DNA from: Roseburia hominis
Lineage (GTDB): Bacteria; Bacillota; Clostridia; Lachnospirales; Lachnospiraceae
Direction of reading: 5' to 3'
Assembly: GCA_040702975.1 (NCBI GenBank)
Contig: CP159990.1
Span: 1,054,001-1,118,000, forward strand
DNA length: 64,000 nt
The notes beneath the pieces are model-generated. The model did no database searches and was not told the origin of the DNA. It worked only from the letters and a program-made list of their open reading frames with translations. Shown here piece after piece: positions 1 to 64,000 of the stretch. How positions within the stretch are numbered: position 1 is the first letter of the stretch; each line of letters opens with the position of its first letter. The translations under genes were made by a program, and so were the position numbers.

Positions 1-1
1 A

Positions 2-367
2 ACGGATAACAAGCAGAGATATTCTTTTAATGAAGATAAGACTTTGATCCGAGCGAATCAGGGGCATTCTATTCCTGTTGATGTGGAATTGGACGAGGTT
101 GAGCCACCGGCGGAATTGTGGCATGGAACCGGAGAAAAATATGTTGTATCGATTGACAGGCAGGGACTTATTCCTAAGAGTAGGTTGTATGTGCATCTAT
201 CAAAGGATGAGGATACGGCGGTTCATGTTGGAAAGCGTCACGGTAAGCCTGTGATTTATATAGTCAAAGCCGGTGAAATGTATAAGGATGGTTACAAATT
301 TTTCTTATCTAAGAATGGAGTATGGCTTACAAAAAAAGTTCCGGTTCAGTATTTGGTAAAGGAGTAA
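2..367 (+). CDS. kptA: RNA 2'-phosphotransferase, Tpt1/KptA family (5' end outside window)
   Basis: The frame is open from the first bases, so the true start lies upstream; the ATG-like codons inside are not starts. The visible protein shows the family landmarks in order: IRANQGHS, a WHGT motif, the VHLS segment, and a C-terminal stretch ending in the usual V-P-V-Q-Y-L. The family moves a 2'-phosphate from RNA to NAD+ and has an ADP-ribosyltransferase-type fold. In bacteria its physiological substrate is uncertain. The C-terminal two thirds are present and undamaged. Downstream about 180 bases are noncoding before the next gene. Confidence 0.9.
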
Positions 368-550
368 AGGTGTCCATCAGTGTATGGAATTTACTACAGC
401 ACTATTGCACCATTTTGAAAGAGATATTTCGGAGTTTTACTTTGATAATTAACATTTTTTGATTATTCAAAGCACATTTCTGTGGTATTATGATTAAAGA
501 ATTGTAGATGCTGAAGTTTTGGCTAAAATAAAGTAAAGGGGCGAAGTGTC

Positions 551-787
551 ATGATAGATGAAACAATCAAAAACTCCAGAGAACTGGAATTTGCCGTGTT
601 TTGTATTGAGAATGTTGCAACGAAGCTCGGCGTAGATGCGGAGCTGGTTTATCGTGCGTTCACAGAGAAAAGCGACATTTTAGGCAGTTATATAGTGCCG
701 GAATATGAAGTTCTGCACACGCAGAGCCGGGAATATATTGTAAATGACCTCCTTGATGTGATGGAAGAAAGGGGGGTGAGGGTATGA
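551..787 (+). CDS. Small DUF3791-like protein
   Basis: A 78-residue protein, preceded by AAAGGGGCG as ribosome binding site. It resembles the DUF3791 family: a short helical protein with a Leu-His-Thr-Gln segment near residue 57 and a Leu-Leu-x-x-Met-Glu-Glu-Arg-Gly-Val end. Function is unknown. It overlaps the next gene by four bases (ATGA), so the two are translationally coupled. In known genomes DUF3791 genes commonly sit beside DUF3990 genes, which fits here. A role as a small partner or antidote of the next protein is an inference only. Confidence 0.7.
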   Translation: MIDETIKNSRELEFAVFCIENVATKLGVDAELVYRAFTEKSDILGSYIVPEYEVLHTQSREYIVNDLLDVMEERGVRV

Positions 788-1254
788 TCCTATATCATGG
801 TTCCTATCTGGAAATCGCAGAGCCGGATCTGACACATTCCCGCCCTAATGTGGATTTTGGGCGTGGTTTTTATGCCACTCCCCTATATGAGCAAGCAGCG
901 AAATGGTGCGGTAAATTCAAACGCAGAGGAAAAGACGGTATTATATCCCGCTACTTTTTTGATGAAAGCCAGGAAGCTGTTTTGAAAACTCTGAAATTTG
1001 ATTTTTATTCCGAGGAATGGCTGGATTTTATCCTGAACTGCCGCAGTGGGAAAGATACAACAGATTATGACCTTGTAGTTGGCGGTGTAGCTAACGATAA
1101 AGTGTTCAATACAGTTGAATTGTTTTTTGAAGGACTGATTGACAAGAAAGAAGCAATTAAACGCCTACGTTATGAAAAGCCGAACCTGCAAATCTGTTTC
1201 CGCACAGAGAAAGCACTGGAACTGCTGCATTTTGAAGGGAGTGAAATGGTATGA
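784..1254 (+). CDS. DUF3990 family protein, ADP-ribosyltransferase-like
   Basis: A 156-residue protein beginning MILYHGS, followed by a D-F-G-R-G-F-Y-A-T segment at about residues 26-34, the signature of DUF3990. The Tyr-His-Gly and Gly-x-Gly-Phe-Tyr blocks look like the NAD-binding core of ADP-ribosyltransferases, but an enzymatic activity is inference. It overlaps both neighbours (ATGA at 784 and again at 1251), making a tight three-gene unit with a DUF3791-like gene on each side. Toxin-antidote behaviour is possible but cannot be read from sequence alone. Confidence 0.75.
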   Translation: MILYHGSYLEIAEPDLTHSRPNVDFGRGFYATPLYEQAAKWCGKFKRRGKDGIISRYFFDESQEAVLKTLKFDFYSEEWLDFILNCRSGKDTTDYDLVVGGVANDKVFNTVELFFEGLIDKKEAIKRLRYEKPNLQICFRTEKALELLHFEGSEMV

Positions 1255-1463
1255 AAGCTAATCCGATTTTGCTACAGAAAAAATATAGCCGAGTAATTGC
1301 GCGCTTTGCTGAATACCAGGGTATCTCATTGGATGCGGCGTTGGACTTTTTTTATCGCTCAGAGGTTTATCAGTTAATCCGAGATGGTGTTTCTGATATG
1401 CACTGTATGAGCGATGCGTATCTTGCGGAGGAATTGAAACAGGAATATCAGGCGAAACAATAG
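1251..1463 (+). CDS. Second small DUF3791-like protein
   Basis: A 70-residue protein overlapping the preceding DUF3990 gene by four bases. The central segment, S-L-D-A-A-L-D-F-F-Y-x-S, followed by S-D-M-H-C-x-S-D-x-Y-L-A-E-E-L, is typical of small proteins found next to DUF3990. Its stop codon TAG at 1461-1463 is followed without any gap, and in the same frame, by the tail of an unrelated acetyltransferase. This suggests a recombination joint exactly at the gene end. Function unknown. Confidence 0.65.
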   Translation: MKANPILLQKKYSRVIARFAEYQGISLDAALDFFYRSEVYQLIRDGVSDMHCMSDAYLAEELKQEYQAKQ

Positions 1464-1658
1464 CCATATACGATTGTTGGCGGTGTTCCGGCAAGAGCAA
1501 TAAGGAAACGTTTTCCAGAAGAAACCATTTCTGCATTATTAGAAATTCAGTGGTGGAACTGGACTGAGGAAAAAATTGCAAGAAATATTAGTGCTATACA
1601 GAGCGGAAATATTGAACAGTTAAAACAATCCATGGAAATGGAGATGATGAGGCGATAA
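1464..1658 (+). pseudogene. 3' remnant of a Vat/CatB-type acetyltransferase
   Basis: An open frame without a start codon encodes about 64 residues that match the C-terminal end of hexapeptide-repeat xenobiotic acetyltransferases: [10 protein letters not shown], then I-R-K-R-F-P, W-W-x-W and I-A-x-N-I-S-A-I. The same blocks occur at the end of the complete gene at 61852-62481, with many differences, so it is a diverged relative and not a recent copy. The active-site part and all coils are missing, so it is non-functional. Confidence 0.85.
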
Positions 1659-1664
1659 AAAATT

Positions 1665-1686
1665 GGCAGCCGCTGTATCGGCTGCC
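1665..1686. terminator. Bidirectional intrinsic terminator
   Basis: An 8-bp perfect stem, GGCAGCCG and CGGCTGCC with a 6-base loop, sits between the convergent acetyltransferase remnant and the Crp/Fnr gene. On the plus strand it is followed by a TTCTTCTTTC tract, on the minus strand by AATTTTTT. Confidence 0.75.
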
Positions 1687-1711
1687 GGTTCTTCTTTCAT
1701 GAAAACCATGT

Positions 1712-2407
1712 CTATTTTACATAGTAAGCGATTTCTTTTCCGGCCCGCTGGTATTGTTCCAGAGTAAATGTGACTTTGCCTTTATATGTATCCAGAAGGT
1801 GGTCGCCTTTTAATTTGGCGATGGTGCGGTTGATGGTCTTCACAGTCATCCCCAGCTCTTCCCGTATTTCCTCCCGTGTTTTGCGCAAAGTGACGGTCCC
1901 TGTTTTTTTGATGTGATGGGCATCGGCATATTTCAGCAGATAATCCAGAAACAGAAAATTAGGTGGATAGAACAATTTTGCACCTCTGTTATAAGAGGAG
2001 CGGTAAAGTTTAAAGGCAATTACCTGGGTGATCAGCCGGAGAAAATGCAGATCTCTGGAAATCCACATTTCAAAATCCGCTCTTGAGATCATAAAAACCA
2101 CACACTCCGTCAGCGTTTCGATGGTGACAGAGGTCTTTTCCATTCCTGCCAGAATGGTTACTTCCCCGATAAAATTGATTGCTTCGTTTTTTTCGATCAT
2201 AAAGACATTGCCGTTTTCGAATTCATTGATGACACGGTGGTCCCCATGACAGATGATTCCAAAATAATCCAGCGGATAATCCTTCTGATGAATGATATAT
2301 CCGGGGGGAAAGGTCCGGATCGTATAACGGGATTTCAGTTCTTCGGGCATAAAACGGAAATAAGGTTCTGCATCGGGATATGCCTCCAGAAGTTCTTCCA
2401 ATATCAT
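1712..2407 (-). CDS. Crp/Fnr family transcriptional regulator
   Basis: A 231-residue protein with an N-terminal cyclic-nucleotide-binding-like beta-roll (about residues 30-130, with the G-E-V-T-I-L segment of the roll) and a C-terminal winged helix (about 165-220: T-R-E-E-I-R-E-E-L-G-M-T-V-K-T-I-N-R). The start at 2407 was chosen because GGAGG lies 10 bases before this ATG; an ATG eight codons upstream lacks a good site. It is transcribed away from the DUF3100/amidohydrolase operon, so it is the obvious candidate regulator of that operon. The Arg-Ser-Thr triad for cAMP is not evident, so the effector is unknown. Confidence 0.85.
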   Translation of the reverse strand: MILEELLEAYPDAEPYFRFMPEELKSRYTIRTFPPGYIIHQKDYPLDYFGIICHGDHRVINEFENGNVFMIEKNEAINFIGEVTILAGMEKTSVTIETLTECVVFMISRADFEMWISRDLHFLRLITQVIAFKLYRSSYNRGAKLFYPPNFLFLDYLLKYADAHHIKKTGTVTLRKTREEIREELGMTVKTINRTIAKLKGDHLLDTYKGKVTFTLEQYQRAGKEIAYYVK

Positions 2408-2442
2408 AATCTCTATCCTCCATCCATTCATTGCTTTTTAAA

Positions 2443-2520
2443 ATTATATAACATTTTTTGACAAAATAACAGAGAAAAGCCCTTTTGTCCTTTTTTTTTC
2501 GAGGACGAATCCGCTAAAAT
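2443..2520. promoter_or_regulatory. Divergent promoter/operator region
   Basis: Minus strand: a perfect TATAAT at 2443-2448 lies 36 bases before the regulator start. Plus strand: TAAAAT at 2515-2520 is a plausible -10 for the membrane-protein operon. Between them are two symmetric sequences that could bind the regulator: TTTTGACAAAA (2456-2466) and an interrupted inverted repeat, TTTTGTCC (2483-2490) with GGACGAAT (2503-2510, one mismatch). Spacing differs from the classical Crp site, so operator function is inferred. Confidence 0.5.
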
Positions 2521-2569
2521 ACAAAAAAATAGTTTCTTTTTGAGAGGAAAGAGCAAAAGGAGGATATCT

Positions 2570-3421
2570 ATGAAACAAGAAAAATTTATGTATACCGGTC
2601 TTGGAGAACGGTTTCGGATGGAATGGAAAATCTATTTGGCTGCATTCCTGTTTATTGTGGTCGCAGATTCCATTGGACAGATTAAAATCCCCATCGGACC
2701 CGGAATGCTGATTTGGTTTCCCATTTTTTATTCAATTTTCATGGGAATTCTGTCAGGGCCTCAGATACTGAAGGTTTTCCAGAAAAAAGAAGTAAGAGCG
2801 GCATCAAAGCTGGTAATCGTCTGTATCTGTCCGTTTATTGCCAAGCTTGGCATCAATGCAGGTGCAAGTATAGAAACGGTCATTTCCGCAGGTCCGGCGC
2901 TGCTTTTGCAGGAATTCGGAAATCTTGGAACGATTTTTCTTTCTCTTCCTTTAGCTCTTTTGTTTGGGCTGAAAAGAGAAGCAATCGGTGCCTGTCATTC
3001 CATTAACAGAGAAACAAACCTTGCACTGATGTAGGATATGTTCGGGCCGGATTCTCCGGAGGCGAGAGGAAGCCTTTCAATTTATATTATCGGCGGCATG
3101 GTGGGAACCATTTTCTTTGGATTTATGGCAACGGTGATTGCAGCAACAGGCTGGTTCCATCCTTACGCACTTGGTATGGCTTCCGGAGTTGGAGCGGGAA
3201 TCATGATGGCTTCCGCAACGGCAAGTCTTTCGGAGATGTTTCCGGCGATGGCGGAGGAAATTTCTGCACTGGCAAGCGCAAGTGAGACAATTTCCGGAAT
3301 TGACGGGATTTATATGGCAATTTTTGTGGGAATTCCCCTGTGTAACTGGCTGTACCGGGTACTGGAACCAAAACTCGGGCCGATTCATGACAGATTAGCA
3401 AAGAAAAAGGAGGCAAAATAG
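2570..3421 (+). pseudogene. DUF3100-like membrane protein, interrupted by an in-frame TAG
   Basis: The first part (2570-3034) starts at an ATG seven bases after AAAAGGAGG and ends at TAG 3032-3034; the second (3038-3421) continues in the same frame. Joined, they give about 283 residues with several hydrophobic segments and a soluble GPDSPEARG loop, consistent with DUF3100-type integral membrane proteins of unknown, possibly transport, function. Only one base change separates the gene from an intact frame. With the lesion in the next gene, the membrane part of this operon looks inactivated, unless TAG is read through or the base is a sequence error. Confidence 0.65.
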
Positions 3422-3422
3422 C

Positions 3423-3868
3423 ATGAGATATATAGAGTGGGGGCCATGTTTATTGTGGCAGGGCTTGGTATTGCCCTTGCAAATTTTGTAGGATTCCAGG
3501 TAGGATTTTTGGATTCTCTGCCCGGAATTGTGATTCTGCTTCTGATTTCTCTGGCTTCCGTAGCTTTGAGCAAGCTTATTCCGGTAAAGCTTCCGGTGAT
3601 CGCTTACTGTTCCCTTTTGGGGCTGTTTCTGGCATGTCCGCTTTCGCCGGTGCGTGAATTTGTGATAGAATCTGCCGGAAAGATCAACTTTACTGCACCT
3701 CTTACTATGGTAGGCGCTTTTGCAGGAATCTCTATCAGCGACCAGTTGAAAGAGTTTGCACGGCAGGGCTGGAAAATGGTGGTGATCGCATGTCTTGTAA
3801 TGGTAGGAACCTTTGTATGCTCTGCTGTTATTGCCAATGTGACTTTATCATTGACACATGCAATTTAA
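3423..3868 (+). pseudogene. Partner membrane protein with a one-base frameshift near the start
   Basis: The best ribosome site (AAGGAGG, 3408-3413) serves ATG 3423, giving MRYIEWG before the frame fails. From GTG 3437 or ATG 3446 a different frame runs for 141-144 hydrophobic residues (GAMFIVAGLGIALANFVGF and on). One extra G in the run of five at 3439-3443 would restore a single frame MRYIEWGAMF. So the gene probably lost one G. The protein has four or five membrane segments and follows the DUF3100 gene directly, suggesting one complex. A weak start at 3437 cannot be excluded. Confidence 0.6.
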
Positions 3869-3870
3869 TT

Positions 3871-3973
3871 CGGTAGAGTATGTAAGATGTTAATTTAGCG
3901 GATTATATGAGGTATTGATTCCGCGGAACATATGAGATGTCAATTTTGTTGAATATATGCGACTTGACTATTC
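3871..3973. repeat. Degenerate tandem repeat, about 26-bp unit, four copies
   Basis: Four imperfect units start near 3871, 3899, 3924 and 3950. Each follows the pattern CGGA-(A/T-rich)-ATATGAGATGT-(C/T)AATTT, for example CGGAACATATGAGATGTCAA at 3924 and CGGATTATATGAGGTATTGA at 3899. They fill the gap between the membrane gene and the amidohydrolase gene and run into its upstream codons. Purpose unknown. Confidence 0.6.
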
Positions 3974-3989
3974 GGAGATGAAAAGAGGT

Positions 3990-5315
3990 ATGAAAAAAGC
4001 TTGTGATTGTATGATTATACACGCATCCTGTCTTACAGAACAGATGACAGTGGAGGACCGACAGGCTATTGTGCTTAAGGACGGCATGATTTTGGATATT
4101 CTTCCGGTAAAGGAAGCAGAAGAAGCCTATGAAGCCGCCATACAAGTAGATGGAAGCCAAAAGCTGTGGATGCCGGGGCTGATAGATTGCCACATGCATA
4201 CAGGCCAGCAGCTTTTAAAGGGCAGAATACTGGATGAGCTTCCTATGATCTGGACGAGGATCATGCTTCCCTTTGAAAGTACGCTGACGCCGGAAAAAAT
4301 GCAGTTCAGCGCAGAGCTTGCCGCACTGGAAATGATTGAAAACGGTACGACTGGATTTGTGGATGCAGGAGGATATTTTATGGAAGAGGCCGGGAGAGTA
4401 TATGAAGCTTCCGGGCTTCGGGGTGCATTATCCCATTCCACTATGGACCAGGGAAATTTCCCGGACTCCATCCGGCAGACGGCTGCCCAGGCACTGGAAA
4501 CGACAGATGCACTGTATGAGGAATTTCACGGAAAAGGAAATCTTCGGGTGTTTTATTCGTTGAGGGCCATCATGAACTGTTCACAGGAGCTGATCCGGGG
4601 GGCTGCAGAGCGGGCCGGGGAGAAAGGAACCTGTATACAGGCCCACATGAATGAATATGCGGGAGAAGTCAATTATACATTGGAAAAATACAGGATGCGC
4701 CCTGTGGAGTATCTGGATTCGCTGGGAATCCTGCAGGAAAATTTTGTGGCGGCCCATGGAATTATGCTTTCTGCCAGGGAACAGGAAATTCTGGCGCAGC
4801 GTCATGCCAAGGTGGTACACTGTCCTTTCAGCAACTGTGGAAAAGGGGTTCCGGATACGCCATCTCTTCTTGAGAGGGGAATTTGTGTCGGACTTGGGAC
4901 AGACGGGGCAGCCCATGGAGGGTTGAGCCTGTGGAATAAGATGAAAATATTCCGTTCCGTCATGAATGCGGTATGGGGAACACGTTATGCGGATCCTGAG
5001 ATCATGCCGGCGGCTTCCATTTTCGGAATGGTTTTTACAGGAGGAGGCAGAATCCTGGATCAGGAGGGGAAGCTTGGCTGCCTGAAGCCGGGATACCGGG
5101 CTGACCTTATTTCAATAGACTGGAATCAGCCGCACCTGTTGCTTACCGGAAATCGTGTCCATACACTTTTGGAATGTGTGAATGGCAGTGATGTGGCAGA
5201 CAGTATGGTAAACGGAAGATTTTTGATGAAAGACCGGGAAGTCCTCACAATGGACAGAGAAAAAATTCTCTGGAAGGCGAAGAAATACATGGAAACGGAG
5301 GAAATACCATCATGA
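3990..5315 (+). CDS. Amidohydrolase family deaminase/hydrolase (TRZ/ATZ-like)
   Basis: A 441-residue metal-dependent hydrolase of the nucleobase-deaminase branch (chlorohydrolase, SAH/MTA deaminase and related). Visible metal ligands: D-C-H-M-H near residue 60, A-H-M-N-E near 225, A-A-H-G-I near 260, and G-T-D-G-A-A-H near 310. The substrate cannot be told; a purine-like or related ring compound is likely for the family. ATG 3990 was chosen because AAGAGG precedes it; starts at 3957 and 3978 are possible. Its stop overlaps the next gene (ATGA), so the two are co-translated, and it lies in the operon opposite the Crp/Fnr gene. Confidence 0.8.
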   Translation: MKKACDCMIIHASCLTEQMTVEDRQAIVLKDGMILDILPVKEAEEAYEAAIQVDGSQKLWMPGLIDCHMHTGQQLLKGRILDELPMIWTRIMLPFESTLTPEKMQFSAELAALEMIENGTTGFVDAGGYFMEEAGRVYEASGLRGALSHSTMDQGNFPDSIRQTAAQALETTDALYEEFHGKGNLRVFYSLRAIMNCSQELIRGAAERAGEKGTCIQAHMNEYAGEVNYTLEKYRMRPVEYLDSLGILQENFVAAHGIMLSAREQEILAQRHAKVVHCPFSNCGKGVPDTPSLLERGICVGLGTDGAAHGGLSLWNKMKIFRSVMNAVWGTRYADPEIMPAASIFGMVFTGGGRILDQEGKLGCLKPGYRADLISIDWNQPHLLLTGNRVHTLLECVNGSDVADSMVNGRFLMKDREVLTMDREKILWKAKKYMETEEIPS

Positions 5316-6145
5316 GCGGACTGATGGAAGGTGGGGCGGTTGTTCTTTTGGTGATTGCCGCTGCTAACGGGGTGATTGGTGGATTGATCGGTATCTGCGG
5401 AATTGCGGGATTTTTGCTTCCTATGCTGTATACAGGGGTGCTTGGATATTCCGTGGAGCAGTCGCTGGCATTCAGCTTTCTGGCTTTTCTGGTATCCGGC
5501 ATCCTTGGCTCGGTAAACTATAAGAAGGCAGGAAATCTGGATATCCCCATGTCGGTGCGCATAGGGATGGGGAGCTTTGCAGGGGCTGTGGCAGGAGTGT
5601 TTCTGCAGGCCATGATCTCCAAATCCGCAGCAAAGACCATCCTGTATCTGGTCGTGTTGCTCTCCGGGATTTCTATTCTATGCAGGATGTGGAATGAGAA
5701 AAGGCAAACGGATGCTGCAGTGGGAGAGAATGGCGCAGCAGGAGAGAATGCTGTGGAAGAATCTAACATGGAGGAACGAGGAGGTCTGATGGAAAAAACC
5801 TGGTTTTTGCCGCTCTTGGGCGCTGTGACAGGTGCCATCTGTTCTCTGTCAGGAGCCGGAGGCCCGGTTCTTGTAATGCCTCTTTTGATTACTTTTGGCG
5901 TATCCGCAAGGCTGGCAGTGGGCGTGTCCCTGTTTGATTCTGTGTTTATTGCGATCCCTGCCTGTGTGGGGTATTTGTCAAGAATTGATATTGGAAGTGT
6001 GTGGGTGATTTTACTGATCGTGCTTGTGGCACATGGTGCCGGCGTCCTGGCAGGAAGCCGGATGGCGGGAAAAGTACCGGTAACAGGTTTAAAAATTTTT
6101 GTTGCGGTATTTTCTGTTTTTATTTCTATTTATATGCTTTTGTGA
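5312..6145 (+). CDS. TauE/SafE family permease (DUF81)
   Basis: A 277-residue integral membrane protein with two halves, each starting with a glycine-rich hydrophobic block (G-G-L-I-G-I-C-G-I-A-G and S-L-S-G-A-G-G-P-V-L), the hallmark of TauE/SafE-type exporters of anions such as sulfite, sulfoacetate or organic acids. A short charged linker with repeated glutamate codons separates the halves (about residues 130-155). Start codon overlaps the amidohydrolase stop. It may export a product of that enzyme or import its substrate; direction is not visible. Confidence 0.8.
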   Translation: MSGLMEGGAVVLLVIAAANGVIGGLIGICGIAGFLLPMLYTGVLGYSVEQSLAFSFLAFLVSGILGSVNYKKAGNLDIPMSVRIGMGSFAGAVAGVFLQAMISKSAAKTILYLVVLLSGISILCRMWNEKRQTDAAVGENGAAGENAVEESNMEERGGLMEKTWFLPLLGAVTGAICSLSGAGGPVLVMPLLITFGVSARLAVGVSLFDSVFIAIPACVGYLSRIDIGSVWVILLIVLVAHGAGVLAGSRMAGKVPVTGLKIFVAVFSVFISIYMLL

Positions 6146-6249
6146 ATCAATGGTAGTTAGTTAAGTTCAAGGCTTGGATTCATGGTAGGGGGCTAGCCTG
6201 TTTTTTCGATAATTTCAAGAAATGTATTGACATAGACATCAAAATGTGT

Positions 6250-6294
6250 GGCCGCCCTCGTTACTGATTGGTTTTAAAGGTAACGAGGGCGGCC
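6250..6294 (+). terminator. Strong hairpin downstream of the TauE operon
   Basis: A perfect 15-bp stem (6250-6264 with 6280-6294, GGCCGCCCTCGTTAC arm) and a 15-base loop lies about 100 bases past the TauE stop. The following CTTTAG is only weakly T-rich, so it may stabilise the transcript end rather than act as a classical terminator. A second small hairpin (CCTCT/AGAGG) lies near 6346-6360. The rest of 6146-6477 shows nothing else I can identify. Confidence 0.6.
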
Positions 6295-6477
6295 CTTTAG
6301 TCATAATATTGCTTTTGATCAAAGAAGCAGCTCCTTGGCTGCAACCTCTCAAAAGAGGGGGCATTATTTAAAGGATAATAATTATGAATGTAATAAAAAG
6401 TGTTTGTTTGCTAAGCGGATATATGCAGATTCTGCATGGATAGTGAGTTCATTATGTATAAAGCATAGAAGTGAGAG

Positions 6478-6506
6478 TTGACTTTTGTATCGAAATAAAG
6501 TATGAT
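6478..6506 (+). promoter_or_regulatory. Sigma-A-type promoter of the AbiEi gene
   Basis: TTGACT (6478-6483), a 17-base spacer and TATGAT (6501-6506) lie 31 bases before the AbiEi start codon. The match to the housekeeping consensus is good. Confidence 0.65.
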
Positions 6507-6536
6507 ATTGATATAAAAGTTAACTGGAGGCGCAAT

Positions 6537-7130
6537 ATGGAAGTGAACCCGATTCTTATGAACGCACTGAAAGAAAATCGTAACCAAATTACTACGGCGC
6601 AGATTCAGAAACTTGGGTTTTCAAGGACAATGCTCCTTAAATATGTAGAAAATGGATTGTTAGTGCGGGTTGGGCGTGGAGTTTATACATTGCCTGATTC
6701 GGTGGTTGATGATATGTATCTTTTACAACGGCGGTCAGATAAAATTATTTTTTCTCATGATACGGCGCTTTTTTTAAATCATTTATCTGACCGGACGCCG
6801 TTCATTCATTCTATCACCATTCCAAGTAATGCATCTGTTTCCAGAGAATTAAAGGAAGAATGTATCTGTTATTATATAAAACCAGAGCTTCATTTGTTAG
6901 GAGTGGAAGAAAAAGAAACTACTTTTGGGAATTCAGTTCGCTGCTATAATCCAGAACGGACTTTGTGTGATTTCCTACGAAGCCGTAACCGCTGTGACGA
7001 GGAGATGGTTTTAAATGCAATAAAAAATTATGCGGCTTATAAGAAAAAAGATTTAAACCGTCTTGCTGAATATGCTGATGCATTTCGAGTCAGCAAAATA
7101 TTGAGAAAGTATATGGAGGTGCTGCTATGA
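6537..7130 (+). CDS. AbiEi-family antitoxin / transcriptional regulator
   Basis: A 197-residue protein with an N-terminal winged-helix domain (I-T-T-A-Q-I-Q-K-L-G-F-S-R-T-M-L) and the C-terminal AbiEi domain (P-E-R-T-L-C-D-F-L-R-S-R near residue 145). The family represses its own operon and blocks the AbiEii nucleotidyltransferase toxin. ATG 6537 was chosen because CTGGAGG precedes it. The stop overlaps the start of the toxin gene (ATGA at 7127), but that gene survives only as a stub, so this antitoxin is an orphan. A second, diverged copy lies at 19922. Confidence 0.85.
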   Translation: MEVNPILMNALKENRNQITTAQIQKLGFSRTMLLKYVENGLLVRVGRGVYTLPDSVVDDMYLLQRRSDKIIFSHDTALFLNHLSDRTPFIHSITIPSNASVSRELKEECICYYIKPELHLLGVEEKETTFGNSVRCYNPERTLCDFLRSRNRCDEEMVLNAIKNYAAYKKKDLNRLAEYADAFRVSKILRKYMEVLL

Positions 7131-7236
7131 GCGCAAAGGCCATGAGTTTAAAAGGCGGATTAAAAATTATGCAAAAAGCAATAACGTAGCAGCACAGGAA
7201 GTTCTGCAAAATTATATGTTTGAAAGATTTTTATAA
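7127..7236 (+). pseudogene. AbiEii toxin stub
   Basis: The ATG couples to the AbiEi stop. The first frame gives M-S-A-K-A-M-S-L-K-G before a frame change; the next frame continues R-I-K-N-Y-A-K-S-N-N-V-A-A-Q-E-V-L-Q-N-Y-M-F-E-R and stops at 7234-7236. This is the conserved start of AbiEii proteins (about 35 of some 290 residues). The nucleotidyltransferase core is gone, so no toxin can be made. Confidence 0.8.
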
Positions 7237-7253
7237 GATTTTGGAACAAAAAA

Positions 7254-7278
7254 ACAGGTAGTTTTTGACACTACCTGT
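7254..7278 (-). terminator. Hairpin before the barnase gene
   Basis: A perfect 9-bp stem ACAGGTAGT/ACTACCTGT with a 7-base loop. The T-run lies on the minus strand side (TTTTTTTG), so it would end transcripts coming from the barnase side; on the plus strand it could only act as an RNA structure 20 bases before the barnase start. Confidence 0.5.
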
Positions 7279-7298
7279 AGGTGAATGGAGGAACAGAT

Positions 7299-7775
7299 AT
7301 GAGACAAAAATTAAACGCACTGCTAATTCCGTTTTTATGTATTGTTTTACTTTTCGGAGCATGTTCTCCAGATGAAAAGGTACGAACGGATGCATCGGAA
7401 AAAGCAGCAGGGGACGGTACTCAAATCGAGGAAACCGGGGAGTATACATCGAAAGAAGAGGTTGCGGCGTATTTACATGAATACGGACATCTTCCGGGTA
7501 ATTTTATAACGAAGGAAGAAGCGAAGAAATTAGGATGGGTAAGCAGTGAAGGGAATCTGGGGGAAGTCGCGCCGGGGAAAAGTATCGGCGGAGATCATTT
7601 CGGAAATTACGAAGGACAGCTTCCGGAGGAACAAGGGCGGAAATACTATGAATGTGATGTTGATGGTGATGGAGGATACCGGAGTGGGAAACGGATTGTA
7701 TATTCCAATGACGGACTGATTTATTATACGGAAGATCACTATGAATCATTTGAGTTGTTATATGGGGAGGAATAG
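7299..7775 (+). CDS. Secreted guanyl-specific ribonuclease, barnase family
   Basis: A 158-residue protein: signal sequence of residues 1-21 ending in a lipobox-like F-G-A-C (Cys22), a low-complexity linker to about residue 47, then a complete barnase domain. Landmarks are H-L-P-G-N-F-I-T-K, A-K-K-L-G-W, V-A-P-G-K-S-I-G-G-D and the catalytic residues Glu118 (Y-Y-E-C-D), Arg132 (K-R-I-V-Y-S) and His147 (E-D-H-Y). The enzyme cleaves single-stranded RNA after G. The start was chosen for GGAGG at 7286-7290. It is followed three bases later by its inhibitor, and the membrane anchor suggests surface display or use against neighbours. Confidence 0.92.
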   Translation: MRQKLNALLIPFLCIVLLFGACSPDEKVRTDASEKAAGDGTQIEETGEYTSKEEVAAYLHEYGHLPGNFITKEEAKKLGWVSSEGNLGEVAPGKSIGGDHFGNYEGQLPEEQGRKYYECDVDGDGGYRSGKRIVYSNDGLIYYTEDHYESFELLYGEE

Positions 7776-7778
7776 CGC

Positions 7779-8051
7779 GTGAAGGTAGTATTAGATGCAA
7801 AAAAAATGCCGGAGAAGAAAGCAACTCATGCATATTTACAGGAGAAGTTGAAGCTTCCGAGTTATTATGGTGGAAATCTGGATGCATTATATGATTGTCT
7901 GACGGAACTGAACGAAACAGAAATTGTTATTATAAATAGAAATGTGGGGGGAGAATATTTCGGAAGAATCTGTAAGGTTTTCCAACATGCATGCGAAGAT
8001 AATGAGAAACTTCAAGTGTTTTTTGAGGAGCAGGATGCTCTATCATTATGA
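7779..8051 (+). CDS. Barstar-family ribonuclease inhibitor
   Basis: A 90-residue protein starting at GTG 7779, six bases after GGGGAGG. It carries the barstar core: K-L-P-S-Y-Y-G-G-N-L-D-A-L-Y-D-C-L-T, whose Tyr and two Asp residues contact the barnase active site in the known complex. It lies in one operon with the barnase gene and protects the cytoplasm from it. Complete and undamaged. The gene ends directly before the first phosphatase-gene fragment. Confidence 0.92.
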   Translation: MKVVLDAKKMPEKKATHAYLQEKLKLPSYYGGNLDALYDCLTELNETEIVIINRNVGGEYFGRICKVFQHACEDNEKLQVFFEEQDALSL

Positions 8052-8052
8052 T

Positions 8053-8165
8053 TATCACAGACGAAATGCAACTCTGCAAATTGCAGTAAATTTGAGCAGA
8101 ATACAATATTTCAGGAGAAGTTTCATTTGTGATAAAAATATTAATGGTCTGCCACGGCAATATCT
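8053..8165 (+). repeat. Attachment-site copy A (phosphatase gene fragment)
   Basis: Contains CACAGACGAAATGCAACTC (shared with copy B), then GTGATAAAAATATTAATGG at 8129 and the core TGCCACGGCA at 8150-8159. It encodes M-I-K-I-L-M-V-C-H-G-N-I, the first residues of the LMW phosphatase at 46503. After the core the sequence diverges into element DNA. I read it as the left junction of the first integrated island. The rest up to 8314 holds two ACTACACCA repeats and no gene. Confidence 0.75.
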
Positions 8166-8314
8166 TGAAAAATTCAGAAAAAGCCTGTAAAATCAATGAT
8201 TTCACGACAGGGAAGGCAGTTACTACACCACGACTACACCATTTTTGTAAGAGCCTTAATGTGACAGGAAAAGCAAGTTAAAATATATTTATTATGAGAA
8301 ATCGAGGTGATATA

Positions 8315-9376
8315 ATGGTGAATCATTTGAAGCCATACCAATCAGTTATTACAGAAATTAAAAGTATTATTTCTTCTGGGCAAGAAACAGCCTATAGTGC
8401 CTCCAGCAAGGCAATGCTACTTACCTATTGGAATATCGGGAAACGAATTGTAGAACAGGAACTGGGAGGCAGTGAACGCGCAGAGTACGGCAGAGGTTTG
8501 ATTTCTGCATTGGCAGAAGATTTGACAAAGGAATTCGGCAAAAATTATTCTAAAAGGAATTTGCACTATTACATCAAATTTTATCAGTGTTTTCCCGATG
8601 AGCAGATTGTGAACGCATGCGTTCACAATCTTAACTGGACACATATTAGGAGTCTTCTTCGTGTTCCAGATGAAAATGCACGTTATTGGTATATGAAGGA
8701 AGCTGTTGACGAGAATTGGAGTTCAAGAACTTTAGACCGTAATATTAGTACGCAATATTATTATCGCCTTCTTCAGGCACCCACAAAAAATGCTGTAATT
8801 GAAGAAATGAAACAGAAAACCGCAGAATTTCAGAAAAATCAATTTGAACTAATTAAAAGTCCAGTGATTGCAGAATTTCTTGGTTTCAGAAATGAGGATA
8901 CTTACTTAGAGGGAGATTTAGAATCTGCTATTCTTTCACATATTAGAGATTTTTTGATGGAATTGGGTAGGGGATTTGCGTTTGTGGCTCGTCAGCAGCA
9001 TATTGTAACGGAAACTTCAGATTACTATTTGGATCTCGTTTTTTATAATATCGAACTTAAATGTTATGTACTCATCGATTTAAAGATGGGGAAGATTACA
9101 CATCAGGATGTAGGTCAGATTGATATGTATGTACGCATGTATGATGATTTAAAGCGAGGGCAAGGAGATAATCCCACTATAGGGATTCTATTGTGTTCAG
9201 AAACTGATGAGGATATTGCCAGATACTCGGTGCTGCATGATAATGACAGACTGTTTATGTCAAAATATCTGACTTATTTGCCTACGAAAGAGCAGTTAAA
9301 AATAGAGATTGATCGACAGAAAGAAATTTTTTCTATGCAGCATCCAGCCATACATGTAGAAGGTGTTGACGATTGA
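8315..9376 (+). CDS. YhcG/DUF1016-type PD-(D/E)XK nuclease
   Basis: A 353-residue protein: N-terminal DUF1016 domain (Y-W-N-I-G-K-R-I-V, Y-G-x-G-L-I-S-A-L) and C-terminal nuclease domain with the motif D-Y-Y-L-D-L-V-F-Y (first Asp) followed by C-Y-V-L-I-D-L-K-M-G (Asp-x-Lys). The family is tied to phage defence and mobile islands; its exact activity is poorly known. The start was set at ATG 8315 after GAGGTGAT. It carries a 28-bp perfect palindrome at 8604-8631, between the two domains. It is the main surviving gene of island 1. Confidence 0.88.
   Translation: MVNHLKPYQSVITEIKSIISSGQETAYSASSKAMLLTYWNIGKRIVEQELGGSERAEYGRGLISALAEDLTKEFGKNYSKRNLHYYIKFYQCFPDEQIVNACVHNLNWTHIRSLLRVPDENARYWYMKEAVDENWSSRTLDRNISTQYYYRLLQAPTKNAVIEEMKQKTAEFQKNQFELIKSPVIAEFLGFRNEDTYLEGDLESAILSHIRDFLMELGRGFAFVARQQHIVTETSDYYLDLVFYNIELKCYVLIDLKMGKITHQDVGQIDMYVRMYDDLKRGQGDNPTIGILLCSETDEDIARYSVLHDNDRLFMSKYLTYLPTKEQLKIEIDRQKEIFSMQHPAIHVEGVDD
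8604..8631. repeat. 28-bp perfect palindrome inside the YhcG gene
   Basis: AGATTGTGAACGCA followed by its exact reverse complement, with no loop. It encodes Q-I-V-N-A-C-V-H-N-L-N, the joint between the two domains, so it is read in frame. Confidence 0.9.
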
Positions 9377-9377
9377 A

Positions 9378-9584
9378 CTGAAACTTGTATCCCGGATACT
9401 TGGAAACTCATCAACACAGACTACCAGGATTTACGCATCCTCGTCGATAGAAATGATGAGGGAGGCTATGGACGCGGCCTCTGGAACCATATCGGATGAA
9501 GAACCAGAATGGCCGGATGATAATGAAGCAATGGATCTGGACGCCAAATGCCTGTTCGGTCTTATCGAAAGGAAAAGAACGTAA
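9378..9584 (+). pseudogene. Tail of a tyrosine integrase
   Basis: The 68-residue end reads S-R-I-L-G-N-S-S-T-Q-T-T-R-I-Y-A and E-M-M-R-E-A-M, matching the last catalytic block of tyrosine recombinases (conserved His replaced by Asn, then the Tyr nucleophile in R-I-Y-A). The upstream domains are missing; the fragment follows the YhcG stop directly. Its place just left of attachment copy B is where an island integrase belongs, so it is probably the remnant of the island 1 integrase. Confidence 0.7.
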
Positions 9585-9669
9585 TAACCTGGATGCTCTT
9601 GCTAACAAAGAATACAAGTTTGTTGATGACAAGATTGACGCAGATATTTGATAGTAGTAACACACCCCG

Positions 9670-9965
9670 GTTTCGACTACGTTTTTACTACGATTGATGT
9701 CCTGGGCTTGCCTCGTTTTGCCGCATTTTGCTTATTGTGTGACAGATTTAACAATCTCACAGACGAAATGCAACTCGGCAAACTGTGGCAAATCGGGGCA
9801 GAATACGGCATTTTAGGAGGATTTTCGTTTATGATAAAAGTACTTTTCGTTTGCCACGGCAGGATTTACCAGGTACGATGAAGGGATTATAAATCAAAGA
9901 TTTTCTGTGTTTCTTGCTCAATTTTACCAATGATTTACCAATATTTCTAGAGAGTCAGACTTGCA
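9670..9965 (+). repeat. Attachment-site copy B with element ends
   Basis: Shares its layout with copy C over about 295 bases: a TTTCGACTACGTTTTTACTA segment, a phosphatase leader with AGGAGG, ATG 9831 coding M-I-K-V-L-F-V-C-H-G, the core TGCCACGGCA at 9852-9861, then GGATTTACC, a stop at 9879, and a tail ending in TTTACCAATATTTCTAGAG and GTCAGACTTGC. The first half looks like the right end of one island, the second like the left end of the next. Confidence 0.75.
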
Positions 9966-10106
9966 GATATAAAACCAGAATGAGAGACTTTAGTTTACTA
10001 CACCGTATGCCGATGAATAGGTGCAAATTTGAATAGTATAGAATAAAAGATGTAAAAAGCCGAGCTACCAAGGCATGTTAAAAAAGAATTTAGATATGAT
10101 AATTTT

Positions 10107-10145
10107 AGGACCTCATTGGGAATTTGCTCAATGAGGCCTTTTGTA
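10107..10145 (+). terminator. Terminator-like hairpin in a gene-free stretch
   Basis: CCTCATTG (10111-10118) pairs with CAATGAGG (10129-10136), followed by CCTTTTGT. No coding gene precedes it between 9966 and 10110, so it may end a small RNA or be a leftover of a lost gene. From 10146 to 10259 I see only AT-rich DNA. Confidence 0.5.
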
Positions 10146-10508
10146 TTGGGAACGGAAATGTTGAATAATTATATATAAAAGAAAAAATATGCAAAATTGA
10201 ATTGCGCTAAGAATATTAAATCATGTTTTTGAATATAATAAGTAAAATAAAGCTAACTTGAAATTTTAAATTCCAGTGCAAAGTTAAATTCCACAAGGCT
10301 TTAAAATTTTTAGTTTTTATAATCTTTTTTGAGTAAAAAAACTTGATATCTGTTATAATTAACTCAACTTCTCAAAAAATTCTTCATTTTTGGGCATGGC
10401 AAACGGGCCACTGAGATTCAGTGTGCGGGACTGAATTCCACCGGCCACATTTTAAAAATGTGAAAAGTTTACTTCCAGTCCGACAGCAGATTTTTTTGAA
10501 TAGTTGCT

Positions 10509-10874
10509 TTAGTGTTTATGGCGGATCAGCTTAGGTGTCAGATTGACCTGGTCAGGGTCAATCGGTCTAAGCTGAAGCGTCTTTAAGGTTTCTTTGCCAA
10601 GTGTTTCCAATGCCATACTATACGGCGTCTTTCCGCCAAGGATTTCCCGCGGTGTCGAATTGATATGGTTCACAATCAGGTTTATATCCCATTGTGTGAG
10701 AAATTCAAAACTGGTTCCTTTAGGAAGCACCATACGAAGCATGGTGTGAGCCTGTTCAAGGCCTCCTTTTTGACCGCGCTGCATGGGATCGCAGTAATAA
10801 ATGCTCGAACGTTGTATGCTGTTTATACCAGTTTCTAACGCAGCCGGATTTCCGAACTCAGAGCCTCGGTCGGT
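10509..10874 (-). pseudogene. IS30 transposase, C-terminal fragment
   Basis: Encodes T-D-R-G-S-E-F-G-N-P-A-A-L-E, then I-Y-Y-C-D-P-M-Q-R-G-Q-K-G-G-L-E-Q-A-H, the second Asp and the Glu region of the IS30 DDE domain, and the usual end with D-I-N-L-I-V-N-H-I-N-S. The N-terminal part is 7 kb away. The break falls exactly at the TCGGT direct repeat. Confidence 0.85.
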
Positions 10875-10896
10875 GTTATACCTAATTCGTGATAAC

Positions 10897-10937
10897 ACCG
10901 ATTATACCGAAGAAAATACTATACCGAAGATTTTATT
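10897..10937 (+). repeat. 41-bp terminal inverted repeat, left copy
   Basis: Exact inverted match to 17820-17860. It holds two direct copies of TATACCGAAGA separated by six bases, the kind of repeated motif a recombinase binds. Confidence 0.9.
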
Positions 10938-11204
10938 GTCAGCCAGCAAATTAAAGTTCCTGTCTCCTGCACAAATACAGCAAATTAAAATCTCAACATT
11001 TAATTATTATCTATGTCAGCGTGCAGTAAAAAACAGCACACTTTTATCTTGACCATCCTGCTCTATTCCAGTATAGTTTTTATGGAACAAAAAAGAGAAA
11101 GAACAGCCCCTCCTACAGTTCGTTCTTTCTCTCATACACCAGCATACCTGCCATATACGGGATCATGTCCCACTCATGAGGCTTTGGCATCACTGACATT
11201 TATT

Positions 11205-11798
11205 ATGATAAGAAATAATTCCCTGTTTTGCAAGTTAATTCGTATAAAATCTTCATCAAAAAAGCTTTTTGACTCCTTCATGGACGGTTTCCGGCCTGAA
11301 CTACAGACCTGCCCCTGTTGTGGGGCAAAGGGAGCTTGTTCCGTCCATGCCTATTATGAACGTTCCCTGGCTGATTTCGTTGGTGGAAAGCCTGTCTGGC
11401 ACAGCCTCTGTATCCTGCGCCTTGTCTGTTCCTGCGGCCATACCCATGCCATCCTTCCGGATTTCATCATCCCTTATTCCTCCTACGGCCTTTTCTTTAT
11501 CCTCCGTGTCCTGGCGGAATATTTCCTTCGGCTTGCTTCCGTAGAAAAAATCTGCGCACGCTTCTGTATTAACCAAAACCAGCTCTACCATTGGCTTTCC
11601 CTGTTCAAAAAGCAGAAGGAAGAGTGGCTGGGCCTTCTCTCTTCCAGGGAGTCCTCCGGCCTCTCTTTCCTGAAAGGCCTTTTTCGGATGCCCGCTTATT
11701 CCGGCTTTGCATCCGGTTTTGTCCGCCGCTTCTCTGTCTCCTTCCTCCAGTCCCACAGAAATCCGGCGGCTTACTGCCAACAGCAGTTCGGCCCCTGA
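11205..11798 (+). CDS. Zinc-ribbon HTH protein of the transposon (DUF6431-like)
   Basis: About 197 residues from ATG 11205. Shows C-P-C-C-G-A-K-G-A-C near residue 35 and a C-S-C-G-H-T-H-A-I-L-P pair near 70, a zinc ribbon followed by a helical region (V-E-K-I-C-A-R-F-C-I-N-Q-N-Q-L-Y-H-W-L) that looks like a helix-turn-helix. Such proteins accompany DDE/ATPase transposons in Clostridia and may bind the ends. The start is uncertain, since no clear ribosome site exists at 11205 or at ATG 11280; the frame stays open upstream to 11013. Confidence 0.55.
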   Translation: MIRNNSLFCKLIRIKSSSKKLFDSFMDGFRPELQTCPCCGAKGACSVHAYYERSLADFVGGKPVWHSLCILRLVCSCGHTHAILPDFIIPYSSYGLFFILRVLAEYFLRLASVEKICARFCINQNQLYHWLSLFKKQKEEWLGLLSSRESSGLSFLKGLFRMPAYSGFASGFVRRFSVSFLQSHRNPAAYCQQQFGP

Positions 11799-11887
11799 AC
11801 CGTTTCCCAGACACCACATAACACAGGGATGGTCTCCAGGCTGTTCTTCCTATATGCTGATAGAAAACAGTAAAGGAGGATTTTTTT

Positions 11888-13157
11888 ATGCATTACAACA
11901 CCAAAAACTTTTCAGACGCATCTGCTATGGCACAGTTCCGGCTCGCACTCATTGCACCGGTCATCCATGGCCTTTATCCGGATGCGTCCAGAAACGCCTA
12001 TTACCAGCGGGTAACGGAAAAACCCCTCACCCTGCCTGACGGCTCTGTATTCCAGTACAGCCCCAAGACCCTCAGCAAGTGGGCCTCTCTTTACCAGAAT
12101 GGCGGCATTGACGCGCTCATGCCCCGGGAACGTTCCGACAAAGGCTCCACACGCGCCTTGCCGGACACGGCCATTGAAGAGATCTACCGGCTGAAAGAGG
12201 CTTTCCCACGCTTAAACGCAACCCAGATCCACCGCCATCTTGTGGAGGAAGCTTTTATCCCCGCCTCTGTCAGCGTCTGCGCCGTCCAGCGCTTCGTGAA
12301 AAAGCATGACCTGAAGTCGGCGCGCAATCCATCTATGAGGGACAGGAAAGCTTTTGAGGAAGATGCCTTTGGGAAAATGTGGCAGGCGGATACCTGTTAC
12401 CTCCCTTATATCACGGAAGGCGGGCAGCGCAGGAGGGTTTACTGCATTATGATCATTGATGACCACTCGCGTTTCCTGGTGGGCGGCGGCCTTTTTTATA
12501 ACGATAACGCCTATAACTTCCAGAAAGTTTTAAAAAACGCAGTTGCCTCCCACGGCATTCCGGCGAAACTCTATGTCGACAATGGCTGCCGACTACTCAA
12601 ATGAACAGCTCTCCCTGATCTGCGGCTCCATCGGCACGGTCCTCCTTCATACAAAAGTGCGGGACGGCGCCAGCAAGGCCAAGATCGAACGCCAGTTCAG
12701 GACATTCAAGGAGACCTGGCTTTATACGCTGGACATGGATTCCATCACGTCCCTGGCACAGTTCAATTCCCTCCTGCGGGACTATATCCGCACCTACAAT
12801 ACTTCCATGCATTCCGGCATCGGCTGTACCCCCATGGAACGTTACCAGAAGACGCGCTGTGCCATACAGATGCCAAAGTCCAGGGAATGGCTGGAGGAAT
12901 GTTTCTTAAACCGCATCAACAGGAAGGTGAATAAGGATTCCACTGTCTCCATCGACAAGGTCTCCTATGACGTCCCCATGCAGTTCATCTCATCCAAAGT
13001 TGAGATCCGCTTCCTTCCCGACGATATGTCCTCTGCCTACATCCTTTATGAGGGGGAGCATTATCCCATCCGGCCGACAGATAAAAATGAAAACTGCAGG
13101 ACAAAACGTAACAACACCCCTTCTATTGATTATTCAAAGATAGGAGGTGCCTGCTGA
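11888..13157 (+). pseudogene. DDE (rve-type) transposase, frameshifted
   Basis: Starts at ATG 11888 after AAAGGAGG. The N-terminal part has a helix-turn-helix (F-P-R-L-N-A-T-Q-I-H-R-H-L) and the first Asp of the RNase H-like core in W-Q-A-D-T-C-Y, the second in L-Y-V-D-N-G. One extra C near 12588 (GGCTGCCGACTAC) throws the frame; from there the second frame continues D-Y-S-N-E-Q-L to the Glu in K-A-K-I-E-R-Q-F and the C-terminal beta-barrel. Without that base it would be one protein of about 420 residues. Stop and next start overlap (TGATG). Confidence 0.8.
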
Positions 13158-13963
13158 TGTTCCGCACTTACTATGGGCTGGCCTTCAACCCTTTTGACAA
13201 ACAGATGGCCTCTGAGAAGGACCGTTTCCTCTCGAAAGACATCTCGGAGATGCTCTCACGGCTGGACTACCTCAAGGATACCAGGGGCATCGGGCTGTTC
13301 ACCGCACGCCCCGGCATGGGCAAGTCCTTCGCACTGCGCTGTTTTGCCAAAAGCCTGAACCCGAATCTTTACCACATGGAGTATCTCTGCCTCTCTACCG
13401 TCAGTGTCATGGAGTTCTACCGCCAGTTCTGTTCTACGCTTGGTATAGAACCCAAAGGCGGCAAACCCGGCATGTTCCGGGCGATCCAGGAGCAGGTCCT
13501 CTATCTCTACCGTGAAAAGAAGCAGCCCCTCCTCCTTGCCATCGATGAGGCACAGTATCTCTCTACCGGCATTCTGGAGGATATCAAGATGCTCATGAAT
13601 TACGGCTATGATTCCCTCAACTGCTTTACTCTCATACTCTGTGGGGAGCCCCATCTGAACAATACGCTCAAAAAGCCCGTCCATGAGGCACTGCGGCAGC
13701 GTGTTACCGTCCACTATAACTTCTCCGGGCTCTCCGATTCGGAAGTCGGGCAGTATGTCCTCCACAAGATCGCCTGTGCTGGCGGAGCTTCCTCCATTAT
13801 TGACCATGCAGCCCTGTGTGCTGTCCACAGCCACTCCCAGGGCAGTCCCAGGCTTGTTGATAACCTGATGACCAACGCGCTGACACTTGGGGCACAGATG
13901 GAAAAGAAGGTCATTGATACAGAGGTCATCCTGGCTTCCGTCAGCAGCCAGAACCTCGGCTAA
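13157..13963 (+). CDS. AAA+ ATPase of the transposon (TniB/ExeA-like)
   Basis: A 268-residue ATPase with Walker A T-A-R-P-G-M-G-K-S at about residues 49-57 and Walker B L-L-A-I-D-E-A-Q near 130. Such partners (TniB, IstB, TnsC, MuB) choose targets and activate the DDE transposase. Start overlaps the transposase stop, showing coupling. Intact, although the transposase is not. Confidence 0.8.
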   Translation: MFRTYYGLAFNPFDKQMASEKDRFLSKDISEMLSRLDYLKDTRGIGLFTARPGMGKSFALRCFAKSLNPNLYHMEYLCLSTVSVMEFYRQFCSTLGIEPKGGKPGMFRAIQEQVLYLYREKKQPLLLAIDEAQYLSTGILEDIKMLMNYGYDSLNCFTLILCGEPHLNNTLKKPVHEALRQRVTVHYNFSGLSDSEVGQYVLHKIACAGGASSIIDHAALCAVHSHSQGSPRLVDNLMTNALTLGAQMEKKVIDTEVILASVSSQNLG

Positions 13964-13982
13964 GGAAGGAGGGGTACTGTTT

Positions 13983-14297
13983 ATGGAATACACCTGTATT
14001 CTCAGGCACGGTTCACGGAAAGAATGCTGGACTGGAAAACTTACGCTGCTGCGGAAACTTCCCGGCCAGTACGAAGCAGAAATCAGCGGGAGAGGGACTT
14101 ACTTCCACATCCTTGCCGGGCGGCATAAATATGGGAATTACCTGTGCATCCCCAACCATGATATCGGGTGCGAATTATCTGATTTCTCCGATATCTTCTG
14201 GAACGAAGAAAGGCTCCGCAGTCTGATGCGGAAGGTAGACGCAGTAACCGTGGCCACCGCCCTGGTGTATCTGCCTGCCCTGGCTGATAATATTTGA
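13983..14297 (+). CDS. Small accessory protein of the transposon
   Basis: A 104-residue protein after AAGGAGGGG, beginning M-E-Y-T-C-I-L-R-H-G. I do not recognise a characterised family. It seems a compact alpha/beta protein with a charged N-terminal half. It is the last gene before the transposon right end, 20 bases after the ATPase. From 14298 to 14497 there is no gene, only the right-end repeats. Confidence 0.6.
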   Translation: MEYTCILRHGSRKECWTGKLTLLRKLPGQYEAEISGRGTYFHILAGRHKYGNYLCIPNHDIGCELSDFSDIFWNEERLRSLMRKVDAVTVATALVYLPALADNI

Positions 14298-14558
14298 AAG
14301 ATTACGAATTTTACATGGGCTGTGGATCCCACAATGGATTCCACAGCTCTTTGTATTTCAGAGCAGTCTCCCTGTTGCCAACAGCGTGCCGCGTTTTTGA
14401 TAGAAGAATGCATTTGCAGGTTGCACTGCGCAGTCAACGGGATAAAAATCAGAAAAATAATTCGCCGTTTATGTCTCCTTCAATTTGCCGTCCAACAATT
14501 TTATTAACTGCTTTATATATGAGGATAAATATTTTTTCTTCGGCATAGTATTTTAAGC

Positions 14559-15584
14559 CTAATCTAATGAATACAGCAGTTTCTTTACATCATCCTTTTT
14601 CCAAAGTTTTTCCTCTTTATCCAATGTAGGCGCTGCTTTATTCATGGCATCTGACATCATCTCAAGAGTTGCAAATGCATAAAACCCTGAGGTAGTTGAC
14701 ATACTTTCATGTCCAAGCAGCTGCATTATAAATGGTAACGGAACACCATTCTTATATAAATCCATCGCCTTTGTTTTTCGAAACATATGGCAATGAACCC
14801 TTTCAGGAACAGCTTCACACGTTGCTCGGGCTTTATCTGCAGCTGTTTTTAAGACCAAACTTATGCTATCTGTTGATAATCTATGTGGCTTTCCGTCAAG
14901 TAAACTATAAAACAGAGGGAACTCATCCATTTCAGGATGATACTCTTTTAAATATTCATTCAGATGTTGAACCGTCTTATTCTGTAGTGGAACATTTCTG
15001 CTTTTTCTCCCTTTTCCAATAAGTGTAACAAACGGATTCTTTTCCCTTAAATGTAATGATGAGATATTCATATCCGCAAGCTCCTGAACTCGTGCACCAG
15101 TGTCATAAAGCATTATTAACAGCATTCTATTTCTACGATGCTTTGCCGTAGTTGTATCATAAGCAGCCAGTATTGCTGCTGTAGCTTCCGGTTGAAGATA
15201 AACTATTGGTTTTTTTTCTTCTTTTACTTTCTTTATAGAACAGACTTCTGTATATACCCCTCGGAGTTCAAAATCCTCTTCACTACTGTATTTGAAAAAT
15301 GATCTAATTGCTGTAAGCCGAAGATTTATTGTTTTTGCAGAGCAATTCTTCCCAGTAAGCCAGGCTATATATTTCTTGATATTGTCTCTTGTAAAAGAGT
15401 CAAAGTTCACTTTTTCATTTGCGATTCCTTTTTCTGATTCAAGGAACTCTAGATATACCTTAAGTGACTGCTTGTATGCTTCAACAGATTTATCAGAAAG
15501 ATTTCTTGTTACAGGCATGTAATCATGAAGATATCGTCTTGCAAGTAGCCAAAAATCAGCCGTTTTCTTTCGTTTATACTTCAT
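14559..15584 (-). CDS. Tyrosine recombinase, third gene of the RIT trio
   Basis: A 341-residue recombinase with a SAM-like N-terminal domain (residues 15-110) and catalytic residues Arg in D-T-G-A-R-V-Q-E-L, His-x-x-Arg in H-C-H-M-F-R-K, His in L-L-G-H-E-S and Tyr in S-G-F-Y-A-F. It overlaps the end of the second recombinase by 11 bases. Complete. Confidence 0.88.
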   Translation of the reverse strand: MKYKRKKTADFWLLARRYLHDYMPVTRNLSDKSVEAYKQSLKVYLEFLESEKGIANEKVNFDSFTRDNIKKYIAWLTGKNCSAKTINLRLTAIRSFFKYSSEEDFELRGVYTEVCSIKKVKEEKKPIVYLQPEATAAILAAYDTTTAKHRRNRMLLIMLYDTGARVQELADMNISSLHLREKNPFVTLIGKGRKSRNVPLQNKTVQHLNEYLKEYHPEMDEFPLFYSLLDGKPHRLSTDSISLVLKTAADKARATCEAVPERVHCHMFRKTKAMDLYKNGVPLPFIMQLLGHESMSTTSGFYAFATLEMMSDAMNKAAPTLDKEEKLWKKDDVKKLLYSLD

Positions 15585-16538
15585 AGATTTCCACCTCCGG
15601 TATTAATTCTTCAGTGGAAACAGTTAATTTCGCATACTTCGGAAAGAAGTCAGGAACCAAATGAATATAGTAGTAAGTACTGTCCAAAGTCGTGTGCCCC
15701 ATATATCTCATTAGATAAGGCAGCATTGCATGGATATCTTTTCCTTCATCTGACCATTTCATGATGTTTGCGCATGCAAAGTGATGTCTAAAATCATAGG
15801 CTCTAGGCTTTACTTTGCCATCACGCTTCAATCCTGCTGATAACCATATATTTCTAAAGTTTGCTGATAAAGCAGTCGTTGAGCATATCCCTCCAGCACC
15901 TCCTGGGAAAAAGTATTCCCTATCTGGGAAGCACTTACTTATAGCAGCATCATATCTTTTTAAATAATCTATTAACTCATCAGACAAGTACAAACGTCTG
16001 TCTCTATGCGCCTTGGATTGAAGGATATCAACATATCCGTCATCAAGATGAACCTCTGAACATTTAAGATTTCTAGCTTCTCTGCATCTTACTCCACAAC
16101 AATAAAGAAATCTGTATAAGGCTGGAAGAATGTATGGCCTGCCATTTGCTTTATAACGAAGTACAAAACGATCGCATTCTTCAAAAAAAGCTTGATTTCT
16201 TCTTCGCTAAGCAGGTAGACTTCGGCATGATATTTTTGAATCTTATATCTATCATCAAGTATGTATGCATCTTCATATCCAATGCTGCACAGATATCTTC
16301 CGAATTCCCTTATGGGAGAAATCCAGCTTCGGTCAGTAGTAATACTTTTTTCTGCCTGTTGATTGGCCCATCCTTCCGCGGTTTCTCGAGTAAGAACATC
16401 AACATTAGCGTGACACGCATTGTATTTATCCAGTTGTTCCAGGTAAAATCTGCCCGTATCATATTTAAAGCCCAATGCATGCTTAAACTCAAAGAAGTCT
16501 TCAATCAGTGGTTTTAGATTGCTTGTAAAATCATTCAT
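15574..16538 (-). pseudogene. Tyrosine recombinase, second gene of the RIT trio, frameshifted
   Basis: The start at 16538 follows AGGAGGTG. The N-terminal domain runs to E-E-E-I-K-L-F, then a run of seven T bases (A7 on the plus strand near 16184-16190) shifts the frame; adding one T restores F-F-E-E-C-D-R-F-V-L-R-Y-K and continues to the C-terminal part with R-A-Y-D-F-R-H-H-F and Y-M-G-H-T-T-L-D-S-T-Y-Y-Y. Joined length would be about 321 residues. Because RIT elements are thought to need all three proteins, this lesion probably fixes the element in place. Confidence 0.82.
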
Positions 16539-17733
16539 GGTACACCTCCTTGGATATACCATCCATAGAGAGAACACACCCCTTAAGCCGTTCTATGTCT
16601 GTTGTTATATAAATATCTGTTGTGTCAGGTGTTGCATGACCAAGTATTGCTGCAATCGTTTCAATGGGAACTTCATTTTTGACCATTGTGGAAGCTGCAT
16701 TATGTCTCAACATATGCATTCCAGACATTCTGTTATCTTTATTAATACCTGCAATTCTAAAAACTTTACTGACAACAGAATGACATGCAGCATGGTCGGC
16801 GAATGGCACATATGGAGCAAAGGATCTTAGGAATAAATAATGACTATCTACCCTAGGTCTTTCTTCTGTGATGTATTTAAAAAGCGCATTGCCTACTCGT
16901 TCAGTAAGTGGAAGACAAACAACATTTCCTGTTTTACTTTGTTTGAACTGTATTGTTTCATTATTCCAGCCTATATCAGACAACTGCAGCTTTATCAAGT
17001 CGCCAGCGCGAATACCGCACGATAGACCAACTATAACGATAGCTGCATCTCTTAATGATATATTTCTTTCAGCAATACAATCATATATTTTCTGCAATTC
17101 AGTATCGGAAAGCACTGGAAGTATCTTTTTAATCCGGGGAGCATGTATTCCTGCAATAGCATTGTATAAATCAAGTCTCGCTAAGTATCGAAAAATACCT
17201 CTCAGTTCGCATAGCATCTCACGTTGGCGGCTTGTTTTGGTCGCTTTTATGTATTCCATGATTAATACTGGTGACAACTGTTCAATATCGGTTATTCTTT
17301 TACTATTTAAAAACTGTAAAAGACAGTACATTCCATACTCATAAAAATGCCTTGTGTTAGCATTATCATAGATCCTCAAAAGATAATCCTGATATTCTAT
17401 ATAAATCTTCTGATGGTTCTCATTGTCTGGAACAATTCGTCCTTTCTTCATAAGTGAAAAATCAAATGTTCCAGTAGAAAAGTATGAATCAATTAAACGA
17501 TAAAATCTTCCCTGTGTATGGTAGCGGTTGTTACTGAACTTGCCAGTTTTCTTGCTGATTACATCATCTGCATAAGCCTTACCTATTTCACTGCTATACA
17601 AGGAAACATCTCGCTCTTCACAGAACTGCTTGAATCGTCGTATCACCCCTTCATAATTAAATATGGTTGATTCGTTGTACCCCTCTACACGTAATGCATT
17701 TATACATGCAGAACAAACATCATCAATTGTCAT
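16531..17733 (-). CDS. Tyrosine recombinase, first gene of the RIT trio
   Basis: A 400-residue recombinase, intact, with Arg in S-C-G-I-R-A-G-D-L, H-M-L-R-H-N-A-A, and I-L-G-H-A-T-P-D-T-T-D-I-Y containing the Tyr nucleophile. Its long N-terminal region (about 190 residues) has the arm-binding layout. It starts near the right inverted repeat and overlaps the second gene by eight bases. An AGGAGG precedes the start. Confidence 0.88.
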   Translation of the reverse strand: MTIDDVCSACINALRVEGYNESTIFNYEGVIRRFKQFCEERDVSLYSSEIGKAYADDVISKKTGKFSNNRYHTQGRFYRLIDSYFSTGTFDFSLMKKGRIVPDNENHQKIYIEYQDYLLRIYDNANTRHFYEYGMYCLLQFLNSKRITDIEQLSPVLIMEYIKATKTSRQREMLCELRGIFRYLARLDLYNAIAGIHAPRIKKILPVLSDTELQKIYDCIAERNISLRDAAIVIVGLSCGIRAGDLIKLQLSDIGWNNETIQFKQSKTGNVVCLPLTERVGNALFKYITEERPRVDSHYLFLRSFAPYVPFADHAACHSVVSKVFRIAGINKDNRMSGMHMLRHNAASTMVKNEVPIETIAAILGHATPDTTDIYITTDIERLKGCVLSMDGISKEVYHE

Positions 17734-17819
17734 ACTTGAAGTACCTCCTTTATTCTTTGTACTTCAAGTATAAACACTATGCCGAAAAATGAATAAACAA
17801 CCTTTTACATAAAGCAGTT

Positions 17820-17860
17820 AATAAAATCTTCGGTATAGTATTTTCTTCGGTATAATCGGT
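17820..17860 (-). repeat. 41-bp terminal inverted repeat, right copy
   Basis: Exact reverse complement of 10897-10937. It is followed inward by AACTGCTTTAT and a CGGCATAGT-type motif (minus strand) that also appears at the left near 14541-14549, so the complete RIT inverted repeat is about 95 bp and imperfect in its inner part. Confidence 0.9.
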
Positions 17861-18806
17861 CAGGATATATTCAAATGCGGAAGCGAATTCAAAGGTCCCC
17901 ATGCGTTTTTCCAGACGGTCAAATACAAGGCGGACAGCACCCTCTGTACAACGGTTCATGAGAAAAGCAAGGAATAGCTTTTCTTTTGTGAAAAACATGG
18001 TTAACAGGGTTTTCTTTGACTCTCTTGAAGAATGGACGGTATCCATCTCAACATAGGAGGAGAGGTTTAGGTTACAGAAACCACTGTATAACCTGTTGAT
18101 AAAAATAGTCCGGTTGGTGATCTGCGTTTTGTGGCATTTTCTGGGCTTGAAACGAACTTTCCGTTTTAGGTCCATGTTCCGGGCAGTGAATAGTCCCTTA
18201 TCCAGATAAGAATACATGGTGCGGACAGACATATCTAATTCAGGGTGATTGACCAAAATATGATAAGGGACTGTCCCTGTTCGATTAATGGAGAGATAAT
18301 CTTATCCTTTTGATGCAGTTCCTGTTTAGTCATGTTGATTCCAACCCTGGAATCCCGGAGTTTTTCGCGATACTTCCTGTCTGCAAAGCGGGCGTTGTAA
18401 AGATATTTGTGTGCAATGGTGCAATGGTTGATTTTTTTCGAACAGCCATTACAAACGTAAGGGGTCTTTTCCAGTCTGCTGCAAAGTTCTTTCTCAAAGT
18501 CTTTGCAAGTCTGGTTACAAGTGGGGCAGAAGCACACTTAATGCCGCACAGAACGATCTTTCCACAGGCATTGGTTTTCTTACAGTGATAACGGTGGATA
18601 CAGAAGTTGTGGGCATTATAAAAGGTTCCTATATGATACCAGTCAGAGAGACGGTGTGCCTTTACTTCTTTTGATATCGTAGTTGGATCTTTGCAAAGGA
18701 AGCGGGCAATATCTTTAAAAGAGGTTCCTTTGTTTAATTCATTTTCAATATAGATACGGTTATCAAGAGTAAGGTGTTTTTGGTTTCCAGGTATATATTT
18801 ACTCAT
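17861..18806 (-). pseudogene. IS30 transposase, N-terminal fragment with two frameshifts
   Basis: Starts M-S-K-Y-I-P-G-N-Q-K-H-L-T-L with an AGAAGGAG site and the IS30 helix-turn-helix (S-F-K-D-I-A-R-F-L-C-K-D-P-T-T-I-S-K-E-V). The frame shifts near 18530 (C-A-S-C-P-T-C-N) and again near 18258 (Q-S-L-Y-H-I-L-V-N-H-P-E-L). It ends at L-T-D where the RIT element was inserted. Dead even before that insertion, or decayed since. Confidence 0.85.
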
Positions 18807-19015
18807 AATAGTGCTCCTTCTACTGCTGTCAGAAGGAAATATAAGGATATCATTTTTATGTGAAAGAGTAAATATCAACTGTGCTGGAGTAAATTCCCCT
18901 CTTCATTGGAGGAGTGGAATTTAAAATTTCATTTTTCATCATCGTTAAAAGGTTCCACACACCTTCAAAAAACACCCCGTCTGTGCTAAAATATCAGAGT
19001 AGTAAAAGTCCTCGA

Positions 19016-19309
19016 TTTCTACTACGTTTTTACTACTACACAAGGCTTTAACTTGCATTATTTTGGCTCATTTTGCTAAAAATGTAGATTTCTTAACAAA
19101 CAGGAAGATTGGCGAAAAAGTTGCTAAAACTGGGCAAAATAGGGCAATGTAGAGCAATTCGGAAAGGGAAAATACATGATAAAAATACTCTTTATCTGCC
19201 ACGGCAGGATTTACGAGACATGAGAAAAGTGTTGAAAATTAAGCACTTCCTGTGTTTCTTGCTTGAGTTTACCAATGATTTACCAATATTTCTGGAGGGT
19301 CGGACTTGC
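19016..19309 (+). repeat. Attachment-site copy C with element ends
   Basis: Same order as copy B: TTTCTACTACGTTTTTACTA, leader, ATG 19176 coding M-I-K-I-L-F-I-C-H-G, core TGCCACGGCA at 19197-19206, GGATTTAC, and the tail TTTACCAATATTTCTGGAGG to GACTTGC. Marks the junction between islands 2 and 3. From 18931 to 19015 nothing else is visible. Confidence 0.75.
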
Positions 19310-19650
19310 TAAGTAATAAAATATTATGTTTTGTAATGACAATAATTCTATGTTTAGCTTTTTGCGGGGAGATAGTTCTGGCAACCGAAAAAAGTGTAGA
19401 TTATGAAGCAATTAGCGCACAAATTGCGAGGGACGTTGAGAAAATCATATTCTGGGAATGGCTGTATGTGTCGTGGATAAGGATGGAGTTATACTTGAAG
19501 AAACATATGGAAATTGTATCAGTGTAGAACAACCATTTATTATTGGTTCTATGAGCAAATTTTTTACTGCAATATCAATTATGCAACTTCAAGAGCAAGG
19601 AAGAATTGATTTGGATGCTTCAATTTCTCAATATCGCGTTATGCAAGTCA
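19306..19650 (+). pseudogene. Serine hydrolase (beta-lactamase/PBP4*-like) fragment
   Basis: From TTG 19306 the frame encodes a signal peptide (I-L-C-F-V-M-T-I-I-L-C-L-A-F-C) and the start of a mature protein; near 19445 the frame shifts, and the other frame goes on G-M-A-V-C-V-V-D-K-D-G to I-G-S-M-S-K-F-F-T-A, containing the Ser-x-x-Lys active site. After Q-E-Q-G-R-I-D-L-D-A the homology stops at about 19640. So the gene is both frameshifted and truncated. Family: class C beta-lactamase-like peptidases of the cell envelope. Confidence 0.75.
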
Positions 19651-19820
19651 TGTCATTCAAGCATACACGCGAAGAGAGGGGACTATTGGGAAAACTGCCG
19701 CGGATAGGAGTGGTGAAATCTCTATACGTAAGGCTTCCAGGGAACGGCGCGGGGGTCACGCGTGCAAAATCGCGAAATGAAAGACGGGGGGGATGGAGTT
19801 GTATGTTCACTTCAGATTTC
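19651..19820. other. GC-rich stretch of unknown origin
   Basis: Composition changes sharply to G-rich DNA (GCGCGGGGGTCACGCG near 19746, a run of seven G at 19786-19792). An open frame crosses it but resembles nothing I know. It replaces the missing rest of the serine hydrolase gene. Confidence 0.4.
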
Positions 19821-19822
19821 GA

Positions 19823-19851
19823 TTGACAAACAGCCGGTTTGATTGTAATAT
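19823..19851 (+). promoter_or_regulatory. Sigma-A-type promoter of the second AbiE operon
   Basis: TTGACA (19823-19828), a 17-base spacer and TAATAT (19846-19851), about 70 bases before the AbiEi start at 19922. Confidence 0.65.
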
Positions 19852-19921
19852 TTAATTTAAATTCCGCAGAACAATAAAATGCCGAAAATAAATTAAATAA
19901 AATGAAATCGAGGTGGAAAAG

Positions 19922-20509
19922 ATGGCAGGTACAGCAGTTCTTCCTGAAGATCAGAAGATCTTTTCCATGCAGGAGCTTAAGAGCAGAGGCTTCTCACAGT
20001 ATAAGGTCAGTAAGCTGGTCAGCGAAGGAAAGCTTATAAAACTGAATAAGAGCTATTACGAGAACGCAGAGTATCGTGGAGAGGAATCAGACTTTTATTA
20101 TGCAGAGGCCTATGCGCCGAAAGGCGTAATCTGTCTGCTCAGTGCAGCAGTCTATTATCATCTGACGACATTCATTCCGGATGCAGTTGATGTTGCCATT
20201 CCGAGGAAGGCAAAGATATCTACTATGCCGGATTGGCCGCAGATGAATGTCCATCATTATACAGATGACAGACATGAGATGGGAGTCACAACGGTCAAGG
20301 AAGGTAAGAATGAGTTCCAGATCTACGATATGGAAAAGACTGTCGTGGATATCGTGTTTTACAGAGAGAAGGTTGGGATAGAAGAAACCAAGGAAATCCT
20401 TGTGACCTATCTGCAACGGAAGGATCGGAATCTGAACCGGCTTCTGAAATATGCAGAACGGATGAAATGCGATAAAGTGATGAGACAATATCTGGAGGTG
20501 CTCATATGA
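19922..20509 (+). CDS. AbiEi-family antitoxin, second copy
   Basis: A 195-residue protein with winged-helix start (F-S-M-Q-E-L-K-S-R-G-F-S-Q-Y-K-V) and the AbiEi domain end (Y-D-M-E-K-T-V-V-D-I-V, L-L-K-Y-A-E-R-M). ATG 19922 is preceded by GAGGTGG. The stop overlaps the toxin start (ATGA at 20506). It differs strongly from the copy at 6537, so they are separate acquisitions. The antitoxin is intact while its toxin is frameshifted. Confidence 0.85.
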   Translation: MAGTAVLPEDQKIFSMQELKSRGFSQYKVSKLVSEGKLIKLNKSYYENAEYRGEESDFYYAEAYAPKGVICLLSAAVYYHLTTFIPDAVDVAIPRKAKISTMPDWPQMNVHHYTDDRHEMGVTTVKEGKNEFQIYDMEKTVVDIVFYREKVGIEETKEILVTYLQRKDRNLNRLLKYAERMKCDKVMRQYLEVLI

Positions 20510-21389
20510 TAAGTGCGATATCAGTAAAAGACAGACTGAAGAATCAGGCTGTTGCAAACGGAAAGACGTTTCAGGAAGCACTGACGGCGTATGGGTTGGA
20601 AAGAACCGTATACAGACTGTCGGTGTCAGAATATGTGGAGCGTTTTACTCTGAAGGGCGGTATATTCCTGTATGCTCTTTTTGAAGGTGAATTTGCAAGA
20701 GCACAAGAGACATTGATCTTCTGGCAAGAAACATGCCGAATAATGTGGAGGATATGAAGAAAGTATTTGAAAACATATTCTCCATCGAGTGCGATGATGC
20801 TTTGCGGTATGACTTGGGCACGCTGAATGTAAAGGATATAACAGAATTCAAGGAATATCACGGCATAAGTGTGTCCATTATGGCATATTTGAACAGGACA
20901 AAAGTTCCGGTATCTATTGATATCGGGTTTGGTGACGTCGTTTATCCGGACAGAGTGAAGATGGATTTTCCGGTGCTGCTCGATATGGAAGTGCCCGAGA
21001 TTTATGCGTATTCGATCTCTTCGGTAATCTCTGAGAAGTTTGAAGCAATCGTTTCCTTGGGAGACGCCAACAGCAGATATAAAGACTTCTATGATATCTA
21101 CATACTTGCTGATAGGTATGATCTTGATGGAGGAGAACTGAAGGAAGCTGTCAAAGAAACTTTTGAACACAGAGGCACCGGATTCGATGATATATTTGCT
21201 TTCACGGATGATTTCATAACAAGCGAGATTCATCAAAGCAGGTGGAAGGCATTTTTGAAAAAGAAAAAGGCACTGGTGAAGGCAGAACTGGTTGATGTGG
21301 TAAATATGCTGCGAACATTACTGTTGCCGATTGTTGACAATATAACCGATGATCAGGAATATGCCGCAAAGTGGGAGCATGAATTCTGA
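20506..21389 (+). pseudogene. AbiEii-type nucleotidyltransferase toxin, frameshifted
   Basis: The first frame runs M-I-S-A-I-S-V-K-D-R-L-K to F-T-L-K-G-G-I-F-L-Y-A, then misreads. The second frame takes over at R-D-I-D-L-L-A-R-N-M and is open to 21389. Inserting one A near 20702 (GCA-ACA-AGA) gives A-T-R-D-I-D-L-L, the metal-binding motif of the nucleotidyltransferase, so the lesion hits the active site. An intact protein would have about 294 residues. The toxin modifies RNA or nucleotides in known relatives. Confidence 0.82.
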
Positions 21390-21480
21390 AGCTGGAAGTA
21401 GAAAACAATAAGTTGATCAATTGTATACGAATTGAGGGAGTGGAACGAAACATAAAGAGGTAGTTTTATAAACAAAGAAG

Positions 21481-21649
21481 TAATTTTGTCAAAAAGCAGG
21501 AAGGAGTTTTGGTTATGATTAGAGTACTTTTTTGCTGTCATGGCAGGATTTACCAGGTGTGATAATAAAGCCAGTAAATTAAGTATTTCCTGTGTTTCTT
21601 GCTTGAGTTTACTAATGATTTACCAATATTTCTGGAGAGTCAGACTTGC
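21481..21649 (+). repeat. Attachment-site copy D with element left end
   Basis: ATG 21515 codes M-I-R-V-L-F-C-C-H-G; the core reads TGTCATGGCA (two changes) at 21536-21545, followed by GGATTTACCAGGTGTGA and the shared tail TTTACCAATATTTCTGGAGA to GACTTGC. It lies left of the defence operon and opens island 4. From 21650 to 21894 I see AT-rich DNA with no recognisable gene. Confidence 0.75.
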
Positions 21650-21894
21650 GATATATGATACCAAAAGCTGTATAGAAAAATATAAGGACGCATGATATAA
21701 TTAGTATTAACTTGGATAGATATACTATTGGATGTACGACAGACGATGTTATGGATATTATTCCCAAAGAAGGACAGTGTCTCTTATTAGTTCTGATTTA
21801 CGGAAATTATAATCAGAAAGAATGAGCTTAATGGATGATAAATCTATGATTGTTATAGATACAATTGAACTTAATCAATAAGGAGAGAAACAAA

Positions 21895-23334
21895 ATGGAT
21901 AAAGCTTATGATGCCGTTTTGCAGAGCGAGGTAGACGCTTCAGTTATCGCAAAATCCTCATATAGTTTTTTGAGGGATAGATTCCGCTACCAATGTCTGT
22001 GTTGTGGTGAAGAAGTCTATCTTGCTGCGGTTGATAGTAGTGAACGCTCTCCTCATTTTAGACATCGGAGAGGAAATAACGATACAGAATGTGAACGATA
22101 TCTTGGGCAACCAGGCGCAGTGGAACACTTTGCGCTCTTGAGAAAGCATAAACAGGAACATATAGAATTTTGTTTTAACAAAGATAGAAGGGTATTCGAG
22201 ATTTGTGCTTCTTTTGCGGAAGATGAACTTCGGGTGTATGAAGAAGAAAACAGCAGAATGACGGTATCTTCAAAATATTACGTCGAGCCATTCCTGTCTA
22301 TTCCTCTTAATAAAGGGGTATTCATTCCGGGCGGGAAAAGTTATTTTACTATTACAGAATTTTCAACGGAGTATTTTGTTTCCTTTAACTCCGGGATTAG
22401 TCGCTGTATCTATCAGGATGTAATGAGGGCCACAGAGAAAATCAATATATTCAGAGTCAGGATGCAGGATGAACACTGTAGGCATCAGACATCATCACTT
22501 CTTTATACAGATACCAAGTATATTGGTATATCTGAGAATGAAGAAGCTCTGCAGGAACTTGCATCTTTAGAATATGTTATTTCAGAAGAAGAGATGTTTT
22601 CTTTTACCACAGAAAACAGGATATTCTATGGATTGCAGTTTTATGTAAAAAGGGCAGAATTTTCTGTCCTGTGTTTCTTACAGAAGCACGATTATCAGAT
22701 TGAAACAGCGGAAGCGTTCAGCATTTTATGGCCACCGGTTTATACCAGAGATTCATATTCTATATGCGCCGGAGATACGGTATATGTACATTCAAGTTTT
22801 GAGCTGATTCCTCATGGAAATATGAATGCAGGTGGTATTTTTGTCAGGGAGATCAGCAGAAATGTGCTGGAACTTCACATTGATGATGAAGTCATCATAC
22901 ATGAAAAGAATATTGATATATGTATTCAGAGGGAAAGAAAACTGGGAAATGAAACAGTTCTGGAAGAACCGGTGACCACATATTCTGACAGATATACCGT
23001 TCCTGACCAGTACAATTACTTTCTGTTCGACCAGAACGGATGCACACGACTGAGTCCAGGCTCAAACGTATATCTTTCCGAAGCGGATCGGATTGTCGGA
23101 TATAAAAACGGACATCTAAAAGCATTCGTGTGTGCATGTCCGAAAGAAAAAACAGGTACCAGACAACTTATAGACGATATTCTGAAATATCATCCACAAT
23201 CGGAACCGTTTGAGCTGGATGATTTCATGGATATCATAACAGACGAAACAGTCTTATCGTACCTGGAAAACTGTTATAGGAGCGGGCGGATCAATACAGT
23301 CATTAAACGGTACATCAAGGAGGAACTGATTTGA
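21895..23334 (+). CDS. Zinc-ribbon protein, CoiA-like N-terminus, first gene of defence-like operon
   Basis: A 479-residue protein. Residues 30-75 show F-R-Y-Q-C-L-C-C-G-E-E-V, then S-P-H-F-R-H-R-R-G and a further Cys, the ribbon that opens CoiA-like proteins; E-H-F-A-L-L-R-K-H-K follows. The remaining 400 residues are beta-rich and match nothing I know. No nuclease motif is clear. AGGAGA precedes ATG 21895. Its stop overlaps the next start (TTGA at 23331), and all five genes run in one direction with overlaps, so they form one operon. Confidence 0.6.
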   Translation: MDKAYDAVLQSEVDASVIAKSSYSFLRDRFRYQCLCCGEEVYLAAVDSSERSPHFRHRRGNNDTECERYLGQPGAVEHFALLRKHKQEHIEFCFNKDRRVFEICASFAEDELRVYEEENSRMTVSSKYYVEPFLSIPLNKGVFIPGGKSYFTITEFSTEYFVSFNSGISRCIYQDVMRATEKINIFRVRMQDEHCRHQTSSLLYTDTKYIGISENEEALQELASLEYVISEEEMFSFTTENRIFYGLQFYVKRAEFSVLCFLQKHDYQIETAEAFSILWPPVYTRDSYSICAGDTVYVHSSFELIPHGNMNAGGIFVREISRNVLELHIDDEVIIHEKNIDICIQRERKLGNETVLEEPVTTYSDRYTVPDQYNYFLFDQNGCTRLSPGSNVYLSEADRIVGYKNGHLKAFVCACPKEKTGTRQLIDDILKYHPQSEPFELDDFMDIITDETVLSYLENCYRSGRINTVIKRYIKEELI

Positions 23335-25241
23335 ATTACTTGATAGAACTTACAAAAGAAGAAATTAAGTATGTATGTACTGTTATTCCGTTTAAGGAGG
23401 CATCTGCGTACTTCAAAAGGTATCCGAAAGAGTTCAACAAATTAAGACCGGGATTCCGTGTAAAGTCGTTGGACGAGGATACCATCGTCCGGATACTTTA
23501 TGACTTCCGAAACAGGGATTTTATCGCTTCTTTTCTGAACAAGCATATTGACCGATGGATTAAAGAAATTGATAAAGAAATAGCAAAAGCGTGTGAGAAT
23601 GGGCTTGATCAAGAGGCGGTCTATATTGATGTGTTGTCACGTTCTTTTTTTTCGAAAAACGTTGCGCTGTTCTTCAAAATCAAAGGGGAAGAAAAGACGG
23701 AAGATTATCTGAAGGTCATGGGCTCATCTGTTTTCTATCAGTCTGCTCATCAAAAAACAGATGAAGAAGAATTGGATTTATTAAAGAAAAGGCAACTGGA
23801 GCTTACTGGTATTCAGGAAGAGTTAAAGAACCGAATTTCTAATGAAAAGAAGGAAGTAGAAAGACTGAGAAAAAAGGAAACAGAGCTGAAAATCGAACTA
23901 AAGGAAAAAATAAAACAGCTCGAGCTAGAGCAGGAAAAGAGCTCTTGTCTTTCCGAAAAAGCGGATAAACTGGAAGCAGAGCTTAAAAAAAATCAGGATG
24001 ATGAGGTATGGAAGATTGCGGAGATGCAACAGAAGATTGACACCCTTACCTCCAGACTTAAGGATCAGACCCAAAAGGCAGCAGGATACGAGTCCAGCCT
24101 CTCAGAATATGTATCTAGACTTTCTTCCGCCAAGGAGGACATCGCGACATGGAAAAATATGGTAAGAAGTCGTGAGAAACAGCTTTTTACATATAAAGCG
24201 GAAAGAGCATCGTTTTTAACAGAGCAAGAATCTAACCGGAAGCAGATTAGAGAACTTAAGGAAGCACTTGATAAAGCACTTGGTGTTGAAAAAGTATATA
24301 AAGAATGTCTTTCTGCGCTTAGTACAGAAAAAGAATCCTATCTGCAGAAGAACAGGGAGCTGGAAGATACATTGGAAGTGCAGAAAAATATTGAGACTGC
24401 AGCAGAAGCTGTTTCAAAAAGATATGCAAATTCTGACCGGAAGATGCCGTTATGTCCAGAAGATATAAATGATTTTGATGAATATTTCAGACATAACCTT
24501 GAAAATATTGGATTCGACGAGAACGAAGATGGTTCATCAGATTTTGTAGATTATCTTGAAAAGAGTTTTTTTCATGGTATTCCGGTGCTGATTAAAAGAG
24601 GAGCGGGAATCAATTTGGCCAACTGTTTGGCAAACACGATTTATGGTGTGCCGTTTGCAGCTAATCTGCTGTATTCGGAAGGTGCAGGCGTACAAAAGAT
24701 AAAAGAGTTTCTTGCAGATACTCCTGATAGGGTCGTCTGCATTGACGGCTTTATTGGGAATTGTAATGAAATGGAATTAATCCCGGTGCTTGAACAGTAT
24801 CGTAACAAGATTATTATTCTTACTTACATGTATGACCAGACACTGAGATTTGTTCCGTACGAAATTCTTTCTTCAGTTCATTTTATCAGTGCAGATATAT
24901 TTAGTTCGATATTAAGAATCAGGGATATTACGGAGAACCCTTCCGAAGTAAAAGAAATCACGTCTGCATACAGAAGCAATGCAGGAGCTGACAGTCGGTC
25001 ACAGAAGATATTCTATGAGATCGCATGCGAATGTGGATTAGGAAAGGATACAGCATGTGCGATGGTTGACATGATCGAAGATGAACACCATTTGAACGAA
25101 ATGCTGATGTTCACGCTTCTTCCATATGTGTCCAAAGTTCTCGGGAAGAATCCTTACAACTGCTCCAAACGTCTTCAGCGGTATGCTGGGGAGACAGGGC
25201 GTTGTTCGAAGAAAGATATTTTGATGAGGTGGTTTGGATAG
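23331..25241 (+). CDS. Coiled-coil protein with degenerate P-loop-like C-terminal domain
   Basis: A 636-residue protein starting at TTG 23331, seven bases after AAGGAGG. Residues 1-140 are a helical domain; 145-370 are a continuous Glu/Lys/Leu coiled coil; 380-636 look like an ATPase fold: a segment I-P-V-L-I-K-R-G-A-G-I-N-L-A where a Walker A would be but without Gly-Lys-Ser/Thr, and R-V-V-C-I-D-G-F resembling Walker B. It may bind but probably not hydrolyse ATP. A structural or sensing part of the operon is inferred. Confidence 0.55.
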   Translation: MNYLIELTKEEIKYVCTVIPFKEASAYFKRYPKEFNKLRPGFRVKSLDEDTIVRILYDFRNRDFIASFLNKHIDRWIKEIDKEIAKACENGLDQEAVYIDVLSRSFFSKNVALFFKIKGEEKTEDYLKVMGSSVFYQSAHQKTDEEELDLLKKRQLELTGIQEELKNRISNEKKEVERLRKKETELKIELKEKIKQLELEQEKSSCLSEKADKLEAELKKNQDDEVWKIAEMQQKIDTLTSRLKDQTQKAAGYESSLSEYVSRLSSAKEDIATWKNMVRSREKQLFTYKAERASFLTEQESNRKQIRELKEALDKALGVEKVYKECLSALSTEKESYLQKNRELEDTLEVQKNIETAAEAVSKRYANSDRKMPLCPEDINDFDEYFRHNLENIGFDENEDGSSDFVDYLEKSFFHGIPVLIKRGAGINLANCLANTIYGVPFAANLLYSEGAGVQKIKEFLADTPDRVVCIDGFIGNCNEMELIPVLEQYRNKIIILTYMYDQTLRFVPYEILSSVHFISADIFSSILRIRDITENPSEVKEITSAYRSNAGADSRSQKIFYEIACECGLGKDTACAMVDMIEDEHHLNEMLMFTLLPYVSKVLGKNPYNCSKRLQRYAGETGRCSKKDILMRWFG

Positions 25242-26257
25242 TGAATGAATTGATCAATATCATGGCAGATGACATGAATATACGCCCTTATACAAACGAA
25301 CCGGCTGAATCCTTTGGGTACAGAGTCATTTATTCAGCACTCGGTCTGTGGTGCCTTAAATCAGCACTCAGTGAAAAGGAAAACAAGAAGGGAATTAGTA
25401 AGAGCGCACAGAGCATCTTGCTGCATGACTTGTCTAAAAAATATATTGAGCTGTGTCCGATGGCAAAAGATTTTGTGTTTGCACCAAGAAATACTGATAT
25501 CGCTGTGTTTATCCGGAATATCTATGAACAGACAGGATATCTGCTGACTCTTGATAATAATTACAATGTTCTGAATAATAGTGGGGAAACAGTAAGAATC
25601 TCTGATACAGATTATTTATACTTTGGACTGCCAGCAACATGCTATATTGTAAACGGGCTTGGAATCCACTGCAGAAGCGGCAAACATGAAGTAAAACTAA
25701 ATGATTTTCTCATACGTGACAGTTTGACACCGGAAGAATACTTAAAAGTAAAATATGACGAGTGTGATTTTGATGAGCGGGATATCGATGTGAAGGAGCT
25801 GGAGTTTTTCAACCCGTTTTATTATGGAAATATATCTAGCTCGTGGCATGGACACATGAAATCCAATATGACGATGGCACGGAAAAGTACGATGGGACCA
25901 TATTATAGAGTTATTAGAAAAGAGAACGGCACGCTTCTTTACGCTGATGATAACAGCATGGATGAGCTTGACGCCCTAACGGGAGCAGAATTCCGACGGT
26001 TATATGTTGCTCTTAAGCAGCACTACGACAATCCGATGCAGCTTCTCATATGTCCGATAGATGAGAAATATTCCTATATTCGCATCCTTGGACAACTGCC
26101 GAATAGAGAATACTTTTATCTGCTTATGAATGCATGGCCAAGATATGCTTTTTCCGATCGGAACAATTTTATCATACGAAACGAATTGACGGAACAGACT
26201 GCAGAAGTCCTTGGAGCGATAGGATTTACTGCAAGAAATGGTGAATTTTATGGATAG
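25241..26257 (+). CDS. Unknown protein of the defence-like operon
   Basis: A 338-residue protein from GTG 25241, which overlaps the TAG of the previous gene; GAGGTGG lies before it. I recognise no family. It has an N-terminal helical half and a mixed second half with conserved-looking N-P-F-Y-Y-G and W-P-R-Y-A-F segments. Its end overlaps the helicase start by 20 bases. An upstream start at 25202 is possible but has no ribosome site. Confidence 0.55.
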
Positions 26258-29200
26258 AAACATGAACGGAGTACAGCAGTACTACCAGGTAATAAGGAAC
26301 CGCTTGGTAAACTATATCAAGTCAGATTATCTTGCCAACAGTGAAACATTGCTTCTATATGCAGATGAGATTCTCGGAGAGATGTGTCCGGAAGATATTA
26401 ACATTGCAAGGGAACCGTACATCGAGACATCCTCTTCCTACCGTAAGGTAAATGATGGTATCCGTACAGCTGATATTGAGGATAATGTTAAGGAAGTTCT
26501 TTTAAAGCTTGTTGATGCAAAGCTCGGCATTTATTCCACTCCCTTTGCCCATCAGGTAAAGGCTCTTACAAGTGCATTGAAGGGGAAAGACCTGTTTGTA
26601 TCTACCGGTACAGGCTCCGGTAAGACAGAGTGTTTTCTTTGGCCGATCATTGCGCGTGCTATCGAGGAATCTCTAAATAGACCGGAAGATTTTAAAAAGC
26701 CGGCTGTAAGAACTCTTATCATTTATCCTATGAATGCACTAGTATCTGACCAGCTTGCCAGGTTCCGTAAGATTATGGGTTCAGAAGAGTTTATGGATAT
26801 CTTTATATCTTCCTCGGGTGCAGGACGTATCCCACATTTTGGTATGTATACTGGAAGAACCCCGTATTCAGGAGAATCAAAGAAACAGAGTAATATCAAA
26901 CTCGCAGAGACATATCGTGAACAGTATCTTGTGGATGAGTGCGCAACGGAAAACGAACGGAAAGAACAGTTAAGAAAGATAAACGGACTTAAGATCATCA
27001 ATAAATATCCTGCGAGATACGGCGGAGATGAAGGGTTGAAGGATTTTGTCGACAATCTTGAGAACAGCATTCATAAGCCAGGTCCTTATGATGCAGAATA
27101 TATCACTAGATTTGAGATTCAGGCAAATACCCCGGATATCCTGATTACTAACTATTCCATGCTTGAGTACATGCTCATGCGTCAGATGGAGGCAGGTATA
27201 TGGGATGATACGAAAGAATGGCTGAATAAATCAGAGGGAAACAGACTCCTCATCGTCCTTGATGAGGCTCATATGTACAGAGGTTCCGCAGGCGGAGAAA
27301 TTGCGCTCCTTCTTGACAGGCTCTTTTCACGTCTTGATATTTCTCTTAAGAAAGTACAGTTTATTCTTACGACCGCAAGTATGCCAACGGAAGACGAAGA
27401 GGCTATTTCTGACTTCTTTAATGGGCTTACTGGAAAGAAATATTCCGAATGTGTTCCTCTTTTTGGTGACAAGGAAAATGTCCGTACTGACTTTAAGGTA
27501 ATGACGGATGCTGCGGCTCTTGCTGCAATCGGAACGAGCCAGGTAACGGAGGCAGAGATTAGCGCAAGAGTCTGCGTTTTTGCACAAAATGTGTTCCAGA
27601 TTAAGCTGCCTTTTGATATTTCCGTATCAGATGCACAGGAATGGCTGTTTGAAAATCTTCCAGATTATCAGGCATTCATGAAGCTTCATGAATTGTGCAG
27701 GGACGGTGCAAAATCCTATACAGAATTAAAAGAGAAGATATTTGGAAACAGTGAGTATGCAGCAGATGCCCTTGACGCATTGCTCGTTATTGTATCCCTC
27801 GCAAAAAAGAATGGTGAGATTCTTTTTCCTGTTAGACTACATATGTTTGTCCGCGGGATCCAGGGATTATATGCCTGTTCCAATCCAAAGTGTACCTGTG
27901 GGGCGAAATATTCTGATGAGGAAAAGCTTCCTCTTGGTAAGGTGATTTCCATTCCGCGTGAAAAGTGCGGATGTGGTGGCAGGATATATGAGCTTGTAAA
28001 CCATATCAAATGTGGAGCGCTGTATTTTAAGGTATATGTCCAAAAGATATCTGGGACAGGATACTGGTATGTGTTTCCGAATAAAGGGCTAAGTGGTGGA
28101 GCGAATGACCTGACGGAGATGCTTCTTTACATTTGTCCGGATGGATATGAGCTGAAAAGTAAAGATAAAGCGGGATATCTCGACCCTGTAACAGGAAAAC
28201 TTTATCTTGACTACCAAAATGACGATGGACTACTTAAAGTTCTCTATCCGGAATATGATGAAAAACATAATCGTTTTATGTTTGGTACATGCCCGAAATG
28301 CAAAAAGATTATGCCATTAAAGAAGCCTACGGATCTGGCAACAAAAGGTAACATCCCTTTCTATAACCTGACCAAAGCACAGTTTGAGCTTCAACCGGCA
28401 AGGTCGGAACTCATTAACGAAGGCAAGAAGGTGCTTCTGTTCTCAGATTCCAGACAAAATGCGGCAAAGCTTGCACTTGACCTGTCCAAATCATCCGATG
28501 CGGATGGGTTCCGTCAGGCTGTCATGTTGGCTGCAAAGAAACTTTTGACAGACGGAAGAGAACATTCACTAAAAGAACTCTATAACGCGTTCCTTGCGGT
28601 CTGCGTGGAGCAGAGACTGGAATTCTTCTCAGGCGGAAGCGCGGATATCTTTCATGATCATCTTGAGAAGACTCGTAAAAAACTTAGAAAACGTAAGGAT
28701 ATTTCAAAGGAAAATTTTGAACCGCTGCCATATGACTATTACGAACAGCTGTTAAACTTCTTTACAGAGAGTCCACGTTCGTTCAAGGATATCGGTCTCG
28801 GTTTCCTCGGGCCTATGGACGGAGCTCTAGAAGACTGTGCTTATGAGCTTGAGGATGATTATGACATTGTAATCGATGAAGAAATGCTTCGTTCCATCTT
28901 AGTCTTGCTTTTCTGGGATGTCATGGACGGAAGTGCGGCTCTTGGTAATGCTATTGAGGATGATGTCAGAAGAAACCTTCCGGGACGAAGTAAGATTCAG
29001 TCCTTTGGTCTTGGCGGAGATTTCGTTGCTTCTGTTGATAAAAAGTTCATTCGGATTGTAAAAGATATGACTGGGCTTAATGATAGAAAGATGGGAGAAC
29101 TTCTGAACTGCATAAAGAGCAATTTCTTTGGACCGGGGACAAATCAGCGGTATTACCTTAAACTTGATGCGGTAAAGATTGTCATTACGGATAAGAATTT

Positions 29201-31433
29201 CGACTGGTATCGATGTGAGAGATGCGGAAAAATTTCTCCTTACAAGCTTGGTGATTACTGCGGTTCCTGTTTTGAATCCAGAAATCTCCATGTCATCACC
29301 AATGTGGACTTTTCCAGATTTGATTTTTGGAGAAAACCTATACTTGCAGCCATTGATGGCGAAGAAAAAATTCACACCATTGATACTGAGGAACATACCG
29401 CGCAACTCTCCCATAAGGAAACAACGAGCGACATCTTAAGCAGAACCGAGGACTATGAGATTCGCTTCCAGGATATTGATGTCGGCGAGTTTGGTGAGAA
29501 TTCCATCGACGTATTAAGCTGTACTACTACAATGGAGGTTGGTATTGATATTGGTTCTCTGACAGCAGTAGGATTGCGAAACATTCCTCCTATGCGTGAG
29601 AACTACCAGCAGAGAGCAGGCCGTGCTGGTCGAAAGAATTCTGGCATTTCCACCATCGTTGCCTATGCTTTCGGAGGTGTCCATGACAGCCACTACTTTA
29701 AGCATCCAGATGAGATGATCTCCGGAGAACCTAGAAAACCATGGATCGATAGGGGCAATCCGAAGATTGAACAGCGTCATTACAATATGAAAGCGTTAAA
29801 CAGCTTTATGTCGACAGAACCTATGCGCAGCAAGTTTGACAGTATTGTCGATGTTGGCATTGTAACATTCTGTGAGAAATATGCAGATGCTTTTATCGAA
29901 CATGTACAGTCACTTGATTTTCCGACAGACAGCACGGTTGAGATGTTCTGCAAGATAAGGGACATGGTGCTTTCAGAAGGCAAGAGAAATGAGTATTTCA
30001 ACGGGGACAAAGAAACGTCATCATTTGATGTATTCTATTCCGAAGGATATATTCCTTCCTATTCCTTCCCAAAGAATGTTGTAAGATTCTGCGTGGAAAA
30101 GGATTCCGAATATGGAAGGAGAGTTCCTAAGGACGTTAAATATGCTCCTGAAAGAGACATTGCTGTTGCCATCAGTGAATATGCCCCAGGGCGTTTCATT
30201 ACCATTGACAAGAAGATATACAAGAGTGGTGGACTATATTCAAATCCGAGACCAAAGGGATATGAGCATAATCAGGCGGAATACTATTTTACGAGTAAGG
30301 ATTACAAGAAAGACATTATTGTCTGTACGGAATGCAACTGGTTCGGTGATGGGCAGGGAGAATATACGGAATGCCCTTATTGCCATGCACCGGTAGAGAG
30401 GCATTCAATGATTAAGCCGTGGGGATTTGCTCCGGTTAAGGGCGATCCGGTTAAGTATGAAGATGAAGAAGAAGAGAAGACATATGCGGAAGCTCCATAT
30501 TATTCCTATGTTCCGAAAGATACGGAGATGCAGAATTATAAGCACAGTCACATCCGCTTCGCAAATCTTCAGAACCGCAAAGTACTGACCGTCAATATGG
30601 GAAAGAGAAAAAAAGGATTTAATATCTGTACTAAATGCGGTGGAGCAGAGGTAGCGGAACCGTTTCAGACAAGTGATTTCCGATTCTCTCAGCCTTACCA
30701 TGACCGTAATCTCTGCAGACATGAAGGTACAGTTGCAACAAATATTTATCTCGGATACGAATTCCTGACGGATATGTTTATGTTAGATATTAGATATGAC
30801 AATCAGAAGTTAGTATCAAATTATGACAGTGAGGAAAAGAATATTCTCCGTTCTGCTGCAACGACCTTACATGAGGCAATCAAAAGGGCGGTGTCTCTTT
30901 CGCTGGATATTGATTACAATGAAATTAACGGTGGATGGAGAACACGTTTTGAGGAAAATGGTGAGGTACATATCGAGATGTTCTTCTATGACAATTTGGC
31001 TAGTGGTGCCGGCTATTCTTCCCTTATCGGAGAGGACGGAGTGCTGGATGATGTCCTTTCAAGAGCAAAAGAAATTTTGACTGGATGCACCTGTTCGAGG
31101 TCATGCAGAAACTGCCTTGATAATTTTTATAACCAGAGAAACCATGACATCTTTGACAGAACGCTGGGTGCACAGCTCCTCGAATATGCTCTGGATAGAA
31201 AATATCCGGAAGATTATTCAGAAGAAGAGCAGGAAATTTATCTGGCGCCTCTGAAGAAACTGATCAGAGAGTCAAAAGGTATGTCTGCAAAAGATAATAT
31301 TGCATTTGAAGTTATTCCCTCATTAAGAAAGCGGGAAAGAAATGAAAAAGGTAAGCTGTATCTGAACTTATACAATTTATCAGACTGGCTTCCAAATACC
31401 TTCATGGAGTATCTGGGAAAAATCAATGAATAA
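26238..31433 (+). CDS. Large DEAH-box helicase with DUF1998 C-terminus (DruE/DrmA-DrmB-like)
   Basis: A 1731-residue protein. Walker [10 protein letters not shown] near residue 122, D-E-A-H near 341, the T-T-A-S motif near 375, and the second RecA domain with T-M-E-V-G-I-D-I-G and Q-R-A-G-R-A-G-R near 1120. Cysteine pairs, probably zinc sites, lie near 546-590, 686, 992-1010 and 1364-1386. The C-terminus has [11 protein letters not shown] (about 1615), typical of DUF1998. Such fused helicases occur as DruE of Druantia and, split, as DrmA/DrmB of DISARM. It is the core of the operon; the start codon is uncertain by a few codons. Confidence 0.85.
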
Positions 31434-31451
31434 GCAAAGGAGGTGAGATAT

Positions 31452-32336
31452 ATGTTCTATTCCCCATTGAGATATCCTGGTGGAAAAGGTAAATTGGCTG
31501 AATTTATGAAGTACATGATTGAGCATCTTGGACATAATGGAGGAACATATATCGAGCCTTTTGCTGGCGGGGCAGGCATTGCAATTGAACTCCTCCTTCG
31601 AGGTGTTGTCAGTAGGATAGTCATCAACGACTATGATAAAGGAATCTGGTCTTTTTGGAAAGCTGTCCTTACTGAGACTGATCGGTTTATAGCGGAACTT
31701 GCAGTTGTTCCCATTACTGTGGAAGAATGGAACCGACAGCGCGATATCTGTCTCATGCGAAACGATAAATACAGCTTTGAACTTGGCTTTGCAACATTTT
31801 ATATGAATCGCACAAACCGTTCTGGTATTATCAAGGGCGGTGTGATTGGTGGGATGGATCAGTCTGGATCATGGAAGATGGATGCGCGTTTCAATAGAGA
31901 AGAGTTAATCCGAAGGATAGAGAGTATCGCTGAGAGAAAATCAGATATAAAGCTTTACAACAAGGATATTAATAGTTTTATTACACGATACATCCCTCTA
32001 TATGAGGAAAATACACTTGTATATTTTGATCCTCCGTATTTTAAGAAGGGGAAACAACTTTATATGAATTACTTCCAATTAGAAGATCATGTTCGTATTG
32101 AGAGAGCGATAAGAGACCATGTAAAATGTGACTGGATTATTACCTATGATGATGCGCCGGAAATAGAAGAGATCTACAGGGATTATTCGATGTGTTTGTA
32201 TGATTTGAATTATAGCGTGTCTTCCAAGTGCAAAGCAAGTGAACTTATGATATTCAAAGAAGGGATAGAAGTTCCATATGATGAGGAACTTCAGAAGCAA
32301 AGGATAAAGATTAACATCCGACTATACAAGACATAA
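31452..32336 (+). CDS. Dam-type DNA adenine-N6 methyltransferase (D12 class)
   Basis: A 294-residue enzyme: L-R-Y-P-G-G-K-G-K-L (residues 5-14), the SAM-binding E-P-F-A-G-G-A-G-I-A near 35, and the catalytic D-P-P-Y near 198. ATG 31452 follows AAGGAGG, 18 bases after the helicase stop. It closes the five-gene operon. Methylation of host DNA could mark self in a restriction-like system, as in DISARM class 1 or BREX, but no endonuclease is evident among the neighbours. Confidence 0.85.
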   Translation: MFYSPLRYPGGKGKLAEFMKYMIEHLGHNGGTYIEPFAGGAGIAIELLLRGVVSRIVINDYDKGIWSFWKAVLTETDRFIAELAVVPITVEEWNRQRDICLMRNDKYSFELGFATFYMNRTNRSGIIKGGVIGGMDQSGSWKMDARFNREELIRRIESIAERKSDIKLYNKDINSFITRYIPLYEENTLVYFDPPYFKKGKQLYMNYFQLEDHVRIERAIRDHVKCDWIITYDDAPEIEEIYRDYSMCLYDLNYSVSSKCKASELMIFKEGIEVPYDEELQKQRIKINIRLYKT

Positions 32337-32386
32337 TATTGGGTAATTCATATAGCGGCACTACTCCTTAGCCTACCTTTTTTAAG

Positions 32387-32402
32387 TAAAGTGTACACTT
32401 TA
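32387..32402. promoter_or_regulatory. 16-bp perfect palindrome after the methylase gene
   Basis: TAAAGTGTACACTTTA, 50 bases past the methylase stop, in AT-rich DNA. May be a protein-binding site. No gene is seen between 32337 and 32477. Confidence 0.5.
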
Positions 32403-32477
32403 TATTGATTTTTTATAGAAGCCATTTGCAGTTGCCTGCGGTTCACAGGTATTGATCTGTGTTCTACTGCATAAAGT

Positions 32478-32510
32478 AACCAGACTGAGAAACTCAGCCT
32501 GGTTATTTTT
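32478..32510 (+). terminator. Operon terminator, also the intron insertion point
   Basis: AACCAG-A-CTGAG, loop AAA, CTCAG-C-CTGGTT, then ATTTTTA. A classical intrinsic terminator for the defence-like operon; the group II intron begins a few bases after the T-run. Confidence 0.8.
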
Positions 32511-32515
32511 AGTTT

Positions 32516-34371
32516 GCGCGCCATGGGCGCGCTCTAACGGGTGCAAGTCCCGAACATGCCCAGGTAGTGGGAAATGTATAGCTGAACAGCAAGGGTGTTC
32601 ATCGTGAGGTGGAATCTGAAGGAAGCTGTAAGCAAACCTCTGGTCCGACGGACAGAAATCACATATAAGGCTAGGTTACGAGAGATGAGTTGGCTAAATA
32701 CGACGAAGTCTAATAACTACCACTTTTGTAGTAACAGAGTAAATGTGGCGGATATATGGAGGGAAAGAGCGTGCACCTTAAGCGTGGAGGTCTCACAGAG
32801 GTTTCATTAGCCTAGTAACAACGAACTGTGAGAAGTCAGCCGAACCCATAGTAGTGAAGAAGTCTCTGTAATGGAGATGGAGCAAAGGGGTGAACAATCA
32901 ATAAGTTTGAGTAGGTCTCGTATTGCAGAAATGACAACATCTGCCGTAACCAGTCGGGTAAAAGGTGGTCAAATCAAGCGAGACGGAAAGGAAAGAACGC
33001 ATGGACACAAGTAGTCTAATGGAGCAGATTTTATCTAATGATAACCTCAATAGAGCATATCTGCAAGTCGTACGAAACAAAGGTGCAGAGGGAGTGGACG
33101 GAATGAAGTACACAGAACTCAAAGAACATCTTGTAAAGAACGGCAAAACCATCAAAGAACAGTTGAGGACAAGAAAATATAAACCTCAACCAGTACGAAG
33201 AGTGGAGATACCAAAACCTGATGGCGGTGTCAGAAAACTAGGAGTACCAACAGTAACAGACAGATTTGTACAACAAGCTATTGCACAGGTATTAGCACCA
33301 ATCTATGAGGGACAGTTCCATGAGCATAGTTATGGTTTTAGACCTAATAGGTGTGCACAGCAAGCAATTCTAACAGCACTTGACATGATGAATGATGGTA
33401 ACGATTGGATTGTAGACATAGACTTGGAAAAGTTCTTTGACACAGTAAATCATGACAAGCTAATGACTTTAATTGGGAGAACAATAAAGGACGGAGACGT
33501 CATCTCTATTGTAAGAAAGTACCTTGTTAGTGGAATTATGATAGATGATGAATACGAGGATTCTGTTGTGGGAACACCACAAGGCGGAAATCTATCTCCA
33601 TTGTTAGCAAACATCATGCTGAATGAACTTGACAAGGAAATGGAGAAACGAGGGCTAAAATTTGTACGATACGCAGATGACTGCATCATTATGGTCGGAA
33701 GTAAGATGTCTGCAAACCGAGTAATGAGAAATATAACTCGATTTATTGAGGAGAAACTAGGACTTAAGGTCAACATGACCAAGAGCAAAGTAGATAGACC
33801 AAGAGGGCTTAAGTACCTTGGTTTCGGATTCTACTTCGACTCAAGAGCACATCAGTTCAAGGCAAAACCGCATGCAAAATCAGTCGCGAAATTCAAGAAA
33901 CGGATGAAAGAACTCACGTGCCGTAGTTGGGGCGTTAGTAATAGTTACAAAGTAGAGAAACTTAACCAACTCATCAGAGGATGGGTAAACTACTTCAAGA
34001 TAGGTAGTATGAAAAGCCTTTGCGCAAAACTTGACGCAAACATTCGCTACAGACTACGCATGTGTATATGGAAACATTGGAAAACACCACAAAATCGTGC
34101 AAAGAATTTGATGAAACTTGGAATTGACAGAGTTACAGCATATAAAGTTGGCTATTGTTCAAGAGCCTACGCACATGTATGTAGTTGTGGTGCTGTAAAT
34201 ATAGCAATAACAAACAAGAGGCTAACCTCATTTGGATTAGTCTCAATGCTAGATTACTACACCGAAAGGTGTGTTACTTGTTAAGTTGATTGAACCGCCG
34301 TGTACCGAACGGTACGCACGGTGGTGTGAGAGGTCGGAATTTCTCATTTAGAGAAATTCCTCCTACTCGAT
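32516..34371 (+). mobile_element. Group II intron, class C type
   Basis: Begins near GCGCGCC at 32516, five bases past a terminator T-run, the known target of class C introns. It contains about 480 bases of structured 5' RNA, a reverse transcriptase gene, domain V (34294-34325, stem ACCGCCGTGTACCG with a GAAC-type loop) and a domain VI stem (GGAATTTCTC with GAGAAATTCC at 34336-34360), ending near CCTACTCGAT. Exact ends are uncertain by a few bases. No lesions seen. Confidence 0.82.
33001..34284 (+). CDS. ltrA: Group II intron reverse transcriptase/maturase
   Basis: A 427-residue protein after GGAAAGGAAAG. Reverse transcriptase blocks are visible: L-N-R-A-Y-L-Q-V, G-V-D-G, F-D-T-V-N-H-D, G-T-P-Q-G-G-N-L-S-P-L and the catalytic Y-A-D-D. 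The X/maturase domain follows (G-W-V-N-Y-F-K). No H-N-H endonuclease domain is present, which fits class C introns that prime from replication forks. The end, F-G-L-V-S-M-L-D-Y-Y, is typical of this subgroup. Confidence 0.92.
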   Translation: MDTSSLMEQILSNDNLNRAYLQVVRNKGAEGVDGMKYTELKEHLVKNGKTIKEQLRTRKYKPQPVRRVEIPKPDGGVRKLGVPTVTDRFVQQAIAQVLAPIYEGQFHEHSYGFRPNRCAQQAILTALDMMNDGNDWIVDIDLEKFFDTVNHDKLMTLIGRTIKDGDVISIVRKYLVSGIMIDDEYEDSVVGTPQGGNLSPLLANIMLNELDKEMEKRGLKFVRYADDCIIMVGSKMSANRVMRNITRFIEEKLGLKVNMTKSKVDRPRGLKYLGFGFYFDSRAHQFKAKPHAKSVAKFKKRMKELTCRSWGVSNSYKVEKLNQLIRGWVNYFKIGSMKSLCAKLDANIRYRLRMCIWKHWKTPQNRAKNLMKLGIDRVTAYKVGYCSRAYAHVCSCGAVNIAITNKRLTSFGLVSMLDYYTERCVTC

Positions 34372-34380
34372 CGGTTCATT

Positions 34381-34560
34381 TTATTGTAATTGATTGGTTT
34401 CGATCCTGCCCCGCTCTTTTTCCACCTGTTCCAGATGTTGGATCAGTACATATTCGATATAGTTCGTCATGGAACGGTGTTCGTTTGTAGCCAAAATACC
34501 GATCTTGTCAAATACTTCGTCTGACAGACGCAGAGTAAATACACGTTTGTTGGTCGCCAT
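34381..34560 (-). CDS. Ribbon-helix-helix DNA-binding protein, copy 1
   Basis: A 59-residue protein, M-A-T-N-K-R-V-F-T-L-R-L-S-D-E-V, then a helix pair with H-R-S-M-T-N-Y-I-E-Y: the Arc/CopG ribbon-helix-helix fold. GGAGGGCAGG precedes ATG 34560. Nearly the same as the next gene. Small regulators of this type control plasmid or element transfer genes. The group II intron lies directly downstream of its stop. Confidence 0.8.
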   Translation of the reverse strand: MATNKRVFTLRLSDEVFDKIGILATNEHRSMTNYIEYVLIQHLEQVEKERGRIETNQLQ

Positions 34561-34687
34561 CTTCCTGCCCTCCATTCCGGGTATGAATTTGTGGTAAACC
34601 AATTTGCTCTGAAAATATACGTCCACTAAACTGTCAAGTGATAGCACTTTGCATATAAAAGCAAAATGAAAGATGTAATTGACTGCT

Positions 34688-34861
34688 TTATTCTTCTGCT
34701 TTTATCTCTCCACGCTTTTTTTCCACTTCCTCTAAATGACGGATCAGAATGTATTTAATGTAATTCGTCAGAGAGCGGTGTTCGCTTGTAGCCAGAATGC
34801 CTATTTTATCGAATACTTCGTCCGACAGACGCAAGGTAAATACTCTTTTATTGGTTGCCAT
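34688..34861 (-). CDS. Ribbon-helix-helix DNA-binding protein, copy 2
   Basis: A 57-residue tandem paralogue of the preceding protein, identical over the first 24 residues and different mainly in the tail. GGAGGACAGGG precedes ATG 34861. Divergent from the membrane protein at 35020. The 125 bases between the two copies look like a duplicated promoter region. Confidence 0.8.
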   Translation of the reverse strand: MATNKRVFTLRLSDEVFDKIGILATSEHRSLTNYIKYILIRHLEEVEKKRGEIKAEE

Positions 34862-35019
34862 ATCCCTGTCCTCCGATTTGAGTCTAGGTAAATGGTAATC
34901 GAAATCCGTAAAATAATATACAGTTACTTGACAGTCTAGTGACATCATTTTATGATCTAAGAGTAGCCTGAAACAGTATTTTTGATAATATTTGCATCTG
35001 AAACAGAAAGGAGTGGGAT

Positions 35020-35856
35020 ATGAAGAAGTTATGGAGCGCAATAAAAAGGAAATGGCGGCATTTCTGGCGGGATGATGAACTGGATGGTTCTGTATATCAT
35101 TTAAGTCAGTCTGATAAGAGAAACCTGAGGTATGGGGCTTTTATGGCCTGCATGGTTACAGTTGGCCTATCCAGTTTTGTGATTGCAATCAGCAATATCC
35201 GGGTGAGTCGTGAGAATAGCGAGGACATGGAAGCAGTCATGGAAATGATAGCGACTTACCTCGGTTCTGCAACGCAGGACGAATATGACGAAATCGCCAA
35301 AACCATACGGAATGATCTTGTATTTTCTGAATATGGGCAGGAGATAGAAAACTGTATCCAGTATATTCCAAACACAGCGGAAACATGCCGTACCTGCACG
35401 GTGGATTTCACTTCGCAGGTTTATCTTGTGTGTACGAATACCGAGCAGCCCTACGAGCTGGATCTGTTTGAAAAGGGGGAGAACCCGAATGGGGGCGAAT
35501 ACGATGGCACGAGCGTGAACTTTGGTTATGACGAGATCAGCGGATCAAGCTTGCATATCACGAAAACGCCGGGAAATAGTAGGGGAAGCGTGACAGTACA
35601 GAGGGAACGGGGGATAGTCAGTGTCCAGAGGATGAAATCATTGTTTTGTGATGACTGTATCCGCAAAATGCTGGAGGCGGTGAAGAACCAGCTAGTAGAA
35701 GAATTTGTAATCTTTGACGCAGGGCAAAAGAAATTTTAACCGGTGGATGATGGAGAAATGAGGATTGGAGATTATACTTTACAGATTGGGTTTGATGACG
35801 GAGACTATGAAATAGAAATCGAATATGCGGGAGAAAAAAGTAAGGGACAGGAGTAA
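35020..35856 (+). pseudogene. Single-pass membrane protein with an early in-frame stop
   Basis: Starts at ATG 35020 after AAAGGAG. Cytoplasmic N-terminus, one membrane helix at about residues 42-60, and an outer domain with paired cysteines (C-R-T-C; C-D-D-C). TAA at 35737-35739 ends it at 239 residues, but the same frame goes on P-V-D-D-G-E-M-R-I-G-D-Y-T-L-Q-I-G-F to 35856, which reads as the natural C-terminus (about 278 residues). The shortened protein may still fold. Probably part of the mobilizable module; function unknown. Confidence 0.6.
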
Positions 35857-35873
35857 TCTGCCCATAAAAAAGT

Positions 35874-35914
35874 CGCCGCTGCGGGAATGCTTTTTCTCAC
35901 AGCGGCGGCATTTT
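35874..35914. terminator. Bidirectional terminator between convergent genes
   Basis: CGCCGCTG (35874-35881) and CAGCGGCG (35900-35907), followed by GCATTTTATTT on the plus strand and ACTTTTTTAT on the minus strand. Confidence 0.75.
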
Positions 35915-36542
35915 ATTTCCTGCGCCGCATATTCAGAGGATTATTTTTGATTACCGGCGATTTTGCCAGTATTTTTTTCAGGAGCTTCTGTTCTTCTGCG
36001 GACAGCTTATCAAAATCAATGCCAAACTGGCTGAAAATCGCCTTCCAGATTTTTGCAAGGTGGTCGCCGGGGAACCGGAGGGCATTCTGGATTTCTTTTG
36101 CCATCTTTTTTGTAAGGGAAAAATCCGGCGTGCTGTCAATGTCATGTTCGTGGGCTTTGCGGATGTCATGAAGGATTGCGTCCCATGTTTTGTGCGTGAT
36201 GTGGCAGAAAAAATCTTCTTCCTCTATCTGACCTGCCCGCAATGTCTCCGAGTACAGATCACCGTCCACAAGCTGATGTTCCCCCATTAAGGCAAGCCGT
36301 TGTTCTTCCAGTGTTTCGTTCATATCCCGGAAACGGGCGGTTGCATGGCCGTCTATGTAGATTTCTGTGTCAATCATCAGCTTTTTAAATTTATCGTGGG
36401 TGGCAATCTCACAGAGCAGCCGGTTGTTGATCCGCCCGCTTTTCAATAAATCCAGCATGTCATCACTCAAATGCAGCTCCGTAAGTTCTGTGTTTGGGTG
36501 GTTTCTATTTTCCGTCAAGCAAAGGATATAATCTGTTGACAC
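35913..36542 (-). CDS. Uncharacterised protein of the mobilizable module
   Basis: A 209-residue acidic, mostly helical protein with a basic tail (N-M-R-R-R-K). It starts at GTG 36542; the ribosome site is weak, so the start may be wrong. I do not recognise the family; similar proteins are common near replication genes of clostridial elements as far as I recall. It is transcribed against the rest of the module. Confidence 0.55.
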   Translation of the reverse strand: MSTDYILCLTENRNHPNTELTELHLSDDMLDLLKSGRINNRLLCEIATHDKFKKLMIDTEIYIDGHATARFRDMNETLEEQRLALMGEHQLVDGDLYSETLRAGQIEEEDFFCHITHKTWDAILHDIRKAHEHDIDSTPDFSLTKKMAKEIQNALRFPGDHLAKIWKAIFSQFGIDFDKLSAEEQKLLKKILAKSPVIKNNPLNMRRRK

Positions 36543-37027
36543 GCCGCAAAAGCCATTATAGCATACCGTTCCGCAATCGTGGAATTTTTCTCTTTTGGGG
36601 CGGTATTCCTACTTTGCGGACATACGGCACAGGGCACGAAAATGTTCCATAATAGGCTTAGTTCATCGATGGATTATTCCAATCGAATGACCGGCCTGTG
36701 TGGGATATGCTTCCCCGGGGATGTAGCGCCATGACTTGCGGCAGGGAGATGGAGGAACCCTGGACGCAATGAGCGTACCAAAGGGAGCGATACACCGCTG
36801 TGAGATTCAGGGGAGGAACGACACCAGGATAAAACGGCAAAATGGACACCAAAATGATACCGAAACGCAACAGACGGGATGGGGCATAGTCTGCCCTGTC
36901 CGTATTATTCCAAAGGATTTCCGGGCGTCTCTATGGCCGGATTTTGCCCCAAAACCGCCCCGAAACATGACACTAAAAATACTGTCCGCCCATTTCCGCT
37001 GTTCTGGCTGACATGGGCGGCTTTTTT
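36543..37027 (+). promoter_or_regulatory. Leader region ending in an intrinsic terminator
   Basis: About 480 GC-rich bases without a convincing gene. At its end CCGCCCAT (36986-36993) pairs with ATGGGCGG (37013-37020), followed by CTTTTTT, only 14 bases before the next start codon and just before its AAGGAGG. The position suggests a leader terminator that controls the downstream replication genes. Confidence 0.55.
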
Positions 37028-37040
37028 GTAAGGAGGCACT

Positions 37041-37229
37041 ATGCCGAGAATGTCAAAGAAGCAGAAGCAGGAACTTGCTTTCTTTCTGAAGGGCCGGGGA
37101 CGAAAAACCTACAATGACCTGTGCCGGAAATGCCAGCGTGACTGCAGGCAGAGCAGCCGGGCTGTGATTGTGGAGTGCCCCCGTTATTTATCTAAGCGCT
37201 CAAAGCATAGAAAGGAGGACACCGACTAA
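37041..37229 (+). CDS. Small cysteine-rich basic protein
   Basis: A 62-residue protein with a strong AAGGAGG site. Cysteines in C-R-K-C-Q-R-D-C and a later Cys suggest a small zinc knuckle; the rest is rich in Lys and Arg. It is the first gene of the replication cluster and ends next to the RepA-like start. Function unknown. Confidence 0.65.
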   Translation: MPRMSKKQKQELAFFLKGRGRKTYNDLCRKCQRDCRQSSRAVIVECPRYLSKRSKHRKEDTD

Positions 37230-37571
37230 ATGGAATTTGAATTTATGACAGCGGATACAGACCTGCCACCAAGTATGCCGCTTCCCAAAGCCACGCTGCG
37301 GCTCCCGGTGAGCAGCACCGCAAAAATCATGTATGCCTGTATGCTGGACGCTGCTCTGGCAAACGGATTGGAGGATATGAACGGGATACTATTTATCCAT
37401 TTCCCGATTATGAAATTGTCGGTGGCACTCTCCCGCAGCCATATGACCGTCAAGCGCTCCCTGAATGAGTTGGAGGAAGCCGGGCTGATTATGCGGGTGC
37501 GGCAGGGCGTTGGGGAAGCGAACAGGATTTATGTATTGATTCCGGGGAAGGAGGAAATCCGCCATGAATGA
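37230..37571 (+). CDS. Winged-helix protein, RepA-N-terminal-like
   Basis: A 113-residue protein with a helix-turn-helix: M-K-L-S-V-A-L-S-R-S-H-M-T-V-K-R-S-L-N-E (residues 68-87) and a wing (A-G-L-I-M-R-V-R-Q). It resembles the N-terminal domain of replication initiator RepA of clostridial elements, without the rest. Overlaps the following gene by eight bases. Confidence 0.65.
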   Translation: MEFEFMTADTDLPPSMPLPKATLRLPVSSTAKIMYACMLDAALANGLEDMNGILFIHFPIMKLSVALSRSHMTVKRSLNELEEAGLIMRVRQGVGEANRIYVLIPGKEEIRHE

Positions 37572-37857
37572 AGAAATTGAAAAGATTACCAAGAGAATTG
37601 AAAAAGTCGAAGCGAAGCTCCGCAAAGCACAGCAGCAAAAAAAGATACTGGAACATCAGGCGAAGGAACTGACACGGAAAGAACGGACGTATCGGCTCTG
37701 CACCAGAGGGGCAATGCTGGAAAGTTATTTTCCCCAGCCGGAAGCGGTGACGGATGAACAGGTGGAAACGTTTTTAAAACTGCTCTTCCACCAGAGTGAT
37801 ACCCATGAGCTTATGCAGAGGATATTCAGCAACACGCAGAAGGAGGAAATGGAATAA
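37564..37857 (+). CDS. DUF3847-like coiled-coil protein
   Basis: A 97-residue protein with a coiled coil over residues 1-45 (K-R-I-E-K-V-E-A-K-L-R-K-A) and the segment L-C-T-R-G-A-M-L-E, typical of DUF3847 proteins that sit upstream of relaxase genes. Likely a helper of mobilization. It overlaps its upstream neighbour; the next gene starts two bases after its stop. Confidence 0.7.
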   Translation: MNEEIEKITKRIEKVEAKLRKAQQQKKILEHQAKELTRKERTYRLCTRGAMLESYFPQPEAVTDEQVETFLKLLFHQSDTHELMQRIFSNTQKEEME

Positions 37858-37858
37858 T

Positions 37859-38173
37859 ATGGATTTTACAAAGAATGAGCTGGATATGGTTTATCAATAT
37901 GCCGCCAGCACGAAAGAAGAACCCCTTGCCGGGCTGAAAGAGATCGTACCTGTGATCCATGACAGGCAGACAAAGGAGATCGTGGAGAATACCATCCGCA
38001 AGCTGGAAGCAATCCCGGAGCCGGAGTGCCGCCGCTTTATTGCTGCCACAAAACAGCACTTTATTGAGAAGAGGGACAATTCCATCCGGCGCAGGCTTGC
38101 CGAAACAAAGGCGCAGAGCAAGGCGAAGAAAACAGCGAAAAGACAAAAGCAGTCAGGCCGGGAACGGCCATAA
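37859..38173 (+). CDS. Small helical protein of the mobilization cluster
   Basis: A 104-residue protein from ATG 37859 (AGGAGG at 37841-37846 lies 12 bases upstream, slightly far). It has a helical body and a Lys/Arg-rich tail (K-A-K-K-T-A-K-R-Q-K). Recurrent in clostridial mobilizable elements; no known function. It ends just before the hairpin cluster. Confidence 0.65.
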   Translation: MDFTKNELDMVYQYAASTKEEPLAGLKEIVPVIHDRQTKEIVENTIRKLEAIPEPECRRFIAATKQHFIEKRDNSIRRRLAETKAQSKAKKTAKRQKQSGRERP

Positions 38174-38203
38174 TTGCTTCCAGAGCGGCAAGCCGGGGCT
38201 TCC

Positions 38204-38281
38204 CCCTCTGAAAGAGGGCGCAACTATACACCACTTGAAAAGTGGTGCGTTGCGCTCTGCCGAGAGCCCCTTGCAGGGGGC
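38204..38281. other. Cluster of three hairpins, candidate origin of transfer
   Basis: CCCTCT-GAA-AGAGGG (38204-38218); a nested pair GCGCAAC (38218-38224) / GTTGCGC (38249-38255) enclosing CACCACTT-GAA-AAGTGGTG (38229-38247); and GCCCC-GGGGC (38266-38281). All lie just after the helper genes and upstream of the relaxase, the usual place for oriT. No nick site can be named. The rest up to 38496 has no gene. Confidence 0.5.
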
Positions 38282-38496
38282 GGATGATTTCGGCTTCACT
38301 CAATCATCACAGGGAACGTTACACTTCCCCTGCGCTGACAGCCGCCAGCTCCCCTTTTGTGGACTTACCGCCCGGAAGCACCTTGCGCTGCAAGCTGTTT
38401 CCGCCCGACAAGTTTTATGAAATCAAACTATACTTTTCAGGTAGGATTAAGTATAATGGAGCCAGTGACAATCGTAATTGTAGGGGGAAATATAGA

Positions 38497-39162
38497 ATGA
38501 AAAAGCCAACCATTAGTCAATATTTATTGTCAACTTGTTTATTTACCATTGATGAATTAAATGAACAGTATGGAGGGTTGTCTAAGGAAGAACTCAAACA
38601 GATAGCTGATGACAAATATAATGAAATGGATATTACGGTTAGACTGGGATATCCTTTTAAACAAACGGTTCATTACACAGTAGGCGATGGAAAGAAAAAT
38701 GGAAGCAAGGTAAATCATGACCTATATGTTGAATCTAAAGATTTTAAAATTGAAATTAAATATTTAAAGAACTGGAAAAGCAATTCAGGAACTAATTCTG
38801 CCAGTAAAACATGGGCTGAATATCAGAAAGATTTTGACTGGCTAATTGAAGAAATTGAAAAAGGTTATAAGCATAAACGTGCTTTTGTAATCGGATGGTT
38901 TAATTGCGTGGATTCAATTACACAGTATTTACAGTTGGGGAGTGGTGCTGGGAGCAAACCATTGGTTAACGAGGAAAGATTAGCATATTTTCCATTTTTA
39001 AGAAAAACTAAGGTTCCAACATATACTTCAGATATAGTTTACAACTATGATAGAGCATACGGAGAGCTTTCATTGGACTTAATAGGTGAAACTAATCCCA
39101 ATTGTAACTGCTTATTTTTAGGAAATGAGGATGATGTATTTCACTTTGCTGTATTTTACTAA
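38497..39162 (+). CDS. AT-rich cargo gene, possible PD-(D/E)XK nuclease
   Basis: A 221-residue protein, ATG 38497 after GGGGGAAA. Base composition is far more AT-rich than the GC-rich genes on both sides. The segment H-D-L-Y-V-E-S-K-D-F-K-I-E-I-K-Y contains an Asp and an E-x-K in the spacing of a nuclease core, preceded by an acidic helix; this suggests a restriction-like nuclease, not proven. No methylase is beside it. It separates the hairpin cluster from the relaxase gene. Confidence 0.55.
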   Translation: MKKPTISQYLLSTCLFTIDELNEQYGGLSKEELKQIADDKYNEMDITVRLGYPFKQTVHYTVGDGKKNGSKVNHDLYVESKDFKIEIKYLKNWKSNSGTNSASKTWAEYQKDFDWLIEEIEKGYKHKRAFVIGWFNCVDSITQYLQLGSGAGSKPLVNEERLAYFPFLRKTKVPTYTSDIVYNYDRAYGELSLDLIGETNPNCNCLFLGNEDDVFHFAVFY

Positions 39163-39252
39163 TTCCATTTGTCAGATTAGAAAATTCACGTTTTCTGAAC
39201 TGATAGCTCATCAAAAATAGAATAACCAGCCATTCACCGGCGACACCACCAG

Positions 39253-39284
39253 GCAGGAAATCTGAAAAGGTCTCCTGCTTTTTC
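39253..39284 (+). terminator. Terminator hairpin before the relaxase gene
   Basis: GCAGGA (39253-39258) with TCCTGC (39273-39278) and TTTTTCTTT, 35 bases before the relaxase start. Confidence 0.55.
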
Positions 39285-39318
39285 TTTGTTCGGAAACCAG
39301 GAGAAAGGAGGCCACGCC

Positions 39319-40908
39319 ATGCTGTGTCCGCACTATGATATTGTCATCATCAAACGGAGCGAAGACCGCTCCGCTGTTGCTTCTGCCGCCTACCAGAGCG
39401 GCGAAAGGCTGTTTTCTGAGTACGATCAGGAACAAAAGTATTACGGCCATAAGAGAGAAGTCGTCCACAAGGAGATCATGCTGCCGCCCCATACGCCGCC
39501 GGAGTATGCAGACCGCAACACCTTGTGGAACTCTGCGGAATCTGTGGAAAGGCGATGGGACTCCCAGCTTACCCGCAGGATCATCCTTGCCATTCCGAGG
39601 GAGCTGCCCCCGGAACGGTACGCTGATCTGCTGCGTGACTACTGCCAGGAGTTTTTTGTTTCCAAAGGCATGATTGCAGATGTTGCCATCCATGACAAAG
39701 GGGACGGGAACCCACACGCCCATATCCTACTTACTCTGCGGGCGATGGATGAAAAAGGAAAATGGCGTCCCAAGAGCCGCAAGGTCTATGACCTTGACGA
39801 AAACGGGGAGAGAATCCGGCTTGCGTCCGGCAGATGGAAAAGCCACAAGGAGGACACCGTGGACTGGAACGACCAGAAATACGCAGAGATCTGGAGGCAG
39901 GGCTGGGCTGATACCGCAAACCGTTATCTGGAAGCTGCCGGACGTACCGAGCGCCTTGACCTGCGATCCTATGAGAGACAGGGTATTGACAAAATCCCCA
40001 CTGTCCACATGGGAGCCGCCGCCAGCCATATGGAGAGGAAAGGTATCCAGACCAATATCGGGAACCTGAACCGGGATATAAAAGCGGCAAACAGCCTTAT
40101 GCAGTCCATTCGGCAGATGGTGCGCCACTTGAAAGGCTGGCTTTCTGACCTGCAGGAGAAGAAAGCGGCGCTCATGGAAGCACTGGAACAGGAAAAGGAG
40201 CCGACACTGCAGGAGCTGCTTTTTCGGTATATCAATCTGCGGCAGGAAGAACGCACCGGTTGGGCGGCAAAAGGATAGCTCAAAGGCAGTGTTGCCGATT
40301 TTAACAAGGTGACGGAAGCAATCCGTTTCCTGCAGGAGAAGGAGATTACCACCGTGGAGAGCCTTGACGTCCATCTGGATGCGGTTAGCCGGAAAGCTGC
40401 TTCTGTCCGTGCTGATATGAAGAAGAAAGAAAAGCGGACAGGGGCTATTGATACCATCCTCTCCCATATCGCAAACCATGAAGCAAACAAAGTCGTTTAT
40501 AAGGAATATGCCGCCATCGGCTGGAAAAGGAAGAAAGAGGAATTTGCGGAAGCGCACCGGGAGGAACTGGGCGCTTTTTTTGCGGCAAGGCGGTTTTTTA
40601 AAGCCCATGAATCTGAGCTTCCGTATAACCGGGATGAGCTTCGCTCAGAGCAGCGGCAGCTTGCGCAAGAAAGGGACGCCGGACAGGAGGAATTGGCAGC
40701 GATCCAGTCGGAGGTGAAGGTACTGCGGAATGTACGGAACTGGATCAACGCAGTATTGCCGCCAGACCAACGCAGGGAAGCCCCGGAACCGGGGAAGAAA
40801 GCTTCCGTCACGCAGAAGCTGAACTGGAAGATCGAGGGCATAAAGCAGAGGGAGGAACTGAGGCAGGAGCAGCCCCGGCAACAGAAAAAACAGGATATGG
40901 AACACTAA
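39319..40908 (+). pseudogene. mobL: MobA/MobL-type relaxase, interrupted by TAG
   Basis: Starts M-L-C-P-H-Y-D-I-V-I-I-K-R after AAAGGAGG. Relaxase landmarks: S-A-V-A-S-A-A-Y-Q-S-G-E and the metal-binding H-A-H in N-P-H-A-H-I-L (the third His in A-I-H-D-K). It nicks oriT and leads the DNA strand into a conjugation channel. TAG at 40276-40278 stops the frame after 319 residues; the same frame continues to 40908 (a helical tail of about 210 residues). The nicking domain lies before the stop, so partial function is possible. Confidence 0.82.
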
Positions 40909-40916
40909 GCAATCAG

Positions 40917-40958
40917 GCGTCTGCCATTTTCACCGAGGGAATGACAGGCGCTTTTTTT
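40917..40958 (+). terminator. Terminator after the relaxase gene
   Basis: GCGTCTG pairs with CAGGCGC (one G-U pair), followed by seven T at 40952-40958, 30 bases before the primase start. Confidence 0.7.
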
Positions 40959-40987
40959 AATTCTAATTATTTTCAGGAGGAGAACGA

Positions 40988-41635
40988 TTGAATGTATTTG
41001 AAGCCGTAAAGCAGTCTGTTACCATCCGGCAGGCTGCGGAACAATACGGAATCCGGGTGAGCAGGAACGGGATGTGCGTCTGCCCGTTCCACAAGGATAA
41101 AAACCCCAGCATGAAAGTAGATCGCCGCTTCCACTGCTTCGGCTGCCAGGCGGACGGGGATGTGATTGATTTTGTGGCACGGCTTTACGGTTTGCCTGTT
41201 AAGGAAGCCGCCCTGCGGCTGGCGCAGGATTTTTCCATCCCCTATGAGGACAGGGAACTGCCGGTCAGGCGCCGGGCAAAGCCGCCGCCCCGGAAGGAAA
41301 CGCCGGAACAGCAGTTTAAGCGCATGGAGCGGTACTGCTTCCGGGTGCTGTCCGATTATTACCATCTCCTGAGCCGCTGGGAAAAGGAGTTTGCCCCGCA
41401 GGCGCCGGGGGAAGAACGGAACCCCTTGTTTACGGAAGCCCTGCAGCGCAAGAGCCATGTGGGATACCTGCTGGATGTGCTGCTGTCTGCTGATCTGGGG
41501 GAACGTGCTTCCCTGATTATCGAATACGGAAAGGAAGTGAGGAACCTTGAGCGAAGAATGGCAGAGCTTGCCGCCGGAGGTACGGCAGGCCGTGACCGAC
41601 ACCATAAACGAAGCGTCGCCGTCCAAGAGCGTTGA
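40988..41635 (+). CDS. CHC2 zinc-finger primase-like protein
   Basis: A 215-residue protein with a DnaG-type zinc ribbon: C-V-C-P-F-H-K-D-K-N-P-S and F-H-C-F-G-C-Q-A-D-G-D (residues 36-63). The polymerase domain of DnaG is absent. Such short proteins start replication of integrative elements together with a VapE-type helicase, encoded next. TTG 40988 is the apparent start after GGAGGAG. It overlaps the next gene by 89 bases. Confidence 0.8.
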   Translation: MNVFEAVKQSVTIRQAAEQYGIRVSRNGMCVCPFHKDKNPSMKVDRRFHCFGCQADGDVIDFVARLYGLPVKEAALRLAQDFSIPYEDRELPVRRRAKPPPRKETPEQQFKRMERYCFRVLSDYYHLLSRWEKEFAPQAPGEERNPLFTEALQRKSHVGYLLDVLLSADLGERASLIIEYGKEVRNLERRMAELAAGGTAGRDRHHKRSVAVQER

Positions 41636-42869
41636 AGAAGTGAAATTCATGCTAGAGGGCACCGAGAAAGGCGGTGTCCGTAACAGTATCCAGAACTGCC
41701 TTACTGTTTTCCGGTATGACCCGGTGCTGTCCGGCGCAATCGCAAAGAACCTTCTGACAGAGCGGAATGACCTGATAAGGCCCATCCGCAAACGGCGCAG
41801 CCCCGGCAGAGCCTTGACGGATACCGATATGAAGTATATCCGGCTGTATCTGGAAAAGAATTATAACCTTACCAGCGAGAAAAAGATCGAGGACGCTGCC
41901 GAGCTTGCCGCCGAGGAAAACGCCTACCACCCTGTAAGGGAGTACCTTGACAGCCTTGTGTGGGACGGCACGGAACGAATCCGCTATTGCCTGCGGCACT
42001 TTCTGGGAGCCGACACGGACGAATACACCTACCAGTCTCTACGGCTGTTCCTGCTGGGGGCGGTATGCCGGGTATTCTCACCTGGCTGTAAGTTCGAGGT
42101 CATGTTCTGTCTGGTGGGCGGGCAGGGAGCCGGGAAATCCACGTTCTTCCGCTTCCTTGCGGTCAGGGATGAATGGTTCTCTGATGACCTGCGGAAGCTG
42201 GACGATGATAACGTGTACCGGAAACTGCAGGGCCACTGGATCATTGAAATGTCGGAGATGATCGCCACAGCCAATGCCAAAAGCATTGAGGAAATCAAGT
42301 CCTTCCTGAGCCGCCAGAAGGAGGTCTATAAAGTGCCGTATGCCATCCACCCGGAGGACAGGCCGAGACAGTGCGTGTTTGGCGGTTCTTCCAACGCCCT
42401 TGATTTCCTGCCCCTTGACCGCACCGGGAACCGGCGCTTTTTGCCGGTCATGGTCTACCCGGAACGGGCGGAGGTACACATTTTAGACGATGAAGCCGCT
42501 TCCAGAGCCTACATCGGGCAGGTATGGGCGGAAACGATGGAAATCTACCGCAGCGGCAATTTTAAGCTGGTATTCAGCCCCGAAATGGTACAGTACCTGA
42601 AGGTACACCAGCGGGATTTTATGCCGGAGGATACCAAAGCGGGGATGATACAAGCCTACCTTGACCGCTATACCGGCAGCGCCGTCTGCTCCAAGCAGCT
42701 TTACCGGGAAGCCTTGAACCATCCCTGCGAGGAACCCAGGCAGTGGGAAATCCGGGAGATCAACGACATCATGAACCACTGTATCACGGGATGGCGGTAT
42801 TTCTCCAATCCCCGGATATTTGGGGAATACGGCAGGCAAAAGGGCCGGTTGCCGGGAAAAATCCCGTAA
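41547..42869 (+). CDS. VapE-family replication ATPase
   Basis: A 440-residue protein from TTG 41547. Virulence-associated E domain with Walker A V-G-G-Q-G-A-G-K-S-T near residue 193 and W-I-I-E-M-S-E-M (Walker B) near 235, plus the R-x-C-V-F-G-G-S-S-N sensor. A superfamily 3-like helicase for element replication. The last residues (G-R-L-P-G-K-I-P) differ from what I expect for this family, so the tail may be altered. A small hairpin with CTTTTCT follows; 42897-43094 holds no gene. Confidence 0.82.
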   Translation: MSEEWQSLPPEVRQAVTDTINEASPSKSVEEVKFMLEGTEKGGVRNSIQNCLTVFRYDPVLSGAIAKNLLTERNDLIRPIRKRRSPGRALTDTDMKYIRLYLEKNYNLTSEKKIEDAAELAAEENAYHPVREYLDSLVWDGTERIRYCLRHFLGADTDEYTYQSLRLFLLGAVCRVFSPGCKFEVMFCLVGGQGAGKSTFFRFLAVRDEWFSDDLRKLDDDNVYRKLQGHWIIEMSEMIATANAKSIEEIKSFLSRQKEVYKVPYAIHPEDRPRQCVFGGSSNALDFLPLDRTGNRRFLPVMVYPERAEVHILDDEAASRAYIGQVWAETMEIYRSGNFKLVFSPEMVQYLKVHQRDFMPEDTKAGMIQAYLDRYTGSAVCSKQLYREALNHPCEEPRQWEIREINDIMNHCITGWRYFSNPRIFGEYGRQKGRLPGKIP

Positions 42870-43094
42870 CTGCGGGCTTTTCTCCCCCTTAACAACCAAA
42901 AAATAAAAGAAAAAGTAAATAGATAAGCAGACCGCCAGACAGAGATTATTTTCAATGTTTTTTGAAGCCCGTTGCCGGACTTCGTTGCCGCCCATCCCCT
43001 GTCTGGCTTATTTCATATGCGCGGGCAACGAGCCAAGCGGATATGTTTGCATATCCATTTGGTGACTGCTGTACAACGATAGTTATGGAGGTAA

Positions 43095-43412
43095 ATGCCT
43101 ATGGCAAGTAGTAAGACAAGTGTTAATGAAAACTATAATTCTGATATTCCGGTTTGGCACAGATATACGCTGACCATTGAAGAGGCTGCAGGATATTATC
43201 ATATCGGCGAAACAAAGCTGCGGACGATTATTGGCGAACATCCAAACGGAGATTTCTATGTTATGAATGGAAATAGAGCGTTGATTAAACGTGAGAAGTT
43301 TGAACGGTATCTGGATCAGGCGACTGTCGTGCAAAAACTCTTGAAAAAAGATCGTGGCAGACTGCTGATTTTCCATGATAAAGCTATACGGAGAGCTGGA
43401 TTTGTGGTATGA
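43095..43412 (+). CDS. xis: Excisionase, Tn916 Xis-like
   Basis: A 105-residue protein (99 from the second ATG at 43101) with a winged-helix/MerR-like segment L-T-I-E-E-A-A-G-Y-Y-H-I-G-E-T-K-L-R, as in Tn916 Xis. It bends the element ends and directs the integrase to excision. GGAG precedes the start. Its 3' end overlaps upstream codons of the integrase frame, whose proper start is 43456. Confidence 0.85.
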   Translation: MPMASSKTSVNENYNSDIPVWHRYTLTIEEAAGYYHIGETKLRTIIGEHPNGDFYVMNGNRALIKREKFERYLDQATVVQKLLKKDRGRLLIFHDKAIRRAGFVV

Positions 43413-43455
43413 TGACATCGCAAGTCTGACTCTCCTTTTTGAAAGGAGAGATTTC

Positions 43456-44655
43456 ATGAGCGAAAAAAGGCGAGATAATCGTAATAGGATTTTGCATGAA
43501 GGTGAATACCAGCGTACAGATGGGAGGTATCGTTTTCGGTATATTGATGAGGACGGTAAGGAAAAGAATGTATATAGTTGGCGGTTGGACAAAAAGGATC
43601 CGACACCCAAAGGCAGGAAGCGTGAGCTATCTCTGAGAGAGAAAGAAAAGCAGATCGAAGCGGATTTGTTCGATCATATTGTTACCAACGGAGGCAATTA
43701 CACGGTTCTTGAGTTGGTGGAGAAGTATGTATCTCTGAAAACAGGTGTCCGTCATAATACCGTTGCCGGGTACAAGACAGTTATTAATGTCCTGAAGAAA
43801 GAAGCATTTGGAAAGCAGCGCATTGATAAAGTACGTTTGTCAGATGCAAAGGCGTGGCTGATTAAGCTCCAGCAGGCGGACGGCAGAGGGTACAGCTCCA
43901 TTCACTCTATCAGAGGTGTGCTTAGACCGGCCTTTCAAATGGCAGTGGATGACGATCTGATTCGCAAAAATCCCTTTGGATTTGAACTTGCATCTGTAAT
44001 CGTCAATGATTCCGTTACCAGAGAAGCGATCACCCGGAAGCAAGAGCGGGATTTGCTGAAATTTATCAAAGAAGATAGGCATTTCAGCAGATACTACGAT
44101 GCAATTTATATCCTCTTTCATACGAGCCTGCGGATTTCGGAGTTCTGTGGGTTGACTATTCCCGATATTGAGTTCAGCGATATGCGAATCAAGATAGATC
44201 ATCAGCTGCAGCGCACATCGCAGATGCAGTACGTGATTCAGGAACCAAAGACGGAAAGCGGTGTCCGTTATGTGCCGATGACAGAGGAAGTGGCGGAATG
44301 CTTTCGCCGCATCATTGCTAACCGGGAAGCACCGAAAGTGGAACCGATGGTGGATGGCTATATTCGGTTTCTGTTTCTGGACAAGAATGATATGCCGATG
44401 GTGGCTCTTCACTGGGAGAAGTACATGGAACATATTGTTGAAAAATACAATAAGATTTATCGTATCCAGATGCCGAAAGTTACTCCACATGTATGCAGGC
44501 ATACCTTCTGTTCCAATATGGCAAAATCCGGAATGAACCCGAAGACATTGCAGTACATTATGGGGCATTCGGATATCAGCGTGACGTTGAACACCTACAC
44601 ACATGTGCAGTATGATGACGCAAAGGCAGAGCTGCTTCGGGTGGCGGACGCCTGA
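43456..44655 (+). CDS. int: Tn916-family tyrosine integrase
   Basis: A 399-residue integrase beginning M-S-E-K-R-R-D-N-R, as in Tn916 Int. Arm-binding domain 1-75, core-binding 80-180, catalytic domain with Arg226, His345, Arg348, His371 and Tyr381. Intact. It lies at the right end of island 4, directed towards the phosphatase gene, so it is the enzyme expected to act at the TGCCACGGCA site. Downstream, T-T-T-T-A-C-C-A-A repeats (44687-44700) look like arm sites. Confidence 0.92.
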   Translation: MSEKRRDNRNRILHEGEYQRTDGRYRFRYIDEDGKEKNVYSWRLDKKDPTPKGRKRELSLREKEKQIEADLFDHIVTNGGNYTVLELVEKYVSLKTGVRHNTVAGYKTVINVLKKEAFGKQRIDKVRLSDAKAWLIKLQQADGRGYSSIHSIRGVLRPAFQMAVDDDLIRKNPFGFELASVIVNDSVTREAITRKQERDLLKFIKEDRHFSRYYDAIYILFHTSLRISEFCGLTIPDIEFSDMRIKIDHQLQRTSQMQYVIQEPKTESGVRYVPMTEEVAECFRRIIANREAPKVEPMVDGYIRFLFLDKNDMPMVALHWEKYMEHIVEKYNKIYRIQMPKVTPHVCRHTFCSNMAKSGMNPKTLQYIMGHSDISVTLNTYTHVQYDDAKAELLRVADA

Positions 44656-44782
44656 AGAGCCTGTTGGTACAGGGCGAAATTTTACCAACAGTTTTACCAA
44701 TATTGCAGAGAAAATATGGGAAGATTTGAAAAGATAGTCCCAAGACAAGGGAAAGCTTAAATACCGGAAAAACCTGTAATAT

Positions 44783-46450
44783 AAGGGCACTGAAAAACTT
44801 CCATTTTTTAAGTGGGAGTTTTTCTTTTATGACAATTTTTCGTGATTTTCAGTTCTTTTTCGATAAGATTACAGAATAATGCTATGGTTTAAGCCATAGC
44901 CAATTCCTGTAATCTTACTATCCTTTTTACATTTGCTGTAAATGCGGTAAAATACATTTGAACATGCATAGCAAATAACCCTCTTGAATCTGCTCTGCGC
45001 AAACCGTGGGCTTCTTTTAATTCTCCATTCTTTTCTTCTATCCTATGCCGGATTTTCATTCTCTCTTGGAAGTATTCACTTTCTTCAAATTTAAGCCTTT
45101 CCATGTTTTTCGCGCTTGCCTGCGTGATACTGTAACTTCGTTCTTTTGAGTTTGATTTTCCTACACGGCAGTTTTCTCTTTGTGGGCATTTCCGGCACTT
45201 AACTTTGCTAAATATATATCTTAAATAGGTGTTCCCGTTTTTGGCAGCTCTCTTTTCCACTCGCATGGAAAGCTCTCCGGCAGGACATTGCAGCAACCCT
45301 GCATCTTTATTGAAACAGAACCCCTCCGCAAGGTTTCCGTTTGCAGCCGCCGCTACAGCTGTATTCGTTCGGGCAATCAGTGCAATCTCTTTTCCGCATA
45401 CTTCCAGATTATCATCACTGACATATGCCATATCTCCGATAACTTCTGTTACTTTTATTCCATTTTTCTGTGCTTTTTCTATCAGTTTCGGCAATTCCTG
45501 ACCATCCGGTGCTCCTCCATCTGTTACACTTATCCCAGCAATCAGACGGCCTTCTGTCATTGCGAGATGATTCTTATACCCATAAAACGTACTGGTCGCC
45601 GTTTTGTGCCCAAACCGTGCATCTTTATCATCTTTGGAACGGATCTCTCTGATCTGTTCGTTCTCAAGCAGTTCTTTCATCTCTTTAGAGATTTTCTGTA
45701 TCTTTTGATTTCCACAGGTTTCTATCCCTTCCTCCAGAACCTGGAGCAGTTCCTTCGTATAGGCGATCTCTTCGTCCAATCCTGCTTCCAAAGATGGTTT
45801 CTCTGGAAATCTTTCTGATAATTCAAAAGCATTTTTATAAATCTCTTTCCGAAGTTGTTTACTCATATCCCTCAGGATTTGTGTGGGGGATTTCGCTCGG
45901 ACGGATGCAGTTGTGTGGGTAGAATCCACGATAATCGTTCCCGATTTGATTAGACCTTTGTCCAGAGCCTGCTGGATTGTTTCTTTCAGCATTTCCTTCA
46001 GAATATCTTCCGTGATGCGGGTCTTTCTGAATTTCGTCAGAAGACTGGGATCTATCATTTTTTCTTCTGGTTCCAGATCCAGAAAAAATTTATATGCCAT
46101 GTCTGTCTGAGCACTACTGATCAGGGTTTCATCGGACAGATCGTACAGCTTTTTCAGAAAAAGCAGTTTAAACATCATCTCCGGTTCTTTCGCCGGCCGC
46201 CCGAAATTTTCACAATACTGTTTACGGAGCATTGGATTTACAAAACTAAAATCTATATTTTCTTTAATTCTACGCAAAAGATGATTTGCTGGAATGATTG
46301 CATCATAAATCCCCTGATAGGGTGATAATGAAAGTTTCAACTGTGAATGGTCTTTCAACATGGCAGAACCTCCTTCCTCATGATTCTATTATAATGGATA
46401 CATTAAAAAAGCCCAATTCTTTTTTAGAATCAGACTTTTTCAGTGCCCTT
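44783..46450 (-). mobile_element. IS1182-family insertion sequence
   Basis: 1668 bp with perfect 15-bp inverted repeats AAGGGCACTGAAAAA (44783-44797 and 46436-46450), flanked by the 6-bp direct repeat TAATAT (44777-44782 and 46451-46456). It sits between the integrase and the phosphatase gene, inside the island's right end. Confidence 0.92.
44889..46361 (-). CDS. IS1182 family transposase
   Basis: A 490-residue DDE transposase, intact. N-terminal DUF772-type region (F-G-R-P-A-K-E-P-E-M-M-F-K), first Asp in I-I-V-D-S-T-H, second in V-I-G-D-M-A-Y-V, a cysteine cluster (C-R-K-C-P-Q-R-E-N-C) and the C-terminal E-E-K-N-G-E-L-K-E-A-H-G. The intact frame, perfect ends and clean target repeat mark a recent insertion. 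Confidence 0.93.
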   Translation of the reverse strand: MLKDHSQLKLSLSPYQGIYDAIIPANHLLRRIKENIDFSFVNPMLRKQYCENFGRPAKEPEMMFKLLFLKKLYDLSDETLISSAQTDMAYKFFLDLEPEEKMIDPSLLTKFRKTRITEDILKEMLKETIQQALDKGLIKSGTIIVDSTHTTASVRAKSPTQILRDMSKQLRKEIYKNAFELSERFPEKPSLEAGLDEEIAYTKELLQVLEEGIETCGNQKIQKISKEMKELLENEQIREIRSKDDKDARFGHKTATSTFYGYKNHLAMTEGRLIAGISVTDGGAPDGQELPKLIEKAQKNGIKVTEVIGDMAYVSDDNLEVCGKEIALIARTNTAVAAAANGNLAEGFCFNKDAGLLQCPAGELSMRVEKRAAKNGNTYLRYIFSKVKCRKCPQRENCRVGKSNSKERSYSITQASAKNMERLKFEESEYFQERMKIRHRIEEKNGELKEAHGLRRADSRGLFAMHVQMYFTAFTANVKRIVRLQELAMA

Positions 46451-46502
46451 TAATATTGGGCATTTGAGAAGAAATATAGGACTTATAAGGAGCTATAAGA
46501 AT

Positions 46503-46964
46503 ATGATAAAAATACTTTTTGTGTGCCACGGCAACATTTGTCGTTCCCCCATGGCGGAATTCATTTTCCGCGACATGGTGCAAAAACGAGGCATGGGATC
46601 CTTATTTTCCATCGCCTCCGCGGCAACCAGCCGCGAGGAAATTGGTAATCCGGTTCATTATGGAACCGCAAGGAAACTAAAAGAACATGGTATCAGCACA
46701 TATGGGAAATATGCTGTACAGATGAAAAAGCAGGATTACGCAGCCTATGATTACATCATAGGAATGGAATACCGCAATATTCGAAATATTGAACGTATTA
46801 TCGGTTCAGACCCGGAGCATAAGGTTCATCGGCTGTTGGATTTTTCGGCCAATCCCAGGGACATTGCGGATCCGTGGTATACAGGTAATTTTGACAGAAC
46901 CTATGATGATATTGTGGAGGGGTGTGAGGCTTTATTTTTGCATATTATGGAAAATGAGCAGTAA
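46503..46964 (+). CDS. Low-molecular-weight protein tyrosine phosphatase
   Basis: A 153-residue enzyme with the catalytic P-loop C-H-G-N-I-C-R-S at residues 8-15 (Cys8, Arg14) and the general acid in A-D-P-W-Y-T-G near the end. AAGGAG precedes ATG 46503. The codons of the P-loop hold the island attachment core, and the fragments at 8129, 9831, 19176 and 21515 are copies of its start. Right of it begins the stable chromosome. Confidence 0.93.
   Translation: MIKILFVCHGNICRSPMAEFIFRDMVQKRGMGSLFSIASAATSREEIGNPVHYGTARKLKEHGISTYGKYAVQMKKQDYAAYDYIIGMEYRNIRNIERIIGSDPEHKVHRLLDFSANPRDIADPWYTGNFDRTYDDIVEGCEALFLHIMENEQ
46524..46533 (+). other. Attachment core at the intact phosphatase gene
   Basis: TGCCACGGCA, identical to the cores of copies A, B and C. 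It codes for the start of the phosphatase P-loop (C-H-G-N), so integration must restore the gene's 5' end from element DNA. Confidence 0.65.
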
Positions 46965-47064
46965 TATATGCAGTATTCTAATATTGTTATGGCGGTCAGA
47001 CATATATAAAAGATAGCCGGAAACTGAAAATATTTTCCAAAAATCACAAATAGCGGGGTAAGGG

Positions 47065-47093
47065 TTTACATATCCCGGAAAGAAGTCTATAAT
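47065..47093 (+). promoter_or_regulatory. Strong sigma-A-type promoter far upstream of mgtE
   Basis: TTTACA (47065-47070), 17 bases, TATAAT (47088-47093). The next gene starts at 47625, so a transcript would have a leader of about 525 bases. The leader (47100-47624) holds no convincing gene; a 42-codon frame from 47152 is doubtful. I could not fit an M-box. Confidence 0.7.
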
Positions 47094-47624
47094 ACGATTA
47101 AAGTTTATCCTGATTCATGAAATAACAGGAAGAAAAAGGCAGGTGAGCAGAATGGACGGCTGTGATAGTCGAGGTCGAAGTAGTTATAGGACAGGAATAT
47201 GTGAAAAGGCAAGAAAGACAGACGGCTTTAGGCAGGCAATCTTTCTGCAAACTTGCAGGCGCTATTGTGAGAGAATATAGGATTCTTATGAAAGATAGTT
47301 CGCTTTTGGGATGAGTTCCGTAGATGAAACATTAGAACGTTAAAGAGTTCTTTCATAAAGTGTTCCCTATCAGAAAGTTCTCCCCGCAAGGGAATGTTTC
47401 GCCGTCCCCCCCTTAAATAAGCCGGCAAAGCATCTATTTGTCGCAACAGGTTCATTTCTATTTCTTATTTACATATCCGGTCCTAAGCAAAATTTCATGA
47501 TTTATACCCAAAGGGCATCCCGTATGGTCATTCGGCCGTTTCATAAGGTATAAGTAAAGAAGGAACATGAGTGGAGGAGTACGTCCTGCACTTCTTAAAA
47601 TGCGCGCAAAGGAGGACTGGAAAG

Positions 47625-49040
47625 ATGGAGAAGAAAATATTGGAAATGACAGAAGAGACCAGAATGGTCCGGAGACCGGACTACAAAAGCGAGATAACGG
47701 AGATAGTCCGGAGTAATTTTTCGCCGAAGCTGATGAGCAGCCATCTGCGCGATTATCATGAAAATGATATTGCGGAGGCGCTTTCGACCCTGGCTTTGCC
47801 GGAAAGAAGGAAGCTGTATCGCATTTTGGACGCAGCCGTGTTGTCTGATATTTTTGAATATATGGACGAAAATGATGTGGCGTTATATTTGGAAGAGATG
47901 GATTTGAAAAAGGCGGCAGTTATCATTTCCAATATGGAGACAGATGCTGCGGTGGAGGTGCTTCGCGAGATTCGGAAGGAGAAGCGGGAACTGTTAATTG
48001 AGTTGCTTGATGAGAGTATCCGAAAGGATATCGCGCTGATTGCTTCGTTTGATGAGGACGAGATTGGCAGCAGAATGACGAAGAATTACATTGTGATCCG
48101 GGAGAATTTGTCGGTAAAGCAGGCGATGAGCGAGTTAATCGCTCAGGCGGCTAAAAATGATAATATCGCTACACTTTTTGTGGTCGACGAATCAGATGCA
48201 TTTTACGGGGCATTGGATTTGAAGAATCTGATCATTGCCAGGCAGGATACGGCGCTGGAAGAATTGGTCATGACTTCCTATCCCTATGTTTACGGGAATG
48301 AGGCGATAGATGATTGTATCGAAAAACTGAAGGATTATTCGGAGAACTCGATACCGGTACTGGACAATAATAACCATCTTCTGGGGGTAATCACTTCGCA
48401 GAATATTATCGCGGTCGTGGACGAGGAGCTGGGAGAAGATTACGCCAGACTGGCAGGTTTGACTGCCGAAGAGGATCTGAAGGAACCGCTCAAAGAAAGT
48501 ATGAAAAAAAGGCTTCCCTGGCTTTTAGTGCTTCTGGTCCTTGGTATGGTGGTTTCCTCGGTAGTCGGTATATTTGAACAGGTAGTATCGCAGCTCACCC
48601 TGATTATGTGTTTCCAGTCGCTCATTTTGGATATGGCGGGAAATGTTGGGACGCAGTCACTGGCTGTGACGATCCGTGTCCTTATGGACGAAAATCTTGC
48701 TACACGGCAGAAATTTATGTTAGTAGGCAAAGAGGTAAAGATCGGATTTTTTAATGGTGTGATATTGGGATCCTCTTCTTTTTTGCTGATCGGCCTGTAT
48801 ATCTGGCTTGCTAAGAGCAAAATGATGGCGTTTTCCTTCACGGTCTCCGGCTGCATCGGGCTGTCGCTTATGTTCGCGATGGTCATATCCAGTGCGGTGG
48901 GGACGATGATTCCTCTGTTTTTCAAGAAGATTAAGATAGATCCTGCGGTTGCGTCGGGACCGCTGATTACGACGATTAATGATTTGGTGGCAGTGGTTAC
49001 TTATTACAGTTTGAGTTGGTTTTTGCTGTTGAAGATTTAG
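47625..49040 (+). CDS. mgtE: Magnesium transporter MgtE
   Basis: A 471-residue protein: cytoplasmic MgtE N-domain (residues 30-140), two CBS domains (about 140-270, A-T-L-F-V-V-D-E-S-D and S-I-P-V-L-D-N-N-N-H) and five membrane helices from about 300 on, with the pore segment D-M-A-G-N-V-G-T-Q-S. It gates magnesium uptake by Mg2+ binding to the cytoplasmic part. ATG 47625 follows AAGGAGG. Confidence 0.93.
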   Translation: MEKKILEMTEETRMVRRPDYKSEITEIVRSNFSPKLMSSHLRDYHENDIAEALSTLALPERRKLYRILDAAVLSDIFEYMDENDVALYLEEMDLKKAAVIISNMETDAAVEVLREIRKEKRELLIELLDESIRKDIALIASFDEDEIGSRMTKNYIVIRENLSVKQAMSELIAQAAKNDNIATLFVVDESDAFYGALDLKNLIIARQDTALEELVMTSYPYVYGNEAIDDCIEKLKDYSENSIPVLDNNNHLLGVITSQNIIAVVDEELGEDYARLAGLTAEEDLKEPLKESMKKRLPWLLVLLVLGMVVSSVVGIFEQVVSQLTLIMCFQSLILDMAGNVGTQSLAVTIRVLMDENLATRQKFMLVGKEVKIGFFNGVILGSSSFLLIGLYIWLAKSKMMAFSFTVSGCIGLSLMFAMVISSAVGTMIPLFFKKIKIDPAVASGPLITTINDLVAVVTYYSLSWFLLLKI

Positions 49041-49058
49041 AGCTAAATTTAAAAATTG

Positions 49059-49082
49059 TGGAGGCTGATTTTTCAGCCTCCA
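49059..49082. terminator. Terminator shared by mgtE and the sensor kinase
   Basis: A 10-bp perfect stem TGGAGGCTGA/TCAGCCTCCA with TTTT loop; CAATTTTTAAATTT follows on the minus strand. Weak T content on the plus strand. Confidence 0.75.
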
Positions 49083-49107
49083 TAATTAAAAAAAGTTAAT
49101 AGGATAT

Positions 49108-50523
49108 CTAAAAGATTTTTTCCTTGGGAAGCGAAAAAATAAATTCCGTCCCAACCCCTTCTGTACTGATCACATTAATATTTTCCCCGTGCGCCTGAAT
49201 GGCTTCCTTTACGATGGACAGCCCCAGTCCGGTGCCTTTCTTATCTTTTCCTCTCGAGAGGTCTGTCTTATAAAAACGTTCCCAAATCTTGTTCAGACTT
49301 GTTTTGGGGATTCCGATTCCTTCGTCTTTTACAGAGGTAAATACTTTGTCGCCCCGTTCCGTCGTCTCCACGGTGATGGTAGATTCCGGGTTGCTGAATT
49401 TGATCGCGTTATCCAGAAGGTTATAAAGCACCTGCTGGATTTTTCGCTTGTCCGCATAAACGATCACGTTTCTGGAAGAAAACAGAAGGTTGATTGATAT
49501 TTTTTTGGCTGTGCAGGTGCCCTCGAAGGAGGCGGCCGTGTTCCGGATCATCTCGTGGATATTGAAATTACTTTTATCCAGGAGGAGATTCTTGGTATCG
49601 AACTCATTCAGGGTGAGAAGGTCGCGTGTCAGATCGGTCAGACGCTCGGTCTCGAACAGAATGATACGCAGATATTTCTCATGCATTTCCGGTGGAATCG
49701 TCCCATCGGCCATGGCTTCTACATAACCTTTGATGGAGGTGAGCGGGGAGCGGAAGTCGTGGGACACGTTTGCGACAAATTTTTTCTGATAATCCTCCAT
49801 GTCCTTTAACTGGGAAGACATGTAATTCAGGGACGCGGAGAGGTACCCCATCTCGTCCTGTGTGTTTACCGGGATCACTACGTCCAGGTTGCCGGAAGCG
49901 TATTGTTTGGCGGCATCTGTCACCTTCTTAAGCGGACGGTAGATCAGGAAGTGGATTCCCAGTAAAATGACGAAGGAAAACAAGTATATAGTCACCATAA
50001 TGATAAATGTGTGCCACATCAATACAGAACAGTTCTCCTCGATATGGCGGTACGGCTTGTGGATCAGCAGATATCCCTTGGTTGTGAATTTCTGCGTGAC
50101 AGGGGTCATGACGGTGATCATGTCTTCTGTAAAATAGCCGTGATAATTTCCAATCGAATATACTTCGCTTCCCCCTTCGGCGGGATCAAAATCTTCGATG
50201 CTGGAAGGAACGTAGGGAAGCTCATCGGTCCGGACGGAGGCCAGCATCTTGCCTTCCCGGTCCACAAGCCAGACAGAAGCCTCCAGGTAGGAGCGCATTC
50301 CGCCGAATTGGGCGTAGACTTCGGAAAGAGTGATCTTTTCAGAAAAATAGCCAGGCAGATAATCGGAGGCAAGAAGACTTGCCTCCTGATACAGATCGCT
50401 GCCGGTCTCATTTTCCAGATAGTTTGTGGTCAGAAGCGGAAATAATGCACTGACCGCAAAGATACTTAAAAAACCAAAGATGACGTATAAAGCGACAAAC
50501 TTCAGATATAATGTACTGCGCAT
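49108..50523 (-). CDS. Membrane sensor histidine kinase
   Basis: A 471-residue kinase. Membrane helices at about 8-31 and 171-194 enclose an extracellular sensor; HAMP 195-245; dimerisation box V-S-H-D-F-R-S-P with His255; N-box L-Y-N-L-L-D-N-A-I-K-F-S-N (Asn372), G-box D-E-G-I-G and G-T-G-L-G-L-S. It starts directly after the response regulator stop (TAAATG), so they form one operon, read from the minus strand. Resembles PhoR/CssS-like kinases; signal unknown. Confidence 0.93.
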   Translation of the reverse strand: MRSTLYLKFVALYVIFGFLSIFAVSALFPLLTTNYLENETGSDLYQEASLLASDYLPGYFSEKITLSEVYAQFGGMRSYLEASVWLVDREGKMLASVRTDELPYVPSSIEDFDPAEGGSEVYSIGNYHGYFTEDMITVMTPVTQKFTTKGYLLIHKPYRHIEENCSVLMWHTFIIMVTIYLFSFVILLGIHFLIYRPLKKVTDAAKQYASGNLDVVIPVNTQDEMGYLSASLNYMSSQLKDMEDYQKKFVANVSHDFRSPLTSIKGYVEAMADGTIPPEMHEKYLRIILFETERLTDLTRDLLTLNEFDTKNLLLDKSNFNIHEMIRNTAASFEGTCTAKKISINLLFSSRNVIVYADKRKIQQVLYNLLDNAIKFSNPESTITVETTERGDKVFTSVKDEGIGIPKTSLNKIWERFYKTDLSRGKDKKGTGLGLSIVKEAIQAHGENINVISTEGVGTEFIFSLPKEKIF

Positions 50524-51225
50524 TTATTTCACCTCAAATTTGTAGCCGATGCCCCAGACCGTAGCCAGTCCCCAGGAAGAATGATCCTTGATCTTCTCGC
50601 GAAGACGTTTGATGTGCACGTCTACGGTACGGGTATCTCCAATGTATTCATAGCCCCAGATCTGGTCCAGAAGCTGCTCTCTTGTAAATACCTGATTCGG
50701 TGAAGAGGCCAGAAAATAGAGCAGTTCCAGCTCTTTGGGGGGCATGTCGACATTGACGCCGTCCACCATGACAGAATAGTTGGTCAGGTTGATCACGATT
50801 CCCGGATATTCCACGCATTTGCCGCGGTCTGCTGCCGGCGCGTCCGGTTTAGCCGGCTGATAACGGCGCAGGACCGCCTTGACGCGGGCTACCATCTCCT
50901 TGGAATCAAAAGGCTTGATTATGTAATCGTCGGCGCCCAGCTCCAGTCCAAGCACCTTATCGAAGACTTCTCCTTTTGCCGAAAGCATAATGATCGGCGT
51001 ATTGGAACGGCTCCGGATCTCCCGGCATACCTGGTATCCATCGATGCCCGGAAGCATCAGATCCAGAAGGATCAGGTTCGGGCGGTACGTGTCGAAAGCG
51101 CTCAGCGCATCTTCTCCGTCGTAAACCATTAAAGTATCAAAACATTCTTTGTTCAGATAAAGAGAGATCAGTTCTGCGATATTTTCATCATCGTCTACTA
51201 TTAAAATTTTCTGTTTACTCACCAT
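50524..51225 (-). CDS. OmpR/PhoB-family response regulator
   Basis: A 233-residue protein: receiver domain with D11-D12 and phospho-acceptor Asp55 (L-I-L-L-D-L-M-L-P-G), then a winged-helix DNA-binding domain (T-R-E-Q-L-L-D-Q-I-W-G-Y, T-R-T-V-D-V-H-I-K-R-L-R). Partner of the kinase encoded directly downstream. An AAGGGGTG site precedes the start. Confidence 0.94.
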   Translation of the reverse strand: MVSKQKILIVDDDENIAELISLYLNKECFDTLMVYDGEDALSAFDTYRPNLILLDLMLPGIDGYQVCREIRSRSNTPIIMLSAKGEVFDKVLGLELGADDYIIKPFDSKEMVARVKAVLRRYQPAKPDAPAADRGKCVEYPGIVINLTNYSVMVDGVNVDMPPKELELLYFLASSPNQVFTREQLLDQIWGYEYIGDTRTVDVHIKRLREKIKDHSSWGLATVWGIGYKFEVK

Positions 51226-51280
51226 TTTTTATCACCCCTTATTGGAATAACGTTTTAGGTAAAGAACGTTTGCCTGCGCG

Positions 51281-53656
51281 CTATTTGAATTCTACGATTG
51301 TCACTCCGGCGTCTCCTTCGCCAAATGCGCCCAGCCGGAAGGTCTTTACATGTTTTTGACGGCGCAGGTACTGATGGACCCCATTTCTCAGCGCGCCGGT
51401 TCCTTTGCCGTGCACGATGCGGACCGGACTTAAATGCGCCAGATAAGCGTCGTCCAGGTATTTGTCCAGTGCGGCGATGGCCTCGTCCACCGTCTTGCCC
51501 AGCAGATTGATCTCCGGGCTGATGCTCATGGCTTTGCCCATTTTCATCTTGCCGCTTGTGGTGCGGCGCATCTGTTTCGCCGTGATAGTCAGCGGTTCCT
51601 CGATGATTTCCAGGTCAGACATATGGACCTGGGAACGAAGGATTCCCATCTGTACGGACAGATTGCCCTTGGCGTCGGGAAGGGAGTTCACTGTTCCGGT
51701 CAGATTCATGCTGAGCACTTTTACCGAGTCGCCCAGATGGAAGTCGGAAGCCTTATGCTGCTTCCTGGGTTTTGCTGCCTCCAGACGGGTGGAATCCTGC
51801 TTCTTTGCCAGCTCCCGGCGAATCCGTTCCCGTTCCTTTTCCATCTCGGAAGCGGAAATATTCTCTTTCCCGAATTTGCGGAAATTCTTCATCGTCTCGT
51901 CGGCAAATTCTTTTGCTTCCCGCAAAATGGCGGCGGCTTTTTCGTTGGCGTCTTTTAAAATCTTCTCTTTCTGCGCGTCCAGACGTTCCTGTTTGGTACG
52001 GGTCTCGGCCTTGAGACGCTCGATCTCCCGGCGGTATGCGGCCGCCTCTTCCTGCTCTTTTTCGAGGGTCTTTCGCCCTTCTTCCAGGTCGGTGAGCAGA
52101 TCCTCAAAGGATTCCGCCTCTTCGCTGAGCCGTGTGCGCGCGTCCTGAATGATAAATGACGGTAGTCCCAGCTTTTGGGAAATGGCAAAGGCGTTACTCT
52201 TTCCGGGCACTCCGATCAGCAGATGGTAGGTGGGACTTAGGGATTCCACGTCAAACTCGCAGCAGGCATTTTCCACGCCGGGCGTAGAAAGGGCAAAAAC
52301 TTTCAGCTCGCTGTAATGTGTGGTCGCCATGGTCCGAATTCCCCGATTGTGCAGATGGGAGAGAATGGCAGTGGCAAGCGCGGCGCCCTCCGTAGGATCG
52401 GTTCCTGCCCCTAGCTCGTCGAAAAGAACCAGGGATTCCTCGTCTACATGCGAGAGGAAGGATACAATATTCGTCATATGAGAGGAGAAAGTACTGAGCG
52501 ATTGTTCAATGCTCTGCTCATCTCCGATGTCCGCGAAAACCTGGTGAAATACTGAAAGCTCCGAGCGGTCAAGCGCCGGAATATGAAGCCCGGCCTGGCC
52601 CATGAGCGTAAATAGCCCCACGGTTTTGAGGGAAACGGTCTTTCCGCCGGTATTCGGTCCGGTCACGATCAAAAGATTGAAGGTATCGCCCAAGGTCAGG
52701 CTGATCGGAACGACTTTCTTTTTATCTAAAAGCGGGTGCCGCCCCTCGCGGATCCGAATCCGTTTCTCTGTATTGAAAAGCGGGCGGCTGGCGTTCATAT
52801 TAAGCGCCAGTGCTCCCTTGGCGAAAATCATGTCCAGCTCCGTCAGCATCTTGTAATTGGTGCGGATCTCCTCGGTATATTCTGCCGCATCAGCGCTTAA
52901 GCGCGCCAGGATAATCTGAATCTCTTCCTGCTCTTTTGCAAATAACTCTTTCAAATCGTTGTTGAGCTTTACAACCGCCATCGGTTCGATAAACAGAGTG
53001 GAACCGGTGGAGGACTGGTCGTGGATCATACCATTCACCTGGCTGCGGTATTCCGCTTTGACCGGGAGACAGTAACGGTCTCCCCGCATGGTGATGATCG
53101 CGTCCTGAAGGTAAGTCCGCATGGAACCGTTCAAAAGTCCGACCAAAGTGGAATGAATCTTGTCGTTCATTCCGTCAATGCTGCGGCGAATGGAGCGGAG
53201 CTTCGGGCTGGCGTCGTCGCTTATCTCCTCCTCGCTGATGATGCACCGGTCAATCTCGGCGGCCAGTGCGGCAAGAGGGGATAGCTGTTCAAAATAAATG
53301 TCCAGGCAGTCGGAGAGTTCTTCTGTGGTGTCATGCCGTCCGTACGTCTTTGCGCGGGCGGTGACGGTCAGAAGTTTGCCGATTCTAAGCAATTCGCCGC
53401 TTCCGAGGGCGCTGCCTACTTCCAGCCGGCGCAGGGAATCATTTACTGCCAGACAGCCGCTGAAGTTTAGTTGTCCTTTGCGGACGATTCGGGTAAATGC
53501 GGCGGCGGTCTGTTCCTGGGCGGTATTGATCGCCTCCAGATCCGTCATGGGTTTCAGTCGTTTGCAGAGCTGCTTTCCTCCCGGGGAGGAGGCAGAGTCT
53601 ACAAGCATATCTATAATTTTTGGAAATTCAAGTTTTGTTAATGTTTTCTGATTCAT
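51281..53656 (-). CDS. mutS2: Endonuclease MutS2 (ribosome-collision factor)
   Basis: A 791-residue protein: MutS-type core and clamp, P-loop T-G-P-N-T-G-G-K-T near residue 333, Walker B S-L-V-L-F-D-E-L-G-A-G-T-D, the KOW-like linker, and a C-terminal Smr nuclease domain (H-G-K-G-T-G-A-L-R near 751). No mismatch-binding domain, as expected. Known to act on collided ribosomes and recombination intermediates. The gene runs opposite to its right-hand neighbour. Confidence 0.95.
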   Translation of the reverse strand: MNQKTLTKLEFPKIIDMLVDSASSPGGKQLCKRLKPMTDLEAINTAQEQTAAAFTRIVRKGQLNFSGCLAVNDSLRRLEVGSALGSGELLRIGKLLTVTARAKTYGRHDTTEELSDCLDIYFEQLSPLAALAAEIDRCIISEEEISDDASPKLRSIRRSIDGMNDKIHSTLVGLLNGSMRTYLQDAIITMRGDRYCLPVKAEYRSQVNGMIHDQSSTGSTLFIEPMAVVKLNNDLKELFAKEQEEIQIILARLSADAAEYTEEIRTNYKMLTELDMIFAKGALALNMNASRPLFNTEKRIRIREGRHPLLDKKKVVPISLTLGDTFNLLIVTGPNTGGKTVSLKTVGLFTLMGQAGLHIPALDRSELSVFHQVFADIGDEQSIEQSLSTFSSHMTNIVSFLSHVDEESLVLFDELGAGTDPTEGAALATAILSHLHNRGIRTMATTHYSELKVFALSTPGVENACCEFDVESLSPTYHLLIGVPGKSNAFAISQKLGLPSFIIQDARTRLSEEAESFEDLLTDLEEGRKTLEKEQEEAAAYRREIERLKAETRTKQERLDAQKEKILKDANEKAAAILREAKEFADETMKNFRKFGKENISASEMEKERERIRRELAKKQDSTRLEAAKPRKQHKASDFHLGDSVKVLSMNLTGTVNSLPDAKGNLSVQMGILRSQVHMSDLEIIEEPLTITAKQMRRTTSGKMKMGKAMSISPEINLLGKTVDEAIAALDKYLDDAYLAHLSPVRIVHGKGTGALRNGVHQYLRRQKHVKTFRLGAFGEGDAGVTIVEFK

Positions 53657-53810
53657 AATACACCTCTCATAAGTTACAGTATATCCTATTTGCGTGGGAA
53701 TGGAAAGTGAAAATGTAGTTCTGTTTCCGGAAAGTTTTCGGGAAAGTGATGAGATTTATTCCTTTTTGAGAATGTTTGAAAATGAAAGGGAATGAATTTT
53801 GGGCTAATGA

Positions 53811-53839
53811 TTGAACATTTCCCCGGAATCATGTATACT
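53811..53839 (+). promoter_or_regulatory. Promoter of the HtrA-like gene
   Basis: TTGAAC (53811-53816), 17 bases, TATACT (53834-53839), 49 bases before the start at 53889. The region 53657-53810 shows no gene. Confidence 0.7.
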
Positions 53840-53888
53840 ACAAGATAGGGTACTGCTTAAGCCTTTTTGGACCAAAGGAGAAAGAAAG

Positions 53889-55244
53889 ATGTCTGAGGAG
53901 CGGGAAGTAGAGAAAAGATTAGAAGAAGAACGGCCGCGGACTCGTAGCGAGGAAGAGGCGGCGGAAAAAGCGAGAGAAAATGGAAACACTTTAGGGGAAG
54001 CAGAGCGCTATTCTTTCCTTAAAGAGACGGTAAAAGATGAGCAGGTGACGGGAAAAAGCGTCCTGGGCTTAGTCCTGAAAACGGCAGGAAGAGGGGCCAT
54101 ATTTGGACTTGCGGCCTGTATTGTATTTAGTGCGCTCAGGCCCTGGGCGGAGAGGACCTTTGGAGAAAGTCCCCAGAAGGTGACGATTCCGGCCGATGAG
54201 GAGGAACAGGAGAAGCCCCAGGAGGGGAACGAGGAAGAAGAACAGGAGGCAGAGCCTGTAATTCCGGTGCTGACGGCGGATAATTATCAGGAGATGTATG
54301 AAGCGCTCTATCAGATCGCGGATACGGCCTCTGACTGTGTGGTGGAAGTAAGCGCAGTCAAGGACGAGAACGCCTGGGAAGGAACGCACTATGACGCGGT
54401 GAACAGCGTTTCCGGTATTATTGTGTGGGAAAATGTTTCGGAGATTCTGGTTCTGGCGCCTTCGCGGATTCTGCAGGACGCAAAGAGCCTTACCGTTACA
54501 TTTACGGATAATGCCAAATATTCGGCGGTGCTGAAGAAACAGGACCGGAATCTGGGGCTTGCCGTATTTGCGGTGGACGGGCATCAGGTCTCGGACAACA
54601 CGAAAAATCAGACCAAGGCAGCGGTGCTTGGCAATTCTAATATTGTAAATAGGGGTGATCCGGTCATTTGTCTTGGGAAAATGTTTGGTTATGCAGGCGG
54701 GACCGGATATGGAATCATCAGCTCCGTGCGCAACAGGATGACGATTACCGACGGAGATTTCCGGATTTTGTGTACGGACGTTGCGATGTCGGAAGGCGGA
54801 AGCGGCGTGCTGTTTAACCTCAAGGGCGAAGTGATCGGACTTGCCGATCAGAAGATCACAGACGGAAGCGGGAAGAGCATGGTGACGGCATTTTCCATTT
54901 CCGGCATCAAAGAAGTGATAGAAAAACTTTCTAACGGGCAGGCGATTCCGTACCTTGGAATCAATGGCGTGGAGGTCACAGAGAGCATTTCCCAGGACCA
55001 GGAGGTTCCCAAGGGAATTTATGTAAAAGACGCAGAGGCGGATTCCCCGGCGATGAAGGCGGGAATTCAGAGTGGCGATGTGATTACGCAGGTGGGGAAA
55101 ACGAAGGTTTCGACGATCTCGGGATATCGTGCGGCTCTGATGGAGGCCCAGGTCGGCGAGGAACTTCGGCTCAGAGGGCAGCGGCAGGGCGCGTCAGGAT
55201 ATGTGGATGTGAATTTTACCGTGACGGTGGGAAGCCTGGAGTAG
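53889..55244 (+). CDS. HtrA-like trypsin-fold/PDZ membrane protein, probably inactive protease
   Basis: A 451-residue protein: acidic cytoplasmic head (1-50), membrane helix at about 64-82, Glu-rich linker, a trypsin-like domain (about 130-345) and a PDZ domain (360-445, Y-L-G-I-N-G-V-E-V; S-P-A-M-K-A-G-I). Ser is present in G-G-S-G-V-L-F-N, but the usual T-N-x-H-V with the catalytic His reads L-A-P-S-R, and the Asp position reads R-N-L-G-L-A-V. Likely a binding protein derived from HtrA. Start after AAAGGAG. Confidence 0.75.
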   Translation: MSEEREVEKRLEEERPRTRSEEEAAEKARENGNTLGEAERYSFLKETVKDEQVTGKSVLGLVLKTAGRGAIFGLAACIVFSALRPWAERTFGESPQKVTIPADEEEQEKPQEGNEEEEQEAEPVIPVLTADNYQEMYEALYQIADTASDCVVEVSAVKDENAWEGTHYDAVNSVSGIIVWENVSEILVLAPSRILQDAKSLTVTFTDNAKYSAVLKKQDRNLGLAVFAVDGHQVSDNTKNQTKAAVLGNSNIVNRGDPVICLGKMFGYAGGTGYGIISSVRNRMTITDGDFRILCTDVAMSEGGSGVLFNLKGEVIGLADQKITDGSGKSMVTAFSISGIKEVIEKLSNGQAIPYLGINGVEVTESISQDQEVPKGIYVKDAEADSPAMKAGIQSGDVITQVGKTKVSTISGYRAALMEAQVGEELRLRGQRQGASGYVDVNFTVTVGSLE

Positions 55245-55399
55245 AGAGGTTTGTATAAGAAATCGTGATATGCGTGTGTTCATATAGAAAGTCGTAGTAT
55301 GTGTGCGATTTTATAGATAATAGCTATAGAAAGAACGTTAAATAGGGCAGATGCGAGTTTATAGATGAAAATATAAAATAGATGTGGAAAGAGGAAGTC

Positions 55400-56341
55400 A
55401 TGAGATATATCAATACATTACGTGAAGGTGAGACAATCAGAACGATTTATCTTTGTAAAGGGAAAAGAAGTGCGGAGACCCGCAACGGGAAACCGTATGA
55501 TAACCTGATTCTTCAGGATAAGACGGGGAGTCTTGACGGCAAGGTCTGGGACCCAAATTCCAGCGGGATTGCGGATTATGACGAGAAGGATTTCATTGAG
55601 GTGTTCGGTGAAGTTATTAATTATAATGGGAATTTGCAGTTGAACATTAAACAGCTCAGAGTGGCGAATCCGGGAGAGTACAAACCCGCAGATTATATGC
55701 CTACCACTGAGAGAAGTGTGGAGGGTATGTATGCGGAGCTGCTGAAATATGTGGCACAGGTGAAGAATCCGTATTTGCAGCAGGTTCTCCAGTATTATTT
55801 TGTGAAGGACGAAGCATTTATCGCGCGCTTCAAGAGCCATTCGGCAGCAAAAAGCGTGCATCATGGATTTTCCGGAGGACTTTTGGAGCATACATTGAGC
55901 GTGGTGAAGCTCTGTGAATATTTTGTCGGGGCGTATTCTATTTTGAACCGGGATCTGCTGTTCACAGCGGCGATTTGTCATGATATCGGGAAAACGCAGG
56001 AGTTGTCCTCATTCCCGGACAATGACTATACAGATGACGGACAGCTTTTGGGACATATCGTGATCGGCGTGGAGATGGTGGACGATGCGATCAGGGAGAT
56101 TGATGGTTTCCCGCGGAAGCTGGCAAGTGAGCTTAAGCATTGTATTATCGCGCATCACGGGGAGCTGGAATACGGTTCACCGAAAAAGCCGGCTCTGGCG
56201 GAGGCTCTGGCATTGAATTTTGCAGATTGCACGGACGCAAAGATGCAGACATTGACGGAGATCTTTAAGGAGAAGGCAAGTAATGACTGGCTGGGATATA
56301 ACCGGCTGTTTGAGTCGAATTTGCGGAAAACGAGTCTTTAA
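55400..56341 (+). CDS. yhaM: 3'-5' exoribonuclease YhaM
   Basis: A 313-residue protein: N-terminal OB-fold nucleic-acid-binding domain (residues 1-100) and an HD phosphohydrolase domain with H-H-G-F-S-G-G-L-L-E-H-T and I-C-H-D-I-G-K-T (metal ligands). It trims RNA and single-stranded DNA ends. ATG 55400 was chosen after GAGGAAG. The stretch 55245-55399 is a short intergenic region with no clear site. Confidence 0.92.
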   Translation: MRYINTLREGETIRTIYLCKGKRSAETRNGKPYDNLILQDKTGSLDGKVWDPNSSGIADYDEKDFIEVFGEVINYNGNLQLNIKQLRVANPGEYKPADYMPTTERSVEGMYAELLKYVAQVKNPYLQQVLQYYFVKDEAFIARFKSHSAAKSVHHGFSGGLLEHTLSVVKLCEYFVGAYSILNRDLLFTAAICHDIGKTQELSSFPDNDYTDDGQLLGHIVIGVEMVDDAIREIDGFPRKLASELKHCIIAHHGELEYGSPKKPALAEALALNFADCTDAKMQTLTEIFKEKASNDWLGYNRLFESNLRKTSL

Positions 56342-56449
56342 ATTAAAGAGAATGGTATGGCTGGACAGGCGGCAGAGTGAGTTCTTTCGCCTGTTCATTT
56401 TATGAAATGAGGAAGAACAGGATTTCAGGCGATTGTGAGGAGTGGAAAA

Positions 56450-58021
56450 ATGTTGGATAAAAATGAGACTGCGGTAGTCGAAATCATAGATATGAGTGTG
56501 AGCGGCGAGGGGATTGGCAAGGTCGACGGCTATACATTATTTATCAAGGACGCTGTGATCGGCGATCTGGTGGAAGTGAAGGTCACGAAAGCGAAAAAGA
56601 ATTATGGTTATGCCAGAATGATGAAGATTTTGAAGGCATCTCCTGACCGGGTAGAGCCAGTCTGCCCGGTGGCGCGGCAATGCGGTGGCTGCCAGATTCA
56701 GGCGTTATCGTATGAAAAGCAGCTTGAATTTAAGGTGAAAAAGGTGAGAGGAAATTTGATCCGCATCGGCGGTTTTGGTGCGGAAATGATCGATCGTATT
56801 ATGGAGCCGGTTGCCGGTATGAAGGAGCCATATCATTACAGGAATAAGGCACAGTATCCGGTGGGAAAGGACAGAGAGGGGAATCTGACCGCAGGATTTT
56901 ACGCGGGACGCACGCATCAGATCATTTCCAATCTGGATTGTGCGCTGGGAGCGGAAGTGAATCGGGAAATTCTGGAGATGATTCTTGAATTTATGAAGAA
57001 ATACAAAGTCTCGGCCTATAATGAGGAAACTGGGGAAGGACTGGTGCGCCATGTGTTGATCCGTGTGGGATTTACGACGAAAGAGATCATGGTTTGTCTG
57101 GTGGTGAACGGGAATCGGGTTCCGCATGAGGAGGAACTGGCGGAGGAGCTTTGCAGGGTGCCGGGAATGACCAGCATTACCTATAGTATCAATCGGGAAA
57201 ATACGAATGTGATTATGGGGAAGGAAATCCGGGTTATTTGGGGGCAGGAATATATTACCGATTATATTGGAAATGTGAAATATCAGATATCTCCGCTTTC
57301 TTTCTACCAGGTGAATCCGGTGCAGACGGAGGTGCTGTATGGGAAGGCGCTTGAGTATGCAGGCCTCACGGGCAAAGAGATCGTCTGGGACGTGTATTGT
57401 GGGATTGGGACGATTTCACTTTTCCTGGCACAGAGGGCGAAGCAGGTGTATGGGGTGGAGATTGTGCCCCAGGCGATTGAGGACGCAAAAAGAAATGCCG
57501 GACTTAATGGGATTTCGAATGCGGAATTTTATGTGGGAAAGGCGGAGGAGGTTCTGCCGGGATATTATGAGAGGTATGAGAAGGAGCACCCCGGTGAACA
57601 TGCCAGAGCTGATGTGATCGTGGTGGACCCGCCGAGAAAAGGGTGTGAGGAGAGTGTGCTGGAGACGATGGTGAGAATGCAGCCGGAGCGGATTGTGTAC
57701 GTGAGCTGTGATTCGGCTACGCTGGCGCGGGATTTGAAGTATTTGTGTGATGGTGGGTATGAGATACGGAAGTGGGGGGCGGTGGATATGTTTCCGGAGA
57801 CGGTGCATGTGGAAACTATCGCGCTCCTTCAGAAGAGCAACCGAAAATGCGTGAGCAATGAGCCAAAGTCGGAGCTTGCTCCAGACCTTGGCGAATGCCG
57901 CGACACCGCACGAAGCTTGCAAAGCTTTGGGCGGAAACCTGATACTTATGTGAAATTAAGTTTGAACATGGAAGATTATTACAGGATTATGGATGCAGAA
58001 GGGGGCGCGAAAATTGAATGA
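56450..58021 (+). CDS. rlmD: 23S rRNA (uracil-C5)-methyltransferase, RlmD/RumA family
   Basis: A 523-residue enzyme: TRAM domain (1-60), Fe-S cluster cysteines in C-P-V-A-R-Q-C-G-G-C, SAM-binding D-V-Y-C-G-I-G-T-I-S, and the active site V-D-P-P-R-K-G-C with the nucleophile Cys in Y-V-S-C-D-S-A-T. ATG 56450 follows GAGGAG. After L-L-Q-K-S-N-R-K a 30-residue insert separates the conserved tail P-D-T-Y-V-K-L. Which uridine is modified cannot be told. Confidence 0.9.
   Translation: MLDKNETAVVEIIDMSVSGEGIGKVDGYTLFIKDAVIGDLVEVKVTKAKKNYGYARMMKILKASPDRVEPVCPVARQCGGCQIQALSYEKQLEFKVKKVRGNLIRIGGFGAEMIDRIMEPVAGMKEPYHYRNKAQYPVGKDREGNLTAGFYAGRTHQIISNLDCALGAEVNREILEMILEFMKKYKVSAYNEETGEGLVRHVLIRVGFTTKEIMVCLVVNGNRVPHEEELAEELCRVPGMTSITYSINRENTNVIMGKEIRVIWGQEYITDYIGNVKYQISPLSFYQVNPVQTEVLYGKALEYAGLTGKEIVWDVYCGIGTISLFLAQRAKQVYGVEIVPQAIEDAKRNAGLNGISNAEFYVGKAEEVLPGYYERYEKEHPGEHARADVIVVDPPRKGCEESVLETMVRMQPERIVYVSCDSATLARDLKYLCDGGYEIRKWGAVDMFPETVHVETIALLQKSNRKCVSNEPKSELAPDLGECRDTARSLQSFGRKPDTYVKLSLNMEDYYRIMDAEGGAKIE
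57848..57937 (+). repeat. 90-bp in-frame insert in the methyltransferase gene
   Basis: Thirty extra codons, C-V-S-N-E-P-K-S to S-F-G-R-K, flanked by CGAAAA and CGGAAA. Contains a GGAGC-TT-GCTCC hairpin. Looks like a small mobile repeat that kept the frame open. Confidence 0.55.
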
Positions 58022-59051
58022 TTTTTCAAAACAAATGGAAATGGTATTGTATAATTCAGAAGATGAAGATGTATCAATAAATGCATATATTAAGGATGAA
58101 AGTCTGTGGGTTACTCAAAAAGCAATGTCAGAGCTTTTTGGTGTAGATAAGTCTGGAATTAGCAGACATTTGAAAAATATTTTTAGTACTGGTGAATTGG
58201 ACGAGAAAGTGGTTGTTGCAAAAATTGCAACAACCACTCAGCATGGTGCAATCAAAGGAAAAACACAGACATCTGAGACTAAATATTATAACCTTGATGT
58301 GATTATATCGGTTGGATATAGAGTAAATTCAAAAAAGGCCACTCAATTCAGAATATGGGCGACAAAAATCCTGAAAGAATATATGCAAAAAGGTTTTGTA
58401 CTGGATGACGAAAGATTGAAGCAAGGGGAAACTGCTTTTGGTAAAGATTATTTCAGGGAACTTTTAGAAAGAGTTCGTTCTATTCGAGCGAGTGAGCGAA
58501 GGATCTGGCAGCAGATAACAGATATATTTGCAGAGTGTAGTATTGATTATGCTAGAAATTCGGAGACAGCATATCATTTTTATGCCACAATACAGAACAG
58601 ATTTCATTATGCCATTACAAATCATACAGCTGCAGAAATTGTATATGAATCGGCCGATCATGAGAAAGAGCATATGGGTTTGACAACATGGAAAAATGCT
58701 CCTGATGGGAGAGTGTTAAAATCAGATGTTATAATTGCAAAGAATTATCTTAATGAAAAACAGATTCGCCAGTTGGAGCGTGCTGTTACAGGATACTTTG
58801 ATTATATTGAAGATTTGATTGAGCGAGAGAATGTTTTTACTATGGACGAATTTGAAAAAAGCGTTAATGCATTTCTTGAATTCAGACAATATAAAATTCT
58901 CAGAGACAATGGAAAAATATCGCATAAACAAGCACTTGAAAAGGCTTATGGTGAGTATGAAATTTTTAATAGAACCCAGCCGATTGAATCCGATTTTGAT
59001 AAGGCAGTAAAAAGGTTGAAAAAGAATAGTAGAGGATATCCATTTTTTTAG
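58014..59051 (+). CDS. RhuM family protein
   Basis: A 345-residue protein with the RhuM N-terminal domain: W-V-T-Q-K-A-M-S-E-L-F-G-V-D-K-S-G-I-S-R-H (a helix-turn-helix) and Y-Y-N-L-D-V-I-I-S-V-G-Y-R-V-N-S. Common in genomic islands; function unclear, grouped by some with toxin-like or defence genes. TTG 58014 after GAAGGGGG and overlapping the previous stop is preferred; ATG 57993 is possible. It carries a 31-base hairpin palindrome (58208-58238). Confidence 0.8.
   Translation: MNDFSKQMEMVLYNSEDEDVSINAYIKDESLWVTQKAMSELFGVDKSGISRHLKNIFSTGELDEKVVVAKIATTTQHGAIKGKTQTSETKYYNLDVIISVGYRVNSKKATQFRIWATKILKEYMQKGFVLDDERLKQGETAFGKDYFRELLERVRSIRASERRIWQQITDIFAECSIDYARNSETAYHFYATIQNRFHYAITNHTAAEIVYESADHEKEHMGLTTWKNAPDGRVLKSDVIIAKNYLNEKQIRQLERAVTGYFDYIEDLIERENVFTMDEFEKSVNAFLEFRQYKILRDNGKISHKQALEKAYGEYEIFNRTQPIESDFDKAVKRLKKNSRGYPFF
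58208..58238. repeat. Perfect 14-bp inverted repeat inside the RhuM gene
   Basis: AGTGGTTGTTGCAA, AAA loop, TTGCAACAACCACT; codes for V-V-V-A-K-I-A-T-T-T. Confidence 0.9.
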
Positions 59052-59114
59052 GCATCACAAACAGACCATCTTGCGGTGGTTATTTAAAAATTGAATATGT
59101 AGCAAAGTTAAGGT

Positions 59115-60362
59115 TTATTCAGCAACTGACTTGATTTTATAACCATGAAACTGAGCCATTAAAATTGCCTGTTCAATTGTAATTTCACGATTGACAGGAA
59201 GAACATCACTTTTTCGGTAAAGTTGTGCATTATAGGGTTCCTTATTTTTCAGCATGTTGTATAATGCTGTTAGAAGCATTCTTGCTATTGCAATGATTGC
59301 TTTCTTGTGGCCGCGGCGCTTTCTTAAACGAAGATAGCGGTTGCGGATTTCAGGGTGCTTTTCACTTTTAACCACAGAGTTGGCACATTGAACCAAAAGT
59401 GGTTTGATATAGCATCCGGCTTTGGAAACCCGGACAGATTTTTTCTTCCCTGCACTTTCATTGTTGGTCGGCGTAAGTCCAGCCCATGAGCATAAGTGTT
59501 TCGCCGAAGGAAAAGCCTCCATATTCACGCCGATTTCAGAAATGATTCCGATAGCGGTAAATTTATTTTTGAATGATGGAGCGGTTAGGATTAGGTCGAG
59601 TTCTTGCTGATAGGGACTGGCGAGCGCAAGAATCAGTTCTTCTAGCTCTGCTTTCCGGGATTCCAAATCTTCAAAATGCTTTTTGATAATCTTTAATTTA
59701 CCAGCCTGTTCCGGTGTGATAAAACCATCAATGGCGAGCTCCAGTTCAGGAAGCTTTTTCTTCATGGAGCCATGAATTAAAGGTCCAATATCAAAAGAAG
59801 TATCTTCAGGATTTTCAAGAATCTTATCCAGAATTCGTTGTGAACTTTTACCAAAAGTGTCCGAGACAACGGAAGCCAACTGAATGTTGGAGACCGTGAG
59901 ACAGTTTTGAAAACGGTTCTTCTCACTGGACATAAAGCAGGTCAGTTTGAAACGATAGCGCATCAGGTCACGAAGTTGTCTGATATCAACAGAGGGAATG
60001 AAGCTACCGGCAACAAGATCATGCTTGAAGAGGTCAGCAATCCATTTTGCGTCTTTCTTGTCAGTTTTTTTACCACGGATAGCCTTAACATATTTGGGAT
60101 GAGCAAGTACAATTGTACAGCTTTTTTCGAGCACATTGTAAACTGGAATCCAGTATTTGCCAGTAGATTCCATGCAGACATCCTTACAATGATTGTCAAG
60201 CAGCCACTGTAACAATTCCTTCAACCCTTGTGTGAAGGTTGAGAAACGATGGCGCTTGTAGGTGGTAACACCTTGTTTGTTAGTGGAAGCGATACAGGCA
60301 ACAACAAAAGTCTTGTGAACATCGATACCACAACAAATTTGATACACAATTTTTAAAGCCAT
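59115..60362 (-). CDS. IS110-family transposase (DEDD recombinase)
   Basis: A 415-residue protein: N-terminal RuvC-like DEDD domain (C-G-I-D-V-H-K-T, K-T-D-K-K-D-A-K) and C-terminal Tnp_20 domain with the catalytic Ser region (G-L-T-P-T-N-N-E-S-A-G-K). ATG 60362 follows AGGTGG; the frame is open further upstream to 60515 but without a ribosome site. Intact. Members of the family use an RNA from the noncoding end to choose target and donor. Confidence 0.92.
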   Translation of the reverse strand: MALKIVYQICCGIDVHKTFVVACIASTNKQGVTTYKRHRFSTFTQGLKELLQWLLDNHCKDVCMESTGKYWIPVYNVLEKSCTIVLAHPKYVKAIRGKKTDKKDAKWIADLFKHDLVAGSFIPSVDIRQLRDLMRYRFKLTCFMSSEKNRFQNCLTVSNIQLASVVSDTFGKSSQRILDKILENPEDTSFDIGPLIHGSMKKKLPELELAIDGFITPEQAGKLKIIKKHFEDLESRKAELEELILALASPYQQELDLILTAPSFKNKFTAIGIISEIGVNMEAFPSAKHLCSWAGLTPTNNESAGKKKSVRVSKAGCYIKPLLVQCANSVVKSEKHPEIRNRYLRLRKRRGHKKAIIAIARMLLTALYNMLKNKEPYNAQLYRKSDVLPVNREITIEQAILMAQFHGYKIKSVAE

Positions 60363-60640
60363 AGGGCCACCTTTCAGAACCATAGGTTCGATAGAATTAT
60401 AGGGAGTAAACAGCATTGACTGAATGCTTAGGATTAAAACGAGAGTTGTTTTAACAAAGATAAGGTTACGTGCTCGAGGCACACTTATTTGTACTTGAAA
60501 AAGCATTCTACACATATAAAAATACGGTCACCCAATAGTTCGGACAGCCCACTCACCTCCCCGTGATTTGTAGTGTACTGAGTATCCCTATGGAAACTAT
60601 TATAAAAAGAAAGCTGCGAGAGTCCAACGTTTTTTCATCA
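60363..60640 (-). ncRNA. Noncoding end of the IS110 element, possible bridge RNA
   Basis: About 280 bases before the transposase start with no separate gene. In characterised IS110 relatives this end is transcribed into the bridge (seek) RNA. Several short inverted segments are visible (for example AAAACGAGAG with CTCTCG on the far side), but I cannot fold it here and the outer end of the element is unclear. Confidence 0.4.
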
Positions 60641-60720
60641 CGTTTTGTGCCTTGAGCAGCGCGAAAGGAATGGATATAAAAATGATAGAAACAAACGAAG
60701 AGAAGTGAAAGAACCGTAAA

Positions 60721-60999
60721 TTGGTCAGACAGTCTCTGACCAATTTGTACAAAGCAACAAATCAGGTTGAACAGTCATTCCGTGATAATAAAGACATAAC
60801 GAAAATTATTGTAGAAATACGTCAAAAGCTAGATGATAGCTTGATGGTTAGAGTAGTTCGGATATATCGGGACAAATTCTTTGCTCATTTAGATAAAAAG
60901 AGTGCTATGTCTTATATCAGAATGGATTCATCTTCAGCAATGAAACACATAGTTGTCCTTTATCAAATCCAGGATGATATATTCAGATTACATTCTTGA
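60721..60999 (+). pseudogene. Fragment of a HEPN (AbiU2-like) protein
   Basis: About 92 residues from TTG 60721, without a ribosome site. V-R-I-Y-R-D-K-F-F-A-H-L-D resembles the R-x-K-x-x-A-H core of AbiU2-type HEPN domains. The usual N-terminal part is missing, probably lost with the IS110 insertion next to it. Confidence 0.4.
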
Positions 61000-61526
61000 T
61001 TGCTGCAGGGATTATAGTTGGTTCATTCACTAATAGGATGGATATTCGGTTGCTCAACGAAAAGACAGTCGAGACGGTCACTCTGCTGACGAGAAAAGCC
61101 CAGTAAATCAAAGGTTTCTGCCGATTAAAAGAAAAAATGTTGCTGTGTCTCACGTGAAAAATGTTTGGTGAGACGGCTTGTTTTCCGGGGTGGGGTTCAA
61201 AGATAATTTGCTGAAATGGAGTTTCGCTAAATTGTATGGGTTTCGCTAAAAGGTATAGCTGAGAATAGAATGCAGGTTGCCATTGGGAGTACAGCGGTAT
61301 GATGCAGCAAGGGACCGGCCTGCCGAGGGGGATAGTATTATCCATGGGAAGCAGGCAAGAAGGGAAGAAATCGATTTGTTTCTTGCGGAATTGGATAAGT
61401 TGAAAACTGTCACGGAATTCCATGAGGATGTCTGGTTTTAGTGGAAAGAGCCCATTCTCTATGGTATACTTGCAATACGGCGAAAAGACAAATATGAAGT
61501 TATCAACTTGAGAAAGGAGTAGCATT
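61000..61526 (+). other. Gene debris, including a serine-recombinase-like tail
   Basis: No intact gene. In one frame 61350-61441 reads E-I-D-L-F-L-A-E-L-D-K-L-K-T-V-T-E-F-H-E-D-V-W-F, resembling the end of large serine recombinases (V-T-E-F-x-x-x-L-W). Frames around it are broken. Confidence 0.35.
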
Positions 61527-61724
61527 ATGGAAGAATTAAAATCTATTATGGAGAAGTTTGTTGCGTCTGGTTGGGATTTAATAGCTGTTCCGGCACAACA
61601 ATGGTTAGACGGAAAAGGTGATAAAGATACTTTAATATCAGCAATCGAACAGGCAAACAAAGAATGTGGAAGCTGCGGTTGTGATTTAGACCCACTATAT
61701 AAAAGAGCTTTAGAGCTGATTTAG
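61527..61724 (+). CDS. Small conserved-looking protein of unknown function
   Basis: A 65-residue protein after AAAGGAG, with a helical body (M-E-K-F-V-A-S-G-W-D-L-I) and a C-G-S-C-G-C motif that could bind metal. I do not recognise the family. A good ribosome site and coding bias speak for a real gene. Confidence 0.6.
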   Translation: MEELKSIMEKFVASGWDLIAVPAQQWLDGKGDKDTLISAIEQANKECGSCGCDLDPLYKRALELI

Positions 61725-61851
61725 TAGCACTGTCAATCCCAGTCTGCTAATTGACAAATAAAGCAAAAGACAATGAGGTGGTATGAGGTGAAACGCTGCA
61801 TTGCAGTAACCGGAATAGTCGGATAAAAATAATGAAAATCAGGAGGTTTTT

Positions 61852-62481
61852 ATGGCTATTTCGGAAAGAAAGACCTATCCCCGGACGGGAGATAAAGAAA
61901 CGATTTATTTGAATAGTGTGGTCACAAATCCCAATATCAGTGTAGGTGAATACACGATGTATAATGATTTTGTGAATGACCCGACACAGTTTGAGAAGAA
62001 TAATGTGCTGTACCATTATCCGATTAATCATGACAAGCTGATGATCGGAAAGTTCTGTTCCATTGCCTGTGGCGCTAAGTTTATATTCAACAGCGCCAAC
62101 CACACACTTTCTTCCCTATCGACCTATCCGTTTCCGCTCTTTTTTGAAGAGTGGGGACTCATGCGGGAAGAAGTTACAGATTCCTGGGATAATAAAGGCG
62201 ATATTGTGATTGGTAATGATGTGTGGATTGGCTACGAGGCTGTCATCATGGCAGGAGTTACGATTGGTGACGGAGCGATTATTGGGACGGGAGCGGTTGT
62301 GACAAAGGATGTTCCGCCTTATGCGATCGTAGGCGGAGTGCCAGCCAGGATGATCAGGAAGCGTTTTCCTGATAAGATAATCTCAGAACTGTTGGAAATC
62401 AGATGGTGGGACTGGCCAAGGGAAAGGATTGCTGAAAATATCAGTGCAATTAAGCGAGGCTGTGTTCATGAATTGAAGTAA
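61852..62481 (+). CDS. Vat/CatB-type xenobiotic acetyltransferase
   Basis: A 209-residue left-handed beta-helix acetyltransferase: hexapeptide repeats ([24 protein letters not shown]), the catalytic His in S-A-N-H-T-L and the tail [12 protein letters not shown]. Family members acetylate streptogramin A or chloramphenicol; others have natural substrates, so resistance is not certain. CAGGAGG precedes ATG 61852. A relative's tail lies at 1464-1658. Confidence 0.88.
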
Positions 62482-62595
62482 TAATTTTATAAGGATGGAA
62501 TCCTCATTGCCGGAGATGCCTGGCAGTGAGGATTTCTTTCAAATGTACATGGAAGAACAGTGTTTGCATTGAGTGAATAGGGGAGAAAAACAGGT

Positions 62596-62946
62596 ATGGA
62601 GAATCAAAAAATATATGCGATGAGTTTTGGAAAAATATACCCGTTACTGGTGGCAAAAGCGGAAAAGAAAGGCAGGACTTTAGAAGAAGTAGAAGAGATA
62701 GTCTGCTGGCTGACAGGATATGATAAAGAGGGAATCGCATATGCAGCAGACAACTCCGTCACATATGGGGACTTTTTTCTGAATGCCCCCAAATTGAATC
62801 CGAACAGAAAATTGATCAAAGGCTCAGTGTGCGGTGTGCGTGTAGAAACAATTGAAGAACCGTTGCTGCAGGAAATCCGGTATTTGGATAAGCTGATTGA
62901 TGAACTGGCGAAGGGAAAAGCAATGGATAAAATTTTGCGGGGTTAA
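62596..62946 (+). CDS. DUF2200 family protein
   Basis: A 116-residue protein, start [18 protein letters not shown] after GGGGAG. Landmarks V-I/V-C-W-L-T-G-Y and F-F-x-N-A-P-x-L-N-P-N-R are those of DUF2200. Function unknown; often near small accessory enzymes. Confidence 0.85.
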
Positions 62947-62962
62947 GGGAGAAGGTGAAACA

Positions 62963-63367
62963 ATGTGGGAATGTCCAAAGTGCGGACGTACATTCAAAAA
63001 GACGAATCAGGATCACTATTGCGGTCCGGCTCCGGCTACTATAGAGGAATATATAGAACGCCAGACAGAAGAGGCTCAGCCGTATCTGCGGCAGATCAAT
63101 AGTGCGTTGAAAGCTGCATTGCCTGACGCAGTGCAAAAAATATCGTGGAGTATGCCGACTTACTGGAAAAAACGGAATCTGATTCAGTTTGCCGCTTTCA
63201 AAAAGCATATCGGATTGTATCCGGGGCCTGAAGCTGTAGAAGCCTTTGCGGATATGCTTAAGGAATATAAAACCAGTAAGGGAGCTATACAGCTTCCCTA
63301 CGATAAGCCATTGCCGCTTGGATTAATAGCGGAGATTGCCAGGTGGTGTGAGAAAGGAAACGGATGA
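62963..63367 (+). CDS. DUF1801-type protein with zinc ribbon
   Basis: A 134-residue protein: N-terminal ribbon W-E-C-P-K-C-G-R-T-F with D-H-Y-C, then the YdhG/DUF1801 fold (I-S-W-S-M-P-T-Y-W, H-I-G-L-Y-P-G-P-E-A). Relatives are called iron chaperone-like, on weak evidence. ATG 62963 was chosen after AAGGTG. Overlaps the next gene by four bases. Confidence 0.8.
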   Translation: MWECPKCGRTFKKTNQDHYCGPAPATIEEYIERQTEEAQPYLRQINSALKAALPDAVQKISWSMPTYWKKRNLIQFAAFKKHIGLYPGPEAVEAFADMLKEYKTSKGAIQLPYDKPLPLGLIAEIARWCEKGNG

Positions 63368-63747
63368 TTATGAATGCGGACAGCTTGCTTTTCTTTGATA
63401 AACATATGGATGCGGTGCCTTTATATGAGGCTTTGGAAAATCGAATCCTGAAAGAGATAGAAAATGTGCAGATAAAGGTTCAAAAGAGCCAGATTTCATT
63501 TTATAACAAACACTTATTTGCCTGTGTTTCTTTTGCAAGAGTAAGGAAAAAGAGGGATTGTCCGGCAAGTTATATTGTTGTGACATTTGGATTAGATCAT
63601 AAACTGGAATCTTCAAGGGTAGAAATCGCAACAGAGCCATATCCGAACCGCTGGACACACCATCTTCTGGTAGCGGATACAGAAGAGATTGATGATGACC
63701 TGATGGCATGGATCAGGGAGGCCGCAGTTTTCTCCAACACAAAGTGA
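63364..63747 (+). CDS. DUF5655-like protein
   Basis: A 127-residue protein with K-S-Q-I-S-F-Y-N-K-H-L-F-A-C-V-S and R-W-T-H-H-L-L-V, the pattern of DUF5655 proteins. It is coupled to the DUF1801 gene (ATGATTATG at 63364). Function unknown. Confidence 0.75.
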   Translation: MIMNADSLLFFDKHMDAVPLYEALENRILKEIENVQIKVQKSQISFYNKHLFACVSFARVRKKRDCPASYIVVTFGLDHKLESSRVEIATEPYPNRWTHHLLVADTEEIDDDLMAWIREAAVFSNTK

Positions 63748-63753
63748 TTCGTA

Positions 63754-63830
63754 TACCAATTCGCAGAGCTGGGCTTTTGCACGCAGTGTGATGTCAGGAA
63801 AACGTGCAAAACTGCAAGGTATAATTGGTA
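63754..63830. promoter_or_regulatory. Nested inverted repeats before the regulator gene
   Basis: Outer pair TACCAATT (63754-63761) / AATTGGTA (63823-63830); inner pair TTTTGCACG (63775-63783) / CGTGCAAAA (63803-63811). A TATAAT lies at 63820-63825 inside the right outer arm. May be an operator or a long hairpin. Confidence 0.5.
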
Positions 63831-63888
63831 GCTTTATTTTCCCGTCAGAAGTATACTTGCCTTATCAAAAACGAATGAGGTGATGAGG

Positions 63889-64000
63889 ATGAAATTAGGA
63901 AACAGTCTGTTCCACGCACGGAAAAAATGCGGGCTTTCCCAGGAGGCAGTTGCCGAGAAGCTGGGGGTGAGCAGGCAGACGATTTCAAAATGGGAAACGG
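63889..64000 (+). CDS. XRE-family regulator (cut by the window end)
   Basis: The first 37 codons are visible after GAGGTGATGAGG. They contain a complete Cro/C1 helix-turn-helix: L-S-Q-E-A-V-A-E-K-L-G-V-S-R-Q-T-I-S-K-W-E. The rest, which would tell the subfamily, lies outside. Confidence 0.85.
   Translation, partial: MKLGNSLFHARKKCGLSQEAVAEKLGVSRQTISKWET

Follow-up and report, generated by a model that had tools for sequence, protein, structure and literature searches.

Druantia type I (DruABCDE) is the described defence system closest to the operon presented here, which was found in a window, i.e. the whole stretch of DNA analysed, of 64,000 nucleotides from Roseburia hominis. Both have DruB, DruD and DruE, homologous over their full length, in the same B-C-D-E order, and gene 2 corresponds to DruC in position and in similar predicted layout. 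The operon differs in that no DruA was found in the genome carrying the window, in that an adenine methylase lies behind druE, and in that gene 2 cannot be aligned to canonical DruC by sequence above chance. In Druantia type II (DruMFGE), a single operon likewise encodes both DruE and a DNA methylase, DruM being a cytosine methylase; however, DruF and DruG were unmatched here, and gene 4 scored 1942 bits with DruE1 versus 619 bits with DruE2. PD-Lambda-5 is related through gene 5, which belongs to the PD-Lambda-5_B family, but no PD-Lambda-5_A was present among the five genes or among the matches listed for seven neighbouring ORFs.

DISARM (DrmAB plus DrmMI/DrmMII) shares with the operon a YprA-family helicase, DUF1998 and a DNA methylase. 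In contrast to DISARM, in which DrmA and DrmB are separate, helicase and DUF1998 form a single 1731-aa gene here; moreover, only short DrmA matches near 1e-10 were obtained, the DrmC nuclease, usually present in DISARM, had no match among the five genes, and gene 5 encodes a D12-class (Dam-like) methylase. DrmAB is reported to be repressed by methylation, with no given sequence required (PMC9142583). ARMADA is reported to have a YprA-family helicase close to that of Druantia and a methylase in one operon (PMC12458937), as is the case here, but its BrxHII-like helicase and PglX-like methylase were unmatched among the five genes, and the BrxH models of PADLOC aligned with gene 4 only over a short part of its helicase region.

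Gene content and assignment of the operon

Reading of the ORFs in the window confirmed the layout given in an earlier note on this DNA: five open, co-directional genes span positions 21895–32336 of the + strand, with overlaps at gene pairs 1/2, 2/3 and 3/4 and a spacing of 9 bp between genes 4 and 5 (Table 1). The terminator that the note had placed after the operon was recovered as a terminator-like hairpin with a run of T residues behind it. The ATG start of gene 1 is preceded by the Shine-Dalgarno-like AAGGAGAG, and a promoter-like candidate was located in a region in which such sites occur at chance level (35 found versus 35.6 expected).

Table 1. Features of the operon and its surroundings, in window positions.
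Feature	Position	Strand	Basis
Tyrosine recombinase	14559..15584	-	
Tyrosine recombinase	16531..17733	-	
Promoter-like candidate, TAGAAA-17-TATAAT, TG ahead of second hexamer	21673..21701	+	10/12 matches
Gene 1, DruB, 479 aa, N-terminal Cys/His motif, zinc ribbon-like	21895..23334	+	PADLOC DruB1
Gene 2, proposed DruC equivalent, 636 aa	23331..25241	+	position and predicted layout
Gene 3, DruD, 351 aa	25202..26257	+	PADLOC DruD1
Gene 4, DruE, 1731 aa, SF2 helicase with MZB (DUF1998)	26238..31433	+	PADLOC DruE1, Pfam
Gene 5, D12-class adenine-N6 DNA methyltransferase, PD-Lambda-5_B family, 297 aa	31443..32336	+	PADLOC, Pfam
Intrinsic terminator-like hairpin, then T run	about 32477..32511	+	sequence reading; scan gave inner 5-bp stem only
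Group II intron with own reverse transcriptase	about 32598..34284		

Gene 1 matched PADLOC DruB1 (PDLC00003) with an E-value of 1.3e-106 over 1–477 of 477, as well as Pfam DUF7830 with 1.4e-4, which is under that family's cut-off; its Cys/His residues are mostly kept across 11 homologues. Gene 3 matched PADLOC DruD1 (PDLC00008) with an E-value of 2.9e-160 over 1–338 of 338 and, since most of its relatives comprise 338 aa, its true start may lie ~13 codons downstream. Gene 4 covered 3–1774 of 1776 of PADLOC DruE1 (E 0), contains the Pfam domains DEAD, Helicase_C and MZB, and has the motifs TGTGSGKT, DEAH and QQRAGRAGR all intact. Gene 5 matched PADLOC PD-Lambda-5_B (5e-116) and Pfam MethyltransfD12 (7.7e-18); among its homologues (n = 12), DPPY is invariant and FAGGAG is retained in most.

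The earlier note had held that the operon fits no named defence system and suggested a new effector. The PADLOC search, which it had itself proposed as a check, instead places the operon in the existing Druantia type I model (B, D and E), with genes 1, 3 and 4 matched end to end, and the core already known from Druantia provides the effector. Self-marking, which the note had also proposed, is plausible. Its further statement that DruA to DruD are absent stands for DruA, which was not found in the genome, but not for DruB and DruD, which were matched full length; DruC is represented by position and similar predicted layout, without a sequence match. DrmC and DruH, also reported there as missing, indeed had no match among the PADLOC matches listed for the five genes, nor had DruF or DruG (25 of the 27 families being covered for gene 4). 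Overall, we assign the operon with high confidence to a branch of Druantia type I.

Gene 2 lacked a DruC sequence match (HMM E 1.4). Its predicted layout comprises a helical N-terminus, a coiled coil of ~195 residues and an AAA+-like C-terminal domain with a degenerate P-loop, which resembles that of canonical DruC upon comparison of the models by eye. The AAA+ structures 2r44, 6q7l, 6l8d and 1g8p were common to the structure-match lists of both proteins. Comparison with canonical DruC in hhalign gave 36.6% on the N-terminal part in a full-length run without shuffle control, and the domain-cut profile scores lay within what 40 column shuffles gave. The gene 2 alignments contained about 24 sequences, drawn from 120 listed of 188 matches. 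Based on its operon position and similar predicted fold, gene 2 is proposed as the DruC equivalent. Kinship with LmuB, JetC or SMC was rejected, since those matches fall mostly within the coiled coil.

Conservation of the gene unit and distribution of DruA

Bacillota loci of relatives were chosen by similarity to the window's DruD, the DruD alignment comprising 24 sequences (that of the window and 23 from 120 listed of 266 matches). The B-C-D-E order recurs in relatives up to phylum distance, and also where B, C and D are only about 22–42% identical to those of the window; that the order holds at such identity speaks against a chance arrangement. The 3' side was readable in 14 loci, the window included, which form one DruE clade with a support of 100/100. 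Only this inner clade of the DruE tree was used, as several long outer branches made false joins possible. Excluded from the count were L012, L015 and L020, whose contigs end inside druE; L037, with a shortened druD and a contig ending before any druE; and L023, for which the genome search yielded no DruE. L003 and L005 were taken as repeats of L010 and L016 and counted once. Two weak DruD matches (G365 and G180), which have a divergent DruE (about 35%), no PF14236 in their genomes and no adjoining methylase, entered the DruE tree solely as outer rows, and G197 was dropped, there being no Druantia neighbour at its locus.

In 11 of the 14 loci, the gene immediately after druE is a methylase of the gene 5 family, spaced from it by 0 to about 22 bp in ten loci and by 131 bp in one. 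L013 was included for methylase position and excluded from the methylase tree, owing to an in-frame stop. Of the remaining three loci, L021 and L022 have the methylase in the neighbourhood, elsewhere than behind druE; in L022 it lies beside a PD-Lambda-5_A. In the third, L014, BCDE is open and no methylase of this family adjoins it, the best match in its genome being 27% identical. This locus thus has no strict need of the methylase; other N6/N4 methylase matches of that genome (4 above the cut-off) may or may not stand in for it. Distances of B, C and D correlated with those of E at a Mantel r of 0.97–0.99, compared with 0.845 for the methylase. The conserved order and the recurrence of the methylase thus bear out the view of the five genes as a unit, against which the earlier note had set freely varying neighbours of the helicase; B, C and D do not vary in this way, and the methylase varies more.

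DruA (PF14236, DUF4338) was found neither in the window's own genome (96.94% complete) nor in the other Bacillota genomes tried, with 0 of 19 genome entries in a first search and 0 of 8 in a second, 22 distinct genomes together. The second search provided the positive control, with a PF14236 match in all seven plasmid records with a DruE relative; the first gave no match anywhere. In these records, DruA occurs in the same stretch as the DruE relative in 7/7 and a methylase of the gene 5 family in 0/7. The DruA side of the comparison is drawn from plasmids only, with seven records out of the nine top-ranking ones among 167 matches. Further type I proteins were seen in only two of the seven. The sole record with A-B-C-D-E by PADLOC models is that from P. 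putida (L024), which is without a gene 5-type methylase. DruD adjoins an annotated DruA in L026, and a third protein in L025 is a weak DruD match. L079, L080, L081 and L082 are known by DruE relative and DruA alone, so their assignment to Druantia type I is not established.

The methylase and its role

Outside Druantia, methylase relatives were represented by eight of nine matches from genomes lacking a DruD match, with G317 omitted as belonging to the genus of G279. Seven of the eight have an AAA_15/AAA_21 ATPase adjoining or one gene off, and some are accompanied by PD-Lambda-5_A-like proteins, which indicates that the family serves several modules. In the methylase tree, a single clade for ten operon methylases was rejected (p-AU 1.3e-4); methylases have thus moved into or out of the slot behind druE, apparently between defence systems, and the tree is compatible with either direction.

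We consider it very likely that the methylase is a functional component of the system. Alternatively, it might be a passenger left over from, or neighbouring through, a PD-Lambda-5-like or restriction-modification module adjoining Druantia in defence islands. The occurrence of close relatives in other modules, the PD-Lambda-5_A retained beside the methylase in L022, and the open BCDE without methylase in L014 would fit this explanation. However, the slot directly 3' of druE recurs even though its methylases are not one clade, as would not be expected of a passenger, and the window's five genes have no PD-Lambda-5_A match, which renders the explanation improbable.

To a similar degree, we doubt that the operon works as a restriction-modification-like system in which DruB, DruC or DruD hides a sequence-specific nuclease, gene 5 is the cognate methylase and DruE the motor. 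Motor and methylase do share one operon, but PADLOC, Pfam and NCBIfam at E 0.001 recognised no nuclease family in the five proteins, and methylases only about 40% identical behind closely co-varying BCDE cores do not readily fit a single, closely matched site. Finally, we consider it very unlikely that the methylase, rather than marking self, is an effector component directed at incoming DNA or a regulator of the operon: gene 5 is the sole D12 gene (PF02086) found in its genome and solitary methylases can have other roles in principle, yet its family also occurs in modules resembling restriction systems and nothing was found that points to regulation.

Proposed mechanism and genomic setting

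We prefer, and regard as moderately probable, the explanation that the operon represents a Druantia type I branch of the Bacillota that has no recognisable DruA and ends with a PD-Lambda-5_B-type methylase gene, and in which methylation restrains DruE on self DNA. On DNA, DruB, DruC and DruD would form the complex that senses and gates. DruE would be an ATP-driven helicase engaging phage DNA, probably single-stranded or replicating, as proposed for its relatives, DrmAB and the DruE of type III. By methylating the host's DNA, gene 5 would keep DruE in check on self, and for the gating of self/non-self discrimination by methylation, taken separately, we lean slightly in favour. This model is borrowed from the DISARM helicase, a relative of DruE, whose ATPase is reportedly lowered by methylated DNA (PMC9142583). 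As the family searches returned no nuclease for any of the five proteins, interference probably consists of blocking or unwinding phage DNA, or proceeds via host nucleases.

A broader extension, which we find rather unlikely in view of the way the plasmid and Bacillota loci were sampled and of a methylase tree compatible with movement in either direction, is that the BCDE core is gated by N6-adenine methylation regardless of sequence. Methylases of the same family would then be an exchangeable password, swapped between lineages over a vertically inherited core and replacing the role of DruA.

The literature searched, with subscription papers outside its scope, yielded neither a description of a methylase-bearing Druantia type I nor an explanation of how type I spares the host, the mechanistic papers found treating type III. 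A branch in which no DruA was found and a methylase follows druE offers a direct handle, as a one-gene deletion would switch the methylation state. It also draws Druantia type I nearer to DISARM and ARMADA, both of which pair related helicases with methylases, and one methylase family is seen to be common to several defence modules.

DruD was also sought in viral contigs, where none was confirmed, and searches of plasmids and phages were likewise fruitless. Within the window, the two tyrosine recombinases and the group II intron near the operon (Table 1) fit the suggestion in the earlier note that it is carried by an island.

Assignment of the operon to Druantia type I

The five open reading frames (ORFs) were read on the plus strand, with neighbours overlapping or 9 bp apart, and a hairpin with a T run was found 3' of gene 5, confirming the positions, shared direction and terminator described in the earlier note. 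The motifs TGTGSGKT, DEAH and QQRAGRAGR of the gene 4 helicase are all intact, as are FAGGAG and DPPY of the gene 5 methylase. All five proteins were compared with the PADLOC models. Genes 1 and 3 matched DruB1 (1.3e-106) and DruD1 (2.9e-160) over their whole length, gene 4 matched DruE1 over nearly its whole length (1942 bits), and gene 5 matched the PD-Lambda-5_B/type II methylase kind (5e-116). The earlier view that the operon fits no named defence system was abandoned, as genes 1, 3 and 4 match Druantia I models; the supposed absence of DruA–D was wrong for DruB and DruD, given their full-length matches, and right for DruA, whose family model (PF14236) was not found in the window's own genome. 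Rather than an unnamed system, the operon is a clear Druantia I branch that carries a methylase and has no recognisable DruA. Since a distant relative of gene 1 (locus L036) scores 815 bits with the same DruB1 model, we infer from this score that the library already covers this Bacillota family under Druantia I. No description of a methylase-bearing Druantia I branch without DruA was found in the openly readable literature searched, which included the accessible text of PMC12458937, PMC8565338, PMC9519451, PMC9142583, PMC13316683 and PMC13192584.

Features of the window and of related loci
Feature	Stretch	Coordinates	Strand
Two tyrosine recombinases, possibly island integration genes	Window	14559-17733	-
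AbiEi/AbiEii pair, directly upstream of operon	Window	19913-21389	
83-residue ORF preceding AbiEii ORF	Window	20506-20757	
AbiEii ORF	Window	20733-21389	
Operon	Window	21895-32336	+
Group II intron with own reverse transcriptase, directly past operon terminator	Window	32598-34284	
PDC-S22, upstream of druB	L013	5016-5882	
DruC-position gene, split into two ORFs	L013	8130-10040	
Methylase with in-frame stop	L013	16242-17129	
91-residue ORF just upstream of druB	L017	6308-6583	
PDC-S41, upstream of druB	L023	4725-6710	
B-C-D; MFS transporter and M20 peptidase behind druD	L023 (Peptoniphilus)	6871-13825	

Model matches to the AbiEii ORF begin only at about position 50–80, and the 83-residue ORF may be its missing front in another frame.

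Recurrence of the unit and search for DruA

Collection starting from DruD yielded 19 distinct loci, window included, from hosts ranging from Lachnospiraceae and Sarcina to genome G760, with the phylum alone in common. The 3' side of druE was readable in 14 (window, L010, L011, L013, L014, L016, L017, L018, L019, L021, L022, L027, L028 and L036; about 600 bases only in L021). The methylase directly follows druE in 11 of the 14, with a gap of 131 bp in L019 and of 0 to about 22 bp in the other ten, and B–D co-vary with E. In L021 and L022 the methylase lies on the upstream side of druB, and no gene 5-type methylase was found at L014, a BCDE locus.

PF14236 was found in none of 19 genome handles, including the window's own genome, in a first search that gave no match anywhere, and in none of eight genomes in a second, which was positive in 7/7 plasmid records with a DruE relative. 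Together, the searches covered 22 distinct genomes, 19 with the window's kind of DruD. DruE matches occurred in 167 plasmid records, of which seven were opened; each of these seven stretches carries DruA and none a gene 5-type methylase, and further type I proteins were shown only in L024 (A-B-C-D-E) and L026 (A, D, E).

Several loci deviate in detail. ORFs of the same length as that in L017, which had no PADLOC match, precede druB in L011 and L018. The DruC-position gene and methylase of L013 look as if they had decayed together, or may reflect assembly errors. DruE was not found in the L023 genome. The PDC-S22 and PDC-S41 proteins are candidate defence proteins; therefore, L013 and L023 likewise lie in defence islands. 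Two loci with divergent DruE (about 35%; L029 and L030) come from two genomes of the same order; PF14236 was not found in either genome, and no gene 5-type methylase adjoins druE at these loci.

Evolution of core and methylase

A 22-row DruE tree groups the 14 readable loci into a single clade with support 100/100: the methylase directly follows druE in 11 of them, is nearby in two and is missing from one. The six DruA-linked rows fall outside this clade; the tree's outer branches are long, and no use was made of the order in which they join. Across 12 loci, pairwise identities correlated with those of DruE at Mantel r of 0.974 (B), 0.981 (C) and 0.991 (D), and more weakly for the methylase (0.845); 0/2000 permutations gave an r as high as any of these. 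DruE conservation exceeds that of B and C in 66/66 pairs, of D in 64/66 and of the methylase in 54/66. In a 20-row methylase tree, eight rows being relatives from genomes without a match in the DruD search, a single clade for ten operon methylases was rejected (p-AU 1.3e-4). Because of this rejection and the close co-variation of the core, the sequences indicate that methylases moved into or out of the slot behind druE, whereas the core genes remained linked; the tree favours neither direction of movement.

Proposed role of the methylase

According to the accessible text of PMC9142583, unmethylated DNA stimulates the ATPase of DISARM DrmAB and methylated DNA reduces it, and a lack of methylation sites enhances targeting. 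By analogy with this reduction, host DNA methylation by gene 5 would keep DruBCDE in check on the cell's own DNA. Closely co-varying cores are followed by methylases of about 40% identity, which favours sensing that would be independent of any single recognition sequence, unless the operon methylases all have one site in common. L014 speaks against a strict need for the methylase, with its weight qualified by a distant D12 gene and other N6/N4 methylase matches in its genome. In the available parts of the respective papers, type III DruE is proposed as a helicase-nuclease effector with DruH as likely sensor (PMC13192584), and a predicted inactivated C-terminal Vsr domain is reported for type I DruE (PMC12458937); no nuclease motif was seen by eye in the last ~100 DruE residues of the window's branch.

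Outside Druantia, seven of eight methylase relatives (L071–L077, the seven whose neighbours were scanned against families; the eighth is L078) have an AAA_15/AAA_21 (OLD/PtuA/GajA-like) ATPase adjoining or one gene off, possibly making these seven a family of methylase-ATPase defence modules. PD-Lambda-5_A-like proteins were found by model match in L073 and by BLAST only, partly weakly, in L074, L076 and L078.
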